The translations under genes and the position numbers were made by a program. 64,000 nucleotides of DNA, taken from positions 62,001 to 126,000 of the forward strand of contig JAGNZK010000001.1 in assembly GCA_017984435.1 (NCBI GenBank), given 5' to 3'. Below the pieces are notes generated by a model. It did no database searches, was not told the origin of the DNA, and worked only from the letters and a program-made list of their open reading frames with translations. This DNA is from Nitrosomonas sp. (GTDB taxonomy: Bacteria > Pseudomonadota > Gammaproteobacteria > Burkholderiales > Nitrosomonadaceae). Of this stretch, positions 1 through 64,000 are shown piece after piece (the first letter of the stretch is position 1; each line of letters begins with the position of its first letter).

Positions 1-1
1 A

Positions 2-1405
2 TTCACATCACGCCTGATCGAACGAAAACTCAAGGAATTTGGTGTCGATGTCAAAGTAGTCGCCGCTTTTCCCGGCCCTGTGATTACACGCTATGAAATT
101 GAACCGGCAGTGGGTGTCAAAGGCAATCAGGTGATCAACCTAATTAAAGACCTCGCGCGCGCGTTATCGGTTGCCAGTATCCGAGTGGTCGAAACCATTC
201 CGGGGAAAACCAGCATGGGGCTTGAGTTGCCCAATCCCAAACGGCAAGTCGTCCGCTTACAGGAAATCCTCAGTTCACAAGCCTACGCCGACTCCGCTTC
301 CCCGCTCACTATTGCGCTGGGTAAAGATATCAGCGGCCGCCCGATTGTATCCGATCTGGCAAAAATGCCCCACGCACTGGTTGCTGGAACAACTGGCTCA
401 GGAAAATCTGTGGCGATTAATGCAGTCATTTTGAGCTTCATTTATAAAACCACCCCGGAACAAACGCGACTGATCCTGATCGACCCCAAAATGCTGGAAT
501 TATCCGTTTACGAAGGCATTCCGCATCTGCTCACGCCGGTTGTCACCGATATGCGCGAAGCCGCCAGTGCGTTACGCTGGTGTGTCGCCGAAATGGAGCG
601 TCGTTACAAACTGATGTCAGCGCTCGGTGTACGCAATCTCGGCGGATACAATCAAAAAATTCAGGAAGCGACTAAAAAAGAAGAGCCTGCAGTGAATCCA
701 TTCAGCCCGCCTGAAGCACCGGAATACCTGGAAGAATTACCGCTCATCGTCGTGGTGATTGATGAATTAGCCGATTTGATGATGGTCGCCGGCAAAAAAG
801 TTGAACATCTGATTGCGCGGTTGGCGCAAAAAGCACGCGCATCCGGTATTCATTTGCTATTGGCAACACAACGCCCTTCAGTAGATGTGATTACCGGCCT
901 GATTAAAGCGAATATTCCAACCCGCATCGCTTTTCAAGTATCCAGCAAAATTGATTCGCGTACCATTCTTGACCAAATGGGCGCCGAAGCCTTGCTCGGC
1001 CAAGGCGACATGCTGTATTTGCCGCCAGGCAGCGGCTACCCGCAACGCATTCATGGCGCTTTTGTAGCGGATCACGAAGTTCACAAGGTGGTTGAATATC
1101 TCAAAGAACATGGCGAGCCATGCTATATCGAAGACATTCTGAAAATTGATGATGAAGAAAGTGATGCCGGCAGCACGCTGGAAATAAAAAAATCGGCGGA
1201 AGGTGAAGCCGATCCGCTCTACGATGAAGCCGTCGCCATCGTCGTCAAAACTCGCCGCGCTTCGATCTCTTTGGTGCAAAGAAATTTACGTATCGGCTAT
1301 AATCGCGCAGCACGGCTGATCGAAGAAATGGAACGGGCCGGTTTGGTTTCATCCATGCAAAGTAACGGCAACCGGGAAGTATTGGCGCCGTCACGTAGCG
1401 AATAA
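2..1405 (+). CDS. ftsK: DNA translocase FtsK, C-terminal part (5' truncated by window edge)
   Basis: This is the motor part of FtsK, the septum-anchored hexameric ATPase that pumps chromosome ends through the closing septum and activates XerCD at dif. The frame is open from base 2, so the N-terminal membrane domain lies outside the window. Visible are the beta-domain motif [18 protein letters not shown], a Walker A motif GTTGSGKS (about base 390), a Walker B stretch [13 protein letters not shown], and a C-terminal winged-helix gamma domain ([19 protein letters not shown]) that reads KOPS sequences. The first in-frame GTG at base 80 lies inside the conserved domain and is not the start. lolA follows closely, the usual ftsK-lolA order. 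Confidence 0.96.
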
Positions 1406-1461
1406 TCAGATCCTAGGCTCTTGCCATGAGCACATCACGACAACTTCATTACAGGAACATT

Positions 1462-2088
1462 ATGGTTCGTTCAAGCTGTGCCATTCTTTTGTTATGCCTC
1501 GGCAGCCTGATAGCACCAGGGGCTGAAGCAGCTGCCATCGACAGCCTCAAAGCCTTTATCCAGGAAACCCGCACGGTACGTGCCAACTTTTCACAAACGC
1601 TGTACGACAAGAGTGCCCGTACCCTGCAAGAATCAAACGGCACCATGCAATTCGAGCGTCCGGAGAAATTCCGCTGGACTTATGAAAAACCCTATGAGCA
1701 ACTGATCGTCGGCGATGGTACGCAAGTCTGGTTCTATGATCGTGACCTCAATCAGGTCACCATCCGTCAATTCAATATCGCTATTGGTAGCAGCCCGGCT
1801 GCACTACTCGCCGGTAGCAGCACCATCGAAGACAATTTCATGCTGACGGAACTGGGTCTACAGAACGAAATCGAGTGGCTGGAAGCCATCCCCAAAAGTA
1901 AAGAAAGCACCTTCGAGTTCATTCAAATGGGATTCTCGCCGCAAGGTACGCTCAAATTCATGGCCCTGCGCGATAGTTTCGGCCAAACCACCGTATTGTC
2001 ATTCTCAGAGCTGGACAAAAATCCCACGTTACCGGCTGATTTATTCAAATTTATACCCCCTGAGAATGCGGATGTCATCAGTGAATGA
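1462..2088 (+). CDS. lolA: Outer-membrane lipoprotein carrier protein LolA
   Basis: LolA is the periplasmic chaperone that takes lipoproteins from LolCDE and delivers them to LolB at the outer membrane. The frame opens at 1426, but the ATG at 1462 is better: AGGAAC (1453-1458) is a ribosome site at good spacing, and the protein then begins with a normal signal peptide (MVRSSCAILLLCLGSL, likely cleavage after AEA). The mature part has the family signature: RANFSQTLYD near the start and FERPEKFRWTYEKPYEQLIVGDG in the middle (two overlapping motifs). Length is about 208 residues, normal. Its last 23 bases overlap rarA, suggesting one transcript from ftsK. Confidence 0.95.
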   Translation: MVRSSCAILLLCLGSLIAPGAEAAAIDSLKAFIQETRTVRANFSQTLYDKSARTLQESNGTMQFERPEKFRWTYEKPYEQLIVGDGTQVWFYDRDLNQVTIRQFNIAIGSSPAALLAGSSTIEDNFMLTELGLQNEIEWLEAIPKSKESTFEFIQMGFSPQGTLKFMALRDSFGQTTVLSFSELDKNPTLPADLFKFIPPENADVISE

Positions 2089-3394
2089 TACTGATCTGTT
2101 TTCATCCAACCAACCCAAAGTACCATTGGCAGAACAGTTACGCCCCAAGCATTTGAATGACGTCATCGGGCAGAACCACCTGCTCGGCGCTGGCAAACCG
2201 CTACGATTGGCTTTTGAGTCAGGCAAACCACATTCGATGATTTTATGGGGTCCGCCGGGAACTGGCAAAACCACGCTATCGCGTCTCATGTCAACCGAGT
2301 TTAATAGCGAATTCATTGCCTTATCTGCTGTGCTGTCAGGCATCAAAGATATTCGCAATGCGATTGAACAAGCCCAACTGGTTTTGCAGCAAAGCGGGCG
2401 ACACACCATTCTTTTTGTCGACGAAGTGCATCGCTTTAACAAATCGCAACAAGATGCCTTTTTACCGTATGTCGAACAAGGCTTGATCACTTTTGTCGGC
2501 GCCACCACCGAGAATCCCTCGTTTGAAATCAATAACGCGTTACTGTCACGCGCTCAGGTTTATATTCTCACCGCCTTATCCGAACAAGAATTATCCCGGT
2601 TATTTGAACGTGCACAAAAACTGGCACTGGATAATCTGCAATTTTCAGACGAAGCGCGGCAACTATTGATCGAATTCTCCGATGGCGATGCCAGACGCTT
2701 GCTGAATTTGCTGGAACAAATTAGTACGACTGCCGAAACTGGAGCAATCACGCAAATTGGCAAAGATACTGTCCGCAATACCTTATCACACAATGCGCGC
2801 AACTTTGACAAAGGCGGCGATGCGTTTTATGACCAGATCTCCGCCCTGCACAAATCCGTGCGTGGTTCTTCACCGGATGCGACGCTCTACTGGCTGTGTC
2901 GCATGCTGGATGGCGGCGCCGATGCACTATATATCGGCCGGCGCCTGATCCGCATGGCAACCGAGGATATTGGCCTGGCCGATCCTCGCGCTTTGCGTCT
3001 GACGCTGGATGCCTGTGAAACCTATGAGCGACTGGGCAGCCCGGAAGGCGAACTGGCACTGGCGCAAGCCGCGTTATATCTGGCCTGCGCACCGAAAAGC
3101 AACGCTGCTTATCTGGCTTACAATCAAGCGCGTTCCTTTGTGGCACATGACAAGTCACGCCGCGTTCCCGTCCATTTGCGCAATGCTCCTACGCAGTTGA
3201 TGAAAGACATTGGCTATGGAGACGCTTACCGCTACGCGCATGATTGCCCGGAAGCTTATGCAGCAGGGGAAAATTATTTCCCGGATGACATGCCTGATGT
3301 CAGTTTTTATCAACCGACGGCTTACGGACTGGAGCAAAAAATTCAGGAAAAACTGACTCATTTGCGCAATCTGGATCGGCAAGCTAAGCGGTAA
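2066..3394 (+). CDS. rarA: Replication-associated recombination protein A (RarA/MgsA) AAA+ ATPase
   Basis: RarA is a clamp-loader-like AAA+ ATPase that acts at stalled replication forks. It carries Walker A GPPGTGKTT, Walker B LFVDEVHRF, the sensor-1 stretch GATTENPSFEIN, and the arginine-finger and C-terminal tetramerisation regions typical of the family (442 residues, normal length). The ATG at 2066 overlaps lolA by 23 bases; a second in-frame ATG two codons later is possible. It sits between lolA and serS, as in many betaproteobacteria. Confidence 0.95.
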   Translation: MRMSSVNDTDLFSSNQPKVPLAEQLRPKHLNDVIGQNHLLGAGKPLRLAFESGKPHSMILWGPPGTGKTTLSRLMSTEFNSEFIALSAVLSGIKDIRNAIEQAQLVLQQSGRHTILFVDEVHRFNKSQQDAFLPYVEQGLITFVGATTENPSFEINNALLSRAQVYILTALSEQELSRLFERAQKLALDNLQFSDEARQLLIEFSDGDARRLLNLLEQISTTAETGAITQIGKDTVRNTLSHNARNFDKGGDAFYDQISALHKSVRGSSPDATLYWLCRMLDGGADALYIGRRLIRMATEDIGLADPRALRLTLDACETYERLGSPEGELALAQAALYLACAPKSNAAYLAYNQARSFVAHDKSRRVPVHLRNAPTQLMKDIGYGDAYRYAHDCPEAYAAGENYFPDDMPDVSFYQPTAYGLEQKIQEKLTHLRNLDRQAKR

Positions 3395-4753
<1,359 letters not shown>

Positions 4754-4793
4754 AAAGTAAGGTATCCCTTATTACTCGATAGGATTGATCATC

Positions 4794-5480
4794 ATGCACA
4801 ACCAAAATACCAATAAAACCGACAATAGCAGCGATATCAAAACATTAGAAACTGAAATCCGTGAAGCAATCGCGAATGGCTCCAATATTCAGGAAACAGT
4901 ACACCGTTTAACATTGAAGGCCATGAATGCGCATAGTATTGACCTGGAATCCTTACAACGGATTATCACTGCCGTCATGCAGGGCGTGCACGACGGGGCA
5001 GAACAACGACTGCAGCAGGTAGTCAGTCAAACGCAGGCGGCAAAATCACAAATCACCGAAGCCGTCGCAGGGCTGGATTCAGCGTTAGCAGGTTTTGCGC
5101 AAGCCTCCAAACTGGCCATTGAAGAAGCGGCAGGCCAAGCAAAGAAATTCTCTGACAAAGAATTGATGCGCACCCGTTCTGACTTGGAAAGTTTGGAAAG
5201 CCTGTTCCTGGATACGCTGCATCATACCGCCACAAGCGCGCAAGGATTGGTTGCCGACATTCTGCATGACCTCAATCGTCATGCTAAAAATAACGGCACA
5301 GCGGTTGGCTCACAGCTACAGGAAACATTAGCCATTTTTGCGCAGCAGGTCACCTCGGTCGGACACGCGCAACTGGAAACAGGCACTAGTCTGGCGCATA
5401 CGACGGCTGATTTTATTGGCAAAATTTCCAGCGGCGTGATGGCAGGAATCAACGATCAGGCAAAAAACGGCAAGCATTAA
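4794..5480 (+). CDS. Helical protein, DUF6781-like (unknown function)
   Basis: A soluble protein of about 228 residues that is almost entirely alpha-helical and rich in Ala, Gln and Glu. It looks like the family called DUF6781, which I recognise only by character. An in-frame TTG exists at 4785, but the ATG at 4794 has AGGA at 4781-4784 at ideal spacing. There is no signal peptide or membrane segment. The long amphipathic helices recall phasin-like or coiled-coil proteins, but I see no motif that assigns a role. It ends 10 bases from the convergent rdgC. Confidence 0.75.
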   Translation: MHNQNTNKTDNSSDIKTLETEIREAIANGSNIQETVHRLTLKAMNAHSIDLESLQRIITAVMQGVHDGAEQRLQQVVSQTQAAKSQITEAVAGLDSALAGFAQASKLAIEEAAGQAKKFSDKELMRTRSDLESLESLFLDTLHHTATSAQGLVADILHDLNRHAKNNGTAVGSQLQETLAIFAQQVTSVGHAQLETGTSLAHTTADFIGKISSGVMAGINDQAKNGKH

Positions 5481-5490
5481 GCTGTTTGAT

Positions 5491-6378
5491 CTAATCGCCG
5501 TCCTCACCGCCTAGGGCTTCAATTACATCGGCGATCAATTGACTCAACTCACCGGTCATGATGGCGAAATCGCTAGCAAATAATTCTTCCGTGCTCTCGG
5601 TGGGTTCTTTCAAGATATCCTGCGGTGCGATGCGCCGCAGTTGAAGATTGTCATGCAAAACAAATGAAATCTTGCAGTTCCAAGTCATCGCGAGTTTGAT
5701 CACTTTCTTGCCTGCACGGATATGCCGCACTGTTTCTTCGGCATCCAGCACATGATGGGTATATTTGACGGTCGCTTTCTCATCGCTCATACCCTGCAGT
5801 TCACAATCACGATCAATCGTAAAGGTGGACGGCAAATCGTCACCCGAGAGCCATCGCGTCATTGCTGACGAAGGCGAAATTTTTGTTTCCAGCGGCGCCA
5901 GCGTAAAACCATGCATCGATTTAATCAAACCTTCAACCAATTCTTCGGCTTTATTGGCACTCGCCGTATCAATAACTAAACGGTTCTTTACCGCATCGAT
6001 CCAGGCATAGGTTTTGTGACGTTGTGCAAAAGCACGCGGCAATAGCTCGATAATCGTTGCTTCCTTAATGTCCCTGACTTGTTTTTTACCCGGCTTGTAG
6101 CCCTGCATTTGCTCGATTTGCGTAATACGGTTCTTGGCGTGCTGATTAATCACCCCGGCGGGCAATAATTTCTTCTCCACCCCGAAAGCAATCAGCCACT
6201 GCTGGCCATAGGCATGCACAAAATTTTGCTGTTCCTCGCGCGGCACAACCCAGCCACGGCTTTGCATTTCCATTTGCATGCATTGTTGCAAGGTGTGCTG
6301 TGAAAGCGCTTCTTCAAGGCTATTCAGTGTTATATTTCGGCTGGTAATACGATAAGCTTGTAAATTTCTGAACCACAT
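5491..6378 (-). CDS. rdgC: Recombination-associated protein RdgC
   Basis: RdgC is a ring-shaped dimer that binds double-stranded DNA nonspecifically and restrains RecA. The start MWFRNLQAYRIT and the early stretch SRGWVVPREE are family hallmarks, as is the C-terminal TWNCKISFVLHDNLQLRRI region (295 residues, normal length). It is convergent with the helical protein gene on the other strand. Confidence 0.94.
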   Translation of the reverse strand: MWFRNLQAYRITSRNITLNSLEEALSQHTLQQCMQMEMQSRGWVVPREEQQNFVHAYGQQWLIAFGVEKKLLPAGVINQHAKNRITQIEQMQGYKPGKKQVRDIKEATIIELLPRAFAQRHKTYAWIDAVKNRLVIDTASANKAEELVEGLIKSMHGFTLAPLETKISPSSAMTRWLSGDDLPSTFTIDRDCELQGMSDEKATVKYTHHVLDAEETVRHIRAGKKVIKLAMTWNCKISFVLHDNLQLRRIAPQDILKEPTESTEELFASDFAIMTGELSQLIADVIEALGGEDGD

Positions 6379-6424
6379 AATTTTACTCGATTAACTCATT
6401 GATTTATTTTGTAATCATCATTGT

Positions 6425-6754
6425 ATGAAAAAGCTTTACTCTGCCAACAATTTGATGGAAGCGCAGATAGTACTTGATCTGCTTGAACACGCCTATATCC
6501 CGGCGCAAATTTTTAACCAGCACGCACAAGGCGTGGCCGGAGAAATTCCATTCACGCATGCGTATCCGGAAGTATGGGTCAAGCGTGATGAAGATTATGA
6601 ACGCGGCAAACGTGTCATTGAAACCTACGAAAATACACCGGTGGCGATTGGCAACGTGCAATGCCCGTCATGCGGTGAGGAAAATCCGGCAAATTTTCAG
6701 TTGTGTTGGAAGTGTGGGGGTGGATTAGAGGTTGCTGAACATCGCCATACGTGA
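6425..6754 (+). CDS. DUF2007 domain protein with C-terminal zinc ribbon
   Basis: A small cytoplasmic protein of 109 residues. The N-terminal 70 residues (MKKLYSANNLMEAQIVLDLL) match the DUF2007/putative signal-transducing domain, a ferredoxin-like fold with a P-II-like look. The C-terminal end has a four-cysteine zinc ribbon, CPSCGEENPANFQLCWKCG. Such proteins are widespread in proteobacteria and have no firm function. It is divergent from rdgC with 46 bases between them, so they may share a promoter region. Confidence 0.82.
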   Translation: MKKLYSANNLMEAQIVLDLLEHAYIPAQIFNQHAQGVAGEIPFTHAYPEVWVKRDEDYERGKRVIETYENTPVAIGNVQCPSCGEENPANFQLCWKCGGGLEVAEHRHT

Positions 6755-6780
6755 GTTGATGCGGGCTTTTGACCGGATCC

Positions 6781-7818
6781 TCACCCGATTTGCTGTTGCA
6801 GCCATTGCTGCCCTTTTGAGGTTAATCGATAACGTTGTGTGGGACTACGTGGCGAATCGGGTTGCGTGCGCTCGATCCAGCCACCTGTCAATGCCGGATT
6901 CAGATAATTCCCCCGAAAAGTCGGGCGATGCACGAACCCCAAAGCCTGCATCAACTCATTACCGCTTAGCTCTTCGCGACCGATTGTCTGGATAAGCTTT
7001 ACTACTTGGTCGGTTACTTGATCGGTTACTTGGTCGGTTACTTGGTCGATCGTTTGATGGGTATCGACCACCTCGCGTATGGCAGCAAGTAACTTGCCAA
7101 GCATATACTCGACGAAAGGTGTCGCATCCGCTCGCTCATCGGCTGCAGCCAAGGCCTGATAATAACTTTCTTGATGTTCCCTGACCATCGTCTCCACAGG
7201 CAGATAAGCCAACAAAGCATTCCAGTCTCGCAAAATCAAGGTTTGCCACAACCGTCCCAGCCGGCCGTTACCGTCGGCAAAGGGATGGATGAATTCAAAC
7301 TCATAATGAAAGACACAACCGGCGATCAGCGGGTGTTCGGTAGTCGTTGCAAGCCATTCCAGCAGATCGGCCATCAACTTCGGTACCCGGTTGGCAGGCG
7401 GCGCCATATGCACCAACTGTTTGCCCTGAAAAATACCGACACCGCCGGAACGATAGCATCCGGCTTCATCCATTAAACCCCGCATCAACAACTCGTGCGC
7501 CGACAGCAAATCCCGCTCCGAATCAGCGCGCCAATCCCCCAGTGCTTCATAGGCGGCAAAGGCATTGCGCACCTCCTGAATTTCGCGCGGATGACCCAGC
7601 ACCCGCTTACCTTCGATTACGGCAATCACTTGTTCCAACGTCAACGTATTGTTCTCTATGGCCAACGAAGCATGAATGGTAAGAATGCGATTCTCCCGCC
7701 GCAGCCGCGGCGTCAGGCGCTGCTCGGCCAGCACAGTGTAGCGGCCGATGGCTTCGCTGATTGCAGCGACCAGATTTACGATTGATGGAGTGAGGGTATA
7801 AGGTGGCTGATATTTCAT
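6781..7818 (-). CDS. Fic family protein (predicted AMPylase) with wHTH tail
   Basis: Fic enzymes usually transfer AMP to target proteins. The catalytic motif HPFADGNGRLGR is intact, and an N-terminal inhibitory helix motif SLAIEN (S/TxxxEG/N type) is present, so this is a self-inhibited class II-like Fic. The C-terminal 100 residues resemble a winged helix. Between the Fic core and the wHTH lies a run of TDQV units encoded by a 12-bp tandem repeat (7004-7051). AGGG upstream of the ATG supports the start. It is the last of four co-directional genes (zeta kinase, 56-residue protein, RT-nitrilase, Fic), an island inserted between a DUF2007 gene and tex. Confidence 0.9.
   Translation of the reverse strand: MKYQPPYTLTPSIVNLVAAISEAIGRYTVLAEQRLTPRLRRENRILTIHASLAIENNTLTLEQVIAVIEGKRVLGHPREIQEVRNAFAAYEALGDWRADSERDLLSAHELLMRGLMDEAGCYRSGGVGIFQGKQLVHMAPPANRVPKLMADLLEWLATTTEHPLIAGCVFHYEFEFIHPFADGNGRLGRLWQTLILRDWNALLAYLPVETMVREHQESYYQALAAADERADATPFVEYMLGKLLAAIREVVDTHQTIDQVTDQVTDQVTDQVVKLIQTIGREELSGNELMQALGFVHRPTFRGNYLNPALTGGWIERTQPDSPRSPTQRYRLTSKGQQWLQQQIG
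7004..7051. repeat. 12-bp in-frame tandem repeat inside the Fic gene
   Basis: Four consecutive near-perfect copies of a 12-base unit (plus-strand form ACTTGGTCGGTT) encode the TDQV run of the Fic protein. Because the unit is a multiple of three, copy-number slippage would change linker length without breaking the frame. Confidence 0.9.
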
Positions 7819-7979
7819 AGCACATCCCTAGCTTTGAGCGGCATACAGGTTGAAGGCATTATAGTGGTTGTGGCCTCCCGTTCGCTGCCATGTTCACCTT
7901 TGATACCGCCGATACCGAAAATGGGCATTTGCTCAGGTAGTCCGCATTGGCAAAGGTCGTGTAGTGATCATCACCTTAT

Positions 7980-10900
7980 TCATTCCCCATCTCCTGCAGG
8001 TAACACTTTTCGGTTGTGATCCATCGCGTCGTTGAACCCATCTGGTACCGGCTTGAATGGTTTGTCGGACGAGCGGTAGCTGCTTTGGAACTGACGCAGG
8101 GATTGCACGTTGATTTCACCAATGATGCAGTAGTCAGTGACACCGCCCTTGACCCGCAGCACGTCGCGCTTCCAACTGTCCTTGAATGGGGCTCGGATGC
8201 GGCTATCACCGTATTGCCGGTCGTTGCACTGGATAATGTAGGCGTGTATGTCCAGCGCAGCAGACTCCACCAGCGCGTTGAAGGTTTCCGTGTCGGGATT
8301 CCATTCTGGTACAAACAACGCATCCACCTTGCCGCGCAGGGCCGCACGGTAACTGATATTGGTCAGTTCGCTACAGATCAGCAGAGCAAAACGCAAATCA
8401 CCATGCTGGATGATGGGTGGGGTTTTCCAAACCTTGTTGGGCTTCATCTCCAGCCCGGCTAGCCGTTGCAATTCCTGCTCCTCATGCAACGCTGGACGTT
8501 GCTTGTCCTGCCGGTAAATCATCAGTGAGGGGAACCCCAAACCATTGTGTGAAAGTGCTGCCCAGATTTGATTGCGTACCCGTGCCTTAGTGGCGTGTAG
8601 ATATTCGATGCCCGTGATCAGCGAGATGCCTCGGCCTTGCAGCTTGCGAGCGATGCGGATAAACCAGTGCGCGGGCAGCGCCAGTTCCGGCAAAATCAGA
8701 TAGCGGCTATCGCGAGGTTGGGCTATCACACCATCCAGCAAACGGCACAGACGAGCGTAGCGGTCGGCATCCGGGTCAGGCATTCGCATGACGGATGCCG
8801 TCCAGCTTTCAATCTGCGTCTGCCAACTGGAAACGATAATGGTGTATTTGCGTGGAGTGGTACCATCCGGGATCTGTAACACTCGATCATGCTTATCAAA
8901 GCAGGGGGATTTTTCACCAAGCTTAAAGCCGCGCACGGCCAGAACCACCGCTCGCATGGTTTCTCGCTCCGATTCAGCATACGCATTGCGATTCAGGATG
9001 AACAGTTCGGGTAAGTTGAAGGGGCGGGTAGCAAACAGCAAGCCATGCGACAGGCCGTTGAGCCTAATCCATGTGGCAAGCATCTGACTGCCGATCACTA
9101 CTGTATCCGGTAGTAGCTTGATGGCTTCAGTGCAATTTGCGACCGCTTTTTTAGCAGGGATGCCGCGCTGAGCCACCATCTCCTTCGGCAAGCCGATAAA
9201 GCGGAACGGCATATGGGCAAGATCGAATGAAAATAGGTGCGCGTGCTGTGCTTGGAAGCCTTTGGCTGATCGCGGCCAAATCAAAGGGATTTCAAAATCA
9301 ATGGTGGGGTCATAATCCTCCATATGTGCTTGCCATGCCTGTTTACCAGCTTTGGATAAGCGGGGCGGGAACGCAGCAGTAATGCTCTCACGGATGCTGA
9401 CGAAGATCTGTTCTTGCCAGCGGTTAATCATTTCGGTGGGGTTTGGATTTTTTTCGTCTTCGGGCCACGCTTTGATGTCAACTTCGCACTGTTCTTTTAC
9501 CTGCTCGCAAAGCTTTTTCAATCCTTCGATGACCCGGCGCAGATCAGAAAAATCTTCACAAGCGGTGGCTAGACGGATTACGCGCGGCAGGTAGACGGCT
9601 AGGTCAAAAAACTGTGGCAGCACCAACACATGCTGGATAAGGGCGCGGAAGAACGCGTATCGATGCTTTGCCCATGCTTCCGGCAGCAGATCACGCTCAT
9701 AAGCCTCAAAGTCGCGCAGCTTGATGGCAAAGCCCGCCCGACGCATGGTCAGGACATCGGCCTTGCGCAGGCTGTCGGCGGCTTCGCCATCGCTTTGTGT
9801 GGCGGCCAGCAGATCGGTGCCTACATGCTTGGCTGATCGCGGCAGCCGTGGCATGGCTCTCCATTCGCTGGCGCGTTCGTGGATCTGGTGGGCAATGGCA
9901 TCCACCAAGGTTTTGCCTGACTCGTCCGCAAGGATGAATACCTTGTTTTTGCCGTTGGCAAAGCGGATCTGGCTTTTATCTTCTCCCTGGTTGAGGTAAT
10001 CGGGTTTGAAGCAAATCTGCTGCTTATCTTCAGCCTTTACCCAGCCAAGCCTTCCGTCAGCACGAGCAAACAACCACTCCCACAACTGGACGGTGGAATC
10101 AAAGCCAGCACCGTTCTCCATAACCAACAGAATATCGTCCACATAGCGACCGTAATAAATCGGCACCACTTGCTGCTCGATACAGCGATCCAGTTCGACC
10201 AATGCGATATTGCCCACTACCGCCGAGGCGGGCAACCCGACGGGTAAGCCCTTCTTCAATGGCGTTGCTGCAGCCCAAGCCTGAAGCGCGTGGATGAAAA
10301 GACGATTGAGCTTGGTTTGGTCTTTCTCTAGCTTCAGGCCCAGCACATCGTTGATGAATGTTGGATCTAGCATGAAGCCGGAATTCAGCTCGTGATAGAA
10401 GGAGGTGACATCAGCGGTGAGTGCAATGATCTTCTTTTCCGCATCCAGTGCGGTACGCATAGCGGCAATACCCTTGTCGTGCCAGTCGCGGAAGGGCTTG
10501 AAATAGTGCCGGAACGAACCAAGTGACAACGGATTGATACTCTTGCCATCTTGGGTGCGACGTAAACGATTACCATAAGAACAGTCGGTCAACTTGGCAT
10601 CAAACAGATGGCCAACTTCCAACATCCATAGCGTGGACAGCACATGAAAGTCCAGGCTGCACTTCGCCATTACCCGGAATTCGGCTTTTGGTTTCTCAAG
10701 CTTTCCGTTTTTAGCCAGTGCGCAGACATGTTCCCACTCATCGGTCGGAGAAGAGAAAATCAGACCGTTGCCATTTTCTTTCCGGTAATGCATCCAGCCG
10801 TCCATATCGACGGATTTGCTTGCCAGTGTCCAAGTGCCAATGAAGCTGTTTTCTGTTACCCAGGATTCATCTTCACCATTGATCTTCTCTAACAGCGCGG

Positions 10901-11021
10901 AGAGGTTGGCGTGCAGGTTTTCCTCGTAGTTTGCAATTGCGTCTAGCGAGGCGTGTGAGAAGTAATACAAATCAACCTTGGCTTTGCGATAGGCAAGACC
11001 AAGTTTCTGAAGATCGATCAT
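7980..11021 (-). CDS. Reverse transcriptase-nitrilase fusion, DRT type 1 (UG1) defence protein
   Basis: A protein of about 1013 residues that joins a reverse transcriptase to a C-terminal nitrilase-like domain, the architecture of defence-associated RT type 1 (class UG1). RT motifs are intact: motif A TADVTSFYHEL (near residue 202), motif B KGLPVGLPAS (near 258) and motif C YVDD (293-296). The nitrilase part, roughly residues 750-970, shows a catalytic-Glu stretch LILPELALPAHW and a cysteine in LLICSELT. The frame is open from 11120, but the ATG at 11021 has GGAGGG 8 bases upstream and gives a natural N-terminus. Known members protect against phage as single genes; the exact activity of the nitrilase part is not settled. 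Flanking Fic and zeta-like genes fit a defence island. Confidence 0.9.
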   Translation of the reverse strand: MIDLQKLGLAYRKAKVDLYYFSHASLDAIANYEENLHANLSALLEKINGEDESWVTENSFIGTWTLASKSVDMDGWMHYRKENGNGLIFSSPTDEWEHVCALAKNGKLEKPKAEFRVMAKCSLDFHVLSTLWMLEVGHLFDAKLTDCSYGNRLRRTQDGKSINPLSLGSFRHYFKPFRDWHDKGIAAMRTALDAEKKIIALTADVTSFYHELNSGFMLDPTFINDVLGLKLEKDQTKLNRLFIHALQAWAAATPLKKGLPVGLPASAVVGNIALVELDRCIEQQVVPIYYGRYVDDILLVMENGAGFDSTVQLWEWLFARADGRLGWVKAEDKQQICFKPDYLNQGEDKSQIRFANGKNKVFILADESGKTLVDAIAHQIHERASEWRAMPRLPRSAKHVGTDLLAATQSDGEAADSLRKADVLTMRRAGFAIKLRDFEAYERDLLPEAWAKHRYAFFRALIQHVLVLPQFFDLAVYLPRVIRLATACEDFSDLRRVIEGLKKLCEQVKEQCEVDIKAWPEDEKNPNPTEMINRWQEQIFVSIRESITAAFPPRLSKAGKQAWQAHMEDYDPTIDFEIPLIWPRSAKGFQAQHAHLFSFDLAHMPFRFIGLPKEMVAQRGIPAKKAVANCTEAIKLLPDTVVIGSQMLATWIRLNGLSHGLLFATRPFNLPELFILNRNAYAESERETMRAVVLAVRGFKLGEKSPCFDKHDRVLQIPDGTTPRKYTIIVSSWQTQIESWTASVMRMPDPDADRYARLCRLLDGVIAQPRDSRYLILPELALPAHWFIRIARKLQGRGISLITGIEYLHATKARVRNQIWAALSHNGLGFPSLMIYRQDKQRPALHEEQELQRLAGLEMKPNKVWKTPPIIQHGDLRFALLICSELTNISYRAALRGKVDALFVPEWNPDTETFNALVESAALDIHAYIIQCNDRQYGDSRIRAPFKDSWKRDVLRVKGGVTDYCIIGEINVQSLRQFQSSYRSSDKPFKPVPDGFNDAMDHNRKVLPAGDGE

Positions 11022-11218
11022 TTGCTCCACCCTCCCTCTGGCTGCCACACGTCTTGCTATATCCGCGACAGATTTGGCTCGCCATTGAATGCTTGCTGGC
11101 TTAGGACACCGTAGCAGCATTCCAGATCAGTGAGGCTTTTTTGGTAGCAGGATTTGAGACTTTCGGCCTTTTTGATACTGGTAACCAATCCGACGATACA
11201 ATTACACACGCACATATT

Positions 11219-11389
11219 CTATTTCTCTTCCACAATGCGATCATCTTTCAGAACCACAACACCCGCTCCAATACGCTTGGCTCGTTCACGAGCCCTTTGC
11301 GCAGCCCGTTTCATGGCGATCTCGGCTGCGGCCAAATCGGGATCGCGTTGTTTTTGTTTCTTGTTTGAATTTGCAGTCTGATTATTCAT
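11219..11389 (-). CDS. 56-residue basic protein overlapping the zeta-type kinase gene
   Basis: A small frame that starts MNNQTANSNKKQKQRDPDLA and ends RIVEEK. Its ATG shares four bases (ATGA) with the stop of the upstream kinase gene, a classic translational-coupling arrangement. The middle is a charged helix rich in Ala, Arg and Lys, and the end reads IGAGVVVLKDDRIVEE. I do not recognise the family. The tight overlap suggests it is the functional partner of the kinase, perhaps its antitoxin or cofactor, though that is inference. Confidence 0.7.
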   Translation of the reverse strand: MNNQTANSNKKQKQRDPDLAAAEIAMKRAAQRARERAKRIGAGVVVLKDDRIVEEK

Positions 11390-11916
11390 GTTTTCGTCCC
11401 TTCATTGATTAATCTTGGTTCACTGCCGGAATTATCATAAAGTGCCCATTCATCAACAATTGGTTTATAAAGATTCGAGAAATTCCGCAATCCTGCCGCG
11501 AAGCGCCGCCGAATCACCGGTTCTGGAATGTTGTGGCCGCCTTCGCGAACCCGCTGCCGGACTCGGGCGACCGCCAACTCCTGGGATGCCAATTGAAGAA
11601 AAAACAATTTAACGATATAGCCATCGGCTTGCCATTCTGGAATCAATCCGGCATATACCCGGCCACTCAAGGTTGTTTCAAAGGCAAAATTTTCACCGCG
11701 CCGGGCGTGGTCTAAAATTTCTTTCAGCATCAATCTACCGGCCCGGAAAGCTGCCCGTTCAGGCTCAAGGGGAGCCAATCCGGCTGCAATGAGATCAGCG
11801 TTAATAAAGGCAGGACATGCGGCTTCCCGCGGAAGAAATTCTTCCGCGAAAGTTGTTTTTCCAGCACCATTTGGTCCGGCGATAATGATGATTTTTTTCT
11901 CTGAATTATCACTCAC
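11386..11916 (-). CDS. Zeta-toxin-like P-loop kinase
   Basis: A 176-residue AAA/zeta-type kinase. Walker A is AGPNGAGKTT, followed by INADLIAAGL and the FETTLSG stretch typical of zeta/UMP-kinase-like proteins. True zeta toxins phosphorylate UDP-N-acetylglucosamine; many chromosomal relatives of this short type are uncharacterised. The start is probably a GTG at 11916. The stop overlaps the ATG of the 56-residue gene. It heads a run of minus-strand genes leading into the RT-nitrilase gene. Confidence 0.85.
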   Translation of the reverse strand: MSDNSEKKIIIIAGPNGAGKTTFAEEFLPREAACPAFINADLIAAGLAPLEPERAAFRAGRLMLKEILDHARRGENFAFETTLSGRVYAGLIPEWQADGYIVKLFFLQLASQELAVARVRQRVREGGHNIPEPVIRRRFAAGLRNFSNLYKPIVDEWALYDNSGSEPRLINEGTKT

Positions 11917-12134
11917 GCCTTAGTCCCCATTTCGACTTCATCTACGGATCGCATCAATGACGGCGATGTTATCATTCATTCGAGGTTGTATAACACCATT
12001 CCTGAATCCATCATTACTTTAAAAGATCTGAACCCTATGCGCCGAGTCAATTTTACTTGGTGCGATCGATTGCGATCCAACAACCACTTGGTTTACCATC
12101 CCCTATCTGTATTCAATCACCCAAACACAATCTC

Positions 12135-14342
12135 ATGCTGCCCTCTATCGAACAACGCCTCGCTACCGAGCTTTCGGTTAAATTTTTACAAATCCAAGCT
12201 ACCATACAACTTCTAGACGAAGGTGCCACCGTGCCGTTTATCGCACGCTACCGCAAGGAAGCCACCGGTGGATTGGATGATGTTCAGTTACGCTTGCTGG
12301 AAGAGCGGTTACATAGTTTGCGTGAACTGGAAAAAAGACGATCTGCGATCATTTCAGCCATCGAAAAACAAAATAAAATGACGCCGGAACTGCTCAATGC
12401 CATCACCCATACGGAAGACAAGGCACATTTGGAAGATTTGTACCTACCGTATCGAAAAAAACGCCGCACCAAAGCGCAAATCGCTCATGAAGCGGGCTTG
12501 CAGGCATTAGCGGATTCACTATTGAACAACCCAGGACTTAATCCGGAAATCGAAGCGGCGAAGTACCTTAAAACGCCTTTCACTACCGAAGAAGGCGACA
12601 ATCCCGGCGTTGCGGATACGGTACAGGCGCTGGAAGGCGCACAGCATATCCTGATGGAGCGCTTTGCCGAGCATGCACCACTGCTACAAACTTTGCGTGA
12701 ATATTTGCGCACGCATGCCATCCTGACCGCCAGAGCCGCCAAAGACAAGAAAGATACCGATACCAAATTCACCGATTACCATGATTATTCGGAAGCTATC
12801 AGCAAAATCCCGTCGCATCGCGCATTAGCATTGCTGCGCGGTGAGCGTGAAGGCATTTTAAAACTAAAGTTACTGTTGGATTCCGAGTTGGAAGAAAAAG
12901 CGCGCAGTACTGTGCTCAATCCGTGCGAAATATCGATTGCACGACAATTCAATATTCGTGACCAGAAGCGCCCGGCGGATGCCTGGTTGATCGATACCGT
13001 GCGCTCAGCCTGGCGCACGAAAATCTTTGCACATCTGGAAACGGAATTGATGAGTAACTTGCAGGAACGCGCTGAAACAGAAGCCATTCAGGTGTTTGCA
13101 CAAAACCTCAAAGCCTTGCTGCTCGCCTCGCCCGCCGGCCCACGCGTTACCATCGGCTTGGATCCAGGTTTGCGAACCGGCGTGAAAGTGGCCGTCGTTA
13201 ATGCAACGGGAAAAGTATTAACCACCGCCACCATTTATCCGCACCCCCCGAGAAATGACTGGGATAACGCCATTCAAACATTAAAACAACTTGCCGAGCA
13301 ACATCAGGCATCGCTGATCGCTATCGGCAACGGTACGGCTTCGAGGGAAACCGACCATCTGGCCAAGGATCTGATTAAAAAGTACCCGCAACTCAAACTG
13401 ACGTCGATCATGGTATCGGAAGCCGGTGCTTCGGTGTATTCCGCATCCGAACTCGCTTCACAAGAATTACCCGATATGGATGTGTCGCTGCGCGGCGCCG
13501 TCTCGATTGCGCGCCGACTGCAGGATCCATTGGCTGAATTGGTCAAGATCGACCCCAAATCGATTGGCGTCGGTCAATATCAGCATGATGTCGATCAGAA
13601 TAAACTGGCACGCTCACTCGACTCCGTGGTGGAAGACAGCGTCAACGCCGTCGGTGTCGATGTGAATACCGCTTCCCCGGCGTTGCTGCGTTATGTCGCC
13701 GGTCTCAACAGCAAAATTGCGCACAACGTCATCGCCTACCGCAATACCAAAGGCATGTTTGCCAAGCGCAAAGACTTGCTGAAAGTCCCCAGTCTCGGCG
13801 AAAAAACCTTTGAGCAGGCCGCCGGATTCTTACGCATTGTCAATGGCACAAACCCGCTCGACGCCTCCGCCGTGCATCCGGAATCCTACCCGGTGGTCGA
13901 GCGTATCCTCAAGGATTTCCAACTGGATGTCACAACGCTAATCGGCAATCAACCCATCCTTAAATCAATCCGCCCGGAAAACTATGCGGACGAAAAAGTT
14001 GGCTTATTGACCATCAAAGACATCCTGCGCGAACTCGAAAAACCCGGCCGCGATCCGCGCTCCACCTTTAAAACCGCCACGTTCAAGGAAGGCATCGAAA
14101 CGATGAAGGACCTGCATCCCGGCATGGTACTCGAAGGCGTCGTCACCAATGTCGCCGCATTCGGCGCGTTTGTCGATATTGGCGTGCATCAGGATGGATT
14201 GGTACACATCTCGGCTCTGGCGGATAAATTTGTTAAAGATCCACATACTGTTGTCAAAGTCGGGCAAGTCGTTACAGTCAAGGTGCTGGAAGTGGATGAA
14301 AAGCGTAGGCGGATTGCGTTGACGATGCGGCTTGTTGGATAG
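12135..14342 (+). CDS. tex: Transcription accessory protein Tex (S1 RNA-binding)
   Basis: Tex is a nucleic-acid-binding protein related to eukaryotic Spt6, acting in transcription and stress tolerance. The N-terminal helical region contains the signature ATVPFIARYRKEATGGLDD. A YqgF/RNase H-like domain follows (TIGLDPGLRTGVKVAVV), then helix-hairpin-helix repeats and a C-terminal S1 domain (GMVLEGVVTNVAAFGAFVDIG). The frame opens at a TTG at 12057, but homologues start at MLPSIEQRLA, so the ATG at 12135 is chosen (735 residues). No strong ribosome site is visible for either. Confidence 0.95.
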   Translation: MLPSIEQRLATELSVKFLQIQATIQLLDEGATVPFIARYRKEATGGLDDVQLRLLEERLHSLRELEKRRSAIISAIEKQNKMTPELLNAITHTEDKAHLEDLYLPYRKKRRTKAQIAHEAGLQALADSLLNNPGLNPEIEAAKYLKTPFTTEEGDNPGVADTVQALEGAQHILMERFAEHAPLLQTLREYLRTHAILTARAAKDKKDTDTKFTDYHDYSEAISKIPSHRALALLRGEREGILKLKLLLDSELEEKARSTVLNPCEISIARQFNIRDQKRPADAWLIDTVRSAWRTKIFAHLETELMSNLQERAETEAIQVFAQNLKALLLASPAGPRVTIGLDPGLRTGVKVAVVNATGKVLTTATIYPHPPRNDWDNAIQTLKQLAEQHQASLIAIGNGTASRETDHLAKDLIKKYPQLKLTSIMVSEAGASVYSASELASQELPDMDVSLRGAVSIARRLQDPLAELVKIDPKSIGVGQYQHDVDQNKLARSLDSVVEDSVNAVGVDVNTASPALLRYVAGLNSKIAHNVIAYRNTKGMFAKRKDLLKVPSLGEKTFEQAAGFLRIVNGTNPLDASAVHPESYPVVERILKDFQLDVTTLIGNQPILKSIRPENYADEKVGLLTIKDILRELEKPGRDPRSTFKTATFKEGIETMKDLHPGMVLEGVVTNVAAFGAFVDIGVHQDGLVHISALADKFVKDPHTVVKVGQVVTVKVLEVDEKRRRIALTMRLVG

Positions 14343-14467
14343 GGTGGTGGACACAGCACTTGGATTTAGAATCCCGCATGAGGTATTCTTCGACGTATCG
14401 GTAAGTTACACTCAAAAACCATCGAAAGCTACACTTCAAATTTGAATCCACGATATTATAATTACCT

Positions 14468-14474
14468 GTTAGGT
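14468..14474 (+). other. Candidate upstream integron core site (GTTAGGT)
   Basis: This heptamer fits the GTTRRRY recombination core. It lies immediately before a small gene and about 390 bp before the matching core of the attC-like site at 14861. Taken alone it would be chance; in context it could mark the left end of a cassette. Confidence 0.35.
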
Positions 14475-14495
14475 ATAACAAAAAAAGAGTATTGA

Positions 14496-14780
14496 ATGCG
14501 CTTGCAGTACTCGAAAGTGAAGCGTGGTGGCGTAACTGCAAACTATTGGTATGGAGAAACAGAGGCCATCACGGCACAGTCTGTTGAAGCTGGTTTACAA
14601 ATTCGGTTTGATCTTCCATCGAAAGGCGGAGGCAAAACTGACGTAATGGTTACCGTTGGGGTAGATGACCTGCGGTTACTTCTTAAAGATATAGCATCGA
14701 CGCACCCGGTATTAGCAGATGCATTCACGGAATGCGCACATGTTGCGGTCGTCTCGTTAATGAAGCAAAGAGGATCATAG
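14496..14780 (+). CDS. Hypothetical 94-residue protein, probable integron-cassette gene
   Basis: An unrecognised protein beginning MRLQYSKVKRGGVTANYWYG. It has alternating beta-type segments, no signal peptide and no known motif. It lies between a GTTAGGT core and an attC-like site starting only about 10 bases after its stop, the layout of a mobile gene cassette. One gene in the same direction as the attC is what a cassette would contain. Confidence 0.6.
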   Translation: MRLQYSKVKRGGVTANYWYGETEAITAQSVEAGLQIRFDLPSKGGGKTDVMVTVGVDDLRLLLKDIASTHPVLADAFTECAHVAVVSLMKQRGS

Positions 14781-14789
14781 CTATGTCGT

Positions 14790-14867
14790 CGCCTAACATA
14801 CACTTCAGTCAACCCTTTTGACTTCGCTTTGCTACAGCAAAACGGCGACTGAGTTTAGGCGTTAGAC
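14790..14867 (+). other. attC-like recombination site (integron cassette end)
   Basis: The stretch begins GCCTAAC (14791-14797) and ends TTAGGC followed by GTTAGAC (14861-14867), matching the R'' and R' core forms of attC. Inside, CTTCAGTC (14802-14809) and GACTGAG (14847-14853) pair as inner arms, and GCTTTGCT/AGCAAAAC form a terminal hairpin. Arm order, about 78-bp length and GTTRRRY ending all fit attC. No integrase gene is in the window. Confidence 0.6.
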
Positions 14868-14884
14868 ATTCAGAAAAAAACATC

Positions 14885-15085
14885 ATGGATATCGCAAGCA
14901 TTGGATTAATAATCAACTTTTTTGGATGTGTACTCCTCGGCGCATCTTCACAATGTGGCTCAGCGGCTGGGTGGGGTGGTGATTTAAATTGGAAGAGTAC
15001 TTATTGGCGTTGGGTCAATATTATTGGATGGTTCTTGCTCGCTATCGGTTTTCTCTTGCAGTTTTACGCAGCTTACCAAACCTAA
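14885..15085 (+). CDS. Small two-helix membrane protein
   Basis: A 66-residue protein with two predicted membrane helices (IGLIINFFGCVLLGAS near the start, VNIIGWFLLAIGFLLQFYA near the end). It starts 17 bases after the attC-like core, as cassette genes often do. I do not recognise a family. No second attC is evident after it, so if it was a cassette its end has decayed. Confidence 0.55.
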   Translation: MDIASIGLIINFFGCVLLGASSQCGSAAGWGGDLNWKSTYWRWVNIIGWFLLAIGFLLQFYAAYQT

Positions 15086-15165
15086 ACCGCCCATCAAACG
15101 GGACATGCTGAAGCGTGTTCGTCTTCAATTCATCGAAGAATCACAAGCGCATTTGGATAAGTAAT

Positions 15166-15546
15166 ATGAAAATACAATACCCCGTTTTAATCGAGAAAGG
15201 TTCTAAAGACACAGCATGGGGAATTATCGTTCCGGATCTGCCCGGTTGTTTTTCGGCTGCGGATGAAGAAGCGGATATTCTGGACAATGCCAGAGAAGCT
15301 ATTTTGCTGCATCTTGAGGCGCTGGAAGATGTTCCACAGCCTTCTTCCCTTGAATCCATTGATAGCGCAGGATTCACGGTCGGATTGGTCGACGTGGATC
15401 TGTCGCAAATACACGGTGCGGCAAAACGCATTAATATCACCATCCCCGCCGACGTTCTGGCCCGGATTGATGCAGCAGCAAATGCCGCAGGCATGAACCG
15501 CTCCGCATTCCTGACTGAAGCGGCGATCAAAAAAATGTCCTCGTAA
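15166..15546 (+). CDS. hicB: HicB-family antitoxin, orphan
   Basis: A 126-residue HicB-type protein. The N-terminal partial RNase H-like fold shows AWGIIVPDLPGCFSAADE, and the C-terminal end is a ribbon-helix-helix domain (RINITIPADVLARIDAAA). HicB normally neutralises the HicA mRNA interferase encoded next to it. No hicA is present on either side: upstream only a 19-codon fragment is open. The frame is open from 15115, but the ATG at 15166 matches family starts. It may be an orphan antitoxin or regulator. Confidence 0.8.
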   Translation: MKIQYPVLIEKGSKDTAWGIIVPDLPGCFSAADEEADILDNAREAILLHLEALEDVPQPSSLESIDSAGFTVGLVDVDLSQIHGAAKRINITIPADVLARIDAAANAAGMNRSAFLTEAAIKKMSS

Positions 15547-15563
15547 ACCGCGCTTTGTTAGAT

Positions 15564-15797
15564 TTACTTATCAGAAACTAATCGTTCGAGCCGTTCAGCC
15601 AACCAAATTTTGATAATTGACTGACGTGTCACGCCCAGTCGGCTGGCTTCCTTGTCGAGGGATTCAATCATCCATTCCGGGAAATCCACATTAACCCTTT
15701 TTTGCTTTTGCAGAAGGCGATTCGCCTTGGAAATATCCAAAACCGCTGTCACATCCCCGCCACTGTCAAACTCAGCATCGAATTTCTTAGCCTTCAT
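15564..15797 (-). CDS. BrnA-like CopG antitoxin, orphan
   Basis: A 77-residue protein with a C-terminal ribbon-helix-helix (RVNVDFPEWMIESLDKEASR... then GVTRQSIIKIWLAERLE), the pattern of BrnA antitoxins, which neutralise the BrnT ribonuclease and repress their own operon. A ribosome site GAGG lies upstream. The toxin gene that should precede it is reduced to a short fragment (15784-15852), so this appears to be a widowed antitoxin. Confidence 0.78.
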   Translation of the reverse strand: MKAKKFDAEFDSGGDVTAVLDISKANRLLQKQKRVNVDFPEWMIESLDKEASRLGVTRQSIIKIWLAERLERLVSDK

Positions 15798-15852
15798 AGA
15801 TAGTTACCTCTTCAACACGAGAACGACGAACAGAATATACAGAACCGAATAA
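15784..15852 (-). pseudogene. Remnant of a BrnT-like toxin gene (C-terminal codons only)
   Basis: Immediately upstream of the BrnA-like gene, in the frame where brnT would end, about 22 codons read SFLFGSVYSVRRSRVEEV then TIYEG and stop, overlapping the antitoxin start. The RRSRVEEV-like tail resembles the usual BrnT C-terminus (RRA..EV...Y). The frame closes with a stop just upstream, so the toxin body is gone. Confidence 0.4.
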
Positions 15853-15951
15853 AAAAGATCAGCATCCCATTTTCCTAGCTTTTTCATGTATGTTATAGTA
15901 AAAACGGCATCGCATCACGCCACTCCTGTTAACGCTAAGTGGAGAGTCAAG

Positions 15952-16662
15952 ATGAAAAAAAGTGCACTTGATTTACGCGGGGCAATTGTGGATACGGCTG
16001 TTACCATCGCGGAACGCTCAAATTGGGAAGCGGTACGTTTGTTCGATGTGGCCGCTGAACTGAACATTTCTCTGGATGATATCCGCTCTTATTTCCGCGA
16101 AAAGGAAGATCTGGTTGATGCCTGGTTTGACCGGGCTGATAGCCAAATGCTCAAGGCGGCGGAAACCGTGGCATTCCTGACATTATCGCCGCGGGAACGG
16201 TTGCAACATCTCATCATGACCTGGCTGGATGCGTTGGCTGCACACCGTAAGGTCACGCGACAGATGATCGGCACCAAACTGGAACCCGGCCATCTACATA
16301 TTCAAATTCCCGCCATTATGCGCATCAGCCGCACGGTGCAGTGGATGCGTGAAGCCGCGCAGCGCGATGCCACCTTTGTACGCCGCGCACTGGAAGAAAC
16401 CGCGCTGACCACGATTTACCTGGTAACTTTCACGTACTGGATGCGCGATGAATCCGAGAATTCACAGCGTACACGCGATTTTTTGGAACAGAAACTACAA
16501 ATGGCTGAGACACTGGATCGTTTAATCTACAGAACCCCACGCACTGACACCACCAGCGACTCCTCAGCGGAAACCAGCACTACGCATGAAATCCCCGCTG
16601 CTGTTGAGTATTCCCCATTGACTGAATCGATTACGCCTAAAATGCATGCCAAGTCCGGTTAA
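15952..16662 (+). CDS. TetR-family transcriptional regulator
   Basis: About 236 residues. The N-terminal helix-turn-helix is visible in LFDVAAELNISLDDIRSYFREKEDLVDAWF, cited here by key parts: VAAELNIS and YFREKEDL. The C-terminal helical ligand or dimer domain resembles the COQ9-like C-terminal type. The frame opens at 15886, but GGAGAG at 15941-15946 points to the ATG at 15952. It is followed after 3 bases by a DUF457 membrane protein, so the two are probably co-transcribed. Confidence 0.82.
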   Translation: MKKSALDLRGAIVDTAVTIAERSNWEAVRLFDVAAELNISLDDIRSYFREKEDLVDAWFDRADSQMLKAAETVAFLTLSPRERLQHLIMTWLDALAAHRKVTRQMIGTKLEPGHLHIQIPAIMRISRTVQWMREAAQRDATFVRRALEETALTTIYLVTFTYWMRDESENSQRTRDFLEQKLQMAETLDRLIYRTPRTDTTSDSSAETSTTHEIPAAVEYSPLTESITPKMHAKSG

Positions 16663-16665
16663 ACT

Positions 16666-17727
16666 ATGGACCCGCTCACGCATGCGCTAAGCGGTGCCCT
16701 ACTGATGCGGGCTGCGGCACGGCTGCCATCGCAATCGCATCCTGAACGAAGCGTATTGCCGTTGCGCCTGCAAATAACCGCCGGTTTTGCCGCAGCGACG
16801 TTTCCTGACGTGGATCTTGTCCTGCGCCTGATTGACACACTGACCTACCTCAATTGGCACCAAGGTCCCACGCACTCTTTGATTCTGTTACCACTGTGGG
16901 CATGGCTATTGGCTTGGCTATTTTCATGGCTTTCTCGTGGACGTTATAACTGGAAATTATTTGTTCTGCCCGCTTGTTTGGGTATCGCCATTCATATTGC
17001 CGGGGATTTGATGACGTCGTATGGATTGATGCTGTTCGCACCTTTCTCCACCCAGCGTTTTTCTCTGCCGCTGGTATTTGTCATCGATCCCTGGTTCAGC
17101 CTGATCATCATCGCCGGTCTGATTGCTTCATGGCGTTATCCGCAACGCAGAATCCCATCGATTATTGCTTTGGTGAGTTTGTGCGGTTATGTGATTTTTT
17201 TATGGACGCTACACCAACAAGCCACTGAAATCGCCACCCGTCATGTCACGGCAGAAGCTATGTCCAAAGCGCAAATCAGCGTGCTGCCACAACCATTGTC
17301 GCCATTTCACTGGAAAATCATCATCCGGCACGATGAGACTTATCACCTTGCACTTGTCAACCTGCGGCAAACCGACAATCCACAGCAAAACCAAGCTACC
17401 TGGTTACTGCCCAAAATAGCCGCTGCCTATCGCCCCATCGCGGAAAATAATTGGCAACCGTATCCGCAATTCGGCGACGATCCGGCGACAGTAACACTCG
17501 CCCACGCAGCCTGGCTTGATCCCACCTTCGCACCATTCCGCGCATTTGCAATATTTCCGGTATTGGAACGCATGGACACCTCAGAACAAGGCTTGTGCGC
17601 CTGGTTCTACGACCTACGCTTCCAATTCCCGGAGCTACCGCCCTCTTTTCGCTATGGCGTGTGCCGCCAACATGGTCATTCCGAGTGGCAAATGTTCCGT
17701 CAGCGGGGATTATTTTATATTGACTGA
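16666..17727 (+). CDS. DUF457/YdjM-type inner-membrane metal-dependent hydrolase
   Basis: A 353-residue protein with the family start MDPLTHALSGALLMRAA and conserved metal-ligand-like residues (DPLTHA, FPDVDLVL, HQGPTHS, HIAGDLMTSYG). About five membrane helices follow, then a soluble C-terminal part of 150 residues. The family (LexA-regulated YdjM in Escherichia coli) is predicted to be a membrane hydrolase; the substrate is unknown. The ATG lies 3 bases after the TetR gene. Confidence 0.85.
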   Translation: MDPLTHALSGALLMRAAARLPSQSHPERSVLPLRLQITAGFAAATFPDVDLVLRLIDTLTYLNWHQGPTHSLILLPLWAWLLAWLFSWLSRGRYNWKLFVLPACLGIAIHIAGDLMTSYGLMLFAPFSTQRFSLPLVFVIDPWFSLIIIAGLIASWRYPQRRIPSIIALVSLCGYVIFLWTLHQQATEIATRHVTAEAMSKAQISVLPQPLSPFHWKIIIRHDETYHLALVNLRQTDNPQQNQATWLLPKIAAAYRPIAENNWQPYPQFGDDPATVTLAHAAWLDPTFAPFRAFAIFPVLERMDTSEQGLCAWFYDLRFQFPELPPSFRYGVCRQHGHSEWQMFRQRGLFYID

Positions 17728-17826
17728 CAACGCAGTTACGAAACATACATTTCCAGATAAAATGTACTGGAAACAAAGCCCTCATTCAGTTTATGATGTA
17801 ATTGTCATCACACAAGGAGAATGATC

Positions 17827-17892
17827 ATGGCAAAAGGACAGCAACGCAAAACCAAAGAAGCGAAGAAACCTAAGAAGGAAACGCCGAAGTAA
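17827..17892 (+). CDS. 21-residue lysine-rich conserved microprotein
   Basis: A very short frame reading MAKGQQRKTKEAKKPKKETP plus a final Lys. AAGGAGA at 17813-17819 is a near-perfect ribosome site 7 bases before the ATG, and a strong inverted repeat follows. Similar basic microproteins with GQQ.RTKEAKKPKK cores occur in many proteobacteria, to my recollection, and remain uncharacterised. Composition suggests nucleic-acid or ribosome binding. Confidence 0.7.
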   Translation: MAKGQQRKTKEAKKPKKETPK

Positions 17893-17900
17893 TTAAGAAA

Positions 17901-17953
17901 CCAAGGTCGTGAATTAAAATAATTCTTTATTCTTGATTCACGACTGATCCTGG
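17901..17953 (+). terminator. Inverted repeat after the microprotein gene, possible terminator
   Basis: GTCGTGAAT and ATTCACGAC pair across an AT-rich loop, with outer CCAAGG/TCCTGG bases extending the stem. There is no clean T-run after the hairpin, so termination is only probable. Confidence 0.4.
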
Positions 17954-18091
17954 TAATTGTTAAATATATATAATGGCAGAGATCACAAATAGAAATAGGC
18001 AGCATCGTCTTATTGTCAATAACCTATCCCAATTTAGTTGGAATGAATATCTTACCCGTTCATAACCATATGCAACAATCAGTCATAACCT

Positions 18092-18838
18092 GTGCCCATT
18101 GCGGCACGCTTAAAGATATATCCGGTGCTGCTTGGCTCTTCATGCGGTTCGTTGGATCAATCTGTAACCGTCGATTTAATTGGTATGGAAATGTGCGCCA
18201 AAATAGGCAATGTTGGCACAGTCACTGAGGAGCGAGATATTTCTGCAGCTAGATCTCAAGTCAAAGTTCAAACACCCTCAGGCGCCCACTCGGATACGTT
18301 TATAACCAATGACGTGCTAGCACTCAAATTGCGTGGAAACATTCGAAGTGGAATAGGCCGCCCAGATGAGTCTCGCACCATCAGCGTCTTCCTTTGTAAG
18401 CTTCGAGAAAAAGGATGCGAAGCTTCTCTCGAAACTGGCCGAGATGAGTTCGGCGAAGATGGGATTCTCCAATTTCAGAACCAGCGACTAGCCTTGCAGG
18501 TAGTTACAGTTCCAAGTAGTCCTGGACTGTGGCAAAACGCAAATCGAGATTTGATCAATAAAACCGAATCAAAAGCAACAAGTATTAAGTGGATTTATGA
18601 CGCAATACAAACTAAACATGCCAAGACATCTCCTAATGAGCGCGCCAAAACAATCCTATTGCTCGACATCGGACTCATGGGAGTTCTTGCAGAAAAAGAA
18701 GTCGTAGACAATTACCTTAAATTACATGGCGACCCACATGCTGTATTCAAATTCTCAAGTATTTGGTTAGTAGGCCCTACATCAAGTACGACAACACAAC
18801 TTGGTACAGGAAGCTTACAATTTAGCAGTATTACTTAG
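18092..18838 (+). CDS. Unknown protein, AT-rich, possibly with a disturbed 5' end
   Basis: An orphan reading frame of up to 248 residues that I do not recognise. The body from about residue 33 (GMEMCAKIGNVGTVTEERDIS) onward looks protein-like. There is no signal peptide or membrane helix. Another frame just upstream (ATG at 18070) begins MQQSVITCAHCGTLKDISG with a CxxC pair and fades out as this one begins, so the true gene may start there and have been split by a frameshift. It is more AT-rich than the neighbours, which suggests transfer. Confidence 0.5.
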   Translation: MPIAARLKIYPVLLGSSCGSLDQSVTVDLIGMEMCAKIGNVGTVTEERDISAARSQVKVQTPSGAHSDTFITNDVLALKLRGNIRSGIGRPDESRTISVFLCKLREKGCEASLETGRDEFGEDGILQFQNQRLALQVVTVPSSPGLWQNANRDLINKTESKATSIKWIYDAIQTKHAKTSPNERAKTILLLDIGLMGVLAEKEVVDNYLKLHGDPHAVFKFSSIWLVGPTSSTTTQLGTGSLQFSSIT

Positions 18839-18887
18839 TTTTAGTTATAAGCTGAAAATACCTTGCTTACTGACTTACAATTACGCA

Positions 18888-19148
18888 TCACTTCAACAAC
18901 GGATGATCCTTCGGCAATTGTTTGGCATACCACATCGCCAGTTTATGCCGCATGGATTTCTCGGCGACCTGATCTTCCGGTAAGGGCTGCATGACTTTGT
19001 CGTGTACCAACAGACGATAGATGTAGAGCAGCTTCTCACTCGCCGAATCGGTTGCTTCAAACTGCACTACACCCCGTCCTTCCGCATATTTCACCCCTGC
19101 CAGCATGGCTTCTTTGAATAAGGCGGCTTCATTTTTCAGTTTTTTCAT
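18888..19148 (-). CDS. Hypothetical 86-residue protein after hepT
   Basis: Begins MKKLKNEAALFKEAMLAGVK and is mainly helical with a basic tail (LPKDHPLLK). An in-frame start at 19172 is possible, but GAGG sits at good distance from the ATG at 19148. It lies 33 bases downstream of hepT in the same direction and is likely the last gene of the glnS-mntA-hepT transcript. I do not recognise a family. Confidence 0.6.
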   Translation of the reverse strand: MKKLKNEAALFKEAMLAGVKYAEGRGVVQFEATDSASEKLLYIYRLLVHDKVMQPLPEDQVAEKSMRHKLAMWYAKQLPKDHPLLK

Positions 19149-19181
19149 GGCGATCCTCGTTGTTTCATTCACTAACCATTG

Positions 19182-19598
19182 CTACAAAGCTGCATATCGG
19201 CTGATTTCCTGAGCAAATCTCCGGAAATCTTGTACAGAATTCTGGCAAATTGTGTAAACAATTTCCCAATTAATCGCTTCATAGTTGTGTACCGCAATAT
19301 TTCTAAAGCCAATCGCTTTCTTCAATTGCTCGCAACTCCCGGATGTAATTGCGCCCAGTTCATGCAATGTCGTAAAAACTTCTCCCATCGTTTGCGGCGA
19401 TGGTTTGTTGGCCGCGCTGATGATATGGCTGCCGATATCGACACAGAGCTGTACAGCCCGGGTGAGATTGATGACCAGTATATCTTGCAGATCCAGATTT
19501 TGAATCAACAGATTGATATTGTCCGGTTTTTTATCTTCAATGCGCTGAATGCAGCGCCGCAACGATTCAATCTTTTCTGCAAGAATCAGTTGATCCAT
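19182..19598 (-). CDS. hepT: HepT-like HEPN toxin (DUF86)
   Basis: A 138-residue HEPN-domain protein. The RNase motif RX4HXY is intact as RNIAVHNY near residue 98. In MntA/HepT systems HepT is an RNase toxin that MntA silences by adding AMP groups to the tyrosine of this motif. Its start overlaps the end of mntA by 13 bases. The pair is a known type VII toxin-antitoxin system. Confidence 0.87.
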   Translation of the reverse strand: MDQLILAEKIESLRRCIQRIEDKKPDNINLLIQNLDLQDILVINLTRAVQLCVDIGSHIISAANKPSPQTMGEVFTTLHELGAITSGSCEQLKKAIGFRNIAVHNYEAINWEIVYTICQNSVQDFRRFAQEISRYAAL

Positions 19599-19963
19599 CG
19601 GTTACGCCTCTCGGTCAGGATTCGCTGGTGCAGCGGAAGAAAATCGGCGACATTCAGTAAATGCCGGGTTAACAACTCGGCATAGGCGGTATCGTCGCCA
19701 ATCAATCGGATTCCCTTGAACACCTGCCCGGTAATCGGTTCCGGCACATGGTACAAGTCGACGATATCGACCGGACGGCCGAATTCAGCGCCAATGGTTT
19801 GTATCAGTCGTAGTTTGAAGTCCGCAGTAAGCGGTGTTTGCGCCAATAAGCCCAAATCGATGTCGCTATCGAGGCGCGCATTACCTGTCGCCTGCGAGCC
19901 AAACAATATCGCCAGCTTGATTTGCGGATAGCGCGACAGTAATGCGGTTAATTGACTAAGCAC
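19586..19963 (-). CDS. mntA: MntA-like nucleotidyltransferase antitoxin
   Basis: A minimal nucleotidyltransferase with the GSX10DXD motif ([15 protein letters not shown]). It is the AMP-transferring antitoxin partner of HepT. The GTG at 19963 overlaps the glnS stop by 8 bases and has GGGGGA upstream; a TTG at 19969 is an alternative. Translation is therefore probably coupled to glnS, an essential gene. Confidence 0.87.
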
Positions 19964-21662
19964 CCGCAACTTTCCCCCAGGAATCGCGCAAGGTCACGGC
20001 GCGGTTAAATACCGGTTTGCCGGGTTTCATATCGAGTCGATCGGCAATGAAGTAGCCGTTGCGTTCAAACTGAAAACTTTGTTCGGGCTGTGCATCGCAC
20101 AATGATTGCTCCACATAGGCGCTAATGATTTGTTTCGAATCCGGATTCAGCGATGTTTTGTAATCCTTGTCGCCGCTGTCCGGGTAGGGATCAGTAAACA
20201 AGCGATCATACAGGCGTATTTCCGCCGGTTGCGCGTGTTTGGCGGATAGCCAGTGGATATTACCTTTGACTTTGCGGCTATCCGCGCCTGGGGTTCCGCT
20301 CTTGGTGTCAGGATCGTAAGTACAATGGATTGCTTCGATGTCACCTTGCGCGTTTTTATCGACGTGCACGCATTTGACGATAAAGGCGTAGCGCAATCGT
20401 ACTTCCGCGCCGGGAGACAGGCGAAAATAGCCTTTAGTGGGTACTTCCATGAAGTCATCGTGTTCGATATACAGCGTTCTGGAAAAAGGAATCGTGCGTT
20501 TCTCCCATTCCGGTTTTTGCGGATGATTGGGCGCAAAACAATCTTCTTGCTGATCTTCCGGATAATTATCGATGATCAATTTTAGCGGCTTCAGGATGGC
20601 GATACGGCGCGGCGCGTTTTCATTGAGATCTTCTCGCAAGCAGTCTTCCAGTATGCTCATATCAATCCAGGAATCCGCCTTGCTGATACCGATGCGCTCG
20701 GCAAACAGGCGGATAGCACGTGGCGTAAAACCACGGCGGCGCACGCCTGCGAGTGTACTCAATCGGGGATCGTCCCAGCCGTCCACAAGCCCGCTTGCCA
20801 CCAACTCGATCAATTTGCGCTTGCTCATCACGGTATACGTTAAATTGAGGCGGGCAAACTCGATTTGCTGCGGGTGACATGGCACTTTGTCCACCAATTG
20901 ATCCAATACCCAATCGTACAATGGCCGGTGATCTTCAAATTCCAACGTACATAAAGAGTGCGTAATCTTTTCCAATGCATCCGAAATGCAGTGCGTGTAG
21001 TCGTACATCGGATAAATGCACCATTGATCGCCGGTGCGTTGATGGTGCACATGGCGGATACGATAAATCACCGGATCGCGCATGTTGATGTTGGGCGAAG
21101 CCATATCGATCTTGGCACGCAGCACATATTGACCGTCTGGGAATTCCCCGGCTTTCATGCGCCGGAACAAATCCAGGTTTTCCGCGCTCGGACGGTCGCG
21201 GTAAGGGCTGTTTTTTCCGGGGCTGGTCAGCGTCCCGCGAAATTCGCGAATCTCATCGGCGGTAAGGCTTTCGATATAGGCTTTTCCTTGGTTGATCAGA
21301 TATTCGGCAAATTCGTAGAGCTGCTCAAAATAATCGGAAGAATAATAAAGATGCTCGCCCCAATCAAAACCCAGCCAGGAAACGTTGTCACAAATGGAAT
21401 CCACATATTCCTGCGCTTCTTTCTCCGGATTGGTATCGTCAAAGCGTAAATGGCACACACCACCGTAATCATGCGCGATGCCAAAATTCAAACAGATGCT
21501 CTTGGCATGCCCAATATGCAAATACCCATTGGGTTCAGGCGGAAAGCGCGTTTCCACACGCCCGTTCCATTTGCCGTTGCGATTATCTTCGTCGATGATA
21601 TTGCGAATAAAATTGGCAGGCGCTGATTCTGTAGATAGATTGGTTTCAGATTTCTCTTTCAA
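19956..21662 (-). CDS. glnS: Glutaminyl-tRNA synthetase
   Basis: GlnRS charges tRNA-Gln. The class I HIGH motif appears in [12 protein letters not shown] and the KMSKS equivalent as VMSKRKL. The body ends DSWGKVAGA. The frame is open from 21749 with ATGs at 21749, 21737 and 21713, none with a clear ribosome site. The family N-terminus matches [18 protein letters not shown], so a TTG at 21662, with GAGAGA upstream, is preferred (568 residues; usual length about 555-580). The start is uncertain. Confidence 0.93.
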
Positions 21663-21841
21663 AGCTTGTCTCTCAGCATGTGATTGATACGTTAGGATAA
21701 AATATTTATTCATCAAGTCACATAACCAGAAATTCATCCGGCTAATCACCTAAGAATGTTACCTTTATATTTTTCAATAGGATTATAGCGGCGATTGACC
21801 TAAAATCCATCATTCTTAAGCAAATCGCCTTGCCACTTCCG

Positions 21842-21872
21842 TTTACAGTTACACACTTTAGTTCGGTATAAA
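21842..21872 (+). promoter_or_regulatory. Possible sigma-70 promoter of rplM-rpsI
   Basis: TTTACA (21842-21847) and TATAAA (21867-21872) lie about 80 bases before the rplM start, with a 19-base spacer that is slightly long. The boxes are good matches and the position is sensible. Confidence 0.4.
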
Positions 21873-21952
21873 ATAACTCGCTCTAAATTTGACTTTTATC
21901 GATGTCTGACTTAGAATTCCCGGCTCTTTTTGAATACGCAGGACAGGTTTTT

Positions 21953-22387
21953 GTGAAAACATTTTCAGCCAAACCCCACGAAGTAAATCATGATTGGTTT
22001 GTCATTGATGCGACCGGTAAAGTATTAGGCCGCCTTGCTTCGCAGATTGCACACCGTTTACGTGGCAAACATAAGCCCATTTATACCCCGCACGTTGATA
22101 CCGGCGACTATATTATCGTTGTCAATGTCGAGAAATTGCGTGTTACCGGCAACAAGTTGGAAGATAAAATCTATTATCGCCACACCGGTTACCCAGGTGG
22201 AATCTATGCAACCACCCTCAAGAAAATGCAGTCGCGTTTTCCAGGGCGTCCGCTTGAGAAAGCCGTTAAAGGCATGCTGCCCAAAGGTCCACTTGGTTAC
22301 GCAATGCTAAAAAAACTAAAAGTATATGCAGGTGATGCTCATCCACATGCAGCTCAACAACCTAAGCCACTTGAAATTAGAGCCTAA
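21953..22387 (+). CDS. rplM: 50S ribosomal protein L13
   Basis: L13 is an early 23S rRNA-binding protein. The family start (V/M)[14 protein letters not shown] begins at the GTG at 21953, with ACAGG just upstream; the in-frame ATG at 21902 would add 17 atypical residues. Core motifs GKVLGRLAS and GDYIIVVN are present. At 144 residues the length is normal. rpsI follows after 3 bases. Confidence 0.96.
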
Positions 22388-22390
22388 TCT

Positions 22391-22783
22391 ATGACCACTC
22401 AATACAATTACGGAACCGGTCGGCGTAAAAGTGCTGTTGCACGTGTTTTTATCAAACCGGGCAAAGGCGCAATCATCATTAATGACAAACCGATCGATGA
22501 TTATTTCTCCCGTAAAACGGGCCGTATGATTGTCAGACAACCATTGGAATTAACCAATAATGCCACCTCATTTGATATTATGGTGAATATCCATGGTGGT
22601 GGTGAATCGGGTCAAGCCGGTGCAGTCCGTCACGGCATTACTCGTGCGTTGATTGATTATGATGCAACATTAAAACCCACATTAAGCAAAGCGGGTTTGG
22701 TTACCCGTGATGCACGTGAAGTGGAGAGAAAAAAAGTGGGATTGCGTAAGGCGCGGCGACGCAAACAATTCTCTAAACGATAA
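22391..22783 (+). CDS. rpsI: 30S ribosomal protein S9
   Basis: S9 sits in the small-subunit head with its basic tail reaching the P site. The start [18 protein letters not shown] and the C-terminal tail RRRKQFSKR (conserved end in Lys-Arg) are diagnostic. 130 residues. Co-transcribed with rplM; a good terminator follows. Confidence 0.98.
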
Positions 22784-22806
22784 TTTTTATTCGTATTGGA
22801 AATATC

Positions 22807-22836
22807 AAAAAGCCGCTTATCCAAAGCGGCTTTTTT
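22807..22836 (+). terminator. Rho-independent terminator of rplM-rpsI
   Basis: AAAAAGCCGCTT and AAGCGGCTTTTT form a GC-centred stem with a short loop and a run of T residues directly after it, 24 bases past the rpsI stop. Confidence 0.9.
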
Positions 22837-22860
22837 ATTGGGTAGCTGGTAAATAACACT

Positions 22861-23003
22861 TGGATATCTCTAAAAACTCAGCGCCTTAGAAAAATCGAGG
22901 CGCGAACAAAAAATGGTAACGCAGCATATACTTAATATGTAAGGAAGCATTTTTTGTGAGTAACGAAGCGTTGTAACAGAGTCTGTGGGTTTAGAGATAT
23001 CCA
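22861..23003. mobile_element. 143-bp palindromic MITE-like element
   Basis: Perfect 14-base terminal inverted repeats (TGGATATCTCTAAA at 22861-22874 and its complement at 22990-23003) bound a non-coding stretch that is itself an imperfect palindrome: ACAAAAAATG pairs with CATTTTTTGT and CATAT with ATATG at the centre. This is the build of a miniature inverted-repeat element. It lies between the rpsI terminator and argC. Confidence 0.6.
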
Positions 23004-23031
23004 TCTTCTAAAAAGGACAATAGGAATCACA

Positions 23032-24060
23032 ATGATCAATGTCGGCATTGTTGGTGGAACAGGTTATACGGGCGTGGAATTACTGCGCTTATTGGCACAA
23101 CACCCTAAAGTAAAAATCAAGGCGATTACATCACGTAGCGAAGCCGGCATGAATGTTGCGGAATTGTTCACTAATTTAAGGGGACATATCGATCTCAAAT
23201 TCAGCGATCCAGCCGATGCAAAACTCAACAAATGCGATCTGGTTTTCTTTGCCACGCCGAATGGCATCGCCATGCAGCAGACGGAGTCCTTGCTTAAAGC
23301 GGGTGTTAAAGTCATCGATTTGGCGGCTGATTTCCGCATCAAGAATGTCGCCGAGTGGGAGAAATGGTACGGCATGCAACATGCCTGTCCTGATCTGATC
23401 GCGGAAGCGGTATACGGATTGCCAGAAATTAATCGTGCACAAGTCAAAGACGCACGTCTGATTGCCAATCCCGGTTGTTATCCAACAGCCGTGCAGCTCG
23501 GCTTTCTACCGTTGATCGAAGCCGGTGTTGTCGATATCGATCACCTCATCGCTGACGTTAAATCAGGCGTTTCCGGCGCGGGTCGAAAAGCCGAGGTACA
23601 TACGCTGCACGCCGAAGCCTCTGATAATTTCAAGGCTTATGGCGTTCCAGGACACCGGCATCTCCCCGAGATCAGGCAAGGGCTTTCCAATGTCGCCAAG
23701 CGGTCGGTTGGTCTGACTTTTGTTCCTCATTTGGTACCAATGATCCGGGGTATTCATGCAACACTCTACGCCAGACTGACCCAACAGATTGATTTACAAA
23801 CGCTCTACGAGAAACGTTACCAAAATGAAGCTTTTGTTGACGTGCTGCCTGCCGGCAAACATCCCGAAACCCGCTCTGTGCGTGGCTCCAATATTTGCCG
23901 CATCGCTGTGCATCAACCGCAAAATAGCGATACCGTGGTCATATTGTCGGTCACCGATAATCTGGTAAAAGGTGCGGCAGGACAAGCCATACAAAATATG
24001 AATATCCTATTTGGCTTAGCTGAAACGCTCGGCATTAACCAGGTGCCACTATTGCCTTGA
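23032..24060 (+). CDS. argC: N-acetyl-gamma-glutamyl-phosphate reductase
   Basis: ArgC catalyses the NADPH-dependent third step of arginine synthesis. The N-terminal nucleotide site reads [17 protein letters not shown], the catalytic cysteine is in [11 protein letters not shown], and the C-terminal half has [16 protein letters not shown]. 342 residues, full length. The gene follows rplM-rpsI, as in many betaproteobacteria. Confidence 0.97.
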
Positions 24061-24215
24061 TGTTTTCCTCATGGATCAGAATCCATTATGAGTGTTTCTG
24101 ACCCAGTGAGTACAAAATACTTACCGATACTGACAAACATTGATATGATGCCTTCAGTTGACTCAATATAAACCATATCTGGATAGATTGGTTCCTAATC
24201 TATAGAGGACTGTAG

Positions 24216-24953
24216 TTGAACAAGTTCTTTCAGAAAAAACCCAAAATCCTATCTTCTCGCGTTGTAGTACGTCCTTATTTATCATGGCCATATCGTTTAA
24301 CAACGATCGCCATTTCCTGCTTACTATTGTCGTTGTTATCTTGGGGTATGTATGAGGCGGGCAAACAGTCAACAAATCATCAAAATGATCTGACCGAAGA
24401 AAGATTAGCGTATTTATACGATCCGGGAACTTGTAGGCAAACAAAGAAACAAAAATTATGTACGCAAATGGGTGATTTGATCCATCAATTGCAAATCAGC
24501 GATACAGCCAATGAGGATCTTGCCAAACAAATAAAATTGCTGGCTAACGAAAATGACTATTTGAAAGAAAAACTGGTATTCTTTCAACACCTCATGTCAG
24601 GTAATACAAAAAGCGGTATTTCAATTTATCAATTCAGCTTGAAAGAAACACAAACACCGGGTGAATACCGCTATGCATTGACCTTGGTTCAAGGTGGAGA
24701 AAGACCGAGTGATTTCAAGGGAAACTTGCGTTTTCAGGTCAGACTGCTACAACATGATCAGCGCAAAACCATACCACTCATCGGCAAAAATTCCAAACAG
24801 GATTTTCCTGTTAACTTTAAATTTCTGCATCGACTGGAAGAAAGTTTCAATGTGCCACCGAATACCACGATAGAAAGCTTGCAAGTAAAAATTTATGAAA
24901 ATAATAACAGCAAAAAGGCCATAATAACCCAAACAGCACAACCGATGCCGTGA
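24216..24953 (+). CDS. Membrane-anchored coiled-coil protein (DUF6776-like), bactofilin partner
   Basis: 245 residues starting at a TTG with AGAGGA six bases upstream. One membrane helix (residues about 27-48, LTTIAISCLLLSLLSWGMYE) is followed by a coiled coil (DLAKQIKLLANENDYLKEKL) and a periplasmic beta-rich domain. It ends 12 bases before the bactofilin gene, a pairing common in betaproteobacteria, so it probably links the bactofilin scaffold to the envelope. The family name is from memory. Confidence 0.75.
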   Translation: MNKFFQKKPKILSSRVVVRPYLSWPYRLTTIAISCLLLSLLSWGMYEAGKQSTNHQNDLTEERLAYLYDPGTCRQTKKQKLCTQMGDLIHQLQISDTANEDLAKQIKLLANENDYLKEKLVFFQHLMSGNTKSGISIYQFSLKETQTPGEYRYALTLVQGGERPSDFKGNLRFQVRLLQHDQRKTIPLIGKNSKQDFPVNFKFLHRLEESFNVPPNTTIESLQVKIYENNNSKKAIITQTAQPMP

Positions 24954-24965
24954 AGGAGAAATAAC

Positions 24966-25433
24966 ATGTTTGGTAGAAAAAATAAGAATCGTCTTCACAA
25001 TCATATTGATACATTGATTGGTGTGAGTACGAATATCATAGGGGATATCAGCTTCAGTGGCGGTCTGCGGGTGGATGGACATATTACGGGTAATGTCATC
25101 GCTACTGACGATGAACACAGCACCTTAGTATTGAGTGACGCAGGCAGCATACAAGGCAAAATAAAAGTGGCCAATATCATTATCAATGGCACAGTAACCG
25201 GTCCTATTTACGCACAAGGGTATTTGGAACTACAGGCAAAAGCCAAAGTATATGGCGATGTCCATTATGGTTCTTTAGAAATCCAACTAGGTGCATCCGT
25301 TGAAGGAAAAATGATTCATCAGGACGAACCGGAATCTAAAAACAAACATCAGCCTGAGAAAATGGTAACATTAATCCCGACAAAACCAGACAAGCAGCAC
25401 CAACACATCGCCACGGAAAATGATGCGATATAG
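24966..25433 (+). CDS. Bactofilin family cytoskeletal protein
   Basis: Bactofilins polymerise without nucleotide into filaments that localise cell-wall enzymes or polar structures. The central DUF583 right-handed beta-helix is clear: ISFSGGLRVDGHITGNV, then repeated VANIIINGTVTGPIYAQG and GDVHYGSLEIQLGASVEG. The tails are short and charged. AAGGAG precedes the ATG. It sits between the membrane coiled-coil gene and erpA; a murein peptidase gene is close by, as is often seen for bactofilins. Confidence 0.92.
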   Translation: MFGRKNKNRLHNHIDTLIGVSTNIIGDISFSGGLRVDGHITGNVIATDDEHSTLVLSDAGSIQGKIKVANIIINGTVTGPIYAQGYLELQAKAKVYGDVHYGSLEIQLGASVEGKMIHQDEPESKNKHQPEKMVTLIPTKPDKQHQHIATENDAI

Positions 25434-25497
25434 GTGAATTTACTGCCATCTGTTCGATATTTGAAAATAACAAATAAATACGACCATAGAGACCGAT

Positions 25498-25842
25498 ATG
25501 AGCACTGAAAATAACACTCCTCTCTTGTTTACTGATAACGCTGCTGCCAAAGTGAAACAGCTGATTGAAGAAGAAGGCAACAAAAACCTTAATCTTAGAG
25601 TTTTTGTCAGTGGCGGCGGATGTTCAGGTTTCCAGTATGGATTCACTTTTGATGAACTGGTCAACGAAGATGACACCATCATGGAGAAAAGCGGCGTCAA
25701 ACTGCTGGTCGATCCCATGAGCTTCCAGTATTTGATCGGCGCTGAAATTGATTATCAAGAAAATCTGCAAGGCGCTCAGTTCATTATCAAGAATCCTGGC
25801 GCAACCAGTACTTGCGGCTGCGGATCCTCATTTTCCGTATAA
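25498..25842 (+). CDS. erpA: Iron-sulfur cluster insertion protein ErpA
   Basis: An A-type carrier that passes Fe-S clusters to target proteins. The three conserved cysteines are present: one in [12 protein letters not shown] and two in the C-terminal CGCGSSF. 114 residues, typical. It is followed by the convergent anmK gene. Confidence 0.95.
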
Positions 25843-25873
25843 ACTATCACACCTTCGTGATTATATAACGCAC

Positions 25874-26947
25874 TCAGGCAGGGTAAATCGCCCCCAGAAT
25901 CCTGCCACCTTTCGCGCCGGTAACAGCGGTCAGATTGCCTGTTTTACGCAATATTGTCTGCTGTGCCAGCCAGGCAAACGCAAAAGCTTCCACCCAATCT
26001 ACCGCAACGCCCAATTGATCGGTCAACGCTACTTCTTTTCCTGGCATCGCATCGATCAGACGGTTCATCAGTAATGTATTGTGCGCACCTCCACCACACA
26101 CATAGACTTCTGCAGCCGCTGGACAATAGTCGTGTATTGCTTTGGCAATTGTCAGCGCGGTTAATTGCAGTAATGTCGCTTGCACATCTTCCGGTGCTTC
26201 ATTCCCCAGTAATTCTTTCTCCAGCCATACGAGATTAAACAATTCTCTCCCCGTGCTCTTAGGTGGCTGAGCCGAGAAAAAATAATCAGCTAATAACGCT
26301 TCCAATAAGTCAGGAATGATTTTACCTGTCGCCGCCCACTGGCCATTGTTATCATAGGTTGTCCCAACATGACGCAAACACCAGGCATCCATCAAGATGT
26401 TTCCCGGACCGCAGTCAAAACCGATTACTTTATTATGGGGATCAAGGCTGGTGATATTGGCAATACCGCCAATATTAACGATAATACGGTGACAAGTTGC
26501 ACTGTTGAAAATGGCGGAGTGAAAAGCGGGAACCAGTGGCGCGCCTTGGCCTCCCGCCGCCATGTCACGACTTCGAAAATCCACCACGACTGTAATCCGG
26601 GTTAATTCCACCAACAGCGCTGCATTCACCAGCTGAATCGTATAACTTCTTTCCACTTCAGGACAATGCCTGACTGTCTGACCATGACATCCGATAGCGA
26701 CAATCTGTTGAAATCCGATGTCGGAGTTTCTTAATAAGCCTGCGGTAGCTTCGGCATACAGACAGGATAATTGGTTACTGAGCATTGCAGCACGATGCAA
26801 TTCATCAGCACCTGATTGATGCAACGATAATAATTGCGTGCGCAGTCTATCATCATAAGGACAAAAGAAAGTTTGAAGCAGAATGGGGGGAGAGGCACTG
26901 AAATCGACCAGAACAGCATCGACACCATCCAGACTCGTGCCCGACAT
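25874..26947 (-). CDS. anmK: Anhydro-N-acetylmuramic acid kinase
   Basis: AnmK phosphorylates and opens anhydroMurNAc released by murein recycling. The ATP site MSGTSLDGVDAVLVDF, the sugar motif GQTVRHCPE and the phosphate motif NIGGIANITSL are present. The usual preceding strand YIGI is encoded just upstream of this ATG (in frame from 26948 to 26965, QYYIGI), yet no ATG, GTG or TTG lies between it and the upstream stop at 27026. The true start may be a non-standard codon, or the protein lacks a few residues. Confidence 0.93.
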   Translation of the reverse strand: MSGTSLDGVDAVLVDFSASPPILLQTFFCPYDDRLRTQLLSLHQSGADELHRAAMLSNQLSCLYAEATAGLLRNSDIGFQQIVAIGCHGQTVRHCPEVERSYTIQLVNAALLVELTRITVVVDFRSRDMAAGGQGAPLVPAFHSAIFNSATCHRIIVNIGGIANITSLDPHNKVIGFDCGPGNILMDAWCLRHVGTTYDNNGQWAATGKIIPDLLEALLADYFFSAQPPKSTGRELFNLVWLEKELLGNEAPEDVQATLLQLTALTIAKAIHDYCPAAAEVYVCGGGAHNTLLMNRLIDAMPGKEVALTDQLGVAVDWVEAFAFAWLAQQTILRKTGNLTAVTGAKGGRILGAIYPA

Positions 26948-27086
26948 GATGCCAATATAATATTGCGTGGTATCTTTAATTTTGAATTCTATTAAAAATA
27001 GAGAGGATCTGTAGCGACAAAGCTTTCAATCGCTACATAAATCGATGGGCGGATTGCAGTCACGCACCACCCATCAACCTATCATG

Positions 27087-28418
27087 CTATTCCAACACGG
27101 CGTAATGAATATTACGCATGACATTTAAACGCGCTACCAAGGATTGTGTTTCCTTCTGGAAGGCATTCAAATCCCTTTTTGCAATCGGTGGCGTTGTTGG
27201 CAGTGCAACCTTTGTCGGATCGCGCTGCAAGCCGTCAATGCGCAATTCATAATGCAAATGCGGCCCGGTTGCCATACCGGTCGAACCCACATAACCAATC
27301 ACATCGCCCTGATTAACCCGCTTACCTTTGCCCAAACCACTCGCAAATCGTGATAAATGCCCATACGCAGTCTCAAATTTACCGTTGTGCTTGAGCACCA
27401 CTAAATTTCCGTAGCCTCTTTGTGAACCGGAGAATCCAACGATCCCACTTGCTGTTGCTCTGACAGGCGTACCAGTAGGCGCTGCATAATCGATACCTCT
27501 ATGTGCGCGCCATTCTCTCAGAATTGGATGAAAACGTGCATTGGTAAAACCTGAACTGATACGTGAAAAAGTAAGCGGTGAAAGTAAAAATGCTTTGCGT
27601 AAACTTTCCCCCTCAGGCGTGTAATAGCCATCTGCACCGTTAGATGCTTTAAAATAAACAGCCTGATGAGATTTTCCCTTATTGACAAACTCAACTGCTA
27701 AAACACGTCCGGTCTTAGCGCGTTTGCCATTATTCGAAAATGTCTCATAAACAATTGTAAAGCGATCACCTTGACGTAAATCCCGATAAAAATCGATCTC
27801 CGATGCAAATATTTCAGTGAGCTGCATGGCGATATTGTTAGGTATTCCTGCGCTATCCGTTGCAGCAAACAGAGATCTATTGATGACACCCGACTTCATA
27901 TGAACTTGAGTATCCAGCGTAATCGGTTGCTCAGTCATTCTGAATTCATCATCGGTTTTTTCCATCAGAAACAGTTCTTCGTTGCCAAAGAAATAGCGCA
28001 ACGTTAATAATTCGCCATCAGCCGTTGTCTGCGCGTGAATAGTCTCACCTGGTTTTAATTGGCGCATGGCCCGGCTACCGCGCGCTGCATGCAAAAAGCT
28101 GACCGAATCCTGATTACTGATATCCAGTCGAGTTAAGATCGTTGCAATGGTATCACCGCGTCGAATATTTTCCTGATGCCAGAAAGTCTGATTGGTTTGC
28201 GCATCGGTAATCACATCCGGAATCGATAGATCAAGCACAACGTCTTCTACTTGCACGTCTTCAAATGAAACCGTATTAGGAGCGATACCAAAGGCAGTGA
28301 CGATACCGAACAGGGGGATGCTGGATAATGCAACCAGCCAGCGAATTGTTTTTTTTGTTAGTTTTGATGTTTTTTGAGCTAGAATCCTTGGTTTGCTGCT
28401 AAGTGGTCTATATAGCAT
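27087..28418 (-). CDS. M23 murein endopeptidase (MepM-like) with OapA/LysM-like domain
   Basis: A 443-residue envelope protein with an N-terminal membrane anchor (WLVALSSIPLFGIVTAFGI), an OapA/LysM-like region (IRRGDTIATILTRLDI) and a C-terminal M23 metallopeptidase domain. Zinc ligands are visible in HRGIDYAAPTGT and in GPHLHYEL, with AYGHL between. Such enzymes cut peptidoglycan crosslinks to allow growth. It lies next to anmK and divergent from tyrS, the usual order in this group. Confidence 0.93.
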   Translation of the reverse strand: MLYRPLSSKPRILAQKTSKLTKKTIRWLVALSSIPLFGIVTAFGIAPNTVSFEDVQVEDVVLDLSIPDVITDAQTNQTFWHQENIRRGDTIATILTRLDISNQDSVSFLHAARGSRAMRQLKPGETIHAQTTADGELLTLRYFFGNEELFLMEKTDDEFRMTEQPITLDTQVHMKSGVINRSLFAATDSAGIPNNIAMQLTEIFASEIDFYRDLRQGDRFTIVYETFSNNGKRAKTGRVLAVEFVNKGKSHQAVYFKASNGADGYYTPEGESLRKAFLLSPLTFSRISSGFTNARFHPILREWRAHRGIDYAAPTGTPVRATASGIVGFSGSQRGYGNLVVLKHNGKFETAYGHLSRFASGLGKGKRVNQGDVIGYVGSTGMATGPHLHYELRIDGLQRDPTKVALPTTPPIAKRDLNAFQKETQSLVARLNVMRNIHYAVLE

Positions 28419-28569
28419 CTATGAAGTACCTCCAGTCATTTTTGTCATTTTCAAATAGGCGCGAGTCTAACATGAAAACAATCAAAACATGTACTAAGGT
28501 ACAATTGAAAATGAAATAAAATACTCTTTCAGATAAAAAACCAATAAAAATCTTTGACTTATCTTTACC

Positions 28570-29772
28570 GTGAATAAATCAATAAAAACTCAACTTGACA
28601 TCATAAAGCGCGGCAGTCACGAACTACTCGTTGAAACAGAGCTGGAGAGCAAACTTACCTCCGGACATCCATTACGCATCAAAGCCGGATTTGATCCAAC
28701 GGCTCCGGATCTACACTTGGGCCATACCGTGTTATTAAACAAACTGCGCCAATTACAAGATATGGGGCATCACATTCTGTTCCTGATTGGTGATTTCACC
28801 GGCATGATCGGTGATCCAAGCGGTAAAAATACTACCCGCCCGCCATTGTCACGCGAACAAGTGGCGGAAAACGCTCAATCCTATACCACGCAAGTCTTTA
28901 AAATACTCAAGCCGGAACACACGGAAGTAGTGTTTAACTCATCCTGGATGGATCAGCTCAACGCTGCGGATCTTATCAAACTGGCAGCAACACATACCGT
29001 CGCACGTATGCTGGAGCGGGACGACTTCGATAAACGCTATCGCAGCAATCAGCCGATCGCCATTCATGAATTCCTCTACCCGCTCATTCAAGGTTATGAT
29101 TCCGTTGCACTGAAAGCGGATATTGAACTCGGCGGTACCGATCAGAAATTCAATCTGTTGATGGGACGGGAACTACAAAAGCACTTTGGGCAATCACAGC
29201 AATGCATCCTTATGATGCCCCTGCTCGAGGGATTGGATGGCGTCAATAAAATGTCCAAATCTTTGAACAACTATGTCGGTATCACGGACAGCCCCAAAGA
29301 AATTTTTGGCAAATTGATGTCGGTATCGGATCAGCTCATGTGGCGTTATCTGGAACTGTTATCTTTTGAATCGCTCAGCACCATCCAAACATGGCGCAAA
29401 GAAGTGGAAGCAGGTCGCAATCCGCGTGATATCAAAGTAATATTTGCGCAAGAGATTGTTGCTCGTTTCCATAGCCCACAAGATGCCACAGAAGCGCTTG
29501 CCGATTTTGAAGCGCGTTTCAAACATGGTGCATTGCCTGACGAAATACCCGAAATAATCATCCAAGCACCCGATGACAAAATACCTTTGGTGCAATTACT
29601 AAAACTGGCCGGATTAACTACCAGTACCAGCGAAGCACTGCGCATGATCGATCAGGGCGCTGTCAAACTGGATGGCGAAAAAGTAGCGGACAAATCAGCC
29701 AAAATCGCACGCGGCAAATCTGTCGTCATACAGGTAGGAAAACGCAAGTTTGCTAAAACCATCATCCAGTAG
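28570..29772 (+). CDS. tyrS: Tyrosyl-tRNA synthetase
   Basis: TyrRS of the TyrRZ-like short type: HIGH equivalent [16 protein letters not shown] as NKMSKSLNN, and a C-terminal S4 RNA-binding domain ([19 protein letters not shown]). 400 residues. The start is a GTG at 28570; no strong ribosome site is visible. It diverges from the M23 peptidase gene. Confidence 0.97.
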
Positions 29773-30213
29773 CTTTTTTACTGATTATGGATACTCCATC
29801 CATAACTGTGATGAACTGTAGGCTCTCAGCAACCTAAGGAGCCTCTGAGTGACCTCGCTCGCCATTCAAAACGCAGTACAAAGTTTAGAAATCGAACAAT
29901 ATAGATTCTCGCTATACTCGAAACGACAGTCATTCAGAAGCTATTGAAATATCGCAAGAATAAATAAATAGATTGTAAGTTCTTAGATAATCCAGTATTA
30001 TCACCGGCTAAGTTGATCGTAAGGTTTATTTTTATATCAGCTTTTTCTGGTTTCATCGTTCCTGGCCTCTCTTCAATTTTTCAAGTTTTTCCGGAAAATG
30101 TGCAGCAATCTTGGTTAGCGGCGATGCTTTATTTAATACGCTAGCAGGATTATGCAGTATTTTGGGCAATGTTTGCCTGCGTGCGTCCAATTCTCATTTT
30201 TTAGGAAAACAAC
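29773..30213. other. 441-bp non-coding interval before the DEAD-box helicase
   Basis: No credible gene. It holds a degenerate copy of the dispersed palindromic repeat (29861-29929) and then an AT-rich leader of about 280 bases reaching the GTG start of the helicase. Long leaders are usual for cold-induced helicases, but I see no recognisable cold-shock box. Confidence 0.6.
29861..29929 (+). repeat. Dispersed palindromic repeat, copy A (degenerate)
   Basis: Matches the pattern CATTC-AAACGCAGT ... ATAGATT-CTCGC-AT-CTCGAAA-GACAG seen also at 37672, 41782 and, inverted, 54315. The ends are inverted repeats of each other. This copy is the most diverged. Confidence 0.55.
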
Positions 30214-31590
30214 GTGTCTTTTGAAGCTCTGAACTTACACCTCTCTATCATTAAAGCAATACACGAAGCAGGTTATACAACCCCCACCCCTATTCAGAAA
30301 CAAGCCATACCTGAGTTATTATCCGGTCACGATATCATGGCATCCGCACAAACCGGAACAGGAAAAACAGCAGCTTTCATGCTGCCAGCACTTCATCGCT
30401 TGGCTACACCTTCGAAAGTTAACAGTCGCGGGCCACGGATTTTAGTACTTACTCCAACACGTGAACTTGCACTTCAGGTATCCGATGCGGCGAATAAATA
30501 CGGCAAGTACCTGCCGCGCACCAAAGTAGTCAGCATCCTCGGCGGTATGCCTTATCCATTGCAGAACAAACTGCTATCACAGTCGGTAGATATTCTGGTT
30601 GCCACGCCGGGACGGCTGATTGATCACATACAACGTGGTCGCATTGATTTCAAACGTCTGGAAATGCTCGTACTGGATGAAGCGGATCGCATGTTGGATA
30701 TGGGTTTTATCGATGATGTCGAAACAATTGCAGCGGCCACACCCGAAACGCGGCAAACGTTGCTGTTTTCCGCCACTTTGGATGGCGCGATCGATAAGGT
30801 TGCAGCAAGACTTTTAAAATCCCCGAAACGAATTCAAATCGCTTCTCAAAAAGCAAGACTCGATAACATTGAGCAGCGCTTACATTATGTCGATGATATG
30901 TCACATAAGAACCGTCTATTGAATCATGTCTTACGCGACGAGGCCCTCAAGCAAGCCATCGTTTTTACAGCAACCAAGCGGGATGCGGACACACTGGCCG
31001 ATAATCTCTATGCGCAAGGCTACGCAGCGGCTGCGTTGCATGGCGACATGAATCAACGCGAACGTACCCGCACGCTCACCAAACTTCGCAGTGGCGGTTT
31101 ACGTGTTCTAGTAGCGACGGATGTCGCCGCCAGAGGTATTGATATCGCTGACATTACGCATGTGATCAATTTTGACTTACCAAAATTTGCGGAAGACTAC
31201 GTGCACCGCATTGGCCGTACCGGCCGTGCTGGCGCAGCAGGTATTGCAGTTTCCTTTGCTTCCAACAGAGATAGCGCTCATCTGACAAAAATTGAACGCT
31301 ATACCGGACAACGGATTGCATCGCATACCATTCCCGGTCTGGAACCTCGCATCAAGCCACGCCCGCAGACTAGTGGCTTTAGAGGCGCAACACCCAATGT
31401 CACGCAGAAACGTAAGCGTGCGCCATTCGCAAACGCCAGCAATGATCGTCAAAACTTCAATACGGCCCATGACGGTATTGGCAATAAAAATGGTCATCGT
31501 GGTCGCTCATTTAGTCACGATAATCGCAACAGCTCCTTCAGAAATGGCAATAGCTCCGGTTCTGGCAATCATTTCGCAAGACCCAAGTAA
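30214..31590 (+). CDS. DEAD-box RNA helicase (RhlE-like)
   Basis: A 458-residue ATP-dependent RNA helicase. All core motifs are present: Q motif TPTPIQKQAIP, motif I AQTGTGKT, motif II DEAD, motif III SAT, motif V ATDVAARGID, motif VI HRIGRTGRAG. The C-terminal tail of about 90 residues is basic, rich in Asn, Arg and Gly, the usual RNA-binding tail of RhlE proteins. GTG start with AGGAAA upstream. Confidence 0.95.
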   Translation: MSFEALNLHLSIIKAIHEAGYTTPTPIQKQAIPELLSGHDIMASAQTGTGKTAAFMLPALHRLATPSKVNSRGPRILVLTPTRELALQVSDAANKYGKYLPRTKVVSILGGMPYPLQNKLLSQSVDILVATPGRLIDHIQRGRIDFKRLEMLVLDEADRMLDMGFIDDVETIAAATPETRQTLLFSATLDGAIDKVAARLLKSPKRIQIASQKARLDNIEQRLHYVDDMSHKNRLLNHVLRDEALKQAIVFTATKRDADTLADNLYAQGYAAAALHGDMNQRERTRTLTKLRSGGLRVLVATDVAARGIDIADITHVINFDLPKFAEDYVHRIGRTGRAGAAGIAVSFASNRDSAHLTKIERYTGQRIASHTIPGLEPRIKPRPQTSGFRGATPNVTQKRKRAPFANASNDRQNFNTAHDGIGNKNGHRGRSFSHDNRNSSFRNGNSSGSGNHFARPK

Positions 31591-31604
31591 TTTTTGTTAA
31601 CACT

Positions 31605-31633
31605 GCTTTGTTTCGACTGAGTCGGAACAAAGC
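31605..31633. terminator. Hairpin between convergent helicase and ceramidase-like genes
   Basis: Two 13-base arms (GCTTTGTTTCGAC and GTCGGAACAAAGC, one mismatch) around a three-base loop, 14 bases past the helicase stop. No T-run follows on the plus strand, so it may serve as a bidirectional or Rho-assisted end. Confidence 0.45.
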
Positions 31634-31668
31634 ATGTCAGTTTCCATTTTCACAAACAATCATCGGCA

Positions 31669-32451
31669 TTACAGCCTCTCTGACAAAAATTCCCTTTTTT
31701 GCAACATTTGTACAATCCAGTAAACAGCCAATGCCGCCAGCAGGTGCTTGAGGGTATGACCACTGATGAAATGACCCGTCAGGCTATAAATCTGTACATC
31801 CAGCATCTCAGCCAATTTAGCAACAGCATAAACAGCAATCACCTGATAGATATCTTTCGCATACATATAACATGATGGATAAAGCACGTTCAGCAAGATG
31901 ATAAGCAGTATCGAATAAAACTGTGTAACGATATAAAAATTCAGATTCCCGGCACCTTGTTGCTCTGTCCAGTACCAGTACAACACACTCAACACACCCA
32001 AAGTTACCAGACACGGCAATGACCATAAACCCAATGTCGTACTGACACGCTCAACCAACGTTGCAGCGAGCAACGCTGTGATACCCATGGCGATGGGCAA
32101 CCGATCCCACAGCAGATGAGCATTATCCGGTGCCCAGTGATAAACCATCGAACCCAGTCCCGACGCAGCAACGCTCAGAAATAAAACCCCATAGGGTAAA
32201 CACTCCACTTTGTTACGAAATGCTTTTTGTACAGGCGCTTGATAAACATGGAACAAAAATACCAAGCCGGCGCCACCGCTCAGAAGAAAAGCCAGATTGG
32301 AAACGACATCGTTGAAATTGGGAATGTTCAGAAAACTGCGCTGATCGGCAAACTGATGATAATCTATGGGTTGAGAAACAGGCGGCAGTAACAGCGCTGC
32401 CATCATAACGGCGATCGACAATCCGCCAAGTATCCAAAGCCGTTGCTGCAT
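31669..32451 (-). CDS. Ceramidase-like (CREST superfamily) integral membrane protein
   Basis: 260 residues with about seven membrane helices. It shows the CREST hydrolase pattern: FNDVVSNLAFLLSG near residue 45, GSMVYHWAPDN with a conserved His, LLWDRLPI with a conserved Asp, and GHTLKHLLAA with two His near the C-terminus, together the likely zinc site of alkaline ceramidases and PAQR-like enzymes. Substrate in this bacterium is unknown. It is 40 bases from radA in the same direction. Confidence 0.82.
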   Translation of the reverse strand: MQQRLWILGGLSIAVMMAALLLPPVSQPIDYHQFADQRSFLNIPNFNDVVSNLAFLLSGGAGLVFLFHVYQAPVQKAFRNKVECLPYGVLFLSVAASGLGSMVYHWAPDNAHLLWDRLPIAMGITALLAATLVERVSTTLGLWSLPCLVTLGVLSVLYWYWTEQQGAGNLNFYIVTQFYSILLIILLNVLYPSCYMYAKDIYQVIAVYAVAKLAEMLDVQIYSLTGHFISGHTLKHLLAALAVYWIVQMLQKREFLSERL

Positions 32452-32491
32452 CTGTTAGATCCCTTGCGTCATGAAACAAATCCAGAAATAG

Positions 32492-33841
32492 TTAATACAT
32501 TTGAGCGACCGCTTCCCCAATACGCCCAACGGCAATGATATGAATACCGGAAATCGGTTGTTTGGGTTTATTGGCGAGTGGAATAATCGCCTGCTTAAAG
32601 CCGAGTTTTGCGGCTTCTTTCAACCGCTCCTGTCCACGCTGCACGGGACGTATCTCCCCTGCCAGACCAATTTCGCCGATGACGATCATCTTTTCCGCCA
32701 ACGGTTTATTCTTAAGGGAAGACACGACCGCCAGCATAATCGCCAGATCGGCGCCGGGTTCTGTAATTTTCACACCGCCCACGGCATTGACAAATACATC
32801 CTGATCGTAGCAAGGAATACCGGCATGACGATGCAATACCGCCAACAACATGGCCAGCCTGTTTTGTTCCAACCCGACACACAACCGCCGCGGATTGGGT
32901 GCTCGCGCTTCATCAACTAAAGCTTGTATCTCCACCAGCAGTGGACGTGTACCCTCTTGCGTAACCATAATACAAGACCCCGGAACCTGTCCGTCATGAT
33001 GGGAAAGAAACAATGCGGATGGATTCTTAACCTCGCGCAAACCTTTTTCACTCATCGCAAATACGCCCAGCTCATTCACCGCGCCAAAGCGGTTCTTGAA
33101 CGCACGGATCATGCGGAAACTGGAGTGCATATCGCCTTCGAAATACAACACCGTATCCACCATATGCTCCAGCACGCGCGGCCCCGCCAGCGCACCTTCC
33201 TTAGTCACATGGCCAACCAGGATGATGCAGGTACCACTCGCCTTCGCCAATCGCGTTAACTGTGCCGCGCATTCGCGCACCTGGGCGACGGATCCCGGCG
33301 CAGACTGCAATACTTCCGAATAGATTGTTTGAATCGAATCAATCACCGCAACAGCCGGCTTACGCTCAGCAAGAACCGACTGGATTTTCTCCAGTTGGAT
33401 TTCCGCAAACAGATCCACCGCCCGCACATCCAGAGCCAAACGCTTGGCACGTAACGCCACTTGCTGCGCCGATTCTTCACCGCTCACGTACAATACAGCA
33501 TGATGAGCAGACATATGGGAGAGCGCCTGCAATAACAACGTCGACTTACCAATCCCAGGATCCCCACCCAATAGCACCACCCCGCCATGCACCAAGCCAC
33601 CGCCGAGAACCCGGTCAAATTCATCCACACCGGTTGGATAACGCGGTTCTTCACGTGCTTCGATGGTACTTAAATTTTGCACTTGCGCAACTTCTGCTAC
33701 CGGACTGAAACGTGATACCGATTTCTCCGCAATCGTTTCTATCAATGTATTCCAGGACTGACAATGCGGACACTGACCTTGCCATTTCAAGGTTTGACCG
33801 CCACATTCGGTACAGGAATAAATTGATTTCTGCTTGGCCAT
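32492..33841 (-). CDS. radA: DNA repair protein RadA (Sms)
   Basis: RadA is a RecA-like branch-migration helicase in recombination. Visible: the N-terminal four-cysteine zinc finger (CTECGGQTLKWQGQCPHC), Walker A GGDPGIGKST, the RadA-specific KNRFG motif and a C-terminal Lon-protease-like domain (VNAVGGVKITEPGADLA). 449 residues, full length. Confidence 0.96.
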   Translation of the reverse strand: MAKQKSIYSCTECGGQTLKWQGQCPHCQSWNTLIETIAEKSVSRFSPVAEVAQVQNLSTIEAREEPRYPTGVDEFDRVLGGGLVHGGVVLLGGDPGIGKSTLLLQALSHMSAHHAVLYVSGEESAQQVALRAKRLALDVRAVDLFAEIQLEKIQSVLAERKPAVAVIDSIQTIYSEVLQSAPGSVAQVRECAAQLTRLAKASGTCIILVGHVTKEGALAGPRVLEHMVDTVLYFEGDMHSSFRMIRAFKNRFGAVNELGVFAMSEKGLREVKNPSALFLSHHDGQVPGSCIMVTQEGTRPLLVEIQALVDEARAPNPRRLCVGLEQNRLAMLLAVLHRHAGIPCYDQDVFVNAVGGVKITEPGADLAIMLAVVSSLKNKPLAEKMIVIGEIGLAGEIRPVQRGQERLKEAAKLGFKQAIIPLANKPKQPISGIHIIAVGRIGEAVAQMY

Positions 33842-33890
33842 TGATCAGAGAAATTCTATTATGCTTGGCTCATGACAAATTTACAGCCTA

Positions 33891-34436
33891 TCAATCGTAA
33901 ACTTCGGCAGCATCGAGCGCGGTACCACGTGCATCCTTTTCAGAAAGGATCGGTTTGCCGTTAAGCGGCCAATCAATCGCCAGGGTCGGATCATTCCACA
34001 CAATGCAGCGCTCATGCTCAGGCGCCCAGTAATCGGTGGTGTTATACAAAAACTCGGCATCTTCGGAAAGCACGATAAATCCGTGCGCAAAACCTGGCGG
34101 AACCCATAACTGTCTTTTATTCTCCGCGCTGAGTATCTCTCCCACCCATTGTCCAAAAGTAGGCGATGAACGACGAATATCCACCGCCACATCGAACACT
34201 TTCCCATTCACCACGCGCACCAACTTTCCCTGCGCTTGTTTGATTTGATAATGCAAACCACGCAACACGTGCCGCATGGAACATGAATGATTGCTTTGCA
34301 CAAAGTTTATGTGTTTTCCAACTATTGATTCGAATGTGCGCTGATTAAAGCTTTCATAAAAGAAACCACGCTCATCGCCAAAAACACGTGGTTCAAGTAA
34401 AAGAACTTCCGGAATAGCCAGCCGCGTTGATTTCAT
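33891..34436 (-). CDS. rfbC: dTDP-4-dehydrorhamnose 3,5-epimerase
   Basis: RmlC acts in dTDP-L-rhamnose synthesis for surface polysaccharide. Signature stretches FVQSNHSCSMRHVLRGLHYQ (catalytic His) and WVPPGFAHGF are present; 181 residues. It lies 31 bases after rfbA in the same direction. rfbB and rfbD are not in the window. Confidence 0.95.
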   Translation of the reverse strand: MKSTRLAIPEVLLLEPRVFGDERGFFYESFNQRTFESIVGKHINFVQSNHSCSMRHVLRGLHYQIKQAQGKLVRVVNGKVFDVAVDIRRSSPTFGQWVGEILSAENKRQLWVPPGFAHGFIVLSEDAEFLYNTTDYWAPEHERCIVWNDPTLAIDWPLNGKPILSEKDARGTALDAAEVYD

Positions 34437-34467
34437 AGCATGTATTTCATTATTGTTGAGGTCTCAA

Positions 34468-35400
34468 TCAAAACTCACGTTTTAACACTTGCAGCAAATA
34501 TTGCCCATAACTATTCTTAGCTAAAGGCATTGCAAGCTTCTCCAATTGCGTCGCATCAATCCATCCCTGACGGAATGCGATTTCTTCCGGGCATGCAATT
34601 TTCAATCCTTGCCGATGTTCAATCGTAGCGACAAACTGACTCGCATCCAACAGGGATTCATGCGTACCGGTATCCAGCCACGCATAACCACGCCCCATAA
34701 TTTCGACGCTCAGCGCAGATCGTTCCAAGTAAATACGATTCAGATCGGTGATTTCCAGCTCATTGCGACAGGATGGTTTCAGGCTCTTGGCGTAATCCAC
34801 CGCATGCTGATCATAAAAATATAAACCCGTCACCGCATAATGGGACTTCGGTTGCTCGGGTTTCTCTTCCAGATTGATCACATTTCCCTTAACATCAAAC
34901 TCAACCACACCATAACGCTCCGGATCATGCACATGATAGGCGAAAACACTGGCTCCCTCGGTACGTTCCATTGCATTGGTCAACAAATGATGAAAATCGT
35001 GTCCATAAAAAATGTTATCACCCAATACGAGGGCTGAACAATCGTTACCGATAAACGATTCACCGATGATAAATGCCTGCGCAAGACCGTCGGGAGAGGG
35101 TTGTTTGGCATACGACAGGTTCAATCCCCATTGATGACCATCGCGCAGCAGCGCTTCATAGTTGCCAACATCACGCGGTGTTGAAATCACCAGAATATCC
35201 TGAATTCCCGCCAGCATTAATGTACTGAGCGGGTAATAAATCATCGGTTTATCGAATACCGGCAGCAATTGCTTGGATACCGTTTGGGTCACCGGATAAA
35301 GCCGTGTACCGGAACCGCCCGCAAGTACAATGCCTTTGCGCCGGGGAATCGCGGGTTTTGAGAAATCTTTGGTTGTTAATGGAATATTCGATGTTGGCAT
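34468..35400 (-). CDS. rfbA: Glucose-1-phosphate thymidylyltransferase
   Basis: RmlA makes dTDP-glucose, the first step to dTDP-rhamnose. The nucleotide site reads [17 protein letters not shown] and the substrate site [11 protein letters not shown]. The frame is open from a GTG at 35421; the ATG at 35400 with GGGA upstream is preferred (310 residues). It carries an N-terminal extension of about 17 residues before the core. Confidence 0.94.
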
Positions 35401-35553
35401 AAATAAAATCCCGATGTTCACAAACGCATCAATGCATCACTTTCACTTGGATCCATGCAGTGGAAATGAGTGGCGATTGTACTATATCTGTTCCATGTTT
35501 CAGATAATTACGCGGGACGATAATAGTTGAATGTTCATGTAGAATTACGCATT

Positions 35554-37212
35554 ATGATTCGCCCGCAACTCTACTTCCGCTTACTCAGAAGGTTTATTCC
35601 TTACTGGAAATTACTCTTGTTGGCATTATTTGCCACGCTGATCATGGCAGCCAGCCTGGCCGCATTGCCCATATTCATTCAACAAATGCTGGATAGCGCA
35701 TTTATCCTGAAAGATCCATCACTGTTACAAACAACATCGCTGGCGATCATTGCATTATTTATCGTGCGTGGAGTAGCAGGGTATGTCAGCACCACTGCTG
35801 TCAATAAAGCCAGCAGTCAAGTCGGTATTGATTTACGTACGGATACTTTTAACAAACTGCTGGCACTACCAACGAGTTATTACACCGCTCTCAATAAAAA
35901 TAATGAAATCAACGCACTGATATCCAATATCAATCGGATCACTCACTTCACCGCTCGTCATATTACTATTCTGGCTCAGGATTGCTTGACGATCATGGGA
36001 TTGATCATTTGCATCCTGTATCTCGATCAGGAATTCTCAGTATTACTGCTGCTCGTTTCACCCTTGGTAATACTGATTATTCAAATAACGCACGATCATT
36101 TAAACAAGCTTGACCAAAAAACCCGATTGGCATCCAACCATCTGATCCAGCAATTACTGCAATCGATCCAACATTACCGGGAAATCCGCTTGAATGGCGG
36201 CCAAATGCATGAATGTCAGCGTCTCGGCAAGATTGCGGAGCCGGTTTATCACGCCGAAATGCAACATGCAATGATTAGAGCGACCATCATTCCTATCAGA
36301 GAAGCAGTCACTGCATTGATTTTAATAGCCATTATTTACTTGATCATGCAACAAACGTTGAATCATGGTTTAAGCCTGGACGAAGTCGGGGCACTCATTG
36401 CAGCGACATTACTGCTCATCAACCCCATACAACGCATCGCGGGCATCCCCAAGCAATTGCAACATGAGCAAAAAAGAATAGCAGCGCTATTTTCATTTCT
36501 TGATCAAGTACCCGAGCAAGATACAGGCACTCAAAACATCCCGCATGTTCACGGAAAATTAGCCTTTGAACACATCCGCTTTTTCAATGCCACGCAAACA
36601 AAACCCATATTGAATCACATCAGCTTCACCATCAAACCCGGCGAAACGATCGTTTTCACCGGTTATACCGAAGATGAAAAAAATGCATTCATTGATCTGA
36701 TACTGCGTTTCCAGCAACCAACCAGTGGAAAAATACTGCTGGACGATTACCCGCTTGCTGACATTGAAATCAATAACTTACATAGCAATATCGCCCTCGT
36801 GGCGGAAAACAGCGTCTTACTGGATGACAAAGTTGCCGACAATATCGCTTATGGCGCCATGAGATGTGCCAACGAAGCCAAGATAACCGGCGCCGCACAA
36901 GCTTCGCACGCAATGGAATTTATCCGCGAACTGCCCGAAGGCTTACAAACCAAAATCGGTGAAGAAGAAATAACAATAAGTCAAAAACAGTGCCAGCAAA
37001 TCGCCATTGCACGCGCCTTGCTAAAGGATTCACCCATCCTCATTTTGGATGGAATACCCTCAGCCAATGAATCTGATCTTTCAGTCCTGGAGAAACTGAT
37101 ACAAAATCGCACCACACTCATTTTCAACCCGCACATTCCCAACTTCAAGAAAATTGACCGAATTGTTGTTTTGGAAAATGGCTGTATCACAGAAAACCTG
37201 ACAAATATCTGA
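35554..37212 (+). CDS. MsbA-like ABC half-transporter with degenerate ATPase domain
   Basis: About 552 residues (an in-frame TTG at 35527 would add nine). The N-terminal 300 residues are a normal six-helix exporter domain. The C-terminal domain aligns with MsbA-type NBDs but its catalytic motifs are ruined: Walker A reads GYTEDEKNA (GK[S/T] lost), the Q-loop Gln is Glu (ALVAENSVLL), the signature LSGGQ is ISQKQ, the Walker B Glu is Gly (LILDGIPSANE), and the H-loop His position is Pro (TLIFNPHIPN). The frame is nevertheless intact, including the late DRIVVLENG. It is either a pseudo-ATPase with a new role or a gene in early decay. It neighbours rfbA and the giant propeller genes. Confidence 0.88.
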   Translation: MIRPQLYFRLLRRFIPYWKLLLLALFATLIMAASLAALPIFIQQMLDSAFILKDPSLLQTTSLAIIALFIVRGVAGYVSTTAVNKASSQVGIDLRTDTFNKLLALPTSYYTALNKNNEINALISNINRITHFTARHITILAQDCLTIMGLIICILYLDQEFSVLLLLVSPLVILIIQITHDHLNKLDQKTRLASNHLIQQLLQSIQHYREIRLNGGQMHECQRLGKIAEPVYHAEMQHAMIRATIIPIREAVTALILIAIIYLIMQQTLNHGLSLDEVGALIAATLLLINPIQRIAGIPKQLQHEQKRIAALFSFLDQVPEQDTGTQNIPHVHGKLAFEHIRFFNATQTKPILNHISFTIKPGETIVFTGYTEDEKNAFIDLILRFQQPTSGKILLDDYPLADIEINNLHSNIALVAENSVLLDDKVADNIAYGAMRCANEAKITGAAQASHAMEFIRELPEGLQTKIGEEEITISQKQCQQIAIARALLKDSPILILDGIPSANESDLSVLEKLIQNRTTLIFNPHIPNFKKIDRIVVLENGCITENLTNI

Positions 37213-37251
37213 CACTCGACGTAACAAGCCAGGTAAAACCGACTTTCCGGA

Positions 37252-37611
37252 TTATGACTTATTCTTTAACCGGTCTTTAAGATCGGCAAACGGATTGAAC
37301 GTAGCCATCGTTTCAGTTTTTCCGCCATCAACACGACCCATCGCATCTTTCAGCTTGGAGTGCTCGTTTTCATGGCAATAAGTACAGAGCAGTTCCCAAT
37401 TACTGCCATCGGGCGGATTATCATCGTGATTGCTGTTCTTGTGATGTACTTCCAGCAGCTGCAGGTTTTTGTGATCGAATGTGCGCGCGCAACGGCCACA
37501 TACCCACGGGAATAGTTTGAGTGCTTGTTCCCGGTAACCCTGAGCGCGTTTTTCTGCATTCCGCCGTGCTTCCAGAACTATTTTGTCCAATTTGCTGGTA
37601 TCTTTTACCAT
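37252..37611 (-). CDS. YajD-type HNH nuclease family protein
   Basis: A 119-residue protein with the YajD/HNH pattern: CGRCARTFDH, then LEVHHKNSNHDDNPPDG and LLCTYCHENEHSK, giving a four-cysteine zinc site around the HNH core. The role is unknown; HNH proteins of this type are common on chromosomes. It is convergent with the ABC gene. Confidence 0.88.
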   Translation of the reverse strand: MVKDTSKLDKIVLEARRNAEKRAQGYREQALKLFPWVCGRCARTFDHKNLQLLEVHHKNSNHDDNPPDGSNWELLCTYCHENEHSKLKDAMGRVDGGKTETMATFNPFADLKDRLKNKS

Positions 37612-37671
37612 TAATTTGCATTCTCCATAGCGAAGGTTAAGTTAAGGAATTTCCCTGAATAACTCGTATTT

Positions 37672-37742
37672 GTCATTCTCAACACAGTAAGAAATATTAT
37701 AAATCAACACTAATGATTTCTCGCTGTGCTCGAAATAACAGC
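37672..37742 (+). repeat. Dispersed palindromic repeat, copy B
   Basis: Begins GTCATTCTCAACACAGTAAG and ends CTCGCTGTGCTCGAAATAAC. It lies 14 bases from the 3' end of the last giant gene and shares its left flank (CTCGTATTTGTCATTC) with copy C. Confidence 0.7.
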
Positions 37743-37756
37743 TATTCAGCGTTTCC

Positions 37757-40700
37757 CTAAGCGAAATCCGCCGTCAAATTAATCCCGACCAACAAAACTG
37801 CTGCCTCAGGAGAAGCCGCTGCATCACTGGTGTAGGTATGAAAACCGCCTTGGATCCCACCATCCGCCCAGTCACCCTGGAGAATCACTCGATCACCCTC
37901 ATTACCGTTTACTTTCAGGGTATTGCTGGTATCCGATAGATTGAGCACATCGGTTGCATTTAACGTCAATGTTTTGTCGCCGCTACCGCCATGCAGGTAA
38001 ATGATTTCGATGCCACTGATCTTGCCGCGCGCATCGGCCAAATCCAGATTCAGGTTGCCGCCCCCGCCCAAACTCAGGACATCGTTGTTCCCACTCCCAC
38101 CGTCCACTAACTGGAAGCCAAGATCGGATACCCTAATCCTGTCATTACCCGCGCCGCCATGGAACACATCCGCCCCACCATGGCCGATCATCCTGTCATT
38201 GCCATCGCCCCCCTCGAAGCGCTCTGCCGCCAAGGTGCCCGTGAGATTATCGTCGCCGGGTGTACCCGCGATTTCAGGTATCCCACTGCCAGAGTCATTG
38301 TGCCCAAAGATAATATAACTCGAACCCTTTTCAGGATCACCGACAATCAAATCATCAAAACCATCGCCATTGACATCCCCTGCACCGCTAACTGAAGTTT
38401 TTGGGAATGGGCCTCCCACTACCCCATCCAGGCGAAAACCATTGCTGCCATCCAAATTAGACAATGACAGTGTAGCGCTGAACCCTGAAGCCTTACCATA
38501 CACCACGTAACTAACATCAGAGTACTTTACTTCTGGAAGGTTAAAAGATGAGGTTCTGCCGACAATTAAATCGTCAAATCCGTCCCCGTTGAAATCTCCG
38601 GCGTTGCTAACCAACATTCCAGCCTCAAGATTTTTCGACGCGCCATCCAAGCGGAAACCATTATGGCCGTCGAGGCTCGATAAATCTATGGCAGCATCAA
38701 ACCCCGATGCCTTGCCAAACACCACATAACTAAAGCCAGTAGTGCGACCTGGAGCAGCGATAAACACATCATCAAAACCATCGCCATTGACATCTCCCGC
38801 ATCGCTGACCGATCCACCTGAAGAATCATTTGCAATGCCATCCAGGCGAAAACCGTTATTGCCGTCGAGGCTGGATAAATCCATCGCAGCATCAAAACCC
38901 GATGCCTTGCCAAACACCACGTAACTGGCACCGGCATATCTACCGTTCGAGTCGACACCATGAGCACCGATAAGCACATCATCAAAACCATCGCCATTCA
39001 CGTCTCCGGCACCACTGACAGAAAAACCCGACTTATCACCTTGCTCTGCGCCATCCAGACGAAAACCGTTACTACCATTAAGACTGGATAATTCCATAGC
39101 GGCATCAAACCCCGATACCTTGCCAAACACCACATAACTGCTACCAGATGAGGATCCGTTTGGATTAGCACCGTTAGCACCGACAATCACATCATCAAAC
39201 CCGTCACCGTTGATGTCCCCTGCACCACTAACCGAAAATCCCGCAGCGTCACGCTTCGCCACTTCAATCAAACTGAAGCCAATGTGGCCATCCAAGCTGG
39301 AAAGTTGCAATGAGGCATCAAAACCGGAAGCCTTGCCAAAAACCACGTAGGTCTTGCTCACGGAAAAATCGTTATAAGTACCAATAATTACATCGTCAAA
39401 ACCATCGCCATTCACATCTCCGGCACTACTGACTGATCGACCCGACCGATCAGACACCGCTTCACCATCCAGACGGAAACCGTTACTGCCATCAAGATTG
39501 GCCAAATCCGTCGTAGCGTCAAAACCGGCGGCTTTGCCAAACACCACGTAGCTGGAGCCGGATGCAAAGATACCGTTCGAGGTGGCTCCCTGAGCCCCGA
39601 CAATCACATCGTCAAAACCGTCGCCGTTCACGTCTCCGGCATCACTGACTGAACTACCGTAACCGCCTCCGTTGAGGCGAAAACCGTTACTACCGTTGAG
39701 ACTGGACAGGCTCATGACGCCAGGTGGCGGTGGATTGGCGCTTACAGCCGTATCGATCCGAACTATCGTCCCTCGATTAGTATAGATATGATAATTCCCA
39801 TCAATACCCCCGTCCCCCCAGCCCTTACTATTCACCCCGACGACACGATCTCCTGAATCGCCGTCGATAGTAAATGTATGCGTAGTGTCTGATAAGGTTA
39901 ACAAATCTGAAAACGAGAATTTCAATGTGTTGTTTCCACTACCCGTCAGATCAATGGTCTCGATGCCCGTGATCTTGTCGTGGAAATCAGCCAAATCCAG
40001 ATGAACACCGCTGCCAGCTAATTCCAAAGTATCGATGCCGGTACCGCCCTCCACCGATTGAAAGTCAAGATCAGGTAATGAAATGACATCGTCGCCGGCA
40101 CCGCCCTGAAATATATCCGCCCCGCCGCCGCCAATCAGCGTATCGTTGCCGCCATTGCCCTCGAATCGCTCAGCTGCCGTGGTACCTGTAAATGTGTCAT
40201 CCTCGTCTGAGCCCGTAAAAGACACTATGCCGCCGCTAAAGTTGCTGCTGCCAAATAGCACGTAGCTTGCGCCTGAGTTGTAGCCATTGACATCCGCTGT
40301 AGGAGCACCAACAAGCAAATCATCAAAACCATCGCCATTAATGTCCCCTGCGCCGCTGACCGATGTACCCGAAGCATCACCTGCAGCTACACCATCCAAC
40401 CGGACGCCGGTGTCACTATCCAGACTGGATAGGTTAATCACCGCACCGAAACCCGCAGCCCTGCCAAACACCAAGTAACTGGAGCCGGAGTTCTCGCCGT
40501 TCGGATCAGTATAGGGAGCACCGACAAGCAGATCATCAAAACCATCGCCATTGACATCTCCGGCGTTGCTAACCGAAGCGCCCGAAAAGTCATCCGCCGC
40601 TACACCATCCAGGCGGAAACCGTTATTACCATCGAGACTGGATAGATTCATGGAGGCACTAAAACCTGAAGCCTTGCCAAACACTACATAGCTGGAACCG

Positions 40701-41617
40701 GAGTTCTCACCATTTGGATCGGCTCCTTGGGATCCGATAATCAAATCATCAAAACCATCATCGTTGACATCTCCGGCACTACTAACCGAAGCACCCAACC
40801 GATCATCCGCCGCCACACCATCGAGGCGAAAGCCGTTATTGCCATCGATGCTGGCTAGATCCGTAGTAAACCCCGAAGCCTTGCCAAACACTACATAGCT
40901 GGTGCCGGAGTTATCACCGTTCCGATCGGCACGCGGCCCACCGACAATCACATCATCAAAACCATCACTGTTGACGTCACCTGCACCACTGACCGAAGCA
41001 CCAATATAATCACCAAATACTTCGTCCAAATTGAAGTCACCATCCACGTGGGCGTCAAACCCGGAAGCTTTACCGAACACCACATAGCTGACACCCCCGT
41101 AGGAACCACTAGCACCACCGGCAATAACATCGTCAAAACCATCGCCGTTAATATCTCCCGCGCTGCTGACTGAGAAAGAAGCCGAACCAAGAGAACCAGG
41201 ACTCCCATCCAGAATGAAACCATTACTACCATCCAGGCTGGATAAATCCAGAGAAGCATTAAAACCTGATGCCTTACCAAACACCACATAACCGGCAATA
41301 CCGGTGTAATAACTATTAGCGCCGACAATCACATCATCAAAACCATCGCCATTAACGTCTCCAGCACTGCTGACGGCCCTCGCTGACCCATTCAAACTGA
41401 AACCATTGCTGCCATCGAGGCTGGATAAATCCAGCGTGGCATTAAACCCGGACACTTTGCCAAATACCACGTAACTGGCGCCGGAACCATCGACAATAAA
41501 GTCATCAAAGCCGTCGCCATTAACATCCCCCGCATTGCTGACCGGTCCGCCCGCACCATCCACGCGGAAACCATTGCTGCCATCGAGGCTGGATAAATTA
41601 ATTGTTGTTATTGCCAT
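37757..41617 (-). CDS. Giant FG-GAP beta-propeller/RTX protein, two modules
   Basis: About 1286 residues. It begins MAITTINLSSLDGSNGFRV, directly with a propeller strand and no signal peptide. Module 1 has seven FG-GAP blades, an RTX-like run (GNGGNDTLIGGGGADVFQGG) and a closing domain ending in HIYTNRGTIVRID; a PPPPG linker leads to module 2 with seven more blades, a second RTX run and the C-terminal closing domain (LLVGINLTADFA). Each blade holds DxNxDGxxD, a calcium loop as in integrin alpha. Cysteine appears absent. An ATG 18 bases upstream is possible; AAGGA supports the chosen start. Probably secreted or surface-exposed; the route is unproved. No function is assigned. Confidence 0.88.
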   Translation of the reverse strand: MAITTINLSSLDGSNGFRVDGAGGPVSNAGDVNGDGFDDFIVDGSGASYVVFGKVSGFNATLDLSSLDGSNGFSLNGSARAVSSAGDVNGDGFDDVIVGANSYYTGIAGYVVFGKASGFNASLDLSSLDGSNGFILDGSPGSLGSASFSVSSAGDINGDGFDDVIAGGASGSYGGVSYVVFGKASGFDAHVDGDFNLDEVFGDYIGASVSGAGDVNSDGFDDVIVGGPRADRNGDNSGTSYVVFGKASGFTTDLASIDGNNGFRLDGVAADDRLGASVSSAGDVNDDGFDDLIIGSQGADPNGENSGSSYVVFGKASGFSASMNLSSLDGNNGFRLDGVAADDFSGASVSNAGDVNGDGFDDLLVGAPYTDPNGENSGSSYLVFGRAAGFGAVINLSSLDSDTGVRLDGVAAGDASGTSVSGAGDINGDGFDDLLVGAPTADVNGYNSGASYVLFGSSNFSGGIVSFTGSDEDDTFTGTTAAERFEGNGGNDTLIGGGGADIFQGGAGDDVISLPDLDFQSVEGGTGIDTLELAGSGVHLDLADFHDKITGIETIDLTGSGNNTLKFSFSDLLTLSDTTHTFTIDGDSGDRVVGVNSKGWGDGGIDGNYHIYTNRGTIVRIDTAVSANPPPPGVMSLSSLNGSNGFRLNGGGYGSSVSDAGDVNGDGFDDVIVGAQGATSNGIFASGSSYVVFGKAAGFDATTDLANLDGSNGFRLDGEAVSDRSGRSVSSAGDVNGDGFDDVIIGTYNDFSVSKTYVVFGKASGFDASLQLSSLDGHIGFSLIEVAKRDAAGFSVSGAGDINGDGFDDVIVGANGANPNGSSSGSSYVVFGKVSGFDAAMELSSLNGSNGFRLDGAEQGDKSGFSVSGAGDVNGDGFDDVLIGAHGVDSNGRYAGASYVVFGKASGFDAAMDLSSLDGNNGFRLDGIANDSSGGSVSDAGDVNGDGFDDVFIAAPGRTTGFSYVVFGKASGFDAAIDLSSLDGHNGFRLDGASKNLEAGMLVSNAGDFNGDGFDDLIVGRTSSFNLPEVKYSDVSYVVYGKASGFSATLSLSNLDGSNGFRLDGVVGGPFPKTSVSGAGDVNGDGFDDLIVGDPEKGSSYIIFGHNDSGSGIPEIAGTPGDDNLTGTLAAERFEGGDGNDRMIGHGGADVFHGGAGNDRIRVSDLGFQLVDGGSGNNDVLSLGGGGNLNLDLADARGKISGIEIIYLHGGSGDKTLTLNATDVLNLSDTSNTLKVNGNEGDRVILQGDWADGGIQGGFHTYTSDAAASPEAAVLLVGINLTADFA

Positions 41618-41728
41618 GATCATGGGTCCTTGCAAAATAATTGATCAATCAACCTGCTGGAAAAAGTAGCAGAAATAGCACACGCTATTTCATAAACTAA
41701 TACCGTCAGATATTACGCCAGAAAAATC

Positions 41729-41752
41729 CTACCTACAACCGGGTAGTTTTTT
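41729..41752. terminator. Possible bidirectional terminator between two giant genes
   Basis: CTACC (41729-41733) and GGTAG (41742-41746) form a short stem; T residues follow on the plus strand and an ATTTTT run on the minus strand. It would separate transcription of the 1337-residue gene from the next gene. Confidence 0.4.
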
Positions 41753-41781
41753 ATTGAGGGGCTTCTGAAGAACCCGTATTT

Positions 41782-41852
41782 GTCATTCCAAACGCAGTGA
41801 GGAATCTTAGGGAATCAACAGCATAGATTTCTCGCGATGCTCGAAATGACAG
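41782..41852 (+). repeat. Dispersed palindromic repeat, copy C
   Basis: The clearest copy: GTCATTCCAAACGCAGTGAG at the left and CTCGCGATGCTCGAAATGAC at the right, so the ends are inverted repeats. It lies in the 300-bp gap between two giant genes; the rest of this gap holds only the possible terminator. Confidence 0.75.
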
Positions 41853-41936
41853 TTATTAAGGCCTGCGGTAGACTCGAGGGAACAGCGAGATGCTGATTAT
41901 GTTTGAGATGAACTTGTCGACCATAACCAACGTTCC

Positions 41937-44900
41937 CTAAGCGAAATCCGCCGTCAAATTAATCCCGACCAACAAAACTGCTGCCTCAGGAGAAGCCGCT
42001 GCATCACTGGTGTAGGTATGAAAACCGCCTTGGATCCCACCATCCGCCCAGTCACCCTGGAGAATCACTCGATCACCCTCATTACCGTTTACTTTCAGGG
42101 TATTGCTGGTATCCGACAAATTGAGCACATCGGTTGCATTTAACGTCAATGTTTTGTCACCGCTACCACCGTGCAGGTAAATGATTTCGATGCCACTGAT
42201 CTTGCCGCGCGCATCGGCCAAATCCAGATTCAGGTTGCCGCCCCCGCCCAAACTCAGGACGTCGCTGTTACCACTCCCACCGTCCGCCAACTGGAAGCCA
42301 AGATCGGATACCCGGATCCTGTCATTACCCGCGCCGCCATGAAACACATCTGCGCCGCCATGACCGATCATCCTGTCATTGCCATCGCCGGCGTCGAAAA
42401 TATCCGCGGTTTGGGTGCCGATCAGATGATCGTTTCCAGGGGTGCCAGGATGGGTCACGGTACCGCCAGAGCCGATTCTACCAAACACCACGTAGCTGGA
42501 ATCGGATTCCGGATTACCAACCATCAAATCATCCAAACCATCGCCATTCACATCTCCAGCGCTGCTGATCGAGGTTTTTGAAAATGAAACCACGATGCCA
42601 TCCAGGCGGAAACCATTACTACCATCCAAATCGGATAAAGACAGCGTAGCGCTGAACCCTGAAGCCTTACCATACACGACGTAACTGACATCAGAATATT
42701 GTTGTGTTGCGGTAAAGTTTGTAGGTGCGGTTCTACCGACAATCAAATCGTCAAACCCGTCCCCGTTGAAATCTCCGGCATCGCTAACCCACATGCCATC
42801 CTCAAATTTTCCGATCATGCCATCCAGACGGAAACCGTTATTGCCGTCGAGGCTCGATAGATCCATCGCGGCACCAAAACCCGATGCCTTGCCAAACACC
42901 ACATAACTGGAACCGGAATGATGACCTTTTAAACCAGCGCCTTGAGCACCAATAATCACATCATCAAAACCATCGCCATTCACATCTCCCGCATTGCTGA
43001 CGGATCGACCCAAGATATCACCCTGTGCAATGCCATCCAGGCGGAAACCATTATTGCCGTCAAGGCTGGATAAATTCATGGCAGCATCAAATCCGGATGC
43101 CTTACCAAACAACACATAACTGGCACCGGAATAATTACCGTTCGAGTCGACACCATAAGCACCGATCAGCACATCATCAAAACCGTCGCCATTGACATCC
43201 CCGGCACCGCTGACTGAAAAGCCCGACTGATCACCTTGCTCTGCGCCATCCAGGCGGAAACCGTTACTACCATTAAGGCTGGATAAATTCATTTCAGCAT
43301 CAAAACCGGAAGCCTTGCCAAACACCACGTAACTCGAACCGGATTGACTACTGCCATTCGCATCGGCATGAAAAGCGCCCACAATCACGTCATCAAAACC
43401 ATCACCGTTGACATCCCCCGCACCGCTAACCGAAAGTCCTGCAGAATCACGCATCTCCACTTCATTCAAGCCGAAGCCGTTACTACCATCGAGACTGGAT
43501 AAATCCATCGCAGCGTCAAAACCTGAAGACTTGCCAAACACCACGTAGGTGGTATTCACGGAAAAATCGTTATAAGAACCGATAATTACATCGCCAAAAC
43601 CATCGCCATTCATATCCCCTGCACTGCTGACTGATCTACCCGACCGATCGTATCCCACCACGCCATCCAGACGGAAACCGTTACTACCATCGAGGCTGGA
43701 TAAATCCATCGCAGCGTCGAAACCGGTAGCCTTGCCAAACACCACGTAGCTGGAGCCAGCGCCGGAAATAGTATTCGGATTACTGAAGGGAGCGCCGATA
43801 ATCACATCATCGAAACCGTCACCATTCATATCCCCTGCACTGCTGACTGATCTGCCCGAATAATCCCCTGCTCCATCCAGGCGGAAACCGTTACTGCCGT
43901 TGAGACTGGTCACGCTCATGACGCCAGGTGGCGGTGGATTGGCGCTTACAGCCGTATCGATCCGAACTATCGTCCCTCGATTAGTATAGATATGATAATT
44001 CCCATCGATACCGCCATCCCCCCAGCCCTTACTATTCACGCCAACGACCCTGTCGCCTGCATTGCCGTGGATCGTAAACGTGTGCGTAGTGTCCGATAGG
44101 GTGAGCAAATCTGAAAACGAGAATGTCAGCGTATTGTCTCCACTGCCCGTCAGATCAATGGTCTCGATGCCGACGATTGTGTCGTGAAAACCAGCCAGAT
44201 TTAAATGGACACCGCCACCGGTCACTGCCAAAGTATCAATACCGGTACCGCCATCCACCGATTGGAAGCCAAGTCCAGACAAGGAAATGACATCATCACC
44301 GGCACCGCCCTGAAATACATCCGCCCCGCCGCCGCCAATCAGGGTATCGTTGCCGCCATTACCCTCGAAGCGCTCCGCTGCCGTGATGCCGGTAAACGTG
44401 TCATCCCCGTCCGTACCTATAAAAGTCACTGTGCCACTAAAGTTGCTGCTGCCGAATATCACGTAACTGGCACCGGAATTATTACCGTTCGAACCGGCAT
44501 AAAGTGACCCAATAAACAAATCGTCAAAACCATCGCCATTGACGTCTCCTGCGGTGCTGACTGAATATCCCGATCGGTTATTCGCCGCCACACCATCCAG
44601 GCGGACGCCCATATTGCTGTCCAGACTGGAAAGGTTAATCGTGGCACCAAAACCCGAAGCCTTACCAAACACCACGTAACTGGATCCGGAGTTTTCACCG
44701 TTCGGATCAGCCAAAGCAACACCGATAAGTAAATCAGCAAAACCGTCACCGTTGACATCACCGGCATTGCTCACCGAACCGCCCGAAGAATCATTCTCCG
44801 CGACTCCATCCAGACGAAAACCATTATTGCCGTCGAGGCTGGATAAATCCATCGCAGCACTAAAACCGGAAGCCTTGCCGAATACCACATAACTCGAACC

Positions 44901-45950
44901 GGATTTCTCGCCATTCGAATCAGCTTCCGAAGCACCAATAATCACATCATCAAAACCATCGCCGTTGACATCCCCGGCATTACTAACTGATAAACCTGAA
45001 CGATCATTTATAGTCTCACCATCCAGGCGAAACCCGTTACTGCCATCCAAGTTAGAAAGATCAAGCGTGGCATCAAAGCCCCCTGACTTTCCGAAAACCA
45101 CATAACTGGAGCCATATCCAAAACCATTTGGATTTGCGTGAGGCGCTCCAACAATCACATCATCAAAACCATCGCCGTTGATGTCGCCCGCGCTGCTGAC
45201 TGAAGTACCCAAGTCGCTATACGTCGCCCCTCCAATCAATTGAAAACCATTGGTGCCATCCAAATCAGACACATTCATCTGAGCATTAAATCCTCCAGCC
45301 TTGCCAAATACGACATAGCTGTCATCTATGTCGTTAAAAGTAAAGGAAGTGGGTGCACCAAGAATTAAATCATCGAAACCATCGCCATTCATGTCTCCGG
45401 CGCTACTAACATGACTGCCATCCGATCTAAACTGTGTCACACGAAAGCCATTACTTCCATCCAAACTCGATAGGTCCATCGTAGGACTAAAGCCCGAAGA
45501 CTTACCAAATACCACATAACTGTAACCAATATCAAAAGGATAGAGCGCGGAGGTAGAGTCACGTAAATGCGCCCCAACCAGCACATCATCAAAACCATCG
45601 CCGTTGATATCCCCAGCATTGCTGATCGAATCCATTTGTATCGAATAATTACTATAGCTGTACAAAATGGCTTCTCCATCCAGGCGAAAGCCGTCAGTAC
45701 CATCGAGACTGGATAAATCCATCGCAGCATCGAAACCGGCAGCCTTGCCGAATACCACGTAACTGGAACCGGAATTGCTACCGTTCGGATCAGCGCCAAA
45801 GGCCCCTATAATCACATCATCAAAACCATCGCCATTGACATCCCCGGCATTACTGACCGATTTTCCCGAAAAATCATCTTCTGCTACGCCATCTAAACGG
45901 AAACCGTTACCGCCATTGAGACTGGATAAATCAATTGTTGTTAGTGCCAT
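41937..45950 (-). CDS. Giant FG-GAP beta-propeller/RTX protein, two modules
   Basis: 1337 residues starting MALTTIDLSSLNGGNGFRL, AGGAAC upstream. Two modules, each with exactly seven FG-GAP blades, then an RTX-like segment (GNGGNDTLIGGGGADVFQGG in the first, GDGNDRMIGHGGADVFHGG in the second) and a closing domain with LSDTTHTFTI or LSDTSNTLKV. The modules join through VSANPPPPGVMS. The last 130 residues are almost identical to those of the neighbouring 1286-residue protein, so the two genes are recent duplicates or are being homogenised. No signal peptide, no cysteine seen, strongly acidic. Confidence 0.9.
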   Translation of the reverse strand: MALTTIDLSSLNGGNGFRLDGVAEDDFSGKSVSNAGDVNGDGFDDVIIGAFGADPNGSNSGSSYVVFGKAAGFDAAMDLSSLDGTDGFRLDGEAILYSYSNYSIQMDSISNAGDINGDGFDDVLVGAHLRDSTSALYPFDIGYSYVVFGKSSGFSPTMDLSSLDGSNGFRVTQFRSDGSHVSSAGDMNGDGFDDLILGAPTSFTFNDIDDSYVVFGKAGGFNAQMNVSDLDGTNGFQLIGGATYSDLGTSVSSAGDINGDGFDDVIVGAPHANPNGFGYGSSYVVFGKSGGFDATLDLSNLDGSNGFRLDGETINDRSGLSVSNAGDVNGDGFDDVIIGASEADSNGEKSGSSYVVFGKASGFSAAMDLSSLDGNNGFRLDGVAENDSSGGSVSNAGDVNGDGFADLLIGVALADPNGENSGSSYVVFGKASGFGATINLSSLDSNMGVRLDGVAANNRSGYSVSTAGDVNGDGFDDLFIGSLYAGSNGNNSGASYVIFGSSNFSGTVTFIGTDGDDTFTGITAAERFEGNGGNDTLIGGGGADVFQGGAGDDVISLSGLGFQSVDGGTGIDTLAVTGGGVHLNLAGFHDTIVGIETIDLTGSGDNTLTFSFSDLLTLSDTTHTFTIHGNAGDRVVGVNSKGWGDGGIDGNYHIYTNRGTIVRIDTAVSANPPPPGVMSVTSLNGSNGFRLDGAGDYSGRSVSSAGDMNGDGFDDVIIGAPFSNPNTISGAGSSYVVFGKATGFDAAMDLSSLDGSNGFRLDGVVGYDRSGRSVSSAGDMNGDGFGDVIIGSYNDFSVNTTYVVFGKSSGFDAAMDLSSLDGSNGFGLNEVEMRDSAGLSVSGAGDVNGDGFDDVIVGAFHADANGSSQSGSSYVVFGKASGFDAEMNLSSLNGSNGFRLDGAEQGDQSGFSVSGAGDVNGDGFDDVLIGAYGVDSNGNYSGASYVLFGKASGFDAAMNLSSLDGNNGFRLDGIAQGDILGRSVSNAGDVNGDGFDDVIIGAQGAGLKGHHSGSSYVVFGKASGFGAAMDLSSLDGNNGFRLDGMIGKFEDGMWVSDAGDFNGDGFDDLIVGRTAPTNFTATQQYSDVSYVVYGKASGFSATLSLSDLDGSNGFRLDGIVVSFSKTSISSAGDVNGDGLDDLMVGNPESDSSYVVFGRIGSGGTVTHPGTPGNDHLIGTQTADIFDAGDGNDRMIGHGGADVFHGGAGNDRIRVSDLGFQLADGGSGNSDVLSLGGGGNLNLDLADARGKISGIEIIYLHGGSGDKTLTLNATDVLNLSDTSNTLKVNGNEGDRVILQGDWADGGIQGGFHTYTSDAAASPEAAVLLVGINLTADFA

Positions 45951-46000
45951 AATTTATGTTCCTAAAATGTAAATTCCCATCCATTCTCTCCTAATTTAGG

Positions 46001-46024
46001 AATTATTTCATTCCCTCATTGCAT
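46001..46024 (-). promoter_or_regulatory. Conserved upstream element of a giant gene, copy 1
   Basis: The minus-strand sequence contains AATGAGGGAATGAAATAATT, 51 bases before the ATG at 45950. The same element lies 51 bases before the ATG of the 1965-residue gene. It may be a shared promoter or leader; no standard box is obvious. Confidence 0.35.
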
Positions 46025-46083
46025 CATGATAACCATTTGATTCTTTGCAAAAACGATATCGATTGAAAACAAGTAGCATGGCA

Positions 46084-49000
46084 TCAAACCACCGGAAAAT
46101 CCGTTGTCACGTTCGCGCCCACCAACAGCACCGCGTCGCCCTGCGTATAAGCGTGGAAATAACCATCGCCGCGCGCGCCTTCGTCCGCCCAGCCGCTGCT
46201 CAGCCCGATGATATGATCGCCGGCATTCCCGTTGACTTTCAGGGTATTCGTACTATCCGACAGGTTGATCAATCCCGCTGCGGTTAACGTTACCGCATTG
46301 TCGCCGTTGCCGTACAGGCAAATGGTCTCAATGCCGATGATGTTGCCGCCCAGGCTGTTTAAATCCAGGTTCAAATCCTTGCCGGTCAGATGCAGGGCAT
46401 CGTTGCCGGCGCCACCTTCGACCAACTGGAAATTCAGATCGGACACACGAATATTGTCGTCGCCCGCACCGGCACCAAACACATCCGCGCCACCGCGACC
46501 GATTATGTTGTCGTTGCCGTCGCCGGCGTCGAAAATATCCGCCGCCGAGCTGCCAATCAGATTATCGTTGCCGGGGGTGCCGGGGTGGGTAACATTTGTA
46601 CCGCCAAAATCGCTGCGGCCAAAGATGATATAGCTGGAGCCAGAATCACGTCCGTTCGGATCAGCGCCAGGAGCACCAATGATCAAATCATCAAAACCAT
46701 CGCCATTAATGTCTCCCGCACCGCTCACCGAATTCCCTGCCATATCATAACGATCCACGCCTCTTATTAGGAGACCATTATTGTCAATTAGACTGGATAA
46801 ACTCACTATGGCATCAAATCCCGAGGCCTTTCCGAACATCACGTAACTAGCGCCTGACCTATCGCCAGTTCCATCGTATGATGAAGCTTCAGGTAAACCA
46901 ATAATCAAATCATCGAAGCCATCGCCATTGACATCGCCGGCAGAACTAAACGCTACGCTTGGGAAACCTGAAGTGGCACTATTCAATTGGAAACCGTTGC
47001 TGCCATCTAGATTAGCTAAATCCATCGCAGCATCAAAATCCGTTGCTTTGCCAAATACCACATAGCTACCGCCGTTATAACCTTCCTGGTTAACGCCGCT
47101 AGACCCGACAATTAAATCATTAAAACCATCACCATTCACATCGCCGGCAGAACTGACTGATGCGTTCAAATAACTATGTTTTTCTACACCATTAATAAGA
47201 CGAAAACCGTTGCTACCATCCAAAGTAGATAAATCCATCGCAGCATCGAAACCGGAGGCTTTACCAAATACCACATAATCGGAGCTAGGAGCAGCACGTC
47301 CATTCGAATCAGTTCCAAATGCACCGACAATCAAGTCGTCAAACCCATCACCATTGACATCACCCGCATTACTAACGGATCTGCCTGCCCCATCATATTT
47401 TGACGCACCATCTAAACGAAAACCGTTATTACCGTTGAGGCTGGCTAAATCCAGCGTAGCATTAAAACCAAATGCACTACCGAATACAACATAACTAGAA
47501 CCGGAAGCATTGCCATTAAAATCAGCAGATGGATTACCTACAATCAGATCATCAAAACCATCACCATTGACATCACCCGCATTACTCGAGTTGATAAACC
47601 CATCCAGCTTAAATCCATTATTTCCATCCAGATTGGATAAATTCATCGCGGCATCAAAATTTGATGCTTTACCAAATACCACATAATCGGTCCCCCATGC
47701 ACCAACGATCAAATCATCAAAACCATCGCCATTCACGTCACCTGCATCACTCACCGATCTGCCTGAGCTATCAAATTCTGGTAAGCCATCCAATCGGAAA
47801 CCGTTATTACCGTCAAGGCTGGCTAAATCCAACGTAGCATTAAAACTAGATGCTTTACCGAATACGACATAACTAGAACCCGATCTATTGCCGCCAAAAT
47901 CAGTATAAGGGGCCCCAATAATCACATCATCAAACCCATCGCCATTAACGTCTCCCGCATTGCTGACTGAATAGCCTGATTCATCATCATTAGATACCCC
48001 ATCCAGGCGGAAGCCGTTGTCACCATTCAGCTCGCTTAAGCTGATCACGCCGCGAACCGGCAAGTCTGTGGTAATAGATGAAAATACCCGTAGCACCGTG
48101 CCGGAATTCGTATAAATATGATAATTGCCTTCCATACCTTCATCCAGCCAGCCGTCTTTGAGCCCCACCACTTGACCACCGCCATCAATAGTAAAGATAT
48201 TGGTCGTATCAGATAAACTCAGCAAGTCTTGCAAGGTTAATGTCAATGTATTAGAGCCGAACCTGTCCAGATCAATCGTTTCAATGCCATGGATCGTCTC
48301 GCGAAAATTGGCCAGATCCAGATTCAAATCAATAGCGCCTGACAGTTCCAGGATGTCAGTGCCGGTTCCGCCGTCCAGCGACTGGAAATCAAGATCCGGC
48401 ACGTTGATGATATCGTCGCCGTCCTCTCCCTGAAACACATCCCTGCCGCCACGACCGATCATGATGTCATTGCCGTTGCCGGCTTCAAAACGTTCCGCCG
48501 TCGTCGTGCCCGTCAGAACATCATCTCCGGGCGTCCCCGAAAAAACCGCCTCGCCGGCAAAGTTCTTTTTGCCGAATATGACATAACTGGCGCCGGATCT
48601 TTCGTCGGCATAGGGAGCACCCACAATCAAATCATCAAAACCATCGTTGTTGACATCCCCTGCAGTGCTGACGGATGTACCTGCACGATCACCGGAAACG
48701 CCTTCGAGGCGAAAACCGTTATTGTCCACGATGCTGGATAAATTCATCACCGCATCGAAACCGGATGCCTTGCCGAATACGACATAACTGGCTGGATTAT
48801 CATAAAAACGTCCGGGCGCACCGACAATCAAATCATCAAAACCATCGCCATTCACATCCCCAGCCGTGCTGGCCGATTTACCTGAAAAAGCCTCTCGTGC
48901 CGCGCCATCCAAACGAAAACCATTATTACCATCAAGATTCGATAAGTTCATGGCAGCATCAAAACCGGACGCCTTGCCAAATACCACATAGCTGGAACCT

Positions 49001-51981
49001 GAGTTCTCTCCATTCGGATCGGCATCAGAAGCACCGATAATCACATCGTCAAAACCGTCTCCGTTGACATCTCCCGCAGCGCTGAAGATCGCACTCATCG
49101 CAAAAGGAGAATGCGTTACCGCACCATCCAATCTGAAACCGTTATTGCCATCAATGGCGGATAAATTCATCGCAGCATCAAAACCGGCCGCCTTACCGAA
49201 CACGATATAACCACCAGTGGAAGTACCCATGATGGCATCATCAAAACCATCGCCATTGACATCTCCAGCACTACTGACCGATGCACCCGCATAATTTCGC
49301 TTCCCTGCTCCGTCCAAACGAAAACCATTGGTACCGTCAAGGCTGGCTAAATCCAACACATCGCTGAAAGCGGAAGCTTTTCCAAACACCACGTAGCCGG
49401 CTCCGTAACCGTAGGAGTAATAGTTATACTCAGAGCTATATCTTGGGCCAGCGCTAGGGGAGCCGACGATCACATCATCAAAGCCATCACCGTTGATATC
49501 TCCGGCATCGCTGATAACCGCTCCGTGCGAACCAAAATGAGGATCCGCACCTTCCAGACGAAACCCGTCATTGCCATCAATGTCAGATAAATTCATCGTG
49601 GCATCAAAACCGGATGCCTTGCCGAATACCACGTAGCCGCCATCGGGCGCACCGATAATTACATCATCAAAACCATCGCCATTCAAATCTCCCGCGCTGC
49701 TAACCGCTGCATAAGTGTATACGCCACCCAATCGGAAACCGTCACGACCATCAAGATCGACTAGATTCATCGAGGCATCAAAAGCGGATGCCTTGCCGAA
49801 TACCACATAACTGACGCCGGAGTATCCACCATTCAGCTTAACTCTGGGAGCACCGACAATCACATCATCAAATCCATCGCCATTCACATCTCCCGCATTG
49901 CTGACCAATTTTCCCGAATCCAGACGGAAACCATTATCCCCGTTGATGTTAGCAAGACTGAGCACACCGCGTGTCGGCAGATCCGTATTCACGTCCGAAT
50001 CCACACGCAGCGTCGTTCCGTCATTGGTATAAATATGATAATTGCCGTCCATGCCCTCGTCCGTCCAACCATCATCGGCGAGTCCGATAACATGGTCATT
50101 CGTATTGCCGTTCACGGTAAAAACAGACGTAGTCTCTGACAGGCTGAGCAAATCCGCTAAAGTCAAGGTCAATGAATTCATGCTTAATTGATTGCCAGCG
50201 AAACCCTCCAAGCCGATCAAATCAATCGTCTCGATTCCTGTGATCCTGCCTTTAAAATCGCCGAGGTCCAAATCCAGATTACTATACCCCGTTAATTCCA
50301 GGATATCGGCCCCCGTTCCGCCGTCGAGGGATTGAAAAGCAAGGTCAGGCACCAGAATTGTGTCGTCACCAGCGTCTCCCTGAAACACATCCGCGCCGCC
50401 ACGGCCCAACAGGATGTCGTTGCCATCACCTGCTTCGAAGCGCTCCCCGGTTGCGGTGCCCGTCAGCGTGTCGTCTCCCGATGTGCCCAGATATAGCGCC
50501 TCACTGGCAATAAAATTGCCGCCGAAGATCACATACCCGGCACCGATTGCCCCAACAATCAAATCGTCAAAACCATCGGCATTGACATCGCCGGCCGTGC
50601 TGACCGATTTTCCGGAATGATCATTCGCCGCCACGCCATCGAGACGAAAACCGTTACCGCCGTTGAGGCTGGATAGATTGATCGCCGCAGCAAAACCGGA
50701 TGCCTTGCCAAACATCACATAACTGGCGCCGGGAGCGGAAGAATTATAGTTACTACTAGCATTCGGATCGGCATCCGCAGCACCGATAATCAAGTCATCG
50801 AAACCATCGCCGTTGACATCCCCGGCCGTGCTAACTGATTTCCCCGAAAGATCATACTCTGCCACGCCATCCAGACGAAAACCGTTACTGCCGTTAAGGC
50901 TGGATAAAGTGATCGCGGCATCAAAACCGGATGCCTTGCCAAACACCACGTAACTGGCGCCGGGACCGGCGAAATTGAGAAAACTGCTATCGTTGGGGTC
51001 AGCGAAGGCAGCACCAACGATTACATCATCGAAACCATCGCCATTGACATCCCCGGCAGTACTCACCGATAAGCCCGATCGATCGCCTTCTGCAACGCCA
51101 TCCAGGCGAAAACCGTCGCTGCCATCAAGACCGGATAGATTCATCGCGGCATCGAACCCCGATGCCTTGCCAAACACCACGTAACTGGCGCCACTACCGT
51201 CACCGTTGCCGTCGGCATAAGTAGCACCCACGATCAAATCATCAAAGCCATCGCCATTGACGTCCCCGGCATCGCTAACCGAAGTGCCCGCACGATCATA
51301 TGGCGTCGCCCCATCCAGACGGAAACCGTTATTGCCATCAAGATTGGATAAATTCACCACGGCATTAAAATCCGATGCCTTGCCAAAGACTACGAAGCTG
51401 GCACCGGCTTGGGTACCGTTCAAATTGGCATACGAAGCCCCCACAATCAAATCATCGAAGTCATCGCCATTGACGTCTCCGGCAGTGCTGACCGAACCAC
51501 GTGTAAAGCCATCCACCGCCGTACCATTCAAACGGAAACCGCTTTTACCATCCAGATCGGATAAGCTCAATGTAGCATCAAACCCCGATGCCTTGCCAAA
51601 AACCACGTAATCATTATCTAAAGCGCCGACGATCACATCGTCAAACCCATCGCCATTGACATCGCCGGCGTTACTTACAGAGATCCCGGCGCTGGAATAC
51701 TTATCTCCATTCAATCGAAATCCGTTATCGCCATCAAGGCTGGATAAGTTGATCCCCGCATCAAACCCGGCCGCCTTGCCGAACACCACATAACTGGAAC
51801 CGGAGTACCTGCCGTTCGGATCGGCTTTATAAGCACCGACAATCACATCATCAAAACCATCGCCATTGACGTCCCCGGCATTACTGACCGAGCCACGAGA
51901 AGCATTATCCGCTGCGAATCCCTCCATGCGAAAACCGTTACCGCCATTCAGAATGGATAAATTAATGATCGGTATGGCCAT
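46084..51981 (-). CDS. Giant FG-GAP beta-propeller/RTX protein, three modules
   Basis: 1965 residues, the longest of the set, starting MAIPIINLSILNGGNGFRM with AAGGAG upstream. Three modules of about 650 residues, each with seven FG-GAP blades, an RTX-like stretch (GDGNDILLGRGGADVFQGD, GNGNDIMIGRGGRDVFQGE, GDGNDNIIGRGGADVFGAG) and the closing LS(D/E)(T/S)T domain. Modules meet at DLPTRGVLS and DLPVRGVIS. Some blades are shortened (blade 3 of module 3). The C-terminus (VGANVTTDFPVV) is nearly identical to that of the 673-residue protein. One cysteine (ETICLYG). No N-terminal signal; calcium-binding surface or secreted protein is the best guess. Confidence 0.9.
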   Translation of the reverse strand: MAIPIINLSILNGGNGFRMEGFAADNASRGSVSNAGDVNGDGFDDVIVGAYKADPNGRYSGSSYVVFGKAAGFDAGINLSSLDGDNGFRLNGDKYSSAGISVSNAGDVNGDGFDDVIVGALDNDYVVFGKASGFDATLSLSDLDGKSGFRLNGTAVDGFTRGSVSTAGDVNGDDFDDLIVGASYANLNGTQAGASFVVFGKASDFNAVVNLSNLDGNNGFRLDGATPYDRAGTSVSDAGDVNGDGFDDLIVGATYADGNGDGSGASYVVFGKASGFDAAMNLSGLDGSDGFRLDGVAEGDRSGLSVSTAGDVNGDGFDDVIVGAAFADPNDSSFLNFAGPGASYVVFGKASGFDAAITLSSLNGSNGFRLDGVAEYDLSGKSVSTAGDVNGDGFDDLIIGAADADPNASSNYNSSAPGASYVMFGKASGFAAAINLSSLNGGNGFRLDGVAANDHSGKSVSTAGDVNADGFDDLIVGAIGAGYVIFGGNFIASEALYLGTSGDDTLTGTATGERFEAGDGNDILLGRGGADVFQGDAGDDTILVPDLAFQSLDGGTGADILELTGYSNLDLDLGDFKGRITGIETIDLIGLEGFAGNQLSMNSLTLTLADLLSLSETTSVFTVNGNTNDHVIGLADDGWTDEGMDGNYHIYTNDGTTLRVDSDVNTDLPTRGVLSLANINGDNGFRLDSGKLVSNAGDVNGDGFDDVIVGAPRVKLNGGYSGVSYVVFGKASAFDASMNLVDLDGRDGFRLGGVYTYAAVSSAGDLNGDGFDDVIIGAPDGGYVVFGKASGFDATMNLSDIDGNDGFRLEGADPHFGSHGAVISDAGDINGDGFDDVIVGSPSAGPRYSSEYNYYSYGYGAGYVVFGKASAFSDVLDLASLDGTNGFRLDGAGKRNYAGASVSSAGDVNGDGFDDAIMGTSTGGYIVFGKAAGFDAAMNLSAIDGNNGFRLDGAVTHSPFAMSAIFSAAGDVNGDGFDDVIIGASDADPNGENSGSSYVVFGKASGFDAAMNLSNLDGNNGFRLDGAAREAFSGKSASTAGDVNGDGFDDLIVGAPGRFYDNPASYVVFGKASGFDAVMNLSSIVDNNGFRLEGVSGDRAGTSVSTAGDVNNDGFDDLIVGAPYADERSGASYVIFGKKNFAGEAVFSGTPGDDVLTGTTTAERFEAGNGNDIMIGRGGRDVFQGEDGDDIINVPDLDFQSLDGGTGTDILELSGAIDLNLDLANFRETIHGIETIDLDRFGSNTLTLTLQDLLSLSDTTNIFTIDGGGQVVGLKDGWLDEGMEGNYHIYTNSGTVLRVFSSITTDLPVRGVISLSELNGDNGFRLDGVSNDDESGYSVSNAGDVNGDGFDDVIIGAPYTDFGGNRSGSSYVVFGKASSFNATLDLASLDGNNGFRLDGLPEFDSSGRSVSDAGDVNGDGFDDLIVGAWGTDYVVFGKASNFDAAMNLSNLDGNNGFKLDGFINSSNAGDVNGDGFDDLIVGNPSADFNGNASGSSYVVFGSAFGFNATLDLASLNGNNGFRLDGASKYDGAGRSVSNAGDVNGDGFDDLIVGAFGTDSNGRAAPSSDYVVFGKASGFDAAMDLSTLDGSNGFRLINGVEKHSYLNASVSSAGDVNGDGFNDLIVGSSGVNQEGYNGGSYVVFGKATDFDAAMDLANLDGSNGFQLNSATSGFPSVAFSSAGDVNGDGFDDLIIGLPEASSYDGTGDRSGASYVMFGKASGFDAIVSLSSLIDNNGLLIRGVDRYDMAGNSVSGAGDINGDGFDDLIIGAPGADPNGRDSGSSYIIFGRSDFGGTNVTHPGTPGNDNLIGSSAADIFDAGDGNDNIIGRGGADVFGAGAGDDNIRVSDLNFQLVEGGAGNDALHLTGKDLNLDLNSLGGNIIGIETICLYGNGDNAVTLTAAGLINLSDSTNTLKVNGNAGDHIIGLSSGWADEGARGDGYFHAYTQGDAVLLVGANVTTDFPVV

Positions 51982-52031
51982 GATCGATACTCCTTAAAAA
52001 TAATTTTCGATAAGTTCCTGCATCATTCAGA

Positions 52032-52055
52032 AATTGTTTCATTCCCTCATTTCAT
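52032..52055 (-). promoter_or_regulatory. Conserved upstream element of a giant gene, copy 2
   Basis: The minus strand carries AATGAGGGAATGAAACAATT, one base different from the copy at 46001 and again 51 bases before a start codon (51981). Confidence 0.35.
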
Positions 52056-52116
52056 TGTTCCATGGTGATCCGGTGCTTTTCCGCAGCGGTATCGACAGAA
52101 AACCGTCCGCGTGAAA

Positions 52117-54138
52117 TCAAACCAGCGGAAAATCCGTTGTCACGTTCGCGCCCACCAACAGCACCGCGTCGCCCTGCGTATAAGCGTGGAAATAACCATC
52201 GCCGCGCGCGCCTTCGTCCGCCCAGCCGCTGCTCAGCCCGATGATATGATCGCCGGCATTCCCGTTGACTTTCAGGGTATTCGTACTATCCGACAGGTTG
52301 ATCAATCCCGCTGCGGTTAACGTTACCGCATTGTCGCCGTTGCCGTACAGGCAAATGGTCTCAATGCCGATGATGTTGCCGCCCAGGCTGTTTAAATCCA
52401 GGTTCAAATCCTTGCCGGTCAGATGCAGGGCATCGTTGCCGGCGCCACCTTCGACCAACTGGAAATTCAGATCGGACACACGAATATTGTCGTCGCCCGC
52501 ACCGGCACCAAACACATCCGCGCCACCGCGGCCGATCAGGTTGTCGTTGCCGTCGCCGGCGTCGAAAATATCTGCCGCGGATGTGCCGATCAGATTATCG
52601 TTACCAGGAGTGCCAGGGTGAGTAACATCTGGATAGCTAAAGTCACTTCTGCCGAATATTATGTAACTGGAGCCGGAAGAATAGCCGTTCGGATCAGCTT
52701 GAGGCGCACCGACGATCAAATCATCAAACCCGTCACCGTTGACATCTCCGGCGCCGCTAACCGATGCGCCAAAAGCATCGCTTCCCACTACCCCATCCAA
52801 GCGAAAACCATTTTTACCATCCAGACTGGCTAAATCCATCGCCGCTTCAAAACCGGATGCCTGGCCAAACACCACATAACTGGAACCGGTGCCGCTCGAG
52901 TTATTGCCATTCGAAGCAGCATTGGGAGCACCGATAATCAAATCATCAAACCCGTCACCATTCACATCTCCTGCACTACTGACCGAACTGCCCGATTCGT
53001 CATATGGTGCCGCCCCATCCAGCCGGAAACCATTATTGCCATCCAAACTGGACAAACTTATCGCGGCGTCAAACCCTAAAGCTTTACCAAATACCACGTA
53101 ACTGGCGCCGGTGTGGTATCCATTCGAGGTAGCACCTTCGGCACCAACAATCACATCATCAAAACCGTCGCCGTTAATGTCTCCTGCATTGCTGACTGGA
53201 GTGAGGAAAAAGCCTGTCTCGACTCCATCCAGACGGAATCCATTACTACCATTGAGATTGGATAAATCCAAGGCAGCTTTAAAACCGGCAGCCTGGCCAA
53301 ACACCACGTAACTGGAACCGGAATTTTCGTCATTTGGGTCAGCCCTCGAAGCGCCGATAATCACATCATCAAAACCATCGCCGTTGACATCCCCGGCATC
53401 GCTCACCAAACTGCCCGAATAATCAGATACTGCCACTCCATCCAAACGAAACCCATTACTGCCATCGAGACTAGATATATCCAGTGCAGCTTCAAAACCG
53501 TTCGCTTTGCCGAACACCACGTAGCTGGAACCGGCGTTGTAGTTGCCGTTCGGACTAGCAAAGAGAGCCCCGATAATCACATCATCAAAACCATCTCCAT
53601 TGATGTCTCCTGCATTGCTGACAGAGCCACCAAATAGATCATACGCCTTCACCCCATCGAGACGAAATCCATTGCTGCCATTGAGGCTGGATAAATCCAT
53701 CGCTGCGCTAAAACCGGCAGCCTGGCCAAACACCACATAACTGGAACCGGACTCCAAGCCGTTCGCGGCAGCTCCAGGAGCGCCGATAATCAAATCATCA
53801 TTTCCATCACCATTCACGTCTCCTGCATTGCTAACCATAAGACCTGATTGTTCATGAGTTTTCCCATCCAGACGAAATCCATTACTACCATCGAGACTGG
53901 ATAAATTCATTGCTGCGCTAAAACCGACAGCCTGGCCAAACACCACATAACTGGAACCGGAATTTTCGTCATTTGGGTCAGCCCTCGAAGCGCCGATAAT
54001 CACATCATCAAAACCATCACCATTTACATCCCCAGCATTGCTCACCGAACTACCCGAGAAATTAAATACTGCCGTTCCATCCATGCGAAAACCATTATTG
54101 CCGTTGAGATTGGATAAGTGAATACTGGTAATTGCCAT
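52117..54138 (-). CDS. FG-GAP beta-propeller/RTX protein, single module
   Basis: 673 residues: the basic unit of the family in one protein. Begins MAITSIHLSNLNGNNGFRM with GAAGGAGC upstream. Seven FG-GAP blades (each ending in SSYVVFGQA or similar) cover about residues 10-495, then an RTX-like run GDGNDNLIGRGGADVFGAG and the closing domain with LSDSTNTLKVNGNAGDHI. The final 140 residues and the DNA encoding them are nearly identical to the end of the 1965-residue protein. It is first in the transcription order of the cluster. Confidence 0.9.
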   Translation of the reverse strand: MAITSIHLSNLNGNNGFRMDGTAVFNFSGSSVSNAGDVNGDGFDDVIIGASRADPNDENSGSSYVVFGQAVGFSAAMNLSSLDGSNGFRLDGKTHEQSGLMVSNAGDVNGDGNDDLIIGAPGAAANGLESGSSYVVFGQAAGFSAAMDLSSLNGSNGFRLDGVKAYDLFGGSVSNAGDINGDGFDDVIIGALFASPNGNYNAGSSYVVFGKANGFEAALDISSLDGSNGFRLDGVAVSDYSGSLVSDAGDVNGDGFDDVIIGASRADPNDENSGSSYVVFGQAAGFKAALDLSNLNGSNGFRLDGVETGFFLTPVSNAGDINGDGFDDVIVGAEGATSNGYHTGASYVVFGKALGFDAAISLSSLDGNNGFRLDGAAPYDESGSSVSSAGDVNGDGFDDLIIGAPNAASNGNNSSGTGSSYVVFGQASGFEAAMDLASLDGKNGFRLDGVVGSDAFGASVSGAGDVNGDGFDDLIVGAPQADPNGYSSGSSYIIFGRSDFSYPDVTHPGTPGNDNLIGTSAADIFDAGDGNDNLIGRGGADVFGAGAGDDNIRVSDLNFQLVEGGAGNDALHLTGKDLNLDLNSLGGNIIGIETICLYGNGDNAVTLTAAGLINLSDSTNTLKVNGNAGDHIIGLSSGWADEGARGDGYFHAYTQGDAVLLVGANVTTDFPLV

Positions 54139-54314
54139 GATCAGAGCTCCTTCAAAAAAGATTCATCAGAAATAACCGATACGAAAAATATCTACTTTTC
54201 TGACATTTTTACCAACGAAAAGAAGCAATGCTACGACGGAAAGGTTCCGATGACAATCTCGAAGGTTTTGATATTAATATGATTCATATGATTCAGAAAA
54301 CTACTGGAAACAAC

Positions 54315-54387
54315 TATGATTCCGAGCACAGCGAAAAATCTACAGATTGATTCCCGAAGATCCCTCACTTCGTTTCGAATAACAAAT
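54315..54387 (-). repeat. Dispersed palindromic repeat, copy D (inverted)
   Basis: On the minus strand it reads TTATTCGAAACGAAGTGAGG ... GGAATCAATCTGTAGATTTT and ends CTCGGAATCAT, the same family as copies B and C but inverted. It lies at the right edge of the giant-gene cluster. Confidence 0.65.
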
Positions 54388-54397
54388 GGGGGAAAAC

Positions 54398-56224
54398 TTA
54401 GTGTCCTGCATACAGCCTGTCGACTTCCGCCTTATATTTCTCCAGCACTTTTGTGCGCTTCAGCTTCATCGTCGGCGTCAGCAAACCGTTTTCTACATTC
54501 CACGGCTCCGGAATGATTGCGACTCGGCGTATTTTGGCATAGCCCGGAAACTCACTCGTTTGGTGAGTGATTTTATCCAACAAAATTTCCTCAATTTGCT
54601 GTCTTTGTTGCTCATTATTCAAATGATCCTTCAGGCCATATTGTGCGACGAACTCTTGCCCACGAGCCGGATTCAGAACCACCAGAACACTGAGATAAGA
54701 GCGCATCTCACCGATCAGCATCACCTGTTCAAATAACGGATCGCGCAAAATCGCTGCTTCCATATCCGCCGGCGGTACTTTTTCACCCGTAGACAACACA
54801 ATGATTTCTTTCAGCCGCCCGGTGATGGTGACATGGCCTTGTGCATCAATGGTTGCGATATCGCCGGAATTGAGCCAACCATCCGGTGAGATGACTGCTT
54901 TCGTCGCTTCCTCATTATTCCAATAACCCAGCATCACATTCGGCCCACGGATCAGCAACGCATTATTCTCGCCCAGTTTGACCTCCACGCCGGGAATCGG
55001 CAAACCGACACTGGCTGGTACATTATCTTCCAGCCGGTTGGCACAAGCGACCGGACTGCTTTCCGTCATGCCATAACCTTGCAGAATCGGCAATCCCAGA
55101 CCGATGAAAATACGTGAAACTTCCGGCGATAACGCTGCACCGCCACTCATCACAAAACGTAGCCGACCGCCCAACTTACTCATCACTTTATCCGCCACCA
55201 ATTTTTCCAATAGTGGCCACAGCACATGCGACAGTTTCTGATAGCCCCTTCCCTGCTGACACTCAAAACGAGTATAGCCCACGTCTACCGCAAAATTAAA
55301 TAACCAGCGCGCAAAACCGGAGCCTTCGGCAAGTTTTGCGCGGATGCCTGCATACACTCGTTCATAGATGCGCGGCACTGAGATTAGCAATGTCGGTTGG
55401 ATAGTCAGCAGGTCTTCCTGCAATTGCGGAATCGAGCGTGCATAAGCAATGGTGGCGCCGCACATCATCGGCACATAGCAGCCCGCGGTACGTTCAAAGG
55501 TATGTGACAGCGGCAAAAAGGACAGCAACAAATCCTCGGGCACGACCGGGACCACTTGTAAGCAGCTAAAAGCGTTGCTCAGTATATTATGATGACTCAG
55601 CATAACGCCTTTAGGGCGACCTGATGTACCCGAAGTATAAATAATTGTCGCAAGGCTCTGCGGATCACTGTTGATATGTTGGACTTCGTTAGCGTGAGTC
55701 GGCAGCCAATCCCAGGCTGATACCACCGCACCGTCACGTAAATTCATGTCGCTTTGCTCAAACGACTTCAGCAGAACAATCCGCTGCAATCCTTTTATTT
55801 GATCAGGTATCGCCAGGAACGCCTGCCATTGCTCCGAGTGTTCCAGCAACAATAGCTTCACATTCGCATCATTAATGACATAAGCCGCATTTTCAACCCG
55901 ATCATCCGTGTATAAAGGAATAACCACCAATCCAAGACCCAGCGCCGCCTGCTCGAACATCACCCATTCCGGGCAATTTCTCATCATCACCGCCACCCGG
56001 TCACCCGGCACGAGCGATTCTTTCGTGAGTGCTAACTGCCAACGGGCAACGAACTGGTTCATCTGTTCCCAGGTGTAATCGCTCCATTCCTCGCAAACCG
56101 GATTGAAATAGCGATAAGCCACTTTCTGCGGTGAACGTTGTACACGTTCTTTAAAAAGCCCATCCAGTGTTTTTGCTTGCTCTACCGGAATGATGCTCGC
56201 CATCCTGTCTTGCTCAACTTGCAT
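54398..56224 (-). CDS. Long-chain acyl-CoA synthetase (AMP-forming)
   Basis: A FadD15-like enzyme of 608 residues that activates fatty acids to acyl-CoA. The ATP/AMP motif is TIIYTSGTSGRPKGVMLSH; the adenylate-forming motif GYGMTESSPV and the hinge stretch GWLNSGDIATIDAQGHVTI with GRLKEIIVLSTGEKV follow. The frame is open to 56317, but the ATG at 56224 has GGGA upstream and avoids overlap with the acyl-CoA dehydrogenase gene 22 bases before it. The two form a beta-oxidation operon. Confidence 0.93.
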   Translation of the reverse strand: MQVEQDRMASIIPVEQAKTLDGLFKERVQRSPQKVAYRYFNPVCEEWSDYTWEQMNQFVARWQLALTKESLVPGDRVAVMMRNCPEWVMFEQAALGLGLVVIPLYTDDRVENAAYVINDANVKLLLLEHSEQWQAFLAIPDQIKGLQRIVLLKSFEQSDMNLRDGAVVSAWDWLPTHANEVQHINSDPQSLATIIYTSGTSGRPKGVMLSHHNILSNAFSCLQVVPVVPEDLLLSFLPLSHTFERTAGCYVPMMCGATIAYARSIPQLQEDLLTIQPTLLISVPRIYERVYAGIRAKLAEGSGFARWLFNFAVDVGYTRFECQQGRGYQKLSHVLWPLLEKLVADKVMSKLGGRLRFVMSGGAALSPEVSRIFIGLGLPILQGYGMTESSPVACANRLEDNVPASVGLPIPGVEVKLGENNALLIRGPNVMLGYWNNEEATKAVISPDGWLNSGDIATIDAQGHVTITGRLKEIIVLSTGEKVPPADMEAAILRDPLFEQVMLIGEMRSYLSVLVVLNPARGQEFVAQYGLKDHLNNEQQRQQIEEILLDKITHQTSEFPGYAKIRRVAIIPEPWNVENGLLTPTMKLKRTKVLEKYKAEVDRLYAGH

Positions 56225-56246
56225 AGCTTTTCCCTTTATCGAAATC

Positions 56247-58598
56247 TCAGTCAATAGTGCCAGCTCGAACGCCATGTGGATCTTCTGCTTCCTTACCAAA
56301 ATCAGCAGGAAAATCATCCACCTTCACCACCCGGCTACGCAGATCTTTCAGTTTATTCAACAAATCGGCTTCTGCCGCAGTAATGACCTTCAATTGCAAT
56401 GCTTGTGCAATTTTTTCATCGCCTCTGGCAGTAATTTGACGCAATTTAGTCGCTTCTCGCAGTTTGGCTTCAGCCGCACCGCACTCGATAACACATTGCA
56501 AGGCTTGTTCCAGATCCGCCATCGGCTCGCTACCTGCCACAGGCACATAAACACCCGCCGTCAATCGATCACGCGTAACACCCGGTTCCATCATGAGTCT
56601 GGCAATGTCATGCGCCAGCGCATCGGTGGGTGGTTTGCAGCGTTTACCGAGGGGAAAAACCAATGCGCGTAGCAAGCAAATCCACGCAATATGTGCCGGG
56701 AAATTCGCCAGAAATTCATCCAATGCCTGTTGCAAGCGATAAATGGCATCCTGCATCGACCAGTGCAGCAACGGCAAATCCGTATTGGGCCGACCATCGT
56801 CTTCAAAGCGTTTCAATGTCGCCGAGCACAAATATAGCATGCTCAGCATATCGCCCAGCCGAGCGGATAATCTTTCTCTACGTTTGAGCGAACCGCCCAA
56901 GCGCATCAATCCGATATCGGCGATACAGGCAAAGCTGGCGGAGAAACGTGCCAATTGGCGATAATAAACCGCCGTTTCCGGCGCACTGTTTTCCGGCACA
57001 ATGTCTTTAATATAATTGCCGAACAACGCGTAAATTAAACTGTTCGCCGTATTACGCAACGTAAACTTCGCATGCCCGATCAAGGCTTCATCAAACGCCC
57101 GCGATGCACGATCGGGATTGTTATCATGCGTTGCATTGACTTCTTTCAACAGATAAGGATGACAGCGAATCGCGCCCTGACCAAAAATAATCATGTTGCG
57201 CGTCAGAATATTGGCGCCTTCCACCGTGATACTCACGGGAATTTGTTGATAAGTGCGCCCCAGATAGTTTCTCGGACCGATGCAAATGCCCTTGCCACCA
57301 TGGATATCCATCGCATCACTAATCGCCTGACGTCCGCGCTCGGTCAGATGATATTTGACGATCGCCGAAGCCACTGAAGGTTTTTCACCCAGATCGACCG
57401 CACCAGCGGTCATCACCCGCGCGGCATCCATCATGTACGTATTGCCGCCGATACGCGCCAAGGCTTCCTCAATGCCTTCAAAATAACCGATCGGTGTCTT
57501 GAATTGCGTACGCACCCGGCTATAAGCACCGCTGGTGCGAGCCGCCAATTTTGCCGCACCGACACTGGTAGCCGGCAATGAAATAGCACGCCCTGCCGCC
57601 AGACAATTCATCAGCATGCGCCATCCTTGCCCAACCCCCTCCTGCCCACCAATGATCCAATCCATGGGAATGAAAACTTCTTTTCCTGAATTGGGACCAT
57701 TCTGAAATACGCCATTGAGCGGATAATGACGCCGTCCGATATTCACGCCTGGCGTTTTAGTCGGGATTAATGCCAGGGTGATGCCTAAATTCTCTTCGCC
57801 ACCCAGTAATCGATCCGGGTCATATAATTTGAAGGCGAGCCCTAATAGTGTCGCGATCGGCCCCAGCGTGATATAGCGTTTCTCCCAGGTCACGCGCATA
57901 CCCAAGACATCCTGTTTACCGTCATACTCGCCACGGCACACAATGCCAAAATCCGGCATCGCACCGGCATCGGATCCGGCTTCCGGTGAAGTCAATGCAA
58001 AACAAGGTACTTCCAGGCCCTTGGCAAGACGCGGCAAATAATATTCTTTCTGTTTCTCAGTACCATAATGCAACAACAATTCCGCCGGTCCGAGCGAGTT
58101 CGGCACCATCACCGTCACTGCCGCCGTGCCGCTTCGAGAGCCAATTTTCATCACGACTTCAGAATGCGCCAATGCTGAAAAACCGTAGCCGCCATATTGC
58201 TTGGGGATAATCAAGCCAAAGAAGCCATTTTCCTTGATAAATTGCCACACTTCCGGCGGCAGATCTTTCAACTCATGCGTAATCTGCCATTCATCCAGCA
58301 TCGCGCATAACTGCTCCACCGGACCATTGAGAAAAGCTTGTTCCTCCGAAGTTAGCTGCGGCTTAGGGTATGCCAGCATTTTTTTCCAGTCCGGTTTTCC
58401 ACTGAATAAATCGCCTTCCCACCAAACCGTACCGGCATCCAATGCTTCCTGTTCCGTTTGAGATATCTGCGGAAGCATTTTACGAAAAATTTTCAATATC
58501 TGATTGCTAACCAGCAAACGACGTATCGTAGGAACCGCTAAAATCAAACTGGCGACTGCAACCAACAACAAGATGACATAGAAGAGAAACAGGAGCAT
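56247..58598 (-). CDS. fadE: Acyl-CoA dehydrogenase FadE-type (DUF1974 C-terminal)
   Basis: 783 residues. An N-terminal membrane helix (LLFLFYVILLLVAVASLIL) precedes the acyl-CoA dehydrogenase fold: IIPKQYGGYGFSALAHSE, the FAD/substrate stretch CFALTSPEAGSDAGAMPD and IHGGKGICIGPRNYLG near the active-site region. The C-terminal 280 residues match the DUF1974 part of FadE. It catalyses the first step of beta-oxidation. GGGGAAAA upstream of the ATG at 58598 supports the start; the frame itself is open to 58643. Confidence 0.94.
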   Translation of the reverse strand: MLLFLFYVILLLVAVASLILAVPTIRRLLVSNQILKIFRKMLPQISQTEQEALDAGTVWWEGDLFSGKPDWKKMLAYPKPQLTSEEQAFLNGPVEQLCAMLDEWQITHELKDLPPEVWQFIKENGFFGLIIPKQYGGYGFSALAHSEVVMKIGSRSGTAAVTVMVPNSLGPAELLLHYGTEKQKEYYLPRLAKGLEVPCFALTSPEAGSDAGAMPDFGIVCRGEYDGKQDVLGMRVTWEKRYITLGPIATLLGLAFKLYDPDRLLGGEENLGITLALIPTKTPGVNIGRRHYPLNGVFQNGPNSGKEVFIPMDWIIGGQEGVGQGWRMLMNCLAAGRAISLPATSVGAAKLAARTSGAYSRVRTQFKTPIGYFEGIEEALARIGGNTYMMDAARVMTAGAVDLGEKPSVASAIVKYHLTERGRQAISDAMDIHGGKGICIGPRNYLGRTYQQIPVSITVEGANILTRNMIIFGQGAIRCHPYLLKEVNATHDNNPDRASRAFDEALIGHAKFTLRNTANSLIYALFGNYIKDIVPENSAPETAVYYRQLARFSASFACIADIGLMRLGGSLKRRERLSARLGDMLSMLYLCSATLKRFEDDGRPNTDLPLLHWSMQDAIYRLQQALDEFLANFPAHIAWICLLRALVFPLGKRCKPPTDALAHDIARLMMEPGVTRDRLTAGVYVPVAGSEPMADLEQALQCVIECGAAEAKLREATKLRQITARGDEKIAQALQLKVITAAEADLLNKLKDLRSRVVKVDDFPADFGKEAEDPHGVRAGTID

Positions 58599-58730
58599 GG
58601 TATTTTCCCCATAATGAGTGAAGCCCGATCCAGTGACGCACATAACACCGATTGTGCAAAACCTGAATCAGACGTATAAAATTCAGCATCCGTTTTAACC
58701 TAGAAACCTCAGTTGGACCAGGTAAAGTGT

Positions 58731-58822
58731 ATGGTTCTGAGGGTACAGGGCAAGATGCAACGACGCGAAATGGTCATTCCATTTCAAGAAGTTGCAACGC
58801 TGCAATGTATTCTCAAAACCAT
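58731..58822. repeat. 92-bp palindromic element
   Basis: Ends ATGGTTCTGAGGGTACA and TGTATTCTCAAAACCAT are inverted repeats with few mismatches; inside, GCAAC/GTTGC and AAATGG/CCATTT also pair. It is a different sequence from the MITE at 22861 and the dispersed repeat. It lies in the 480-bp non-coding gap between fadE and the MFS gene; I see nothing else in that gap. Confidence 0.5.
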
Positions 58823-59076
58823 GCAATTCGCCTCGTAGCAAACTCACTCAACAGGTGGAATAGTAAGCTATTGAAAAAATTAATAATTCACAATGCTCAA
58901 TATCCATTCGAGCGACCAACTGAGGTTCCTAGGTTTAAAAGCCTACAGTCTCAAATTTACAGGATAATCGTTCAAATCCCTACTTTAACACTGAAGTTTT
59001 GTAAAAATATTGTTGTGTAATTCATACACTCATTTTCCAGTACCCTACTTCTTTTCTGATTCTAACCATTGTTTTA

Positions 59077-60699
59077 ATGAATGCAGGTGAAAAATTGAAT
59101 GATTCAGTCAACACGACGTCTGCGTGGTCTCCACTCAGGATTCCCGTTTTTCGTATGCTATGGATGGCAACCCTGGCATCAAACATCGGGACCTGGATGC
59201 ATGATATCGGTGCCAGCTGGTTAATGACCTCGCTGTCACCCACACCCGTGATGGTGGCGCTGATCCAAACTGCCACTACTTTACCCATTTTCCTATTGGC
59301 CATGCCGGCGGGTGCCTTGGCCGACATCATCGATCGGCGCCGCTATCTGATCGTGGTGCAGCTATGGCTGGCGCTGGTTGCCGGACTACTGGGATTTCTG
59401 ACACTGACTGGGATTACCTCGGCATGGAGCCTGATCGCGTTGACGTTTGCGATGGGGATTGGGTCAGCGATGATGATGCCAGCGTGGGCGGCGATAACAC
59501 CGGAGCTGGTACCACGCGCCGAGTTACAGTCCGCGATTGCGTTGAACGGACTCGGGATCAACGTGGCACGTGCAATTGGTCCGGCACTGGCCGGGGTGAT
59601 TATCTCCTTTTCCGGGCCTGGTGCGGTATTTGTTCTGAACGCGCTGTCGTATCTCCTGGTCATTATCGCTTTGATACGTTGGCAACGCGAAGCACCGATC
59701 AGTGAGTTACCGAGTGAACGATTCTTTAGTGCACTACGCTCCGGCTTTCGTTTCGCGCGCCACGCGCCCGACCTCCAGGCCGCAGTCATGCGTGGGCTGG
59801 GATTTTTTCTATTTGCAAGTGCTTCCTGGGCTTTATTGCCCATGCTGGTCAAAAGCTTGGCCAATGGCGGGCCGCAAACATTCGGTATCTTAGTAGGCTG
59901 TATCGGTGCCGGTGCAGTCATCGGCGCACTCATATTACCGAAGCTTCGTGAAAAAATTTCACGCGATCGGTTGGTCGCATTGGCAACCGTCGTATACGCA
60001 AGCGCCATGGCTGCATTGGCGACCTTCAATCAACTGATTCTCTTGTGTTTGGCGATGGCCGTGAGCGGTATTGCATGGATCACTGTCTTGTCGTCGCTCC
60101 AGGTGGCAGCGCAAATGGCACTCCCTAATTGGGTGCGGTCACGCGGACTCGCCGTCTTTATGGCGGTCATGATGGGCTCCATGGCACTCGGCAGTCTGTT
60201 GTGGGGCAAAGTCGCGGAAATAACAAGTATTTCAGAAGCGCTGATCATCGCAGCGATGGGTGCGGTGGTAGCCGTAGCGCTCACCTGGCGCTGGCGCATC
60301 GGCGGTATCGAGAAAATCAATCTCACCCCTTCGATGCATTGGCCCGCACCAATGGTACATGACGCAGTGACACATGATCGCGGCCCTGTTCTGGTGACGA
60401 TTCAGTACCAAGTTCGAAGCGACAGAACGGGTGAATTTCTAACGACGATTCGCGAACTCGGCAAACGCCGTTGCCGGAACGGTGCTTACGCTTGGGGTGT
60501 ATTTGAACATACCGAGCATCCCAATCACTTCATTGAATTCTTCAGCATCGAATTCTGGCTCGAACACTTGCGTCAGCATGAACGCGTAACCGATGCGGAT
60601 CGCGTTTTACAGACAGAACTTCACGCTTTACTCGTCGCCGGGAGTAAACCCGTAGTCACGCATTATGTGGCACCCAAATTTCCCATTGGAAAACAATAA
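59077..60699 (+). CDS. MFS_3-family exporter with C-terminal dimeric-barrel domain
   Basis: 540 residues. Residues 20-420 are a 12-helix major facilitator domain similar to EntS-type exporters (ADIIDRRRYLIVVQ between helices 2 and 3). Residues 440-530 form a soluble domain like antibiotic-biosynthesis monooxygenases (VTIQYQVRSDRTGEFLTTIR, then EFFSIEFWLEHLRQHERVT). The combination is usual for the MFS_3 family. The substrate is unknown; siderophores or drugs are typical. It is convergent with the FMN reductase gene. Confidence 0.86.
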   Translation: MNAGEKLNDSVNTTSAWSPLRIPVFRMLWMATLASNIGTWMHDIGASWLMTSLSPTPVMVALIQTATTLPIFLLAMPAGALADIIDRRRYLIVVQLWLALVAGLLGFLTLTGITSAWSLIALTFAMGIGSAMMMPAWAAITPELVPRAELQSAIALNGLGINVARAIGPALAGVIISFSGPGAVFVLNALSYLLVIIALIRWQREAPISELPSERFFSALRSGFRFARHAPDLQAAVMRGLGFFLFASASWALLPMLVKSLANGGPQTFGILVGCIGAGAVIGALILPKLREKISRDRLVALATVVYASAMAALATFNQLILLCLAMAVSGIAWITVLSSLQVAAQMALPNWVRSRGLAVFMAVMMGSMALGSLLWGKVAEITSISEALIIAAMGAVVAVALTWRWRIGGIEKINLTPSMHWPAPMVHDAVTHDRGPVLVTIQYQVRSDRTGEFLTTIRELGKRRCRNGAYAWGVFEHTEHPNHFIEFFSIEFWLEHLRQHERVTDADRVLQTELHALLVAGSKPVVTHYVAPKFPIGKQ

Positions 60700-60739
60700 A
60701 ATGAAAATCGCACGGTCTCATCAGAACAATTACGTAGCG

Positions 60740-61303
60740 CTATGATTTGTTATTGATTTGAATGAACTCGACAAATCCGGCCAAAAAATCCTCAAGCTGC
60801 TTACGCACCGCTGCATCCGTCATTTCACCGGATTCATTGAAGATTTGATGCGCCCGGGATACCAATAACCGTCCACCGAACCATGGCCGCGTACCCAATG
60901 TCCGCAACACCGGCAACCAGGCGTTCTGGGATAATACCGTACCGAATCCACCGGGCGTCGCACCGATCACCACAACCGGGCGATTTCCGAAAATCCGTGC
61001 AGTTTCGCCGGGTGGCCGCGACAGCCAATCTAACGCATTTTTGAATACCCCCGGCATGGAATTGTTGTATTCCGGCGTAGCCATCAATAATCCATCAGCA
61101 GCAGCAATTTGTTCTTGCAGCGTAATGACTGCCGACGGGATTCCTTCGATAGTCTCCAGATCACCGTCATAAAGCGGGATGCCTTTGAGTGTAGCAATTT
61201 CAAGCGCAACACCCTGAGGTGCTAGTTCGCTAGCAGCGCGTAACAATGCACTATTGTAAGAATTGTTCCGTAGGCTTCCCGCAATCCCGATGATTTTTGT
61301 CAT
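60740..61303 (-). CDS. NADPH-dependent FMN reductase (ChrR/YieF-like)
   Basis: A 187-residue flavodoxin-fold reductase. The phosphate loop GIAGSLRNNSYNSALLRAA and the signature TPEYNNSMPGVFKNALDWLS are diagnostic. Relatives reduce quinones, chromate or azo compounds and limit oxidative stress. AGAGAGGAAT-like sequence upstream of the ATG supports the start. Confidence 0.92.
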   Translation of the reverse strand: MTKIIGIAGSLRNNSYNSALLRAASELAPQGVALEIATLKGIPLYDGDLETIEGIPSAVITLQEQIAAADGLLMATPEYNNSMPGVFKNALDWLSRPPGETARIFGNRPVVVIGATPGGFGTVLSQNAWLPVLRTLGTRPWFGGRLLVSRAHQIFNESGEMTDAAVRKQLEDFLAGFVEFIQINNKS

Positions 61304-61726
61304 AGCATTCCTCTCTTATTGTATTGAAATATTTGATTGTTTATGAACAGCTTGACACCTAAAAATACAATTTCTCCCAAGATGATCTCCACGCAATGCG
61401 GCATAACCACACGCATGTTGCCAGCTGCCACTGCCTGGAGAAAGGCCCGCATGTCTTCAAATCGATGTTCCATTGTTCTGTATTCCCGAACACTGATTTC
61501 GAGAAATATGGGTTCTCAATTCATGTAGGAAAGTATAACCTTAACGCGCTGGATCAAAATAGGCACCCGTAAGAATATTGGTATTGAGATTGTCATTTCT
61601 TATCAAGCTCGGTTAGAAAATTGATGGAGCATACGTCATCTTGATCTATTCACCAGTATATTGCTCCCGGTAAATAAATTTTGTGTAACGCAGCTTTTTT
61701 ATTGTCATCAAATCCAAGGAGAAATT
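61304..61726. other. 423-bp interval with no intact gene
   Basis: Apart from a possible LysR remnant (61413-61473) I see no credible gene. Short frames here lack ribosome sites and family features. The right end carries the leader of the isochorismatase gene. Confidence 0.5.
61413..61473 (-). pseudogene. Possible remnant of a LysR-type regulator gene (first 19 codons)
   Basis: From an ATG at 61473 the minus strand reads MEHRFEDMRAFLQAVAAGN, which resembles the usual LysR N-terminus (RFEDMRAFV.V.E.GSF). The similarity stops there and no helix-turn-helix follows. It lies divergent to the isochorismatase gene, where LysR regulators are often found. The match is short, so confidence is low. Confidence 0.3.
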
Positions 61727-62359
61727 ATGAGCCACATCAACCCAGACGAAACTACCATGCTGCTAATTGATCATCAGAGTGGTCTGTTCCAATTAGTCAA
61801 GGATATCCCTGTACCAGACTTGCGCCGCAACGCCATTGCACTCGCTAAAGTGGCTACGCTGTTGAAAATGCCGGTCATTACCTCGGCTTCAGTTCCTGAC
61901 GGCCCGAACGGTCCGCTGATTCCGGAAATTCACCAAGCTGCCCCGCATGCCCAATACGTCGGGCGCAAAGGTGAGATCAATGTCTGGGATAGCCCAGGTT
62001 TTGTAAAAGCAGTCGAAGCGACGGGTCGCAAAACACTCATTTTAGCCGGTACGCTCACCAGCGTGTGCATGGCTTTCCCCTCTATCAGCGCGGTGGCTAA
62101 CGGTTACAAGGTATATGCCGTGGTAGATGCCTCGGGCAACTGGAGCAAAATGAGTACGGACCTGACTATTGCCCGCATTGTACAAGCAGGTGTCATTCCG
62201 ATTGATACCGTTGCGGTTATTTCGGAACTGCAGAAAACCTGGAATAGACCGGATGCAATGCAATTCGCCGATCTCTATGCAGATCATGCCATGCCGCATT
62301 ACCGGCTGCTGATTGAAAGCTATGACAAGGCGCAGACGGTACAGCAGGCAAAAAATTGA
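61727..62359 (+). CDS. Isochorismatase-like cysteine hydrolase (YcaC-like), copy 1
   Basis: 210 residues with the catalytic Asp in [13 protein letters not shown] and the catalytic Cys in [16 protein letters not shown]. The frame is open from 61661, but AAGGAG five bases before the ATG at 61727 is decisive. YcaC-type enzymes are octameric hydrolases with uncertain substrates. It is the first of a three-gene cluster with a SnoaL-like gene and a second YcaC-like gene. Confidence 0.9.
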
Positions 62360-62414
62360 ATCCCGTATTTATTTGCAGTTTATTCTACAAATATAGTTCA
62401 AAAAGGAGTAACTA

Positions 62415-62765
62415 ATGACTTTGGAAGAGAAACTAAATGACTTGAACAACATGATTCTAAAAGGCGAAATACTGGAATCGATGGATAAATACTACCACAC
62501 CGATTGTGTCGTCATTGAAAAAAATGAGGTGATGGCAAAAGGTTTACAGCAAGCCAAAGATCGGGAATCATCCGTATTCGAAGGCGTCGAGGCATGGCTC
62601 AAGTCAGAGATTAAATCGACCGCCGTGGGTGAGAACGTAACGATGACCGAATGGCATTTCGAGTACAAGCACAAAGATTTTGGACACAAAAAATTTGATC
62701 AGGTAGCGGTCCAACACTGGCAGAATGGAAAGATCATCAGCGACCGATTCTATGCGCTATATTGA
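62415..62765 (+). CDS. SnoaL-like / NTF2-fold protein
   Basis: 116 residues of the cone-shaped NTF2 fold (MILKGEILESMDKYYHTDCVVIE; NGKIISDRFYALY at the end). Proteins of this type are small isomerases, hydrolases or binders; the ligand cannot be told. AAGGAG precedes the ATG. It lies between the two isochorismatase-like genes. Confidence 0.82.
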   Translation: MTLEEKLNDLNNMILKGEILESMDKYYHTDCVVIEKNEVMAKGLQQAKDRESSVFEGVEAWLKSEIKSTAVGENVTMTEWHFEYKHKDFGHKKFDQVAVQHWQNGKIISDRFYALY

Positions 62766-62840
62766 ACCATCCTCTTACCTTAGAACATTAATATCATTTG
62801 AATAGATATCTAATCATCACCAACCATCAGGAGCATAACA

Positions 62841-63470
62841 ATGAACAAGGGTTTTAAATACAATCGACTTTCCAAAGATGATGCGGTTTTATTGCTGGTA
62901 GACCATCAAGCCGGTTTGATCTCACTGGTACAGGATTTTTCACCGAACGAATTCAAGAACAACGTGTTGGCTCTGACAGCTTGCGGCAAGTATTTCAAGC
63001 TGCCGACAATCCTGACCACCAGTTTTGAAGATGGCCCAAACGGACCATTGGTTCCGGAAATCAAGGAAATGCACCCCACCGCGCCTTATGTCGCACGTCC
63101 AGGCAATATCAATGCCTGGGACAATGAAGACTTCGTGAATGCCATCAAAAAAACCGGCCGCAAACAACTCATTATCGCTGGCGTGGTCACTGAAGTCTGC
63201 GTAGCCTTTCCAGCGTTATCCGCAATCGAAGAAGGTTATGAGGTTTTCGTCGTCACGGATGCTTCCGGCACATTTAATGAGGTGACTCGTGATGCGGCCT
63301 GGGCGCGCATGCAGTCAGCCGGTGTACAAATGATGAGCTGGTTCGGCGTGGCATGCGAATTGCACCGTGACTGGCGCAACGATGTCGAAGGCCTGGGTGC
63401 CTTGTTCTCCAGTTACCTTCCGAACTACCGCAATCTGATGACGAGCTACTTCGCCATCAGCAAAAAATAG
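62841..63470 (+). CDS. Isochorismatase-like cysteine hydrolase (YcaC-like), copy 2
   Basis: 209 residues; Asp in LLVDHQAGLISLV, Cys in AGVVTEVCVAFPALSA. Clearly paralogous to copy 1, sharing the GPNGPL(V/I)PEI stretch and the C-terminal YRN/YRL region. CAGGAG lies upstream of the ATG. The terminator at 63523 follows, so this gene probably closes the cluster. Confidence 0.9.
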   Translation: MNKGFKYNRLSKDDAVLLLVDHQAGLISLVQDFSPNEFKNNVLALTACGKYFKLPTILTTSFEDGPNGPLVPEIKEMHPTAPYVARPGNINAWDNEDFVNAIKKTGRKQLIIAGVVTEVCVAFPALSAIEEGYEVFVVTDASGTFNEVTRDAAWARMQSAGVQMMSWFGVACELHRDWRNDVEGLGALFSSYLPNYRNLMTSYFAISKK

Positions 63471-63522
63471 GGAGAAATCCGAGATAACAACAGCTGCATC
63501 TAGTTTGCATGCTTCAATAAAT

Positions 63523-63584
63523 AAAAACAGGCAAGAAACCGCAATTGATACGTCATCAATGCGTATCTGAGCCTGTTTTTTTAT
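63523..63584 (+). terminator. Rho-independent terminator of the isochorismatase cluster
   Basis: AAAAACAGGC (63523-63532) pairs with GCCTGTTTTT (63571-63580), with GATACG/CGTATC forming an inner stem; seven T residues end the structure. Confidence 0.8.
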
Positions 63585-63651
63585 CACCGCACAGGCGATA
63601 CAGATAGTTCTTCAACGGTTTGTTAGTACATCATTTGGCCTTGTCGTCAGA

Positions 63652-63657
63652 TATAAT
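63652..63657 (+). promoter_or_regulatory. Probable -10 box of a dapE promoter
   Basis: A perfect TATAAT about 104 bases before the dapE start. The -35 region (around 63629, TACATC) is weak, so an activator may be needed or the box may be chance. Confidence 0.35.
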
Positions 63658-63760
63658 CAGTTTTTTTCGCGGACAAAGCTAGTCTCTAGTTAGTATCATC
63701 ATTGATGAAAGTTCTAAGTCTAAGCAGGTCATTTAAGTTTTTACATTCAGGAAAATAATC

Positions 63761-64000
63761 ATGTCCAATGACACTCTCGTGCTTGCGCAACAACTTATCG
63801 CCCTTCGTTCACTGACACCCAACGATGATGGATGCCAGGAGATCCTGATCAATCGTCTGGAGAAACTCGGCTTCCACATTGAAAAAATGCGCTTTGGTGA
63901 TGTCGACAATCTTTGGGCGCGGCGTGGCAGCACGGCGCCGGTACTTTGTTTTGCCGGACATACCGATGTCGTGCCTACCGGTCCGCTGGAACAATGGGAC
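63761..64000 (+). CDS. dapE: Succinyl-diaminopimelate desuccinylase, N-terminal part (cut by window edge)
   Basis: DapE removes succinate from N-succinyl-LL-diaminopimelate in lysine and peptidoglycan synthesis. The first 80 codons are present: [20 protein letters not shown], then [20 protein letters not shown] and the zinc-ligand stretch [23 protein letters not shown] precedes the ATG. Confidence 0.94.

Follow-up and report, generated by a model that had tools for sequence, protein, structure and literature searches.

What are the four adjacent genes of repeated modules encoded on the minus strand of this Nitrosomonas sp. window (the whole analysed stretch of 64,000 nt), and what might their products do for the cell? 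The four open reading frames, here called A-D, are listed with their modules in Table 1. We consider it probable that the A-D family are extracellular, calcium-stabilised binding proteins. Their portable module would pair a closed propeller of integrin type, with seven blades, with a capped RTX roll behind it. Sequence or prediction underlies the fold, the number of modules, the single Ca2+ motif of each blade, the type I secretion (T1SS) locus and the C-terminus; the remainder of the mechanism is inferred. Promoter- and terminator-like sites (operon signals) were no more frequent in the cluster than in shuffles.

Table 1. Positions of genes A-D, their modules and closing domains in the window
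Feature	Positions	Strand	Description	Closing domain
Gene A	37757-41617	-	1286 aa from ATG (ORF as listed opens at TTG 41635); two modules	
A module 1	39722-41617	-	Seven-bladed propeller; internal-type closing domain	39722-40219
A module 2	37760-39721	-	Seven-bladed propeller; end-type closing domain; C-terminal ...NLTADFA	37760-38272
Gene B	41937-45950	-	1337 aa; two modules	
B module 1	43926-45950	-		43926-44423
B module 2	41940-43925	-		41940-42455
Gene C	46084-51981	-	1965 aa; three modules	
C module 1	49969-51981	-		49969-50490
C module 2	48052-49968	-		48052-48543
C module 3	46087-48051	-	Closing domain has a tract in common with gene D	46087-46590
Gene D	52117-54138	-	673 aa; one module; RTX stretch, cap and C-terminal ...VTTDFPLV in closing domain	52120-52623

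The original prediction had counted seven FG-GAP blades in each of eight modules, and this count held: A-D contain 56 AGDxNxDx cores, compared with 0-1 in ten composition-preserving shuffles, and 53 of the 56 were also recovered by the stricter AGDxNxDxxD pattern. With 56 cores for 56 blades, there is one Ca2+ motif (DxNxDG) per blade. A blade profile found six blades in each of the 8 modules, preceded by an N-terminal tail that begins at profile position 47 or 48 and followed by a half blade at the end, which together make seven; the match reached only position 49 of 71 in one of the 48 blades preceding the half blades, the third of A module 1. Counted as separate stretches, matches to the FG-GAP family Pfam PF01839 passed in 13/14, 14/14, 19/21 and 7/7 blades of A, B, C and D, respectively. 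The AlphaFold2 model of D (673 aa) is a closed seven-bladed propeller of integrin type that spans residues 16-494 or so, with the RTX and closing region after it. A closed fold of this kind is supported as a prediction for all four proteins, by the model for D and by profile for the others. Apart from FG-GAP families and RTX, Pfam gave a single match in A-D, CarG-like and under its cut-off, in D; among all these matches we found no ectodomain of integrin-alpha type downstream of the propeller, no protease or other enzyme domain and, at E <= 0.001, no Ig-like extender domain. The XAC2610-related domain NF047539 reached 56, 61, 35.2 and 42.5 bits in the four proteins (cut-off 35) without any single stretch passing, and its best stretch sits on a blade core; this score probably reflects the Ca2+ motif.

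Behind each propeller, an RTX run had been proposed, and PF00353 indeed scored above cut-off in 4/4 proteins, while profiles of the CyaA and serralysin RTX rolls matched the closing region; the RTX toxin family NF033943 gave just 18-26 bits in three of A-D against a cut-off of 1000, D being unlisted. The proposed LSD(T/S) closing signature was present in seven of the eight closing domains and failed in C module 1, which has LSET. Internal closing domains form a lineage separate from the end-type ones, which means that repeated fusion of one-module genes does not by itself account for genes with several modules. Within the end type, the closing domain of gene D and the end of gene C share about 360 nt at 100% DNA identity, and the propellers of genes with a nearly identical end domain are merely 62-79% identical in DNA; the end-type closing domain of a further gene (H) is just 62-71% identical to the others.

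Type I secretion, also part of the original prediction, is favoured by PrtG-like C-ends and by a complete PrtD/HlyD/TolC-type locus in the genome (the C11 locus), all three components of which scored over their cut-offs. A-D all bear a putative export signal, an acidic-plus-hydrophobic motif at the extreme C-terminus. A strict version of this motif fits 94 of 117 family C-ends and does not fit the other 23, one gene near a contig end (G, contig C79) lacks the motif, and a looser version is found in 106 of 117 but also in 16 of 111 controls. No signal peptide or membrane helix was seen in A-D by eye, and the near-absence of cysteine was borne out: the 5261 residues include 2, where 19 other ORFs of the window would lead one to expect about 55. 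No T1SS genes adjoin the cluster. A neighbouring ABC gene (35527-37212) was rejected as the exporter in favour of the C11 locus, as it runs convergently to the cluster and resembles MsbA, although it scores under the MsbA cut-off. PrtD was also found in 38 of 48 genomes without the family and is missing from one genome, 89% complete, that has the family; the comparison takes no account of common descent. We regard export of the four proteins as very probable.

The family reaches well beyond this cluster. This genome has 11 family genes, one of them broken, with 17 seven-bladed propellers by blade profile, and the sequences retrieved from relatives hold another 139; one relative has a run of 10 family genes. 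The stepwise protein lengths predicted from A-D recur in relatives, where frames with 1, 2 and 3 modules have medians of 674, 1327 and 1939 aa (n = 64, 23 and 6). Chains carry up to three propellers in the cluster and four elsewhere, and tandem propeller-plus-closing modules also occur in other classes and phyla, extending the ladder past the genus. Two other genes of this genome have an N-terminal extension that A-D lack, with a single weak Pfam match (E 0.18) and no match in NCBIfam or PDB; it was considered in comparison with RTX S-layer proteins of the RsaA type, which have an LPS-binding N-terminal domain and form a lattice. Spread on plasmids was rejected (D has matches in 3 of 72,556 plasmid records, and no match covers more than 80% of the query), as was a phage defence role, since neither A nor D had a match in PADLOC.

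Whole propellers had been proposed as the unit of duplication. The quantised module counts agree with this, but single blades are copied too, within and between propellers, and near-orthologues with seven versus six blades exist, so only part of the proposal stands. The blades resemble one another so closely that nearest-neighbour results for single blades are noisy, and the firm cases of blade copying are those of near-identical blades. Exchange is not everywhere: in one genome pair, another three-propeller gene matches blade by blade (21/21). Most propellers keep to seven blades and the blade framework is conserved; variation is highest in two loops predicted to share one propeller face. dN/dS was 0.04-0.48 across all eight blade regions; the variable loops stay below 1, and the 2-3 loop (0.27) lies little above strands 1 and 2 (0.19 and 0.22), so positive selection is not shown. 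The family probably diversifies by exchange, with propellers and single blades copied or replaced and most end-type closing cassettes kept uniform. A more ambitious version, which we hold to be rather doubtful, is a recombination-driven surface recognition repertoire, in which propellers and blades would be exchanged among a dozen or more per genome, mainly altering ligand-face loops; gene conversion would keep the end-type secretion cassette homogeneous, and the ring would stay at seven blades. If true, such a repertoire could allow recognition of kin or partners, or give phages and grazers a changing surface to contend with.

In integrins, the 2-3 and 4-1 loops form the ligand face. For binding proteins of the kind we favour, the chains would stay unfolded in the low-calcium cytosol, be exported C-terminus first by the PrtD/HlyD/TolC-type T1SS, and fold outside the cell once their RTX rolls and blades take up Ca2+. 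Internal closing domains may link one propeller to the next and act as folding ratchets. Partners such as glycans, matrix or neighbouring cells may be bound by the variable 2-3 and 4-1 loops, and a chain with more propellers might gain reach or avidity. The likely role would be adhesion or matrix building.

The same exported proteins could instead make an acidic, calcium-bound surface layer or matrix without specific partners, which is less likely but the most serious competitor. The many copies per genome, the acidic composition (pI 4.05, 12% Asp) and the conserved framework would all suit such a coat, whereas variation peaking in two loops expected on one face would not, and propellers that diverge so far in genes with nearly identical end domains would be unusual for a lattice subunit. 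A coat also fits poorly with the 48 of 86 genomes of the genus that have no match at E <= 1e-40; this absence, and the many hosts of the module that we take to be outside ammonia-oxidising groups, led us to set aside an acidic coat acting as an ammonium sieve, an idea prompted by an archaeal paper (PMC11153153).

RTX repeats above cut-off, PrtG-like C-ends in most of the family, a complete T1SS in the genome and the scarcity of cysteine make it very improbable that A-D are cytoplasmic calcium-binding proteins, the role argued for other bacterial propellers in the available text of Chouhan et al. (PMC3192720), even though no signal peptide or membrane helix was seen. It is equally hard to believe in a drifting repeat family maintained by tandem duplication with no selected function: split, truncated or irregular copies do occur (C14 in this genome; others in G021, G023, G062, G072 and G077), but the dN/dS range in all eight blade regions, the blade number and the mostly intact end signal speak against drift. 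Extracellular, calcium-stabilised binding proteins remain our preferred reading.

The component parts are known; the family and its module swapping were not found described. Searches combining FG-GAP, type I secretion and RTX found no literature, mostly outside subscription papers, and FG-GAP with Nitrosomonas gave anammox enzymes only; the accessible text of PMC7730722 concerns other modular proteins (DDxP), with propellers and FG-GAP unmentioned there. The propellers of this genome and its relatives offer a natural experiment in how a ring can preserve its number of blades when the blades themselves recombine and, if the proteins are adhesive, they may bear on the aggregation of some Nitrosomonas in nitrifying communities.

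Among known systems, A-D resemble PrtDEF-type RTX exoproteins (serralysin/AprA/PrtG) in their nonapeptide RTX roll, their acidic and hydrophobic C-end and the PrtD-type exporter in the genome, but their passenger is an integrin-type propeller and they have further RTX domains within the chain. RTX adhesins of the LapA and MpIBP type are large, repetitive, Ca2+-binding chains with a C-terminal RTX region; A-D are likewise large and repetitive, with Ca2+ motifs and C-terminal RTX, and differ in having propellers instead of Ig-like extenders and a PrtD-type exporter. BapP of Pseudoalteromonas tunicata, as far as the available text goes, is a predicted Ca2+-dependent biofilm adhesin with a beta-propeller and suggested type I export, but its single propeller is N-terminal and has five blades, and it carries a Sec signal peptide and 12 beta-sandwich repeats in place of a propeller chain as here (PMC12153261). 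Continuously amplified beta-propellers, FG-GAP/integrin type included, have highly similar blades within propellers according to the accessible part of Pereira and Lupas 2022 (PMC9218822), whereas here blades are exchanged, their number is mostly seven and the propeller moves as part of a module. The closest precedent is the bacterial integrin-type seven-bladed FG-GAP propellers, at times two in tandem, published in 2011, which on the text available share with A-D the seven FG-GAP repeats, the one Ca2+ site per blade and the predicted closed propeller (Chouhan et al., PMC3192720). Those were inferred to be cytoplasmic. In A-D an RTX closing domain stands behind each propeller and a putative type I export signal ends the chain, and the family probably places such propellers outside the cell, in calcium-rich surroundings.

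The four adjacent genes A, B, C and D encode proteins of 1286, 1337, 1965 and 673 residues, all of which carry FG-GAP and RTX repeats (Pfam), and in which we counted 56 AGDxNxDx cores; shuffling the same residues ten times gave 0–1 per shuffle. No enzyme domain was detected in A–D by Pfam; the sole other Pfam family listed was CarG-like, in D and under the cut-off, and the only NCBIfam family above its cut-off was an XAC2610-related domain (35.2–61 bits, cut-off 35), which falls on the blade cores. A blade profile made from blades of the window's own genome resolved all eight modules into a tail strand, six blades and a half blade, followed by the RTX stretch and closing domain; tail strand and half blade together give the usual propeller closure through the N-terminal strand. 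We consider this anatomy of the family proteins sound. Two further genes (at L012 and L014) share a domain of about 250 residues ahead of the propeller, for which NCBIfam and PDB matches were absent and the Pfam match was weak; an extension of such kind occurs in eight ORFs of relatives. Locations are collected in the table.

Locations of the gene cluster, further family genes, window neighbours and four-bladed versions
Feature	Location	Strand	Remarks
Genes A–D	37757–54138	minus	adjacent
Three more family genes	L009 10385–18421 and from 18729 on; the window's contig (C79), past the window's right end	opposite to A–D	two with two modules; third one-module with internal-type closing domain, then breaks off near contig end
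N-extended gene	L012 8142–10475
N-extended gene	L014 7560–9140		truncated
MsbA-like ABC transporter	35527–37212	plus	under MsbA cut-off; convergent with A–D
YajD-type HNH gene	37252–37611		adjoins MsbA-like gene
Reverse transcriptase-nitrilase fusion	7980–11120	minus	PADLOC RT_UG5-nitrilase (DRT), 1045 bits
Fic-like gene	6781–7818		flanks reverse transcriptase-nitrilase gene
Short P-loop-like gene	11386–11916		flanks reverse transcriptase-nitrilase gene
Four-bladed version	L096 = G028 C60 11332–12696		tail, half blade, closing domain present
Four-bladed version	L076 and L077 = G060 C11 49359–50756		tail, half blade, closing domain present
Four-bladed version	L102 = G062 C8 17749–19101		tail, half blade, closing domain present
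Four-bladed version	L106 = G081 C207 8627–10018		tail, half blade, closing domain present

By the blade profile, 17 of the 18 propellers in the window's genome are seven-bladed, and the eighteenth has two blades and belongs to a gene of contig C14 that is truncated. For the genus, 60 stretches around listed matches (a selection, not every match) gave 127 stop-to-stop frames in which three or more blade hits were counted; 13 frames cut by a stretch end were left out, including two that duplicate ORFs found whole in an overlapping stretch. The remaining 114 ORFs held 161 propellers, with seven blades in 139, eight in 3, four in 7, six in 5 and other numbers in 7. Several of the unusual cases appear to be fragments of split genes (4+3, 4+3, 5+2). 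Among the exceptions, tail, half blade and closing domain were present in three with eight blades, four with four and one with six, and in a further five-bladed and six-bladed propeller of one irregular gene (genome G077); the four-bladed versions, from four genomes and 56–60% identical to one another, are apparently intact, and one near-orthologue pair (91% identical) has seven versus six blades. Seven blades were found in 59 of 67 countable propellers of named records outside Nitrosomonas and in 43 of 57 from named Nitrosomonas loci, which overlap with the genus set. Because of these counts, exceptions included, we regard seven as strongly preferred but not fixed.

Among ORFs of relatives whose seven-bladed propeller count equals their closing-domain count, median frame length was 674 (one module, n = 64), 1327 (two, n = 23) and 1939 residues (three, n = 6). 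Gene D had matches in 48 of 86 genomes of the genus at E ≤ 0.001 and in 38 at E ≤ 1e-40, a threshold reached in 0 of 40 other genomes of the taxonomic family; in the class sample, 14 of 368 genomes had matches (window's genome excluded). Named relatives (best 80 among the matches listed) include Nitrosomonas, Magnetococcales, Methylococcaceae, Alphaproteobacteria, Planctomycetes, cyanobacteria and others; the best of these named matches point to Nitrosomonas as the genus of the window. Chains with 2–4 propeller and closing modules in tandem are seen in Magnetococcia, Alphaproteobacteria and Planctomycetota; in cyanobacterial relatives among the matches listed, the propellers, frequently a pair, lack a strong closing-domain match.

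CyaA and serralysin RTX rolls in the PDB match roughly the first 45–80 of the 167 positions of the closing profile, and no clear PDB match was found for its second half. On a quickly built tree of 170 closing domains (sole in 77 cases, terminal in 43, internal in 50), position switched between internal and end 9 times, versus 34–49 in 200 shuffles and 37–49 when shuffled within genomes; with the last 50 residues removed, there were 11 versus 36–48. Since switches are so few, internal and end domains are distinct, inherited classes. In the window's genome, end-type domains are 91–94% identical in DNA among genes A, B, E, F and J and 98% between C and D, versus 62–79% for the propellers preceding them; the end domain of gene H (62–71% identical to the others) stands outside this uniformity. 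C and D share about 360 nt at 100% identity, ending some 10 nt upstream of the stop, versus 38–78% in 60-nt windows of the propeller (gaps counted as differences), a tract that looks like gene conversion.

Blades and propellers also seem to move. For 912 blades at positions 1–6, the closest match among blades of the genome's other genes lay at the same position in 225 cases versus 152 expected by chance (1 in 6), so position is weakly conserved; single nearest-blade cases are noisy. Near-identical blades at differing positions are firm cases of exchange, as in module 1 of gene E, where blades 1 and 6 are 98% identical and share 151 nt of unbroken DNA identity. At the propeller level, a three-module gene of the related genomes G082 and G084 is 77–100% identical in DNA in nearly all windows, with propeller 3 at 61–76% and the downstream closing domain back at 97–99% over part of its length; propeller 3 has been replaced. 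All 21 blades of a second three-propeller gene in this pair match position by position, which counts against exchange everywhere, and in module 2, A and B have mutually nearest blades at four (2, 3, 4 and 6) of the six positions scored, as expected from gene duplication.

Selection was compared in 61 independent blade pairs of at least 88% protein identity, a choice that lowers dN. The dN/dS was 0.19, 0.22, 0.05 and 0.09 for strands 1–4, and 0.04, 0.27, 0.15 and 0.48 for the Ca, 2-3, 3-4 and 4-1 loops; in none of these eight regions did it exceed 1. Length variation was greatest around the 2-3 (sd 3.4) and 4-1 loops (sd 2.3), with the 3-4 loop at 1.1. In integrins, the ligand face is made by the 2-3 and 4-1 loops.

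Export of the family proteins is likely, judging from their termini and the available machinery. Adjacent genes for a PrtD-type ATPase, HlyD-type adaptor and TolC-type channel, all above NCBIfam cut-offs, form one locus in the genome, apart from the window. Of 117 family proteins whose closing domain is of the end type, 94 terminate in an acidic residue and then two to five hydrophobic residues, versus 2 of 111 other frames of at least 300 residues at the loci of these proteins (each of the two overlaps a family ORF) and 1 among 34 further genes of the window; a looser pattern gave 106 of 117 versus 16 of 111. A family member on contig C65 without RTX closing domain still ends in ...TDFL, and gene G, near a contig end, has no such motif. 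PrtD was found in 37 of 38 family genomes versus 38 of 48 others (Fisher p 0.02, uncorrected for ancestry or completeness). Such acidic and hydrophobic ends are described for PrtG- and AprA-type substrates (PMC2642768), and PMC6891781 presents RTX rolls as folding outside the cell upon Ca2+ binding, with export ratcheting by them as current thinking.

In the literature searched, we found no description of the propeller and RTX closing module in combination, of two closing-domain classes, or of blade and propeller exchange in such proteins. The single pieces (propeller, RTX) are already familiar, and a 2011 study (PMC3192720) reported seven-bladed bacterial propellers in tandem and inferred a cytoplasmic role.
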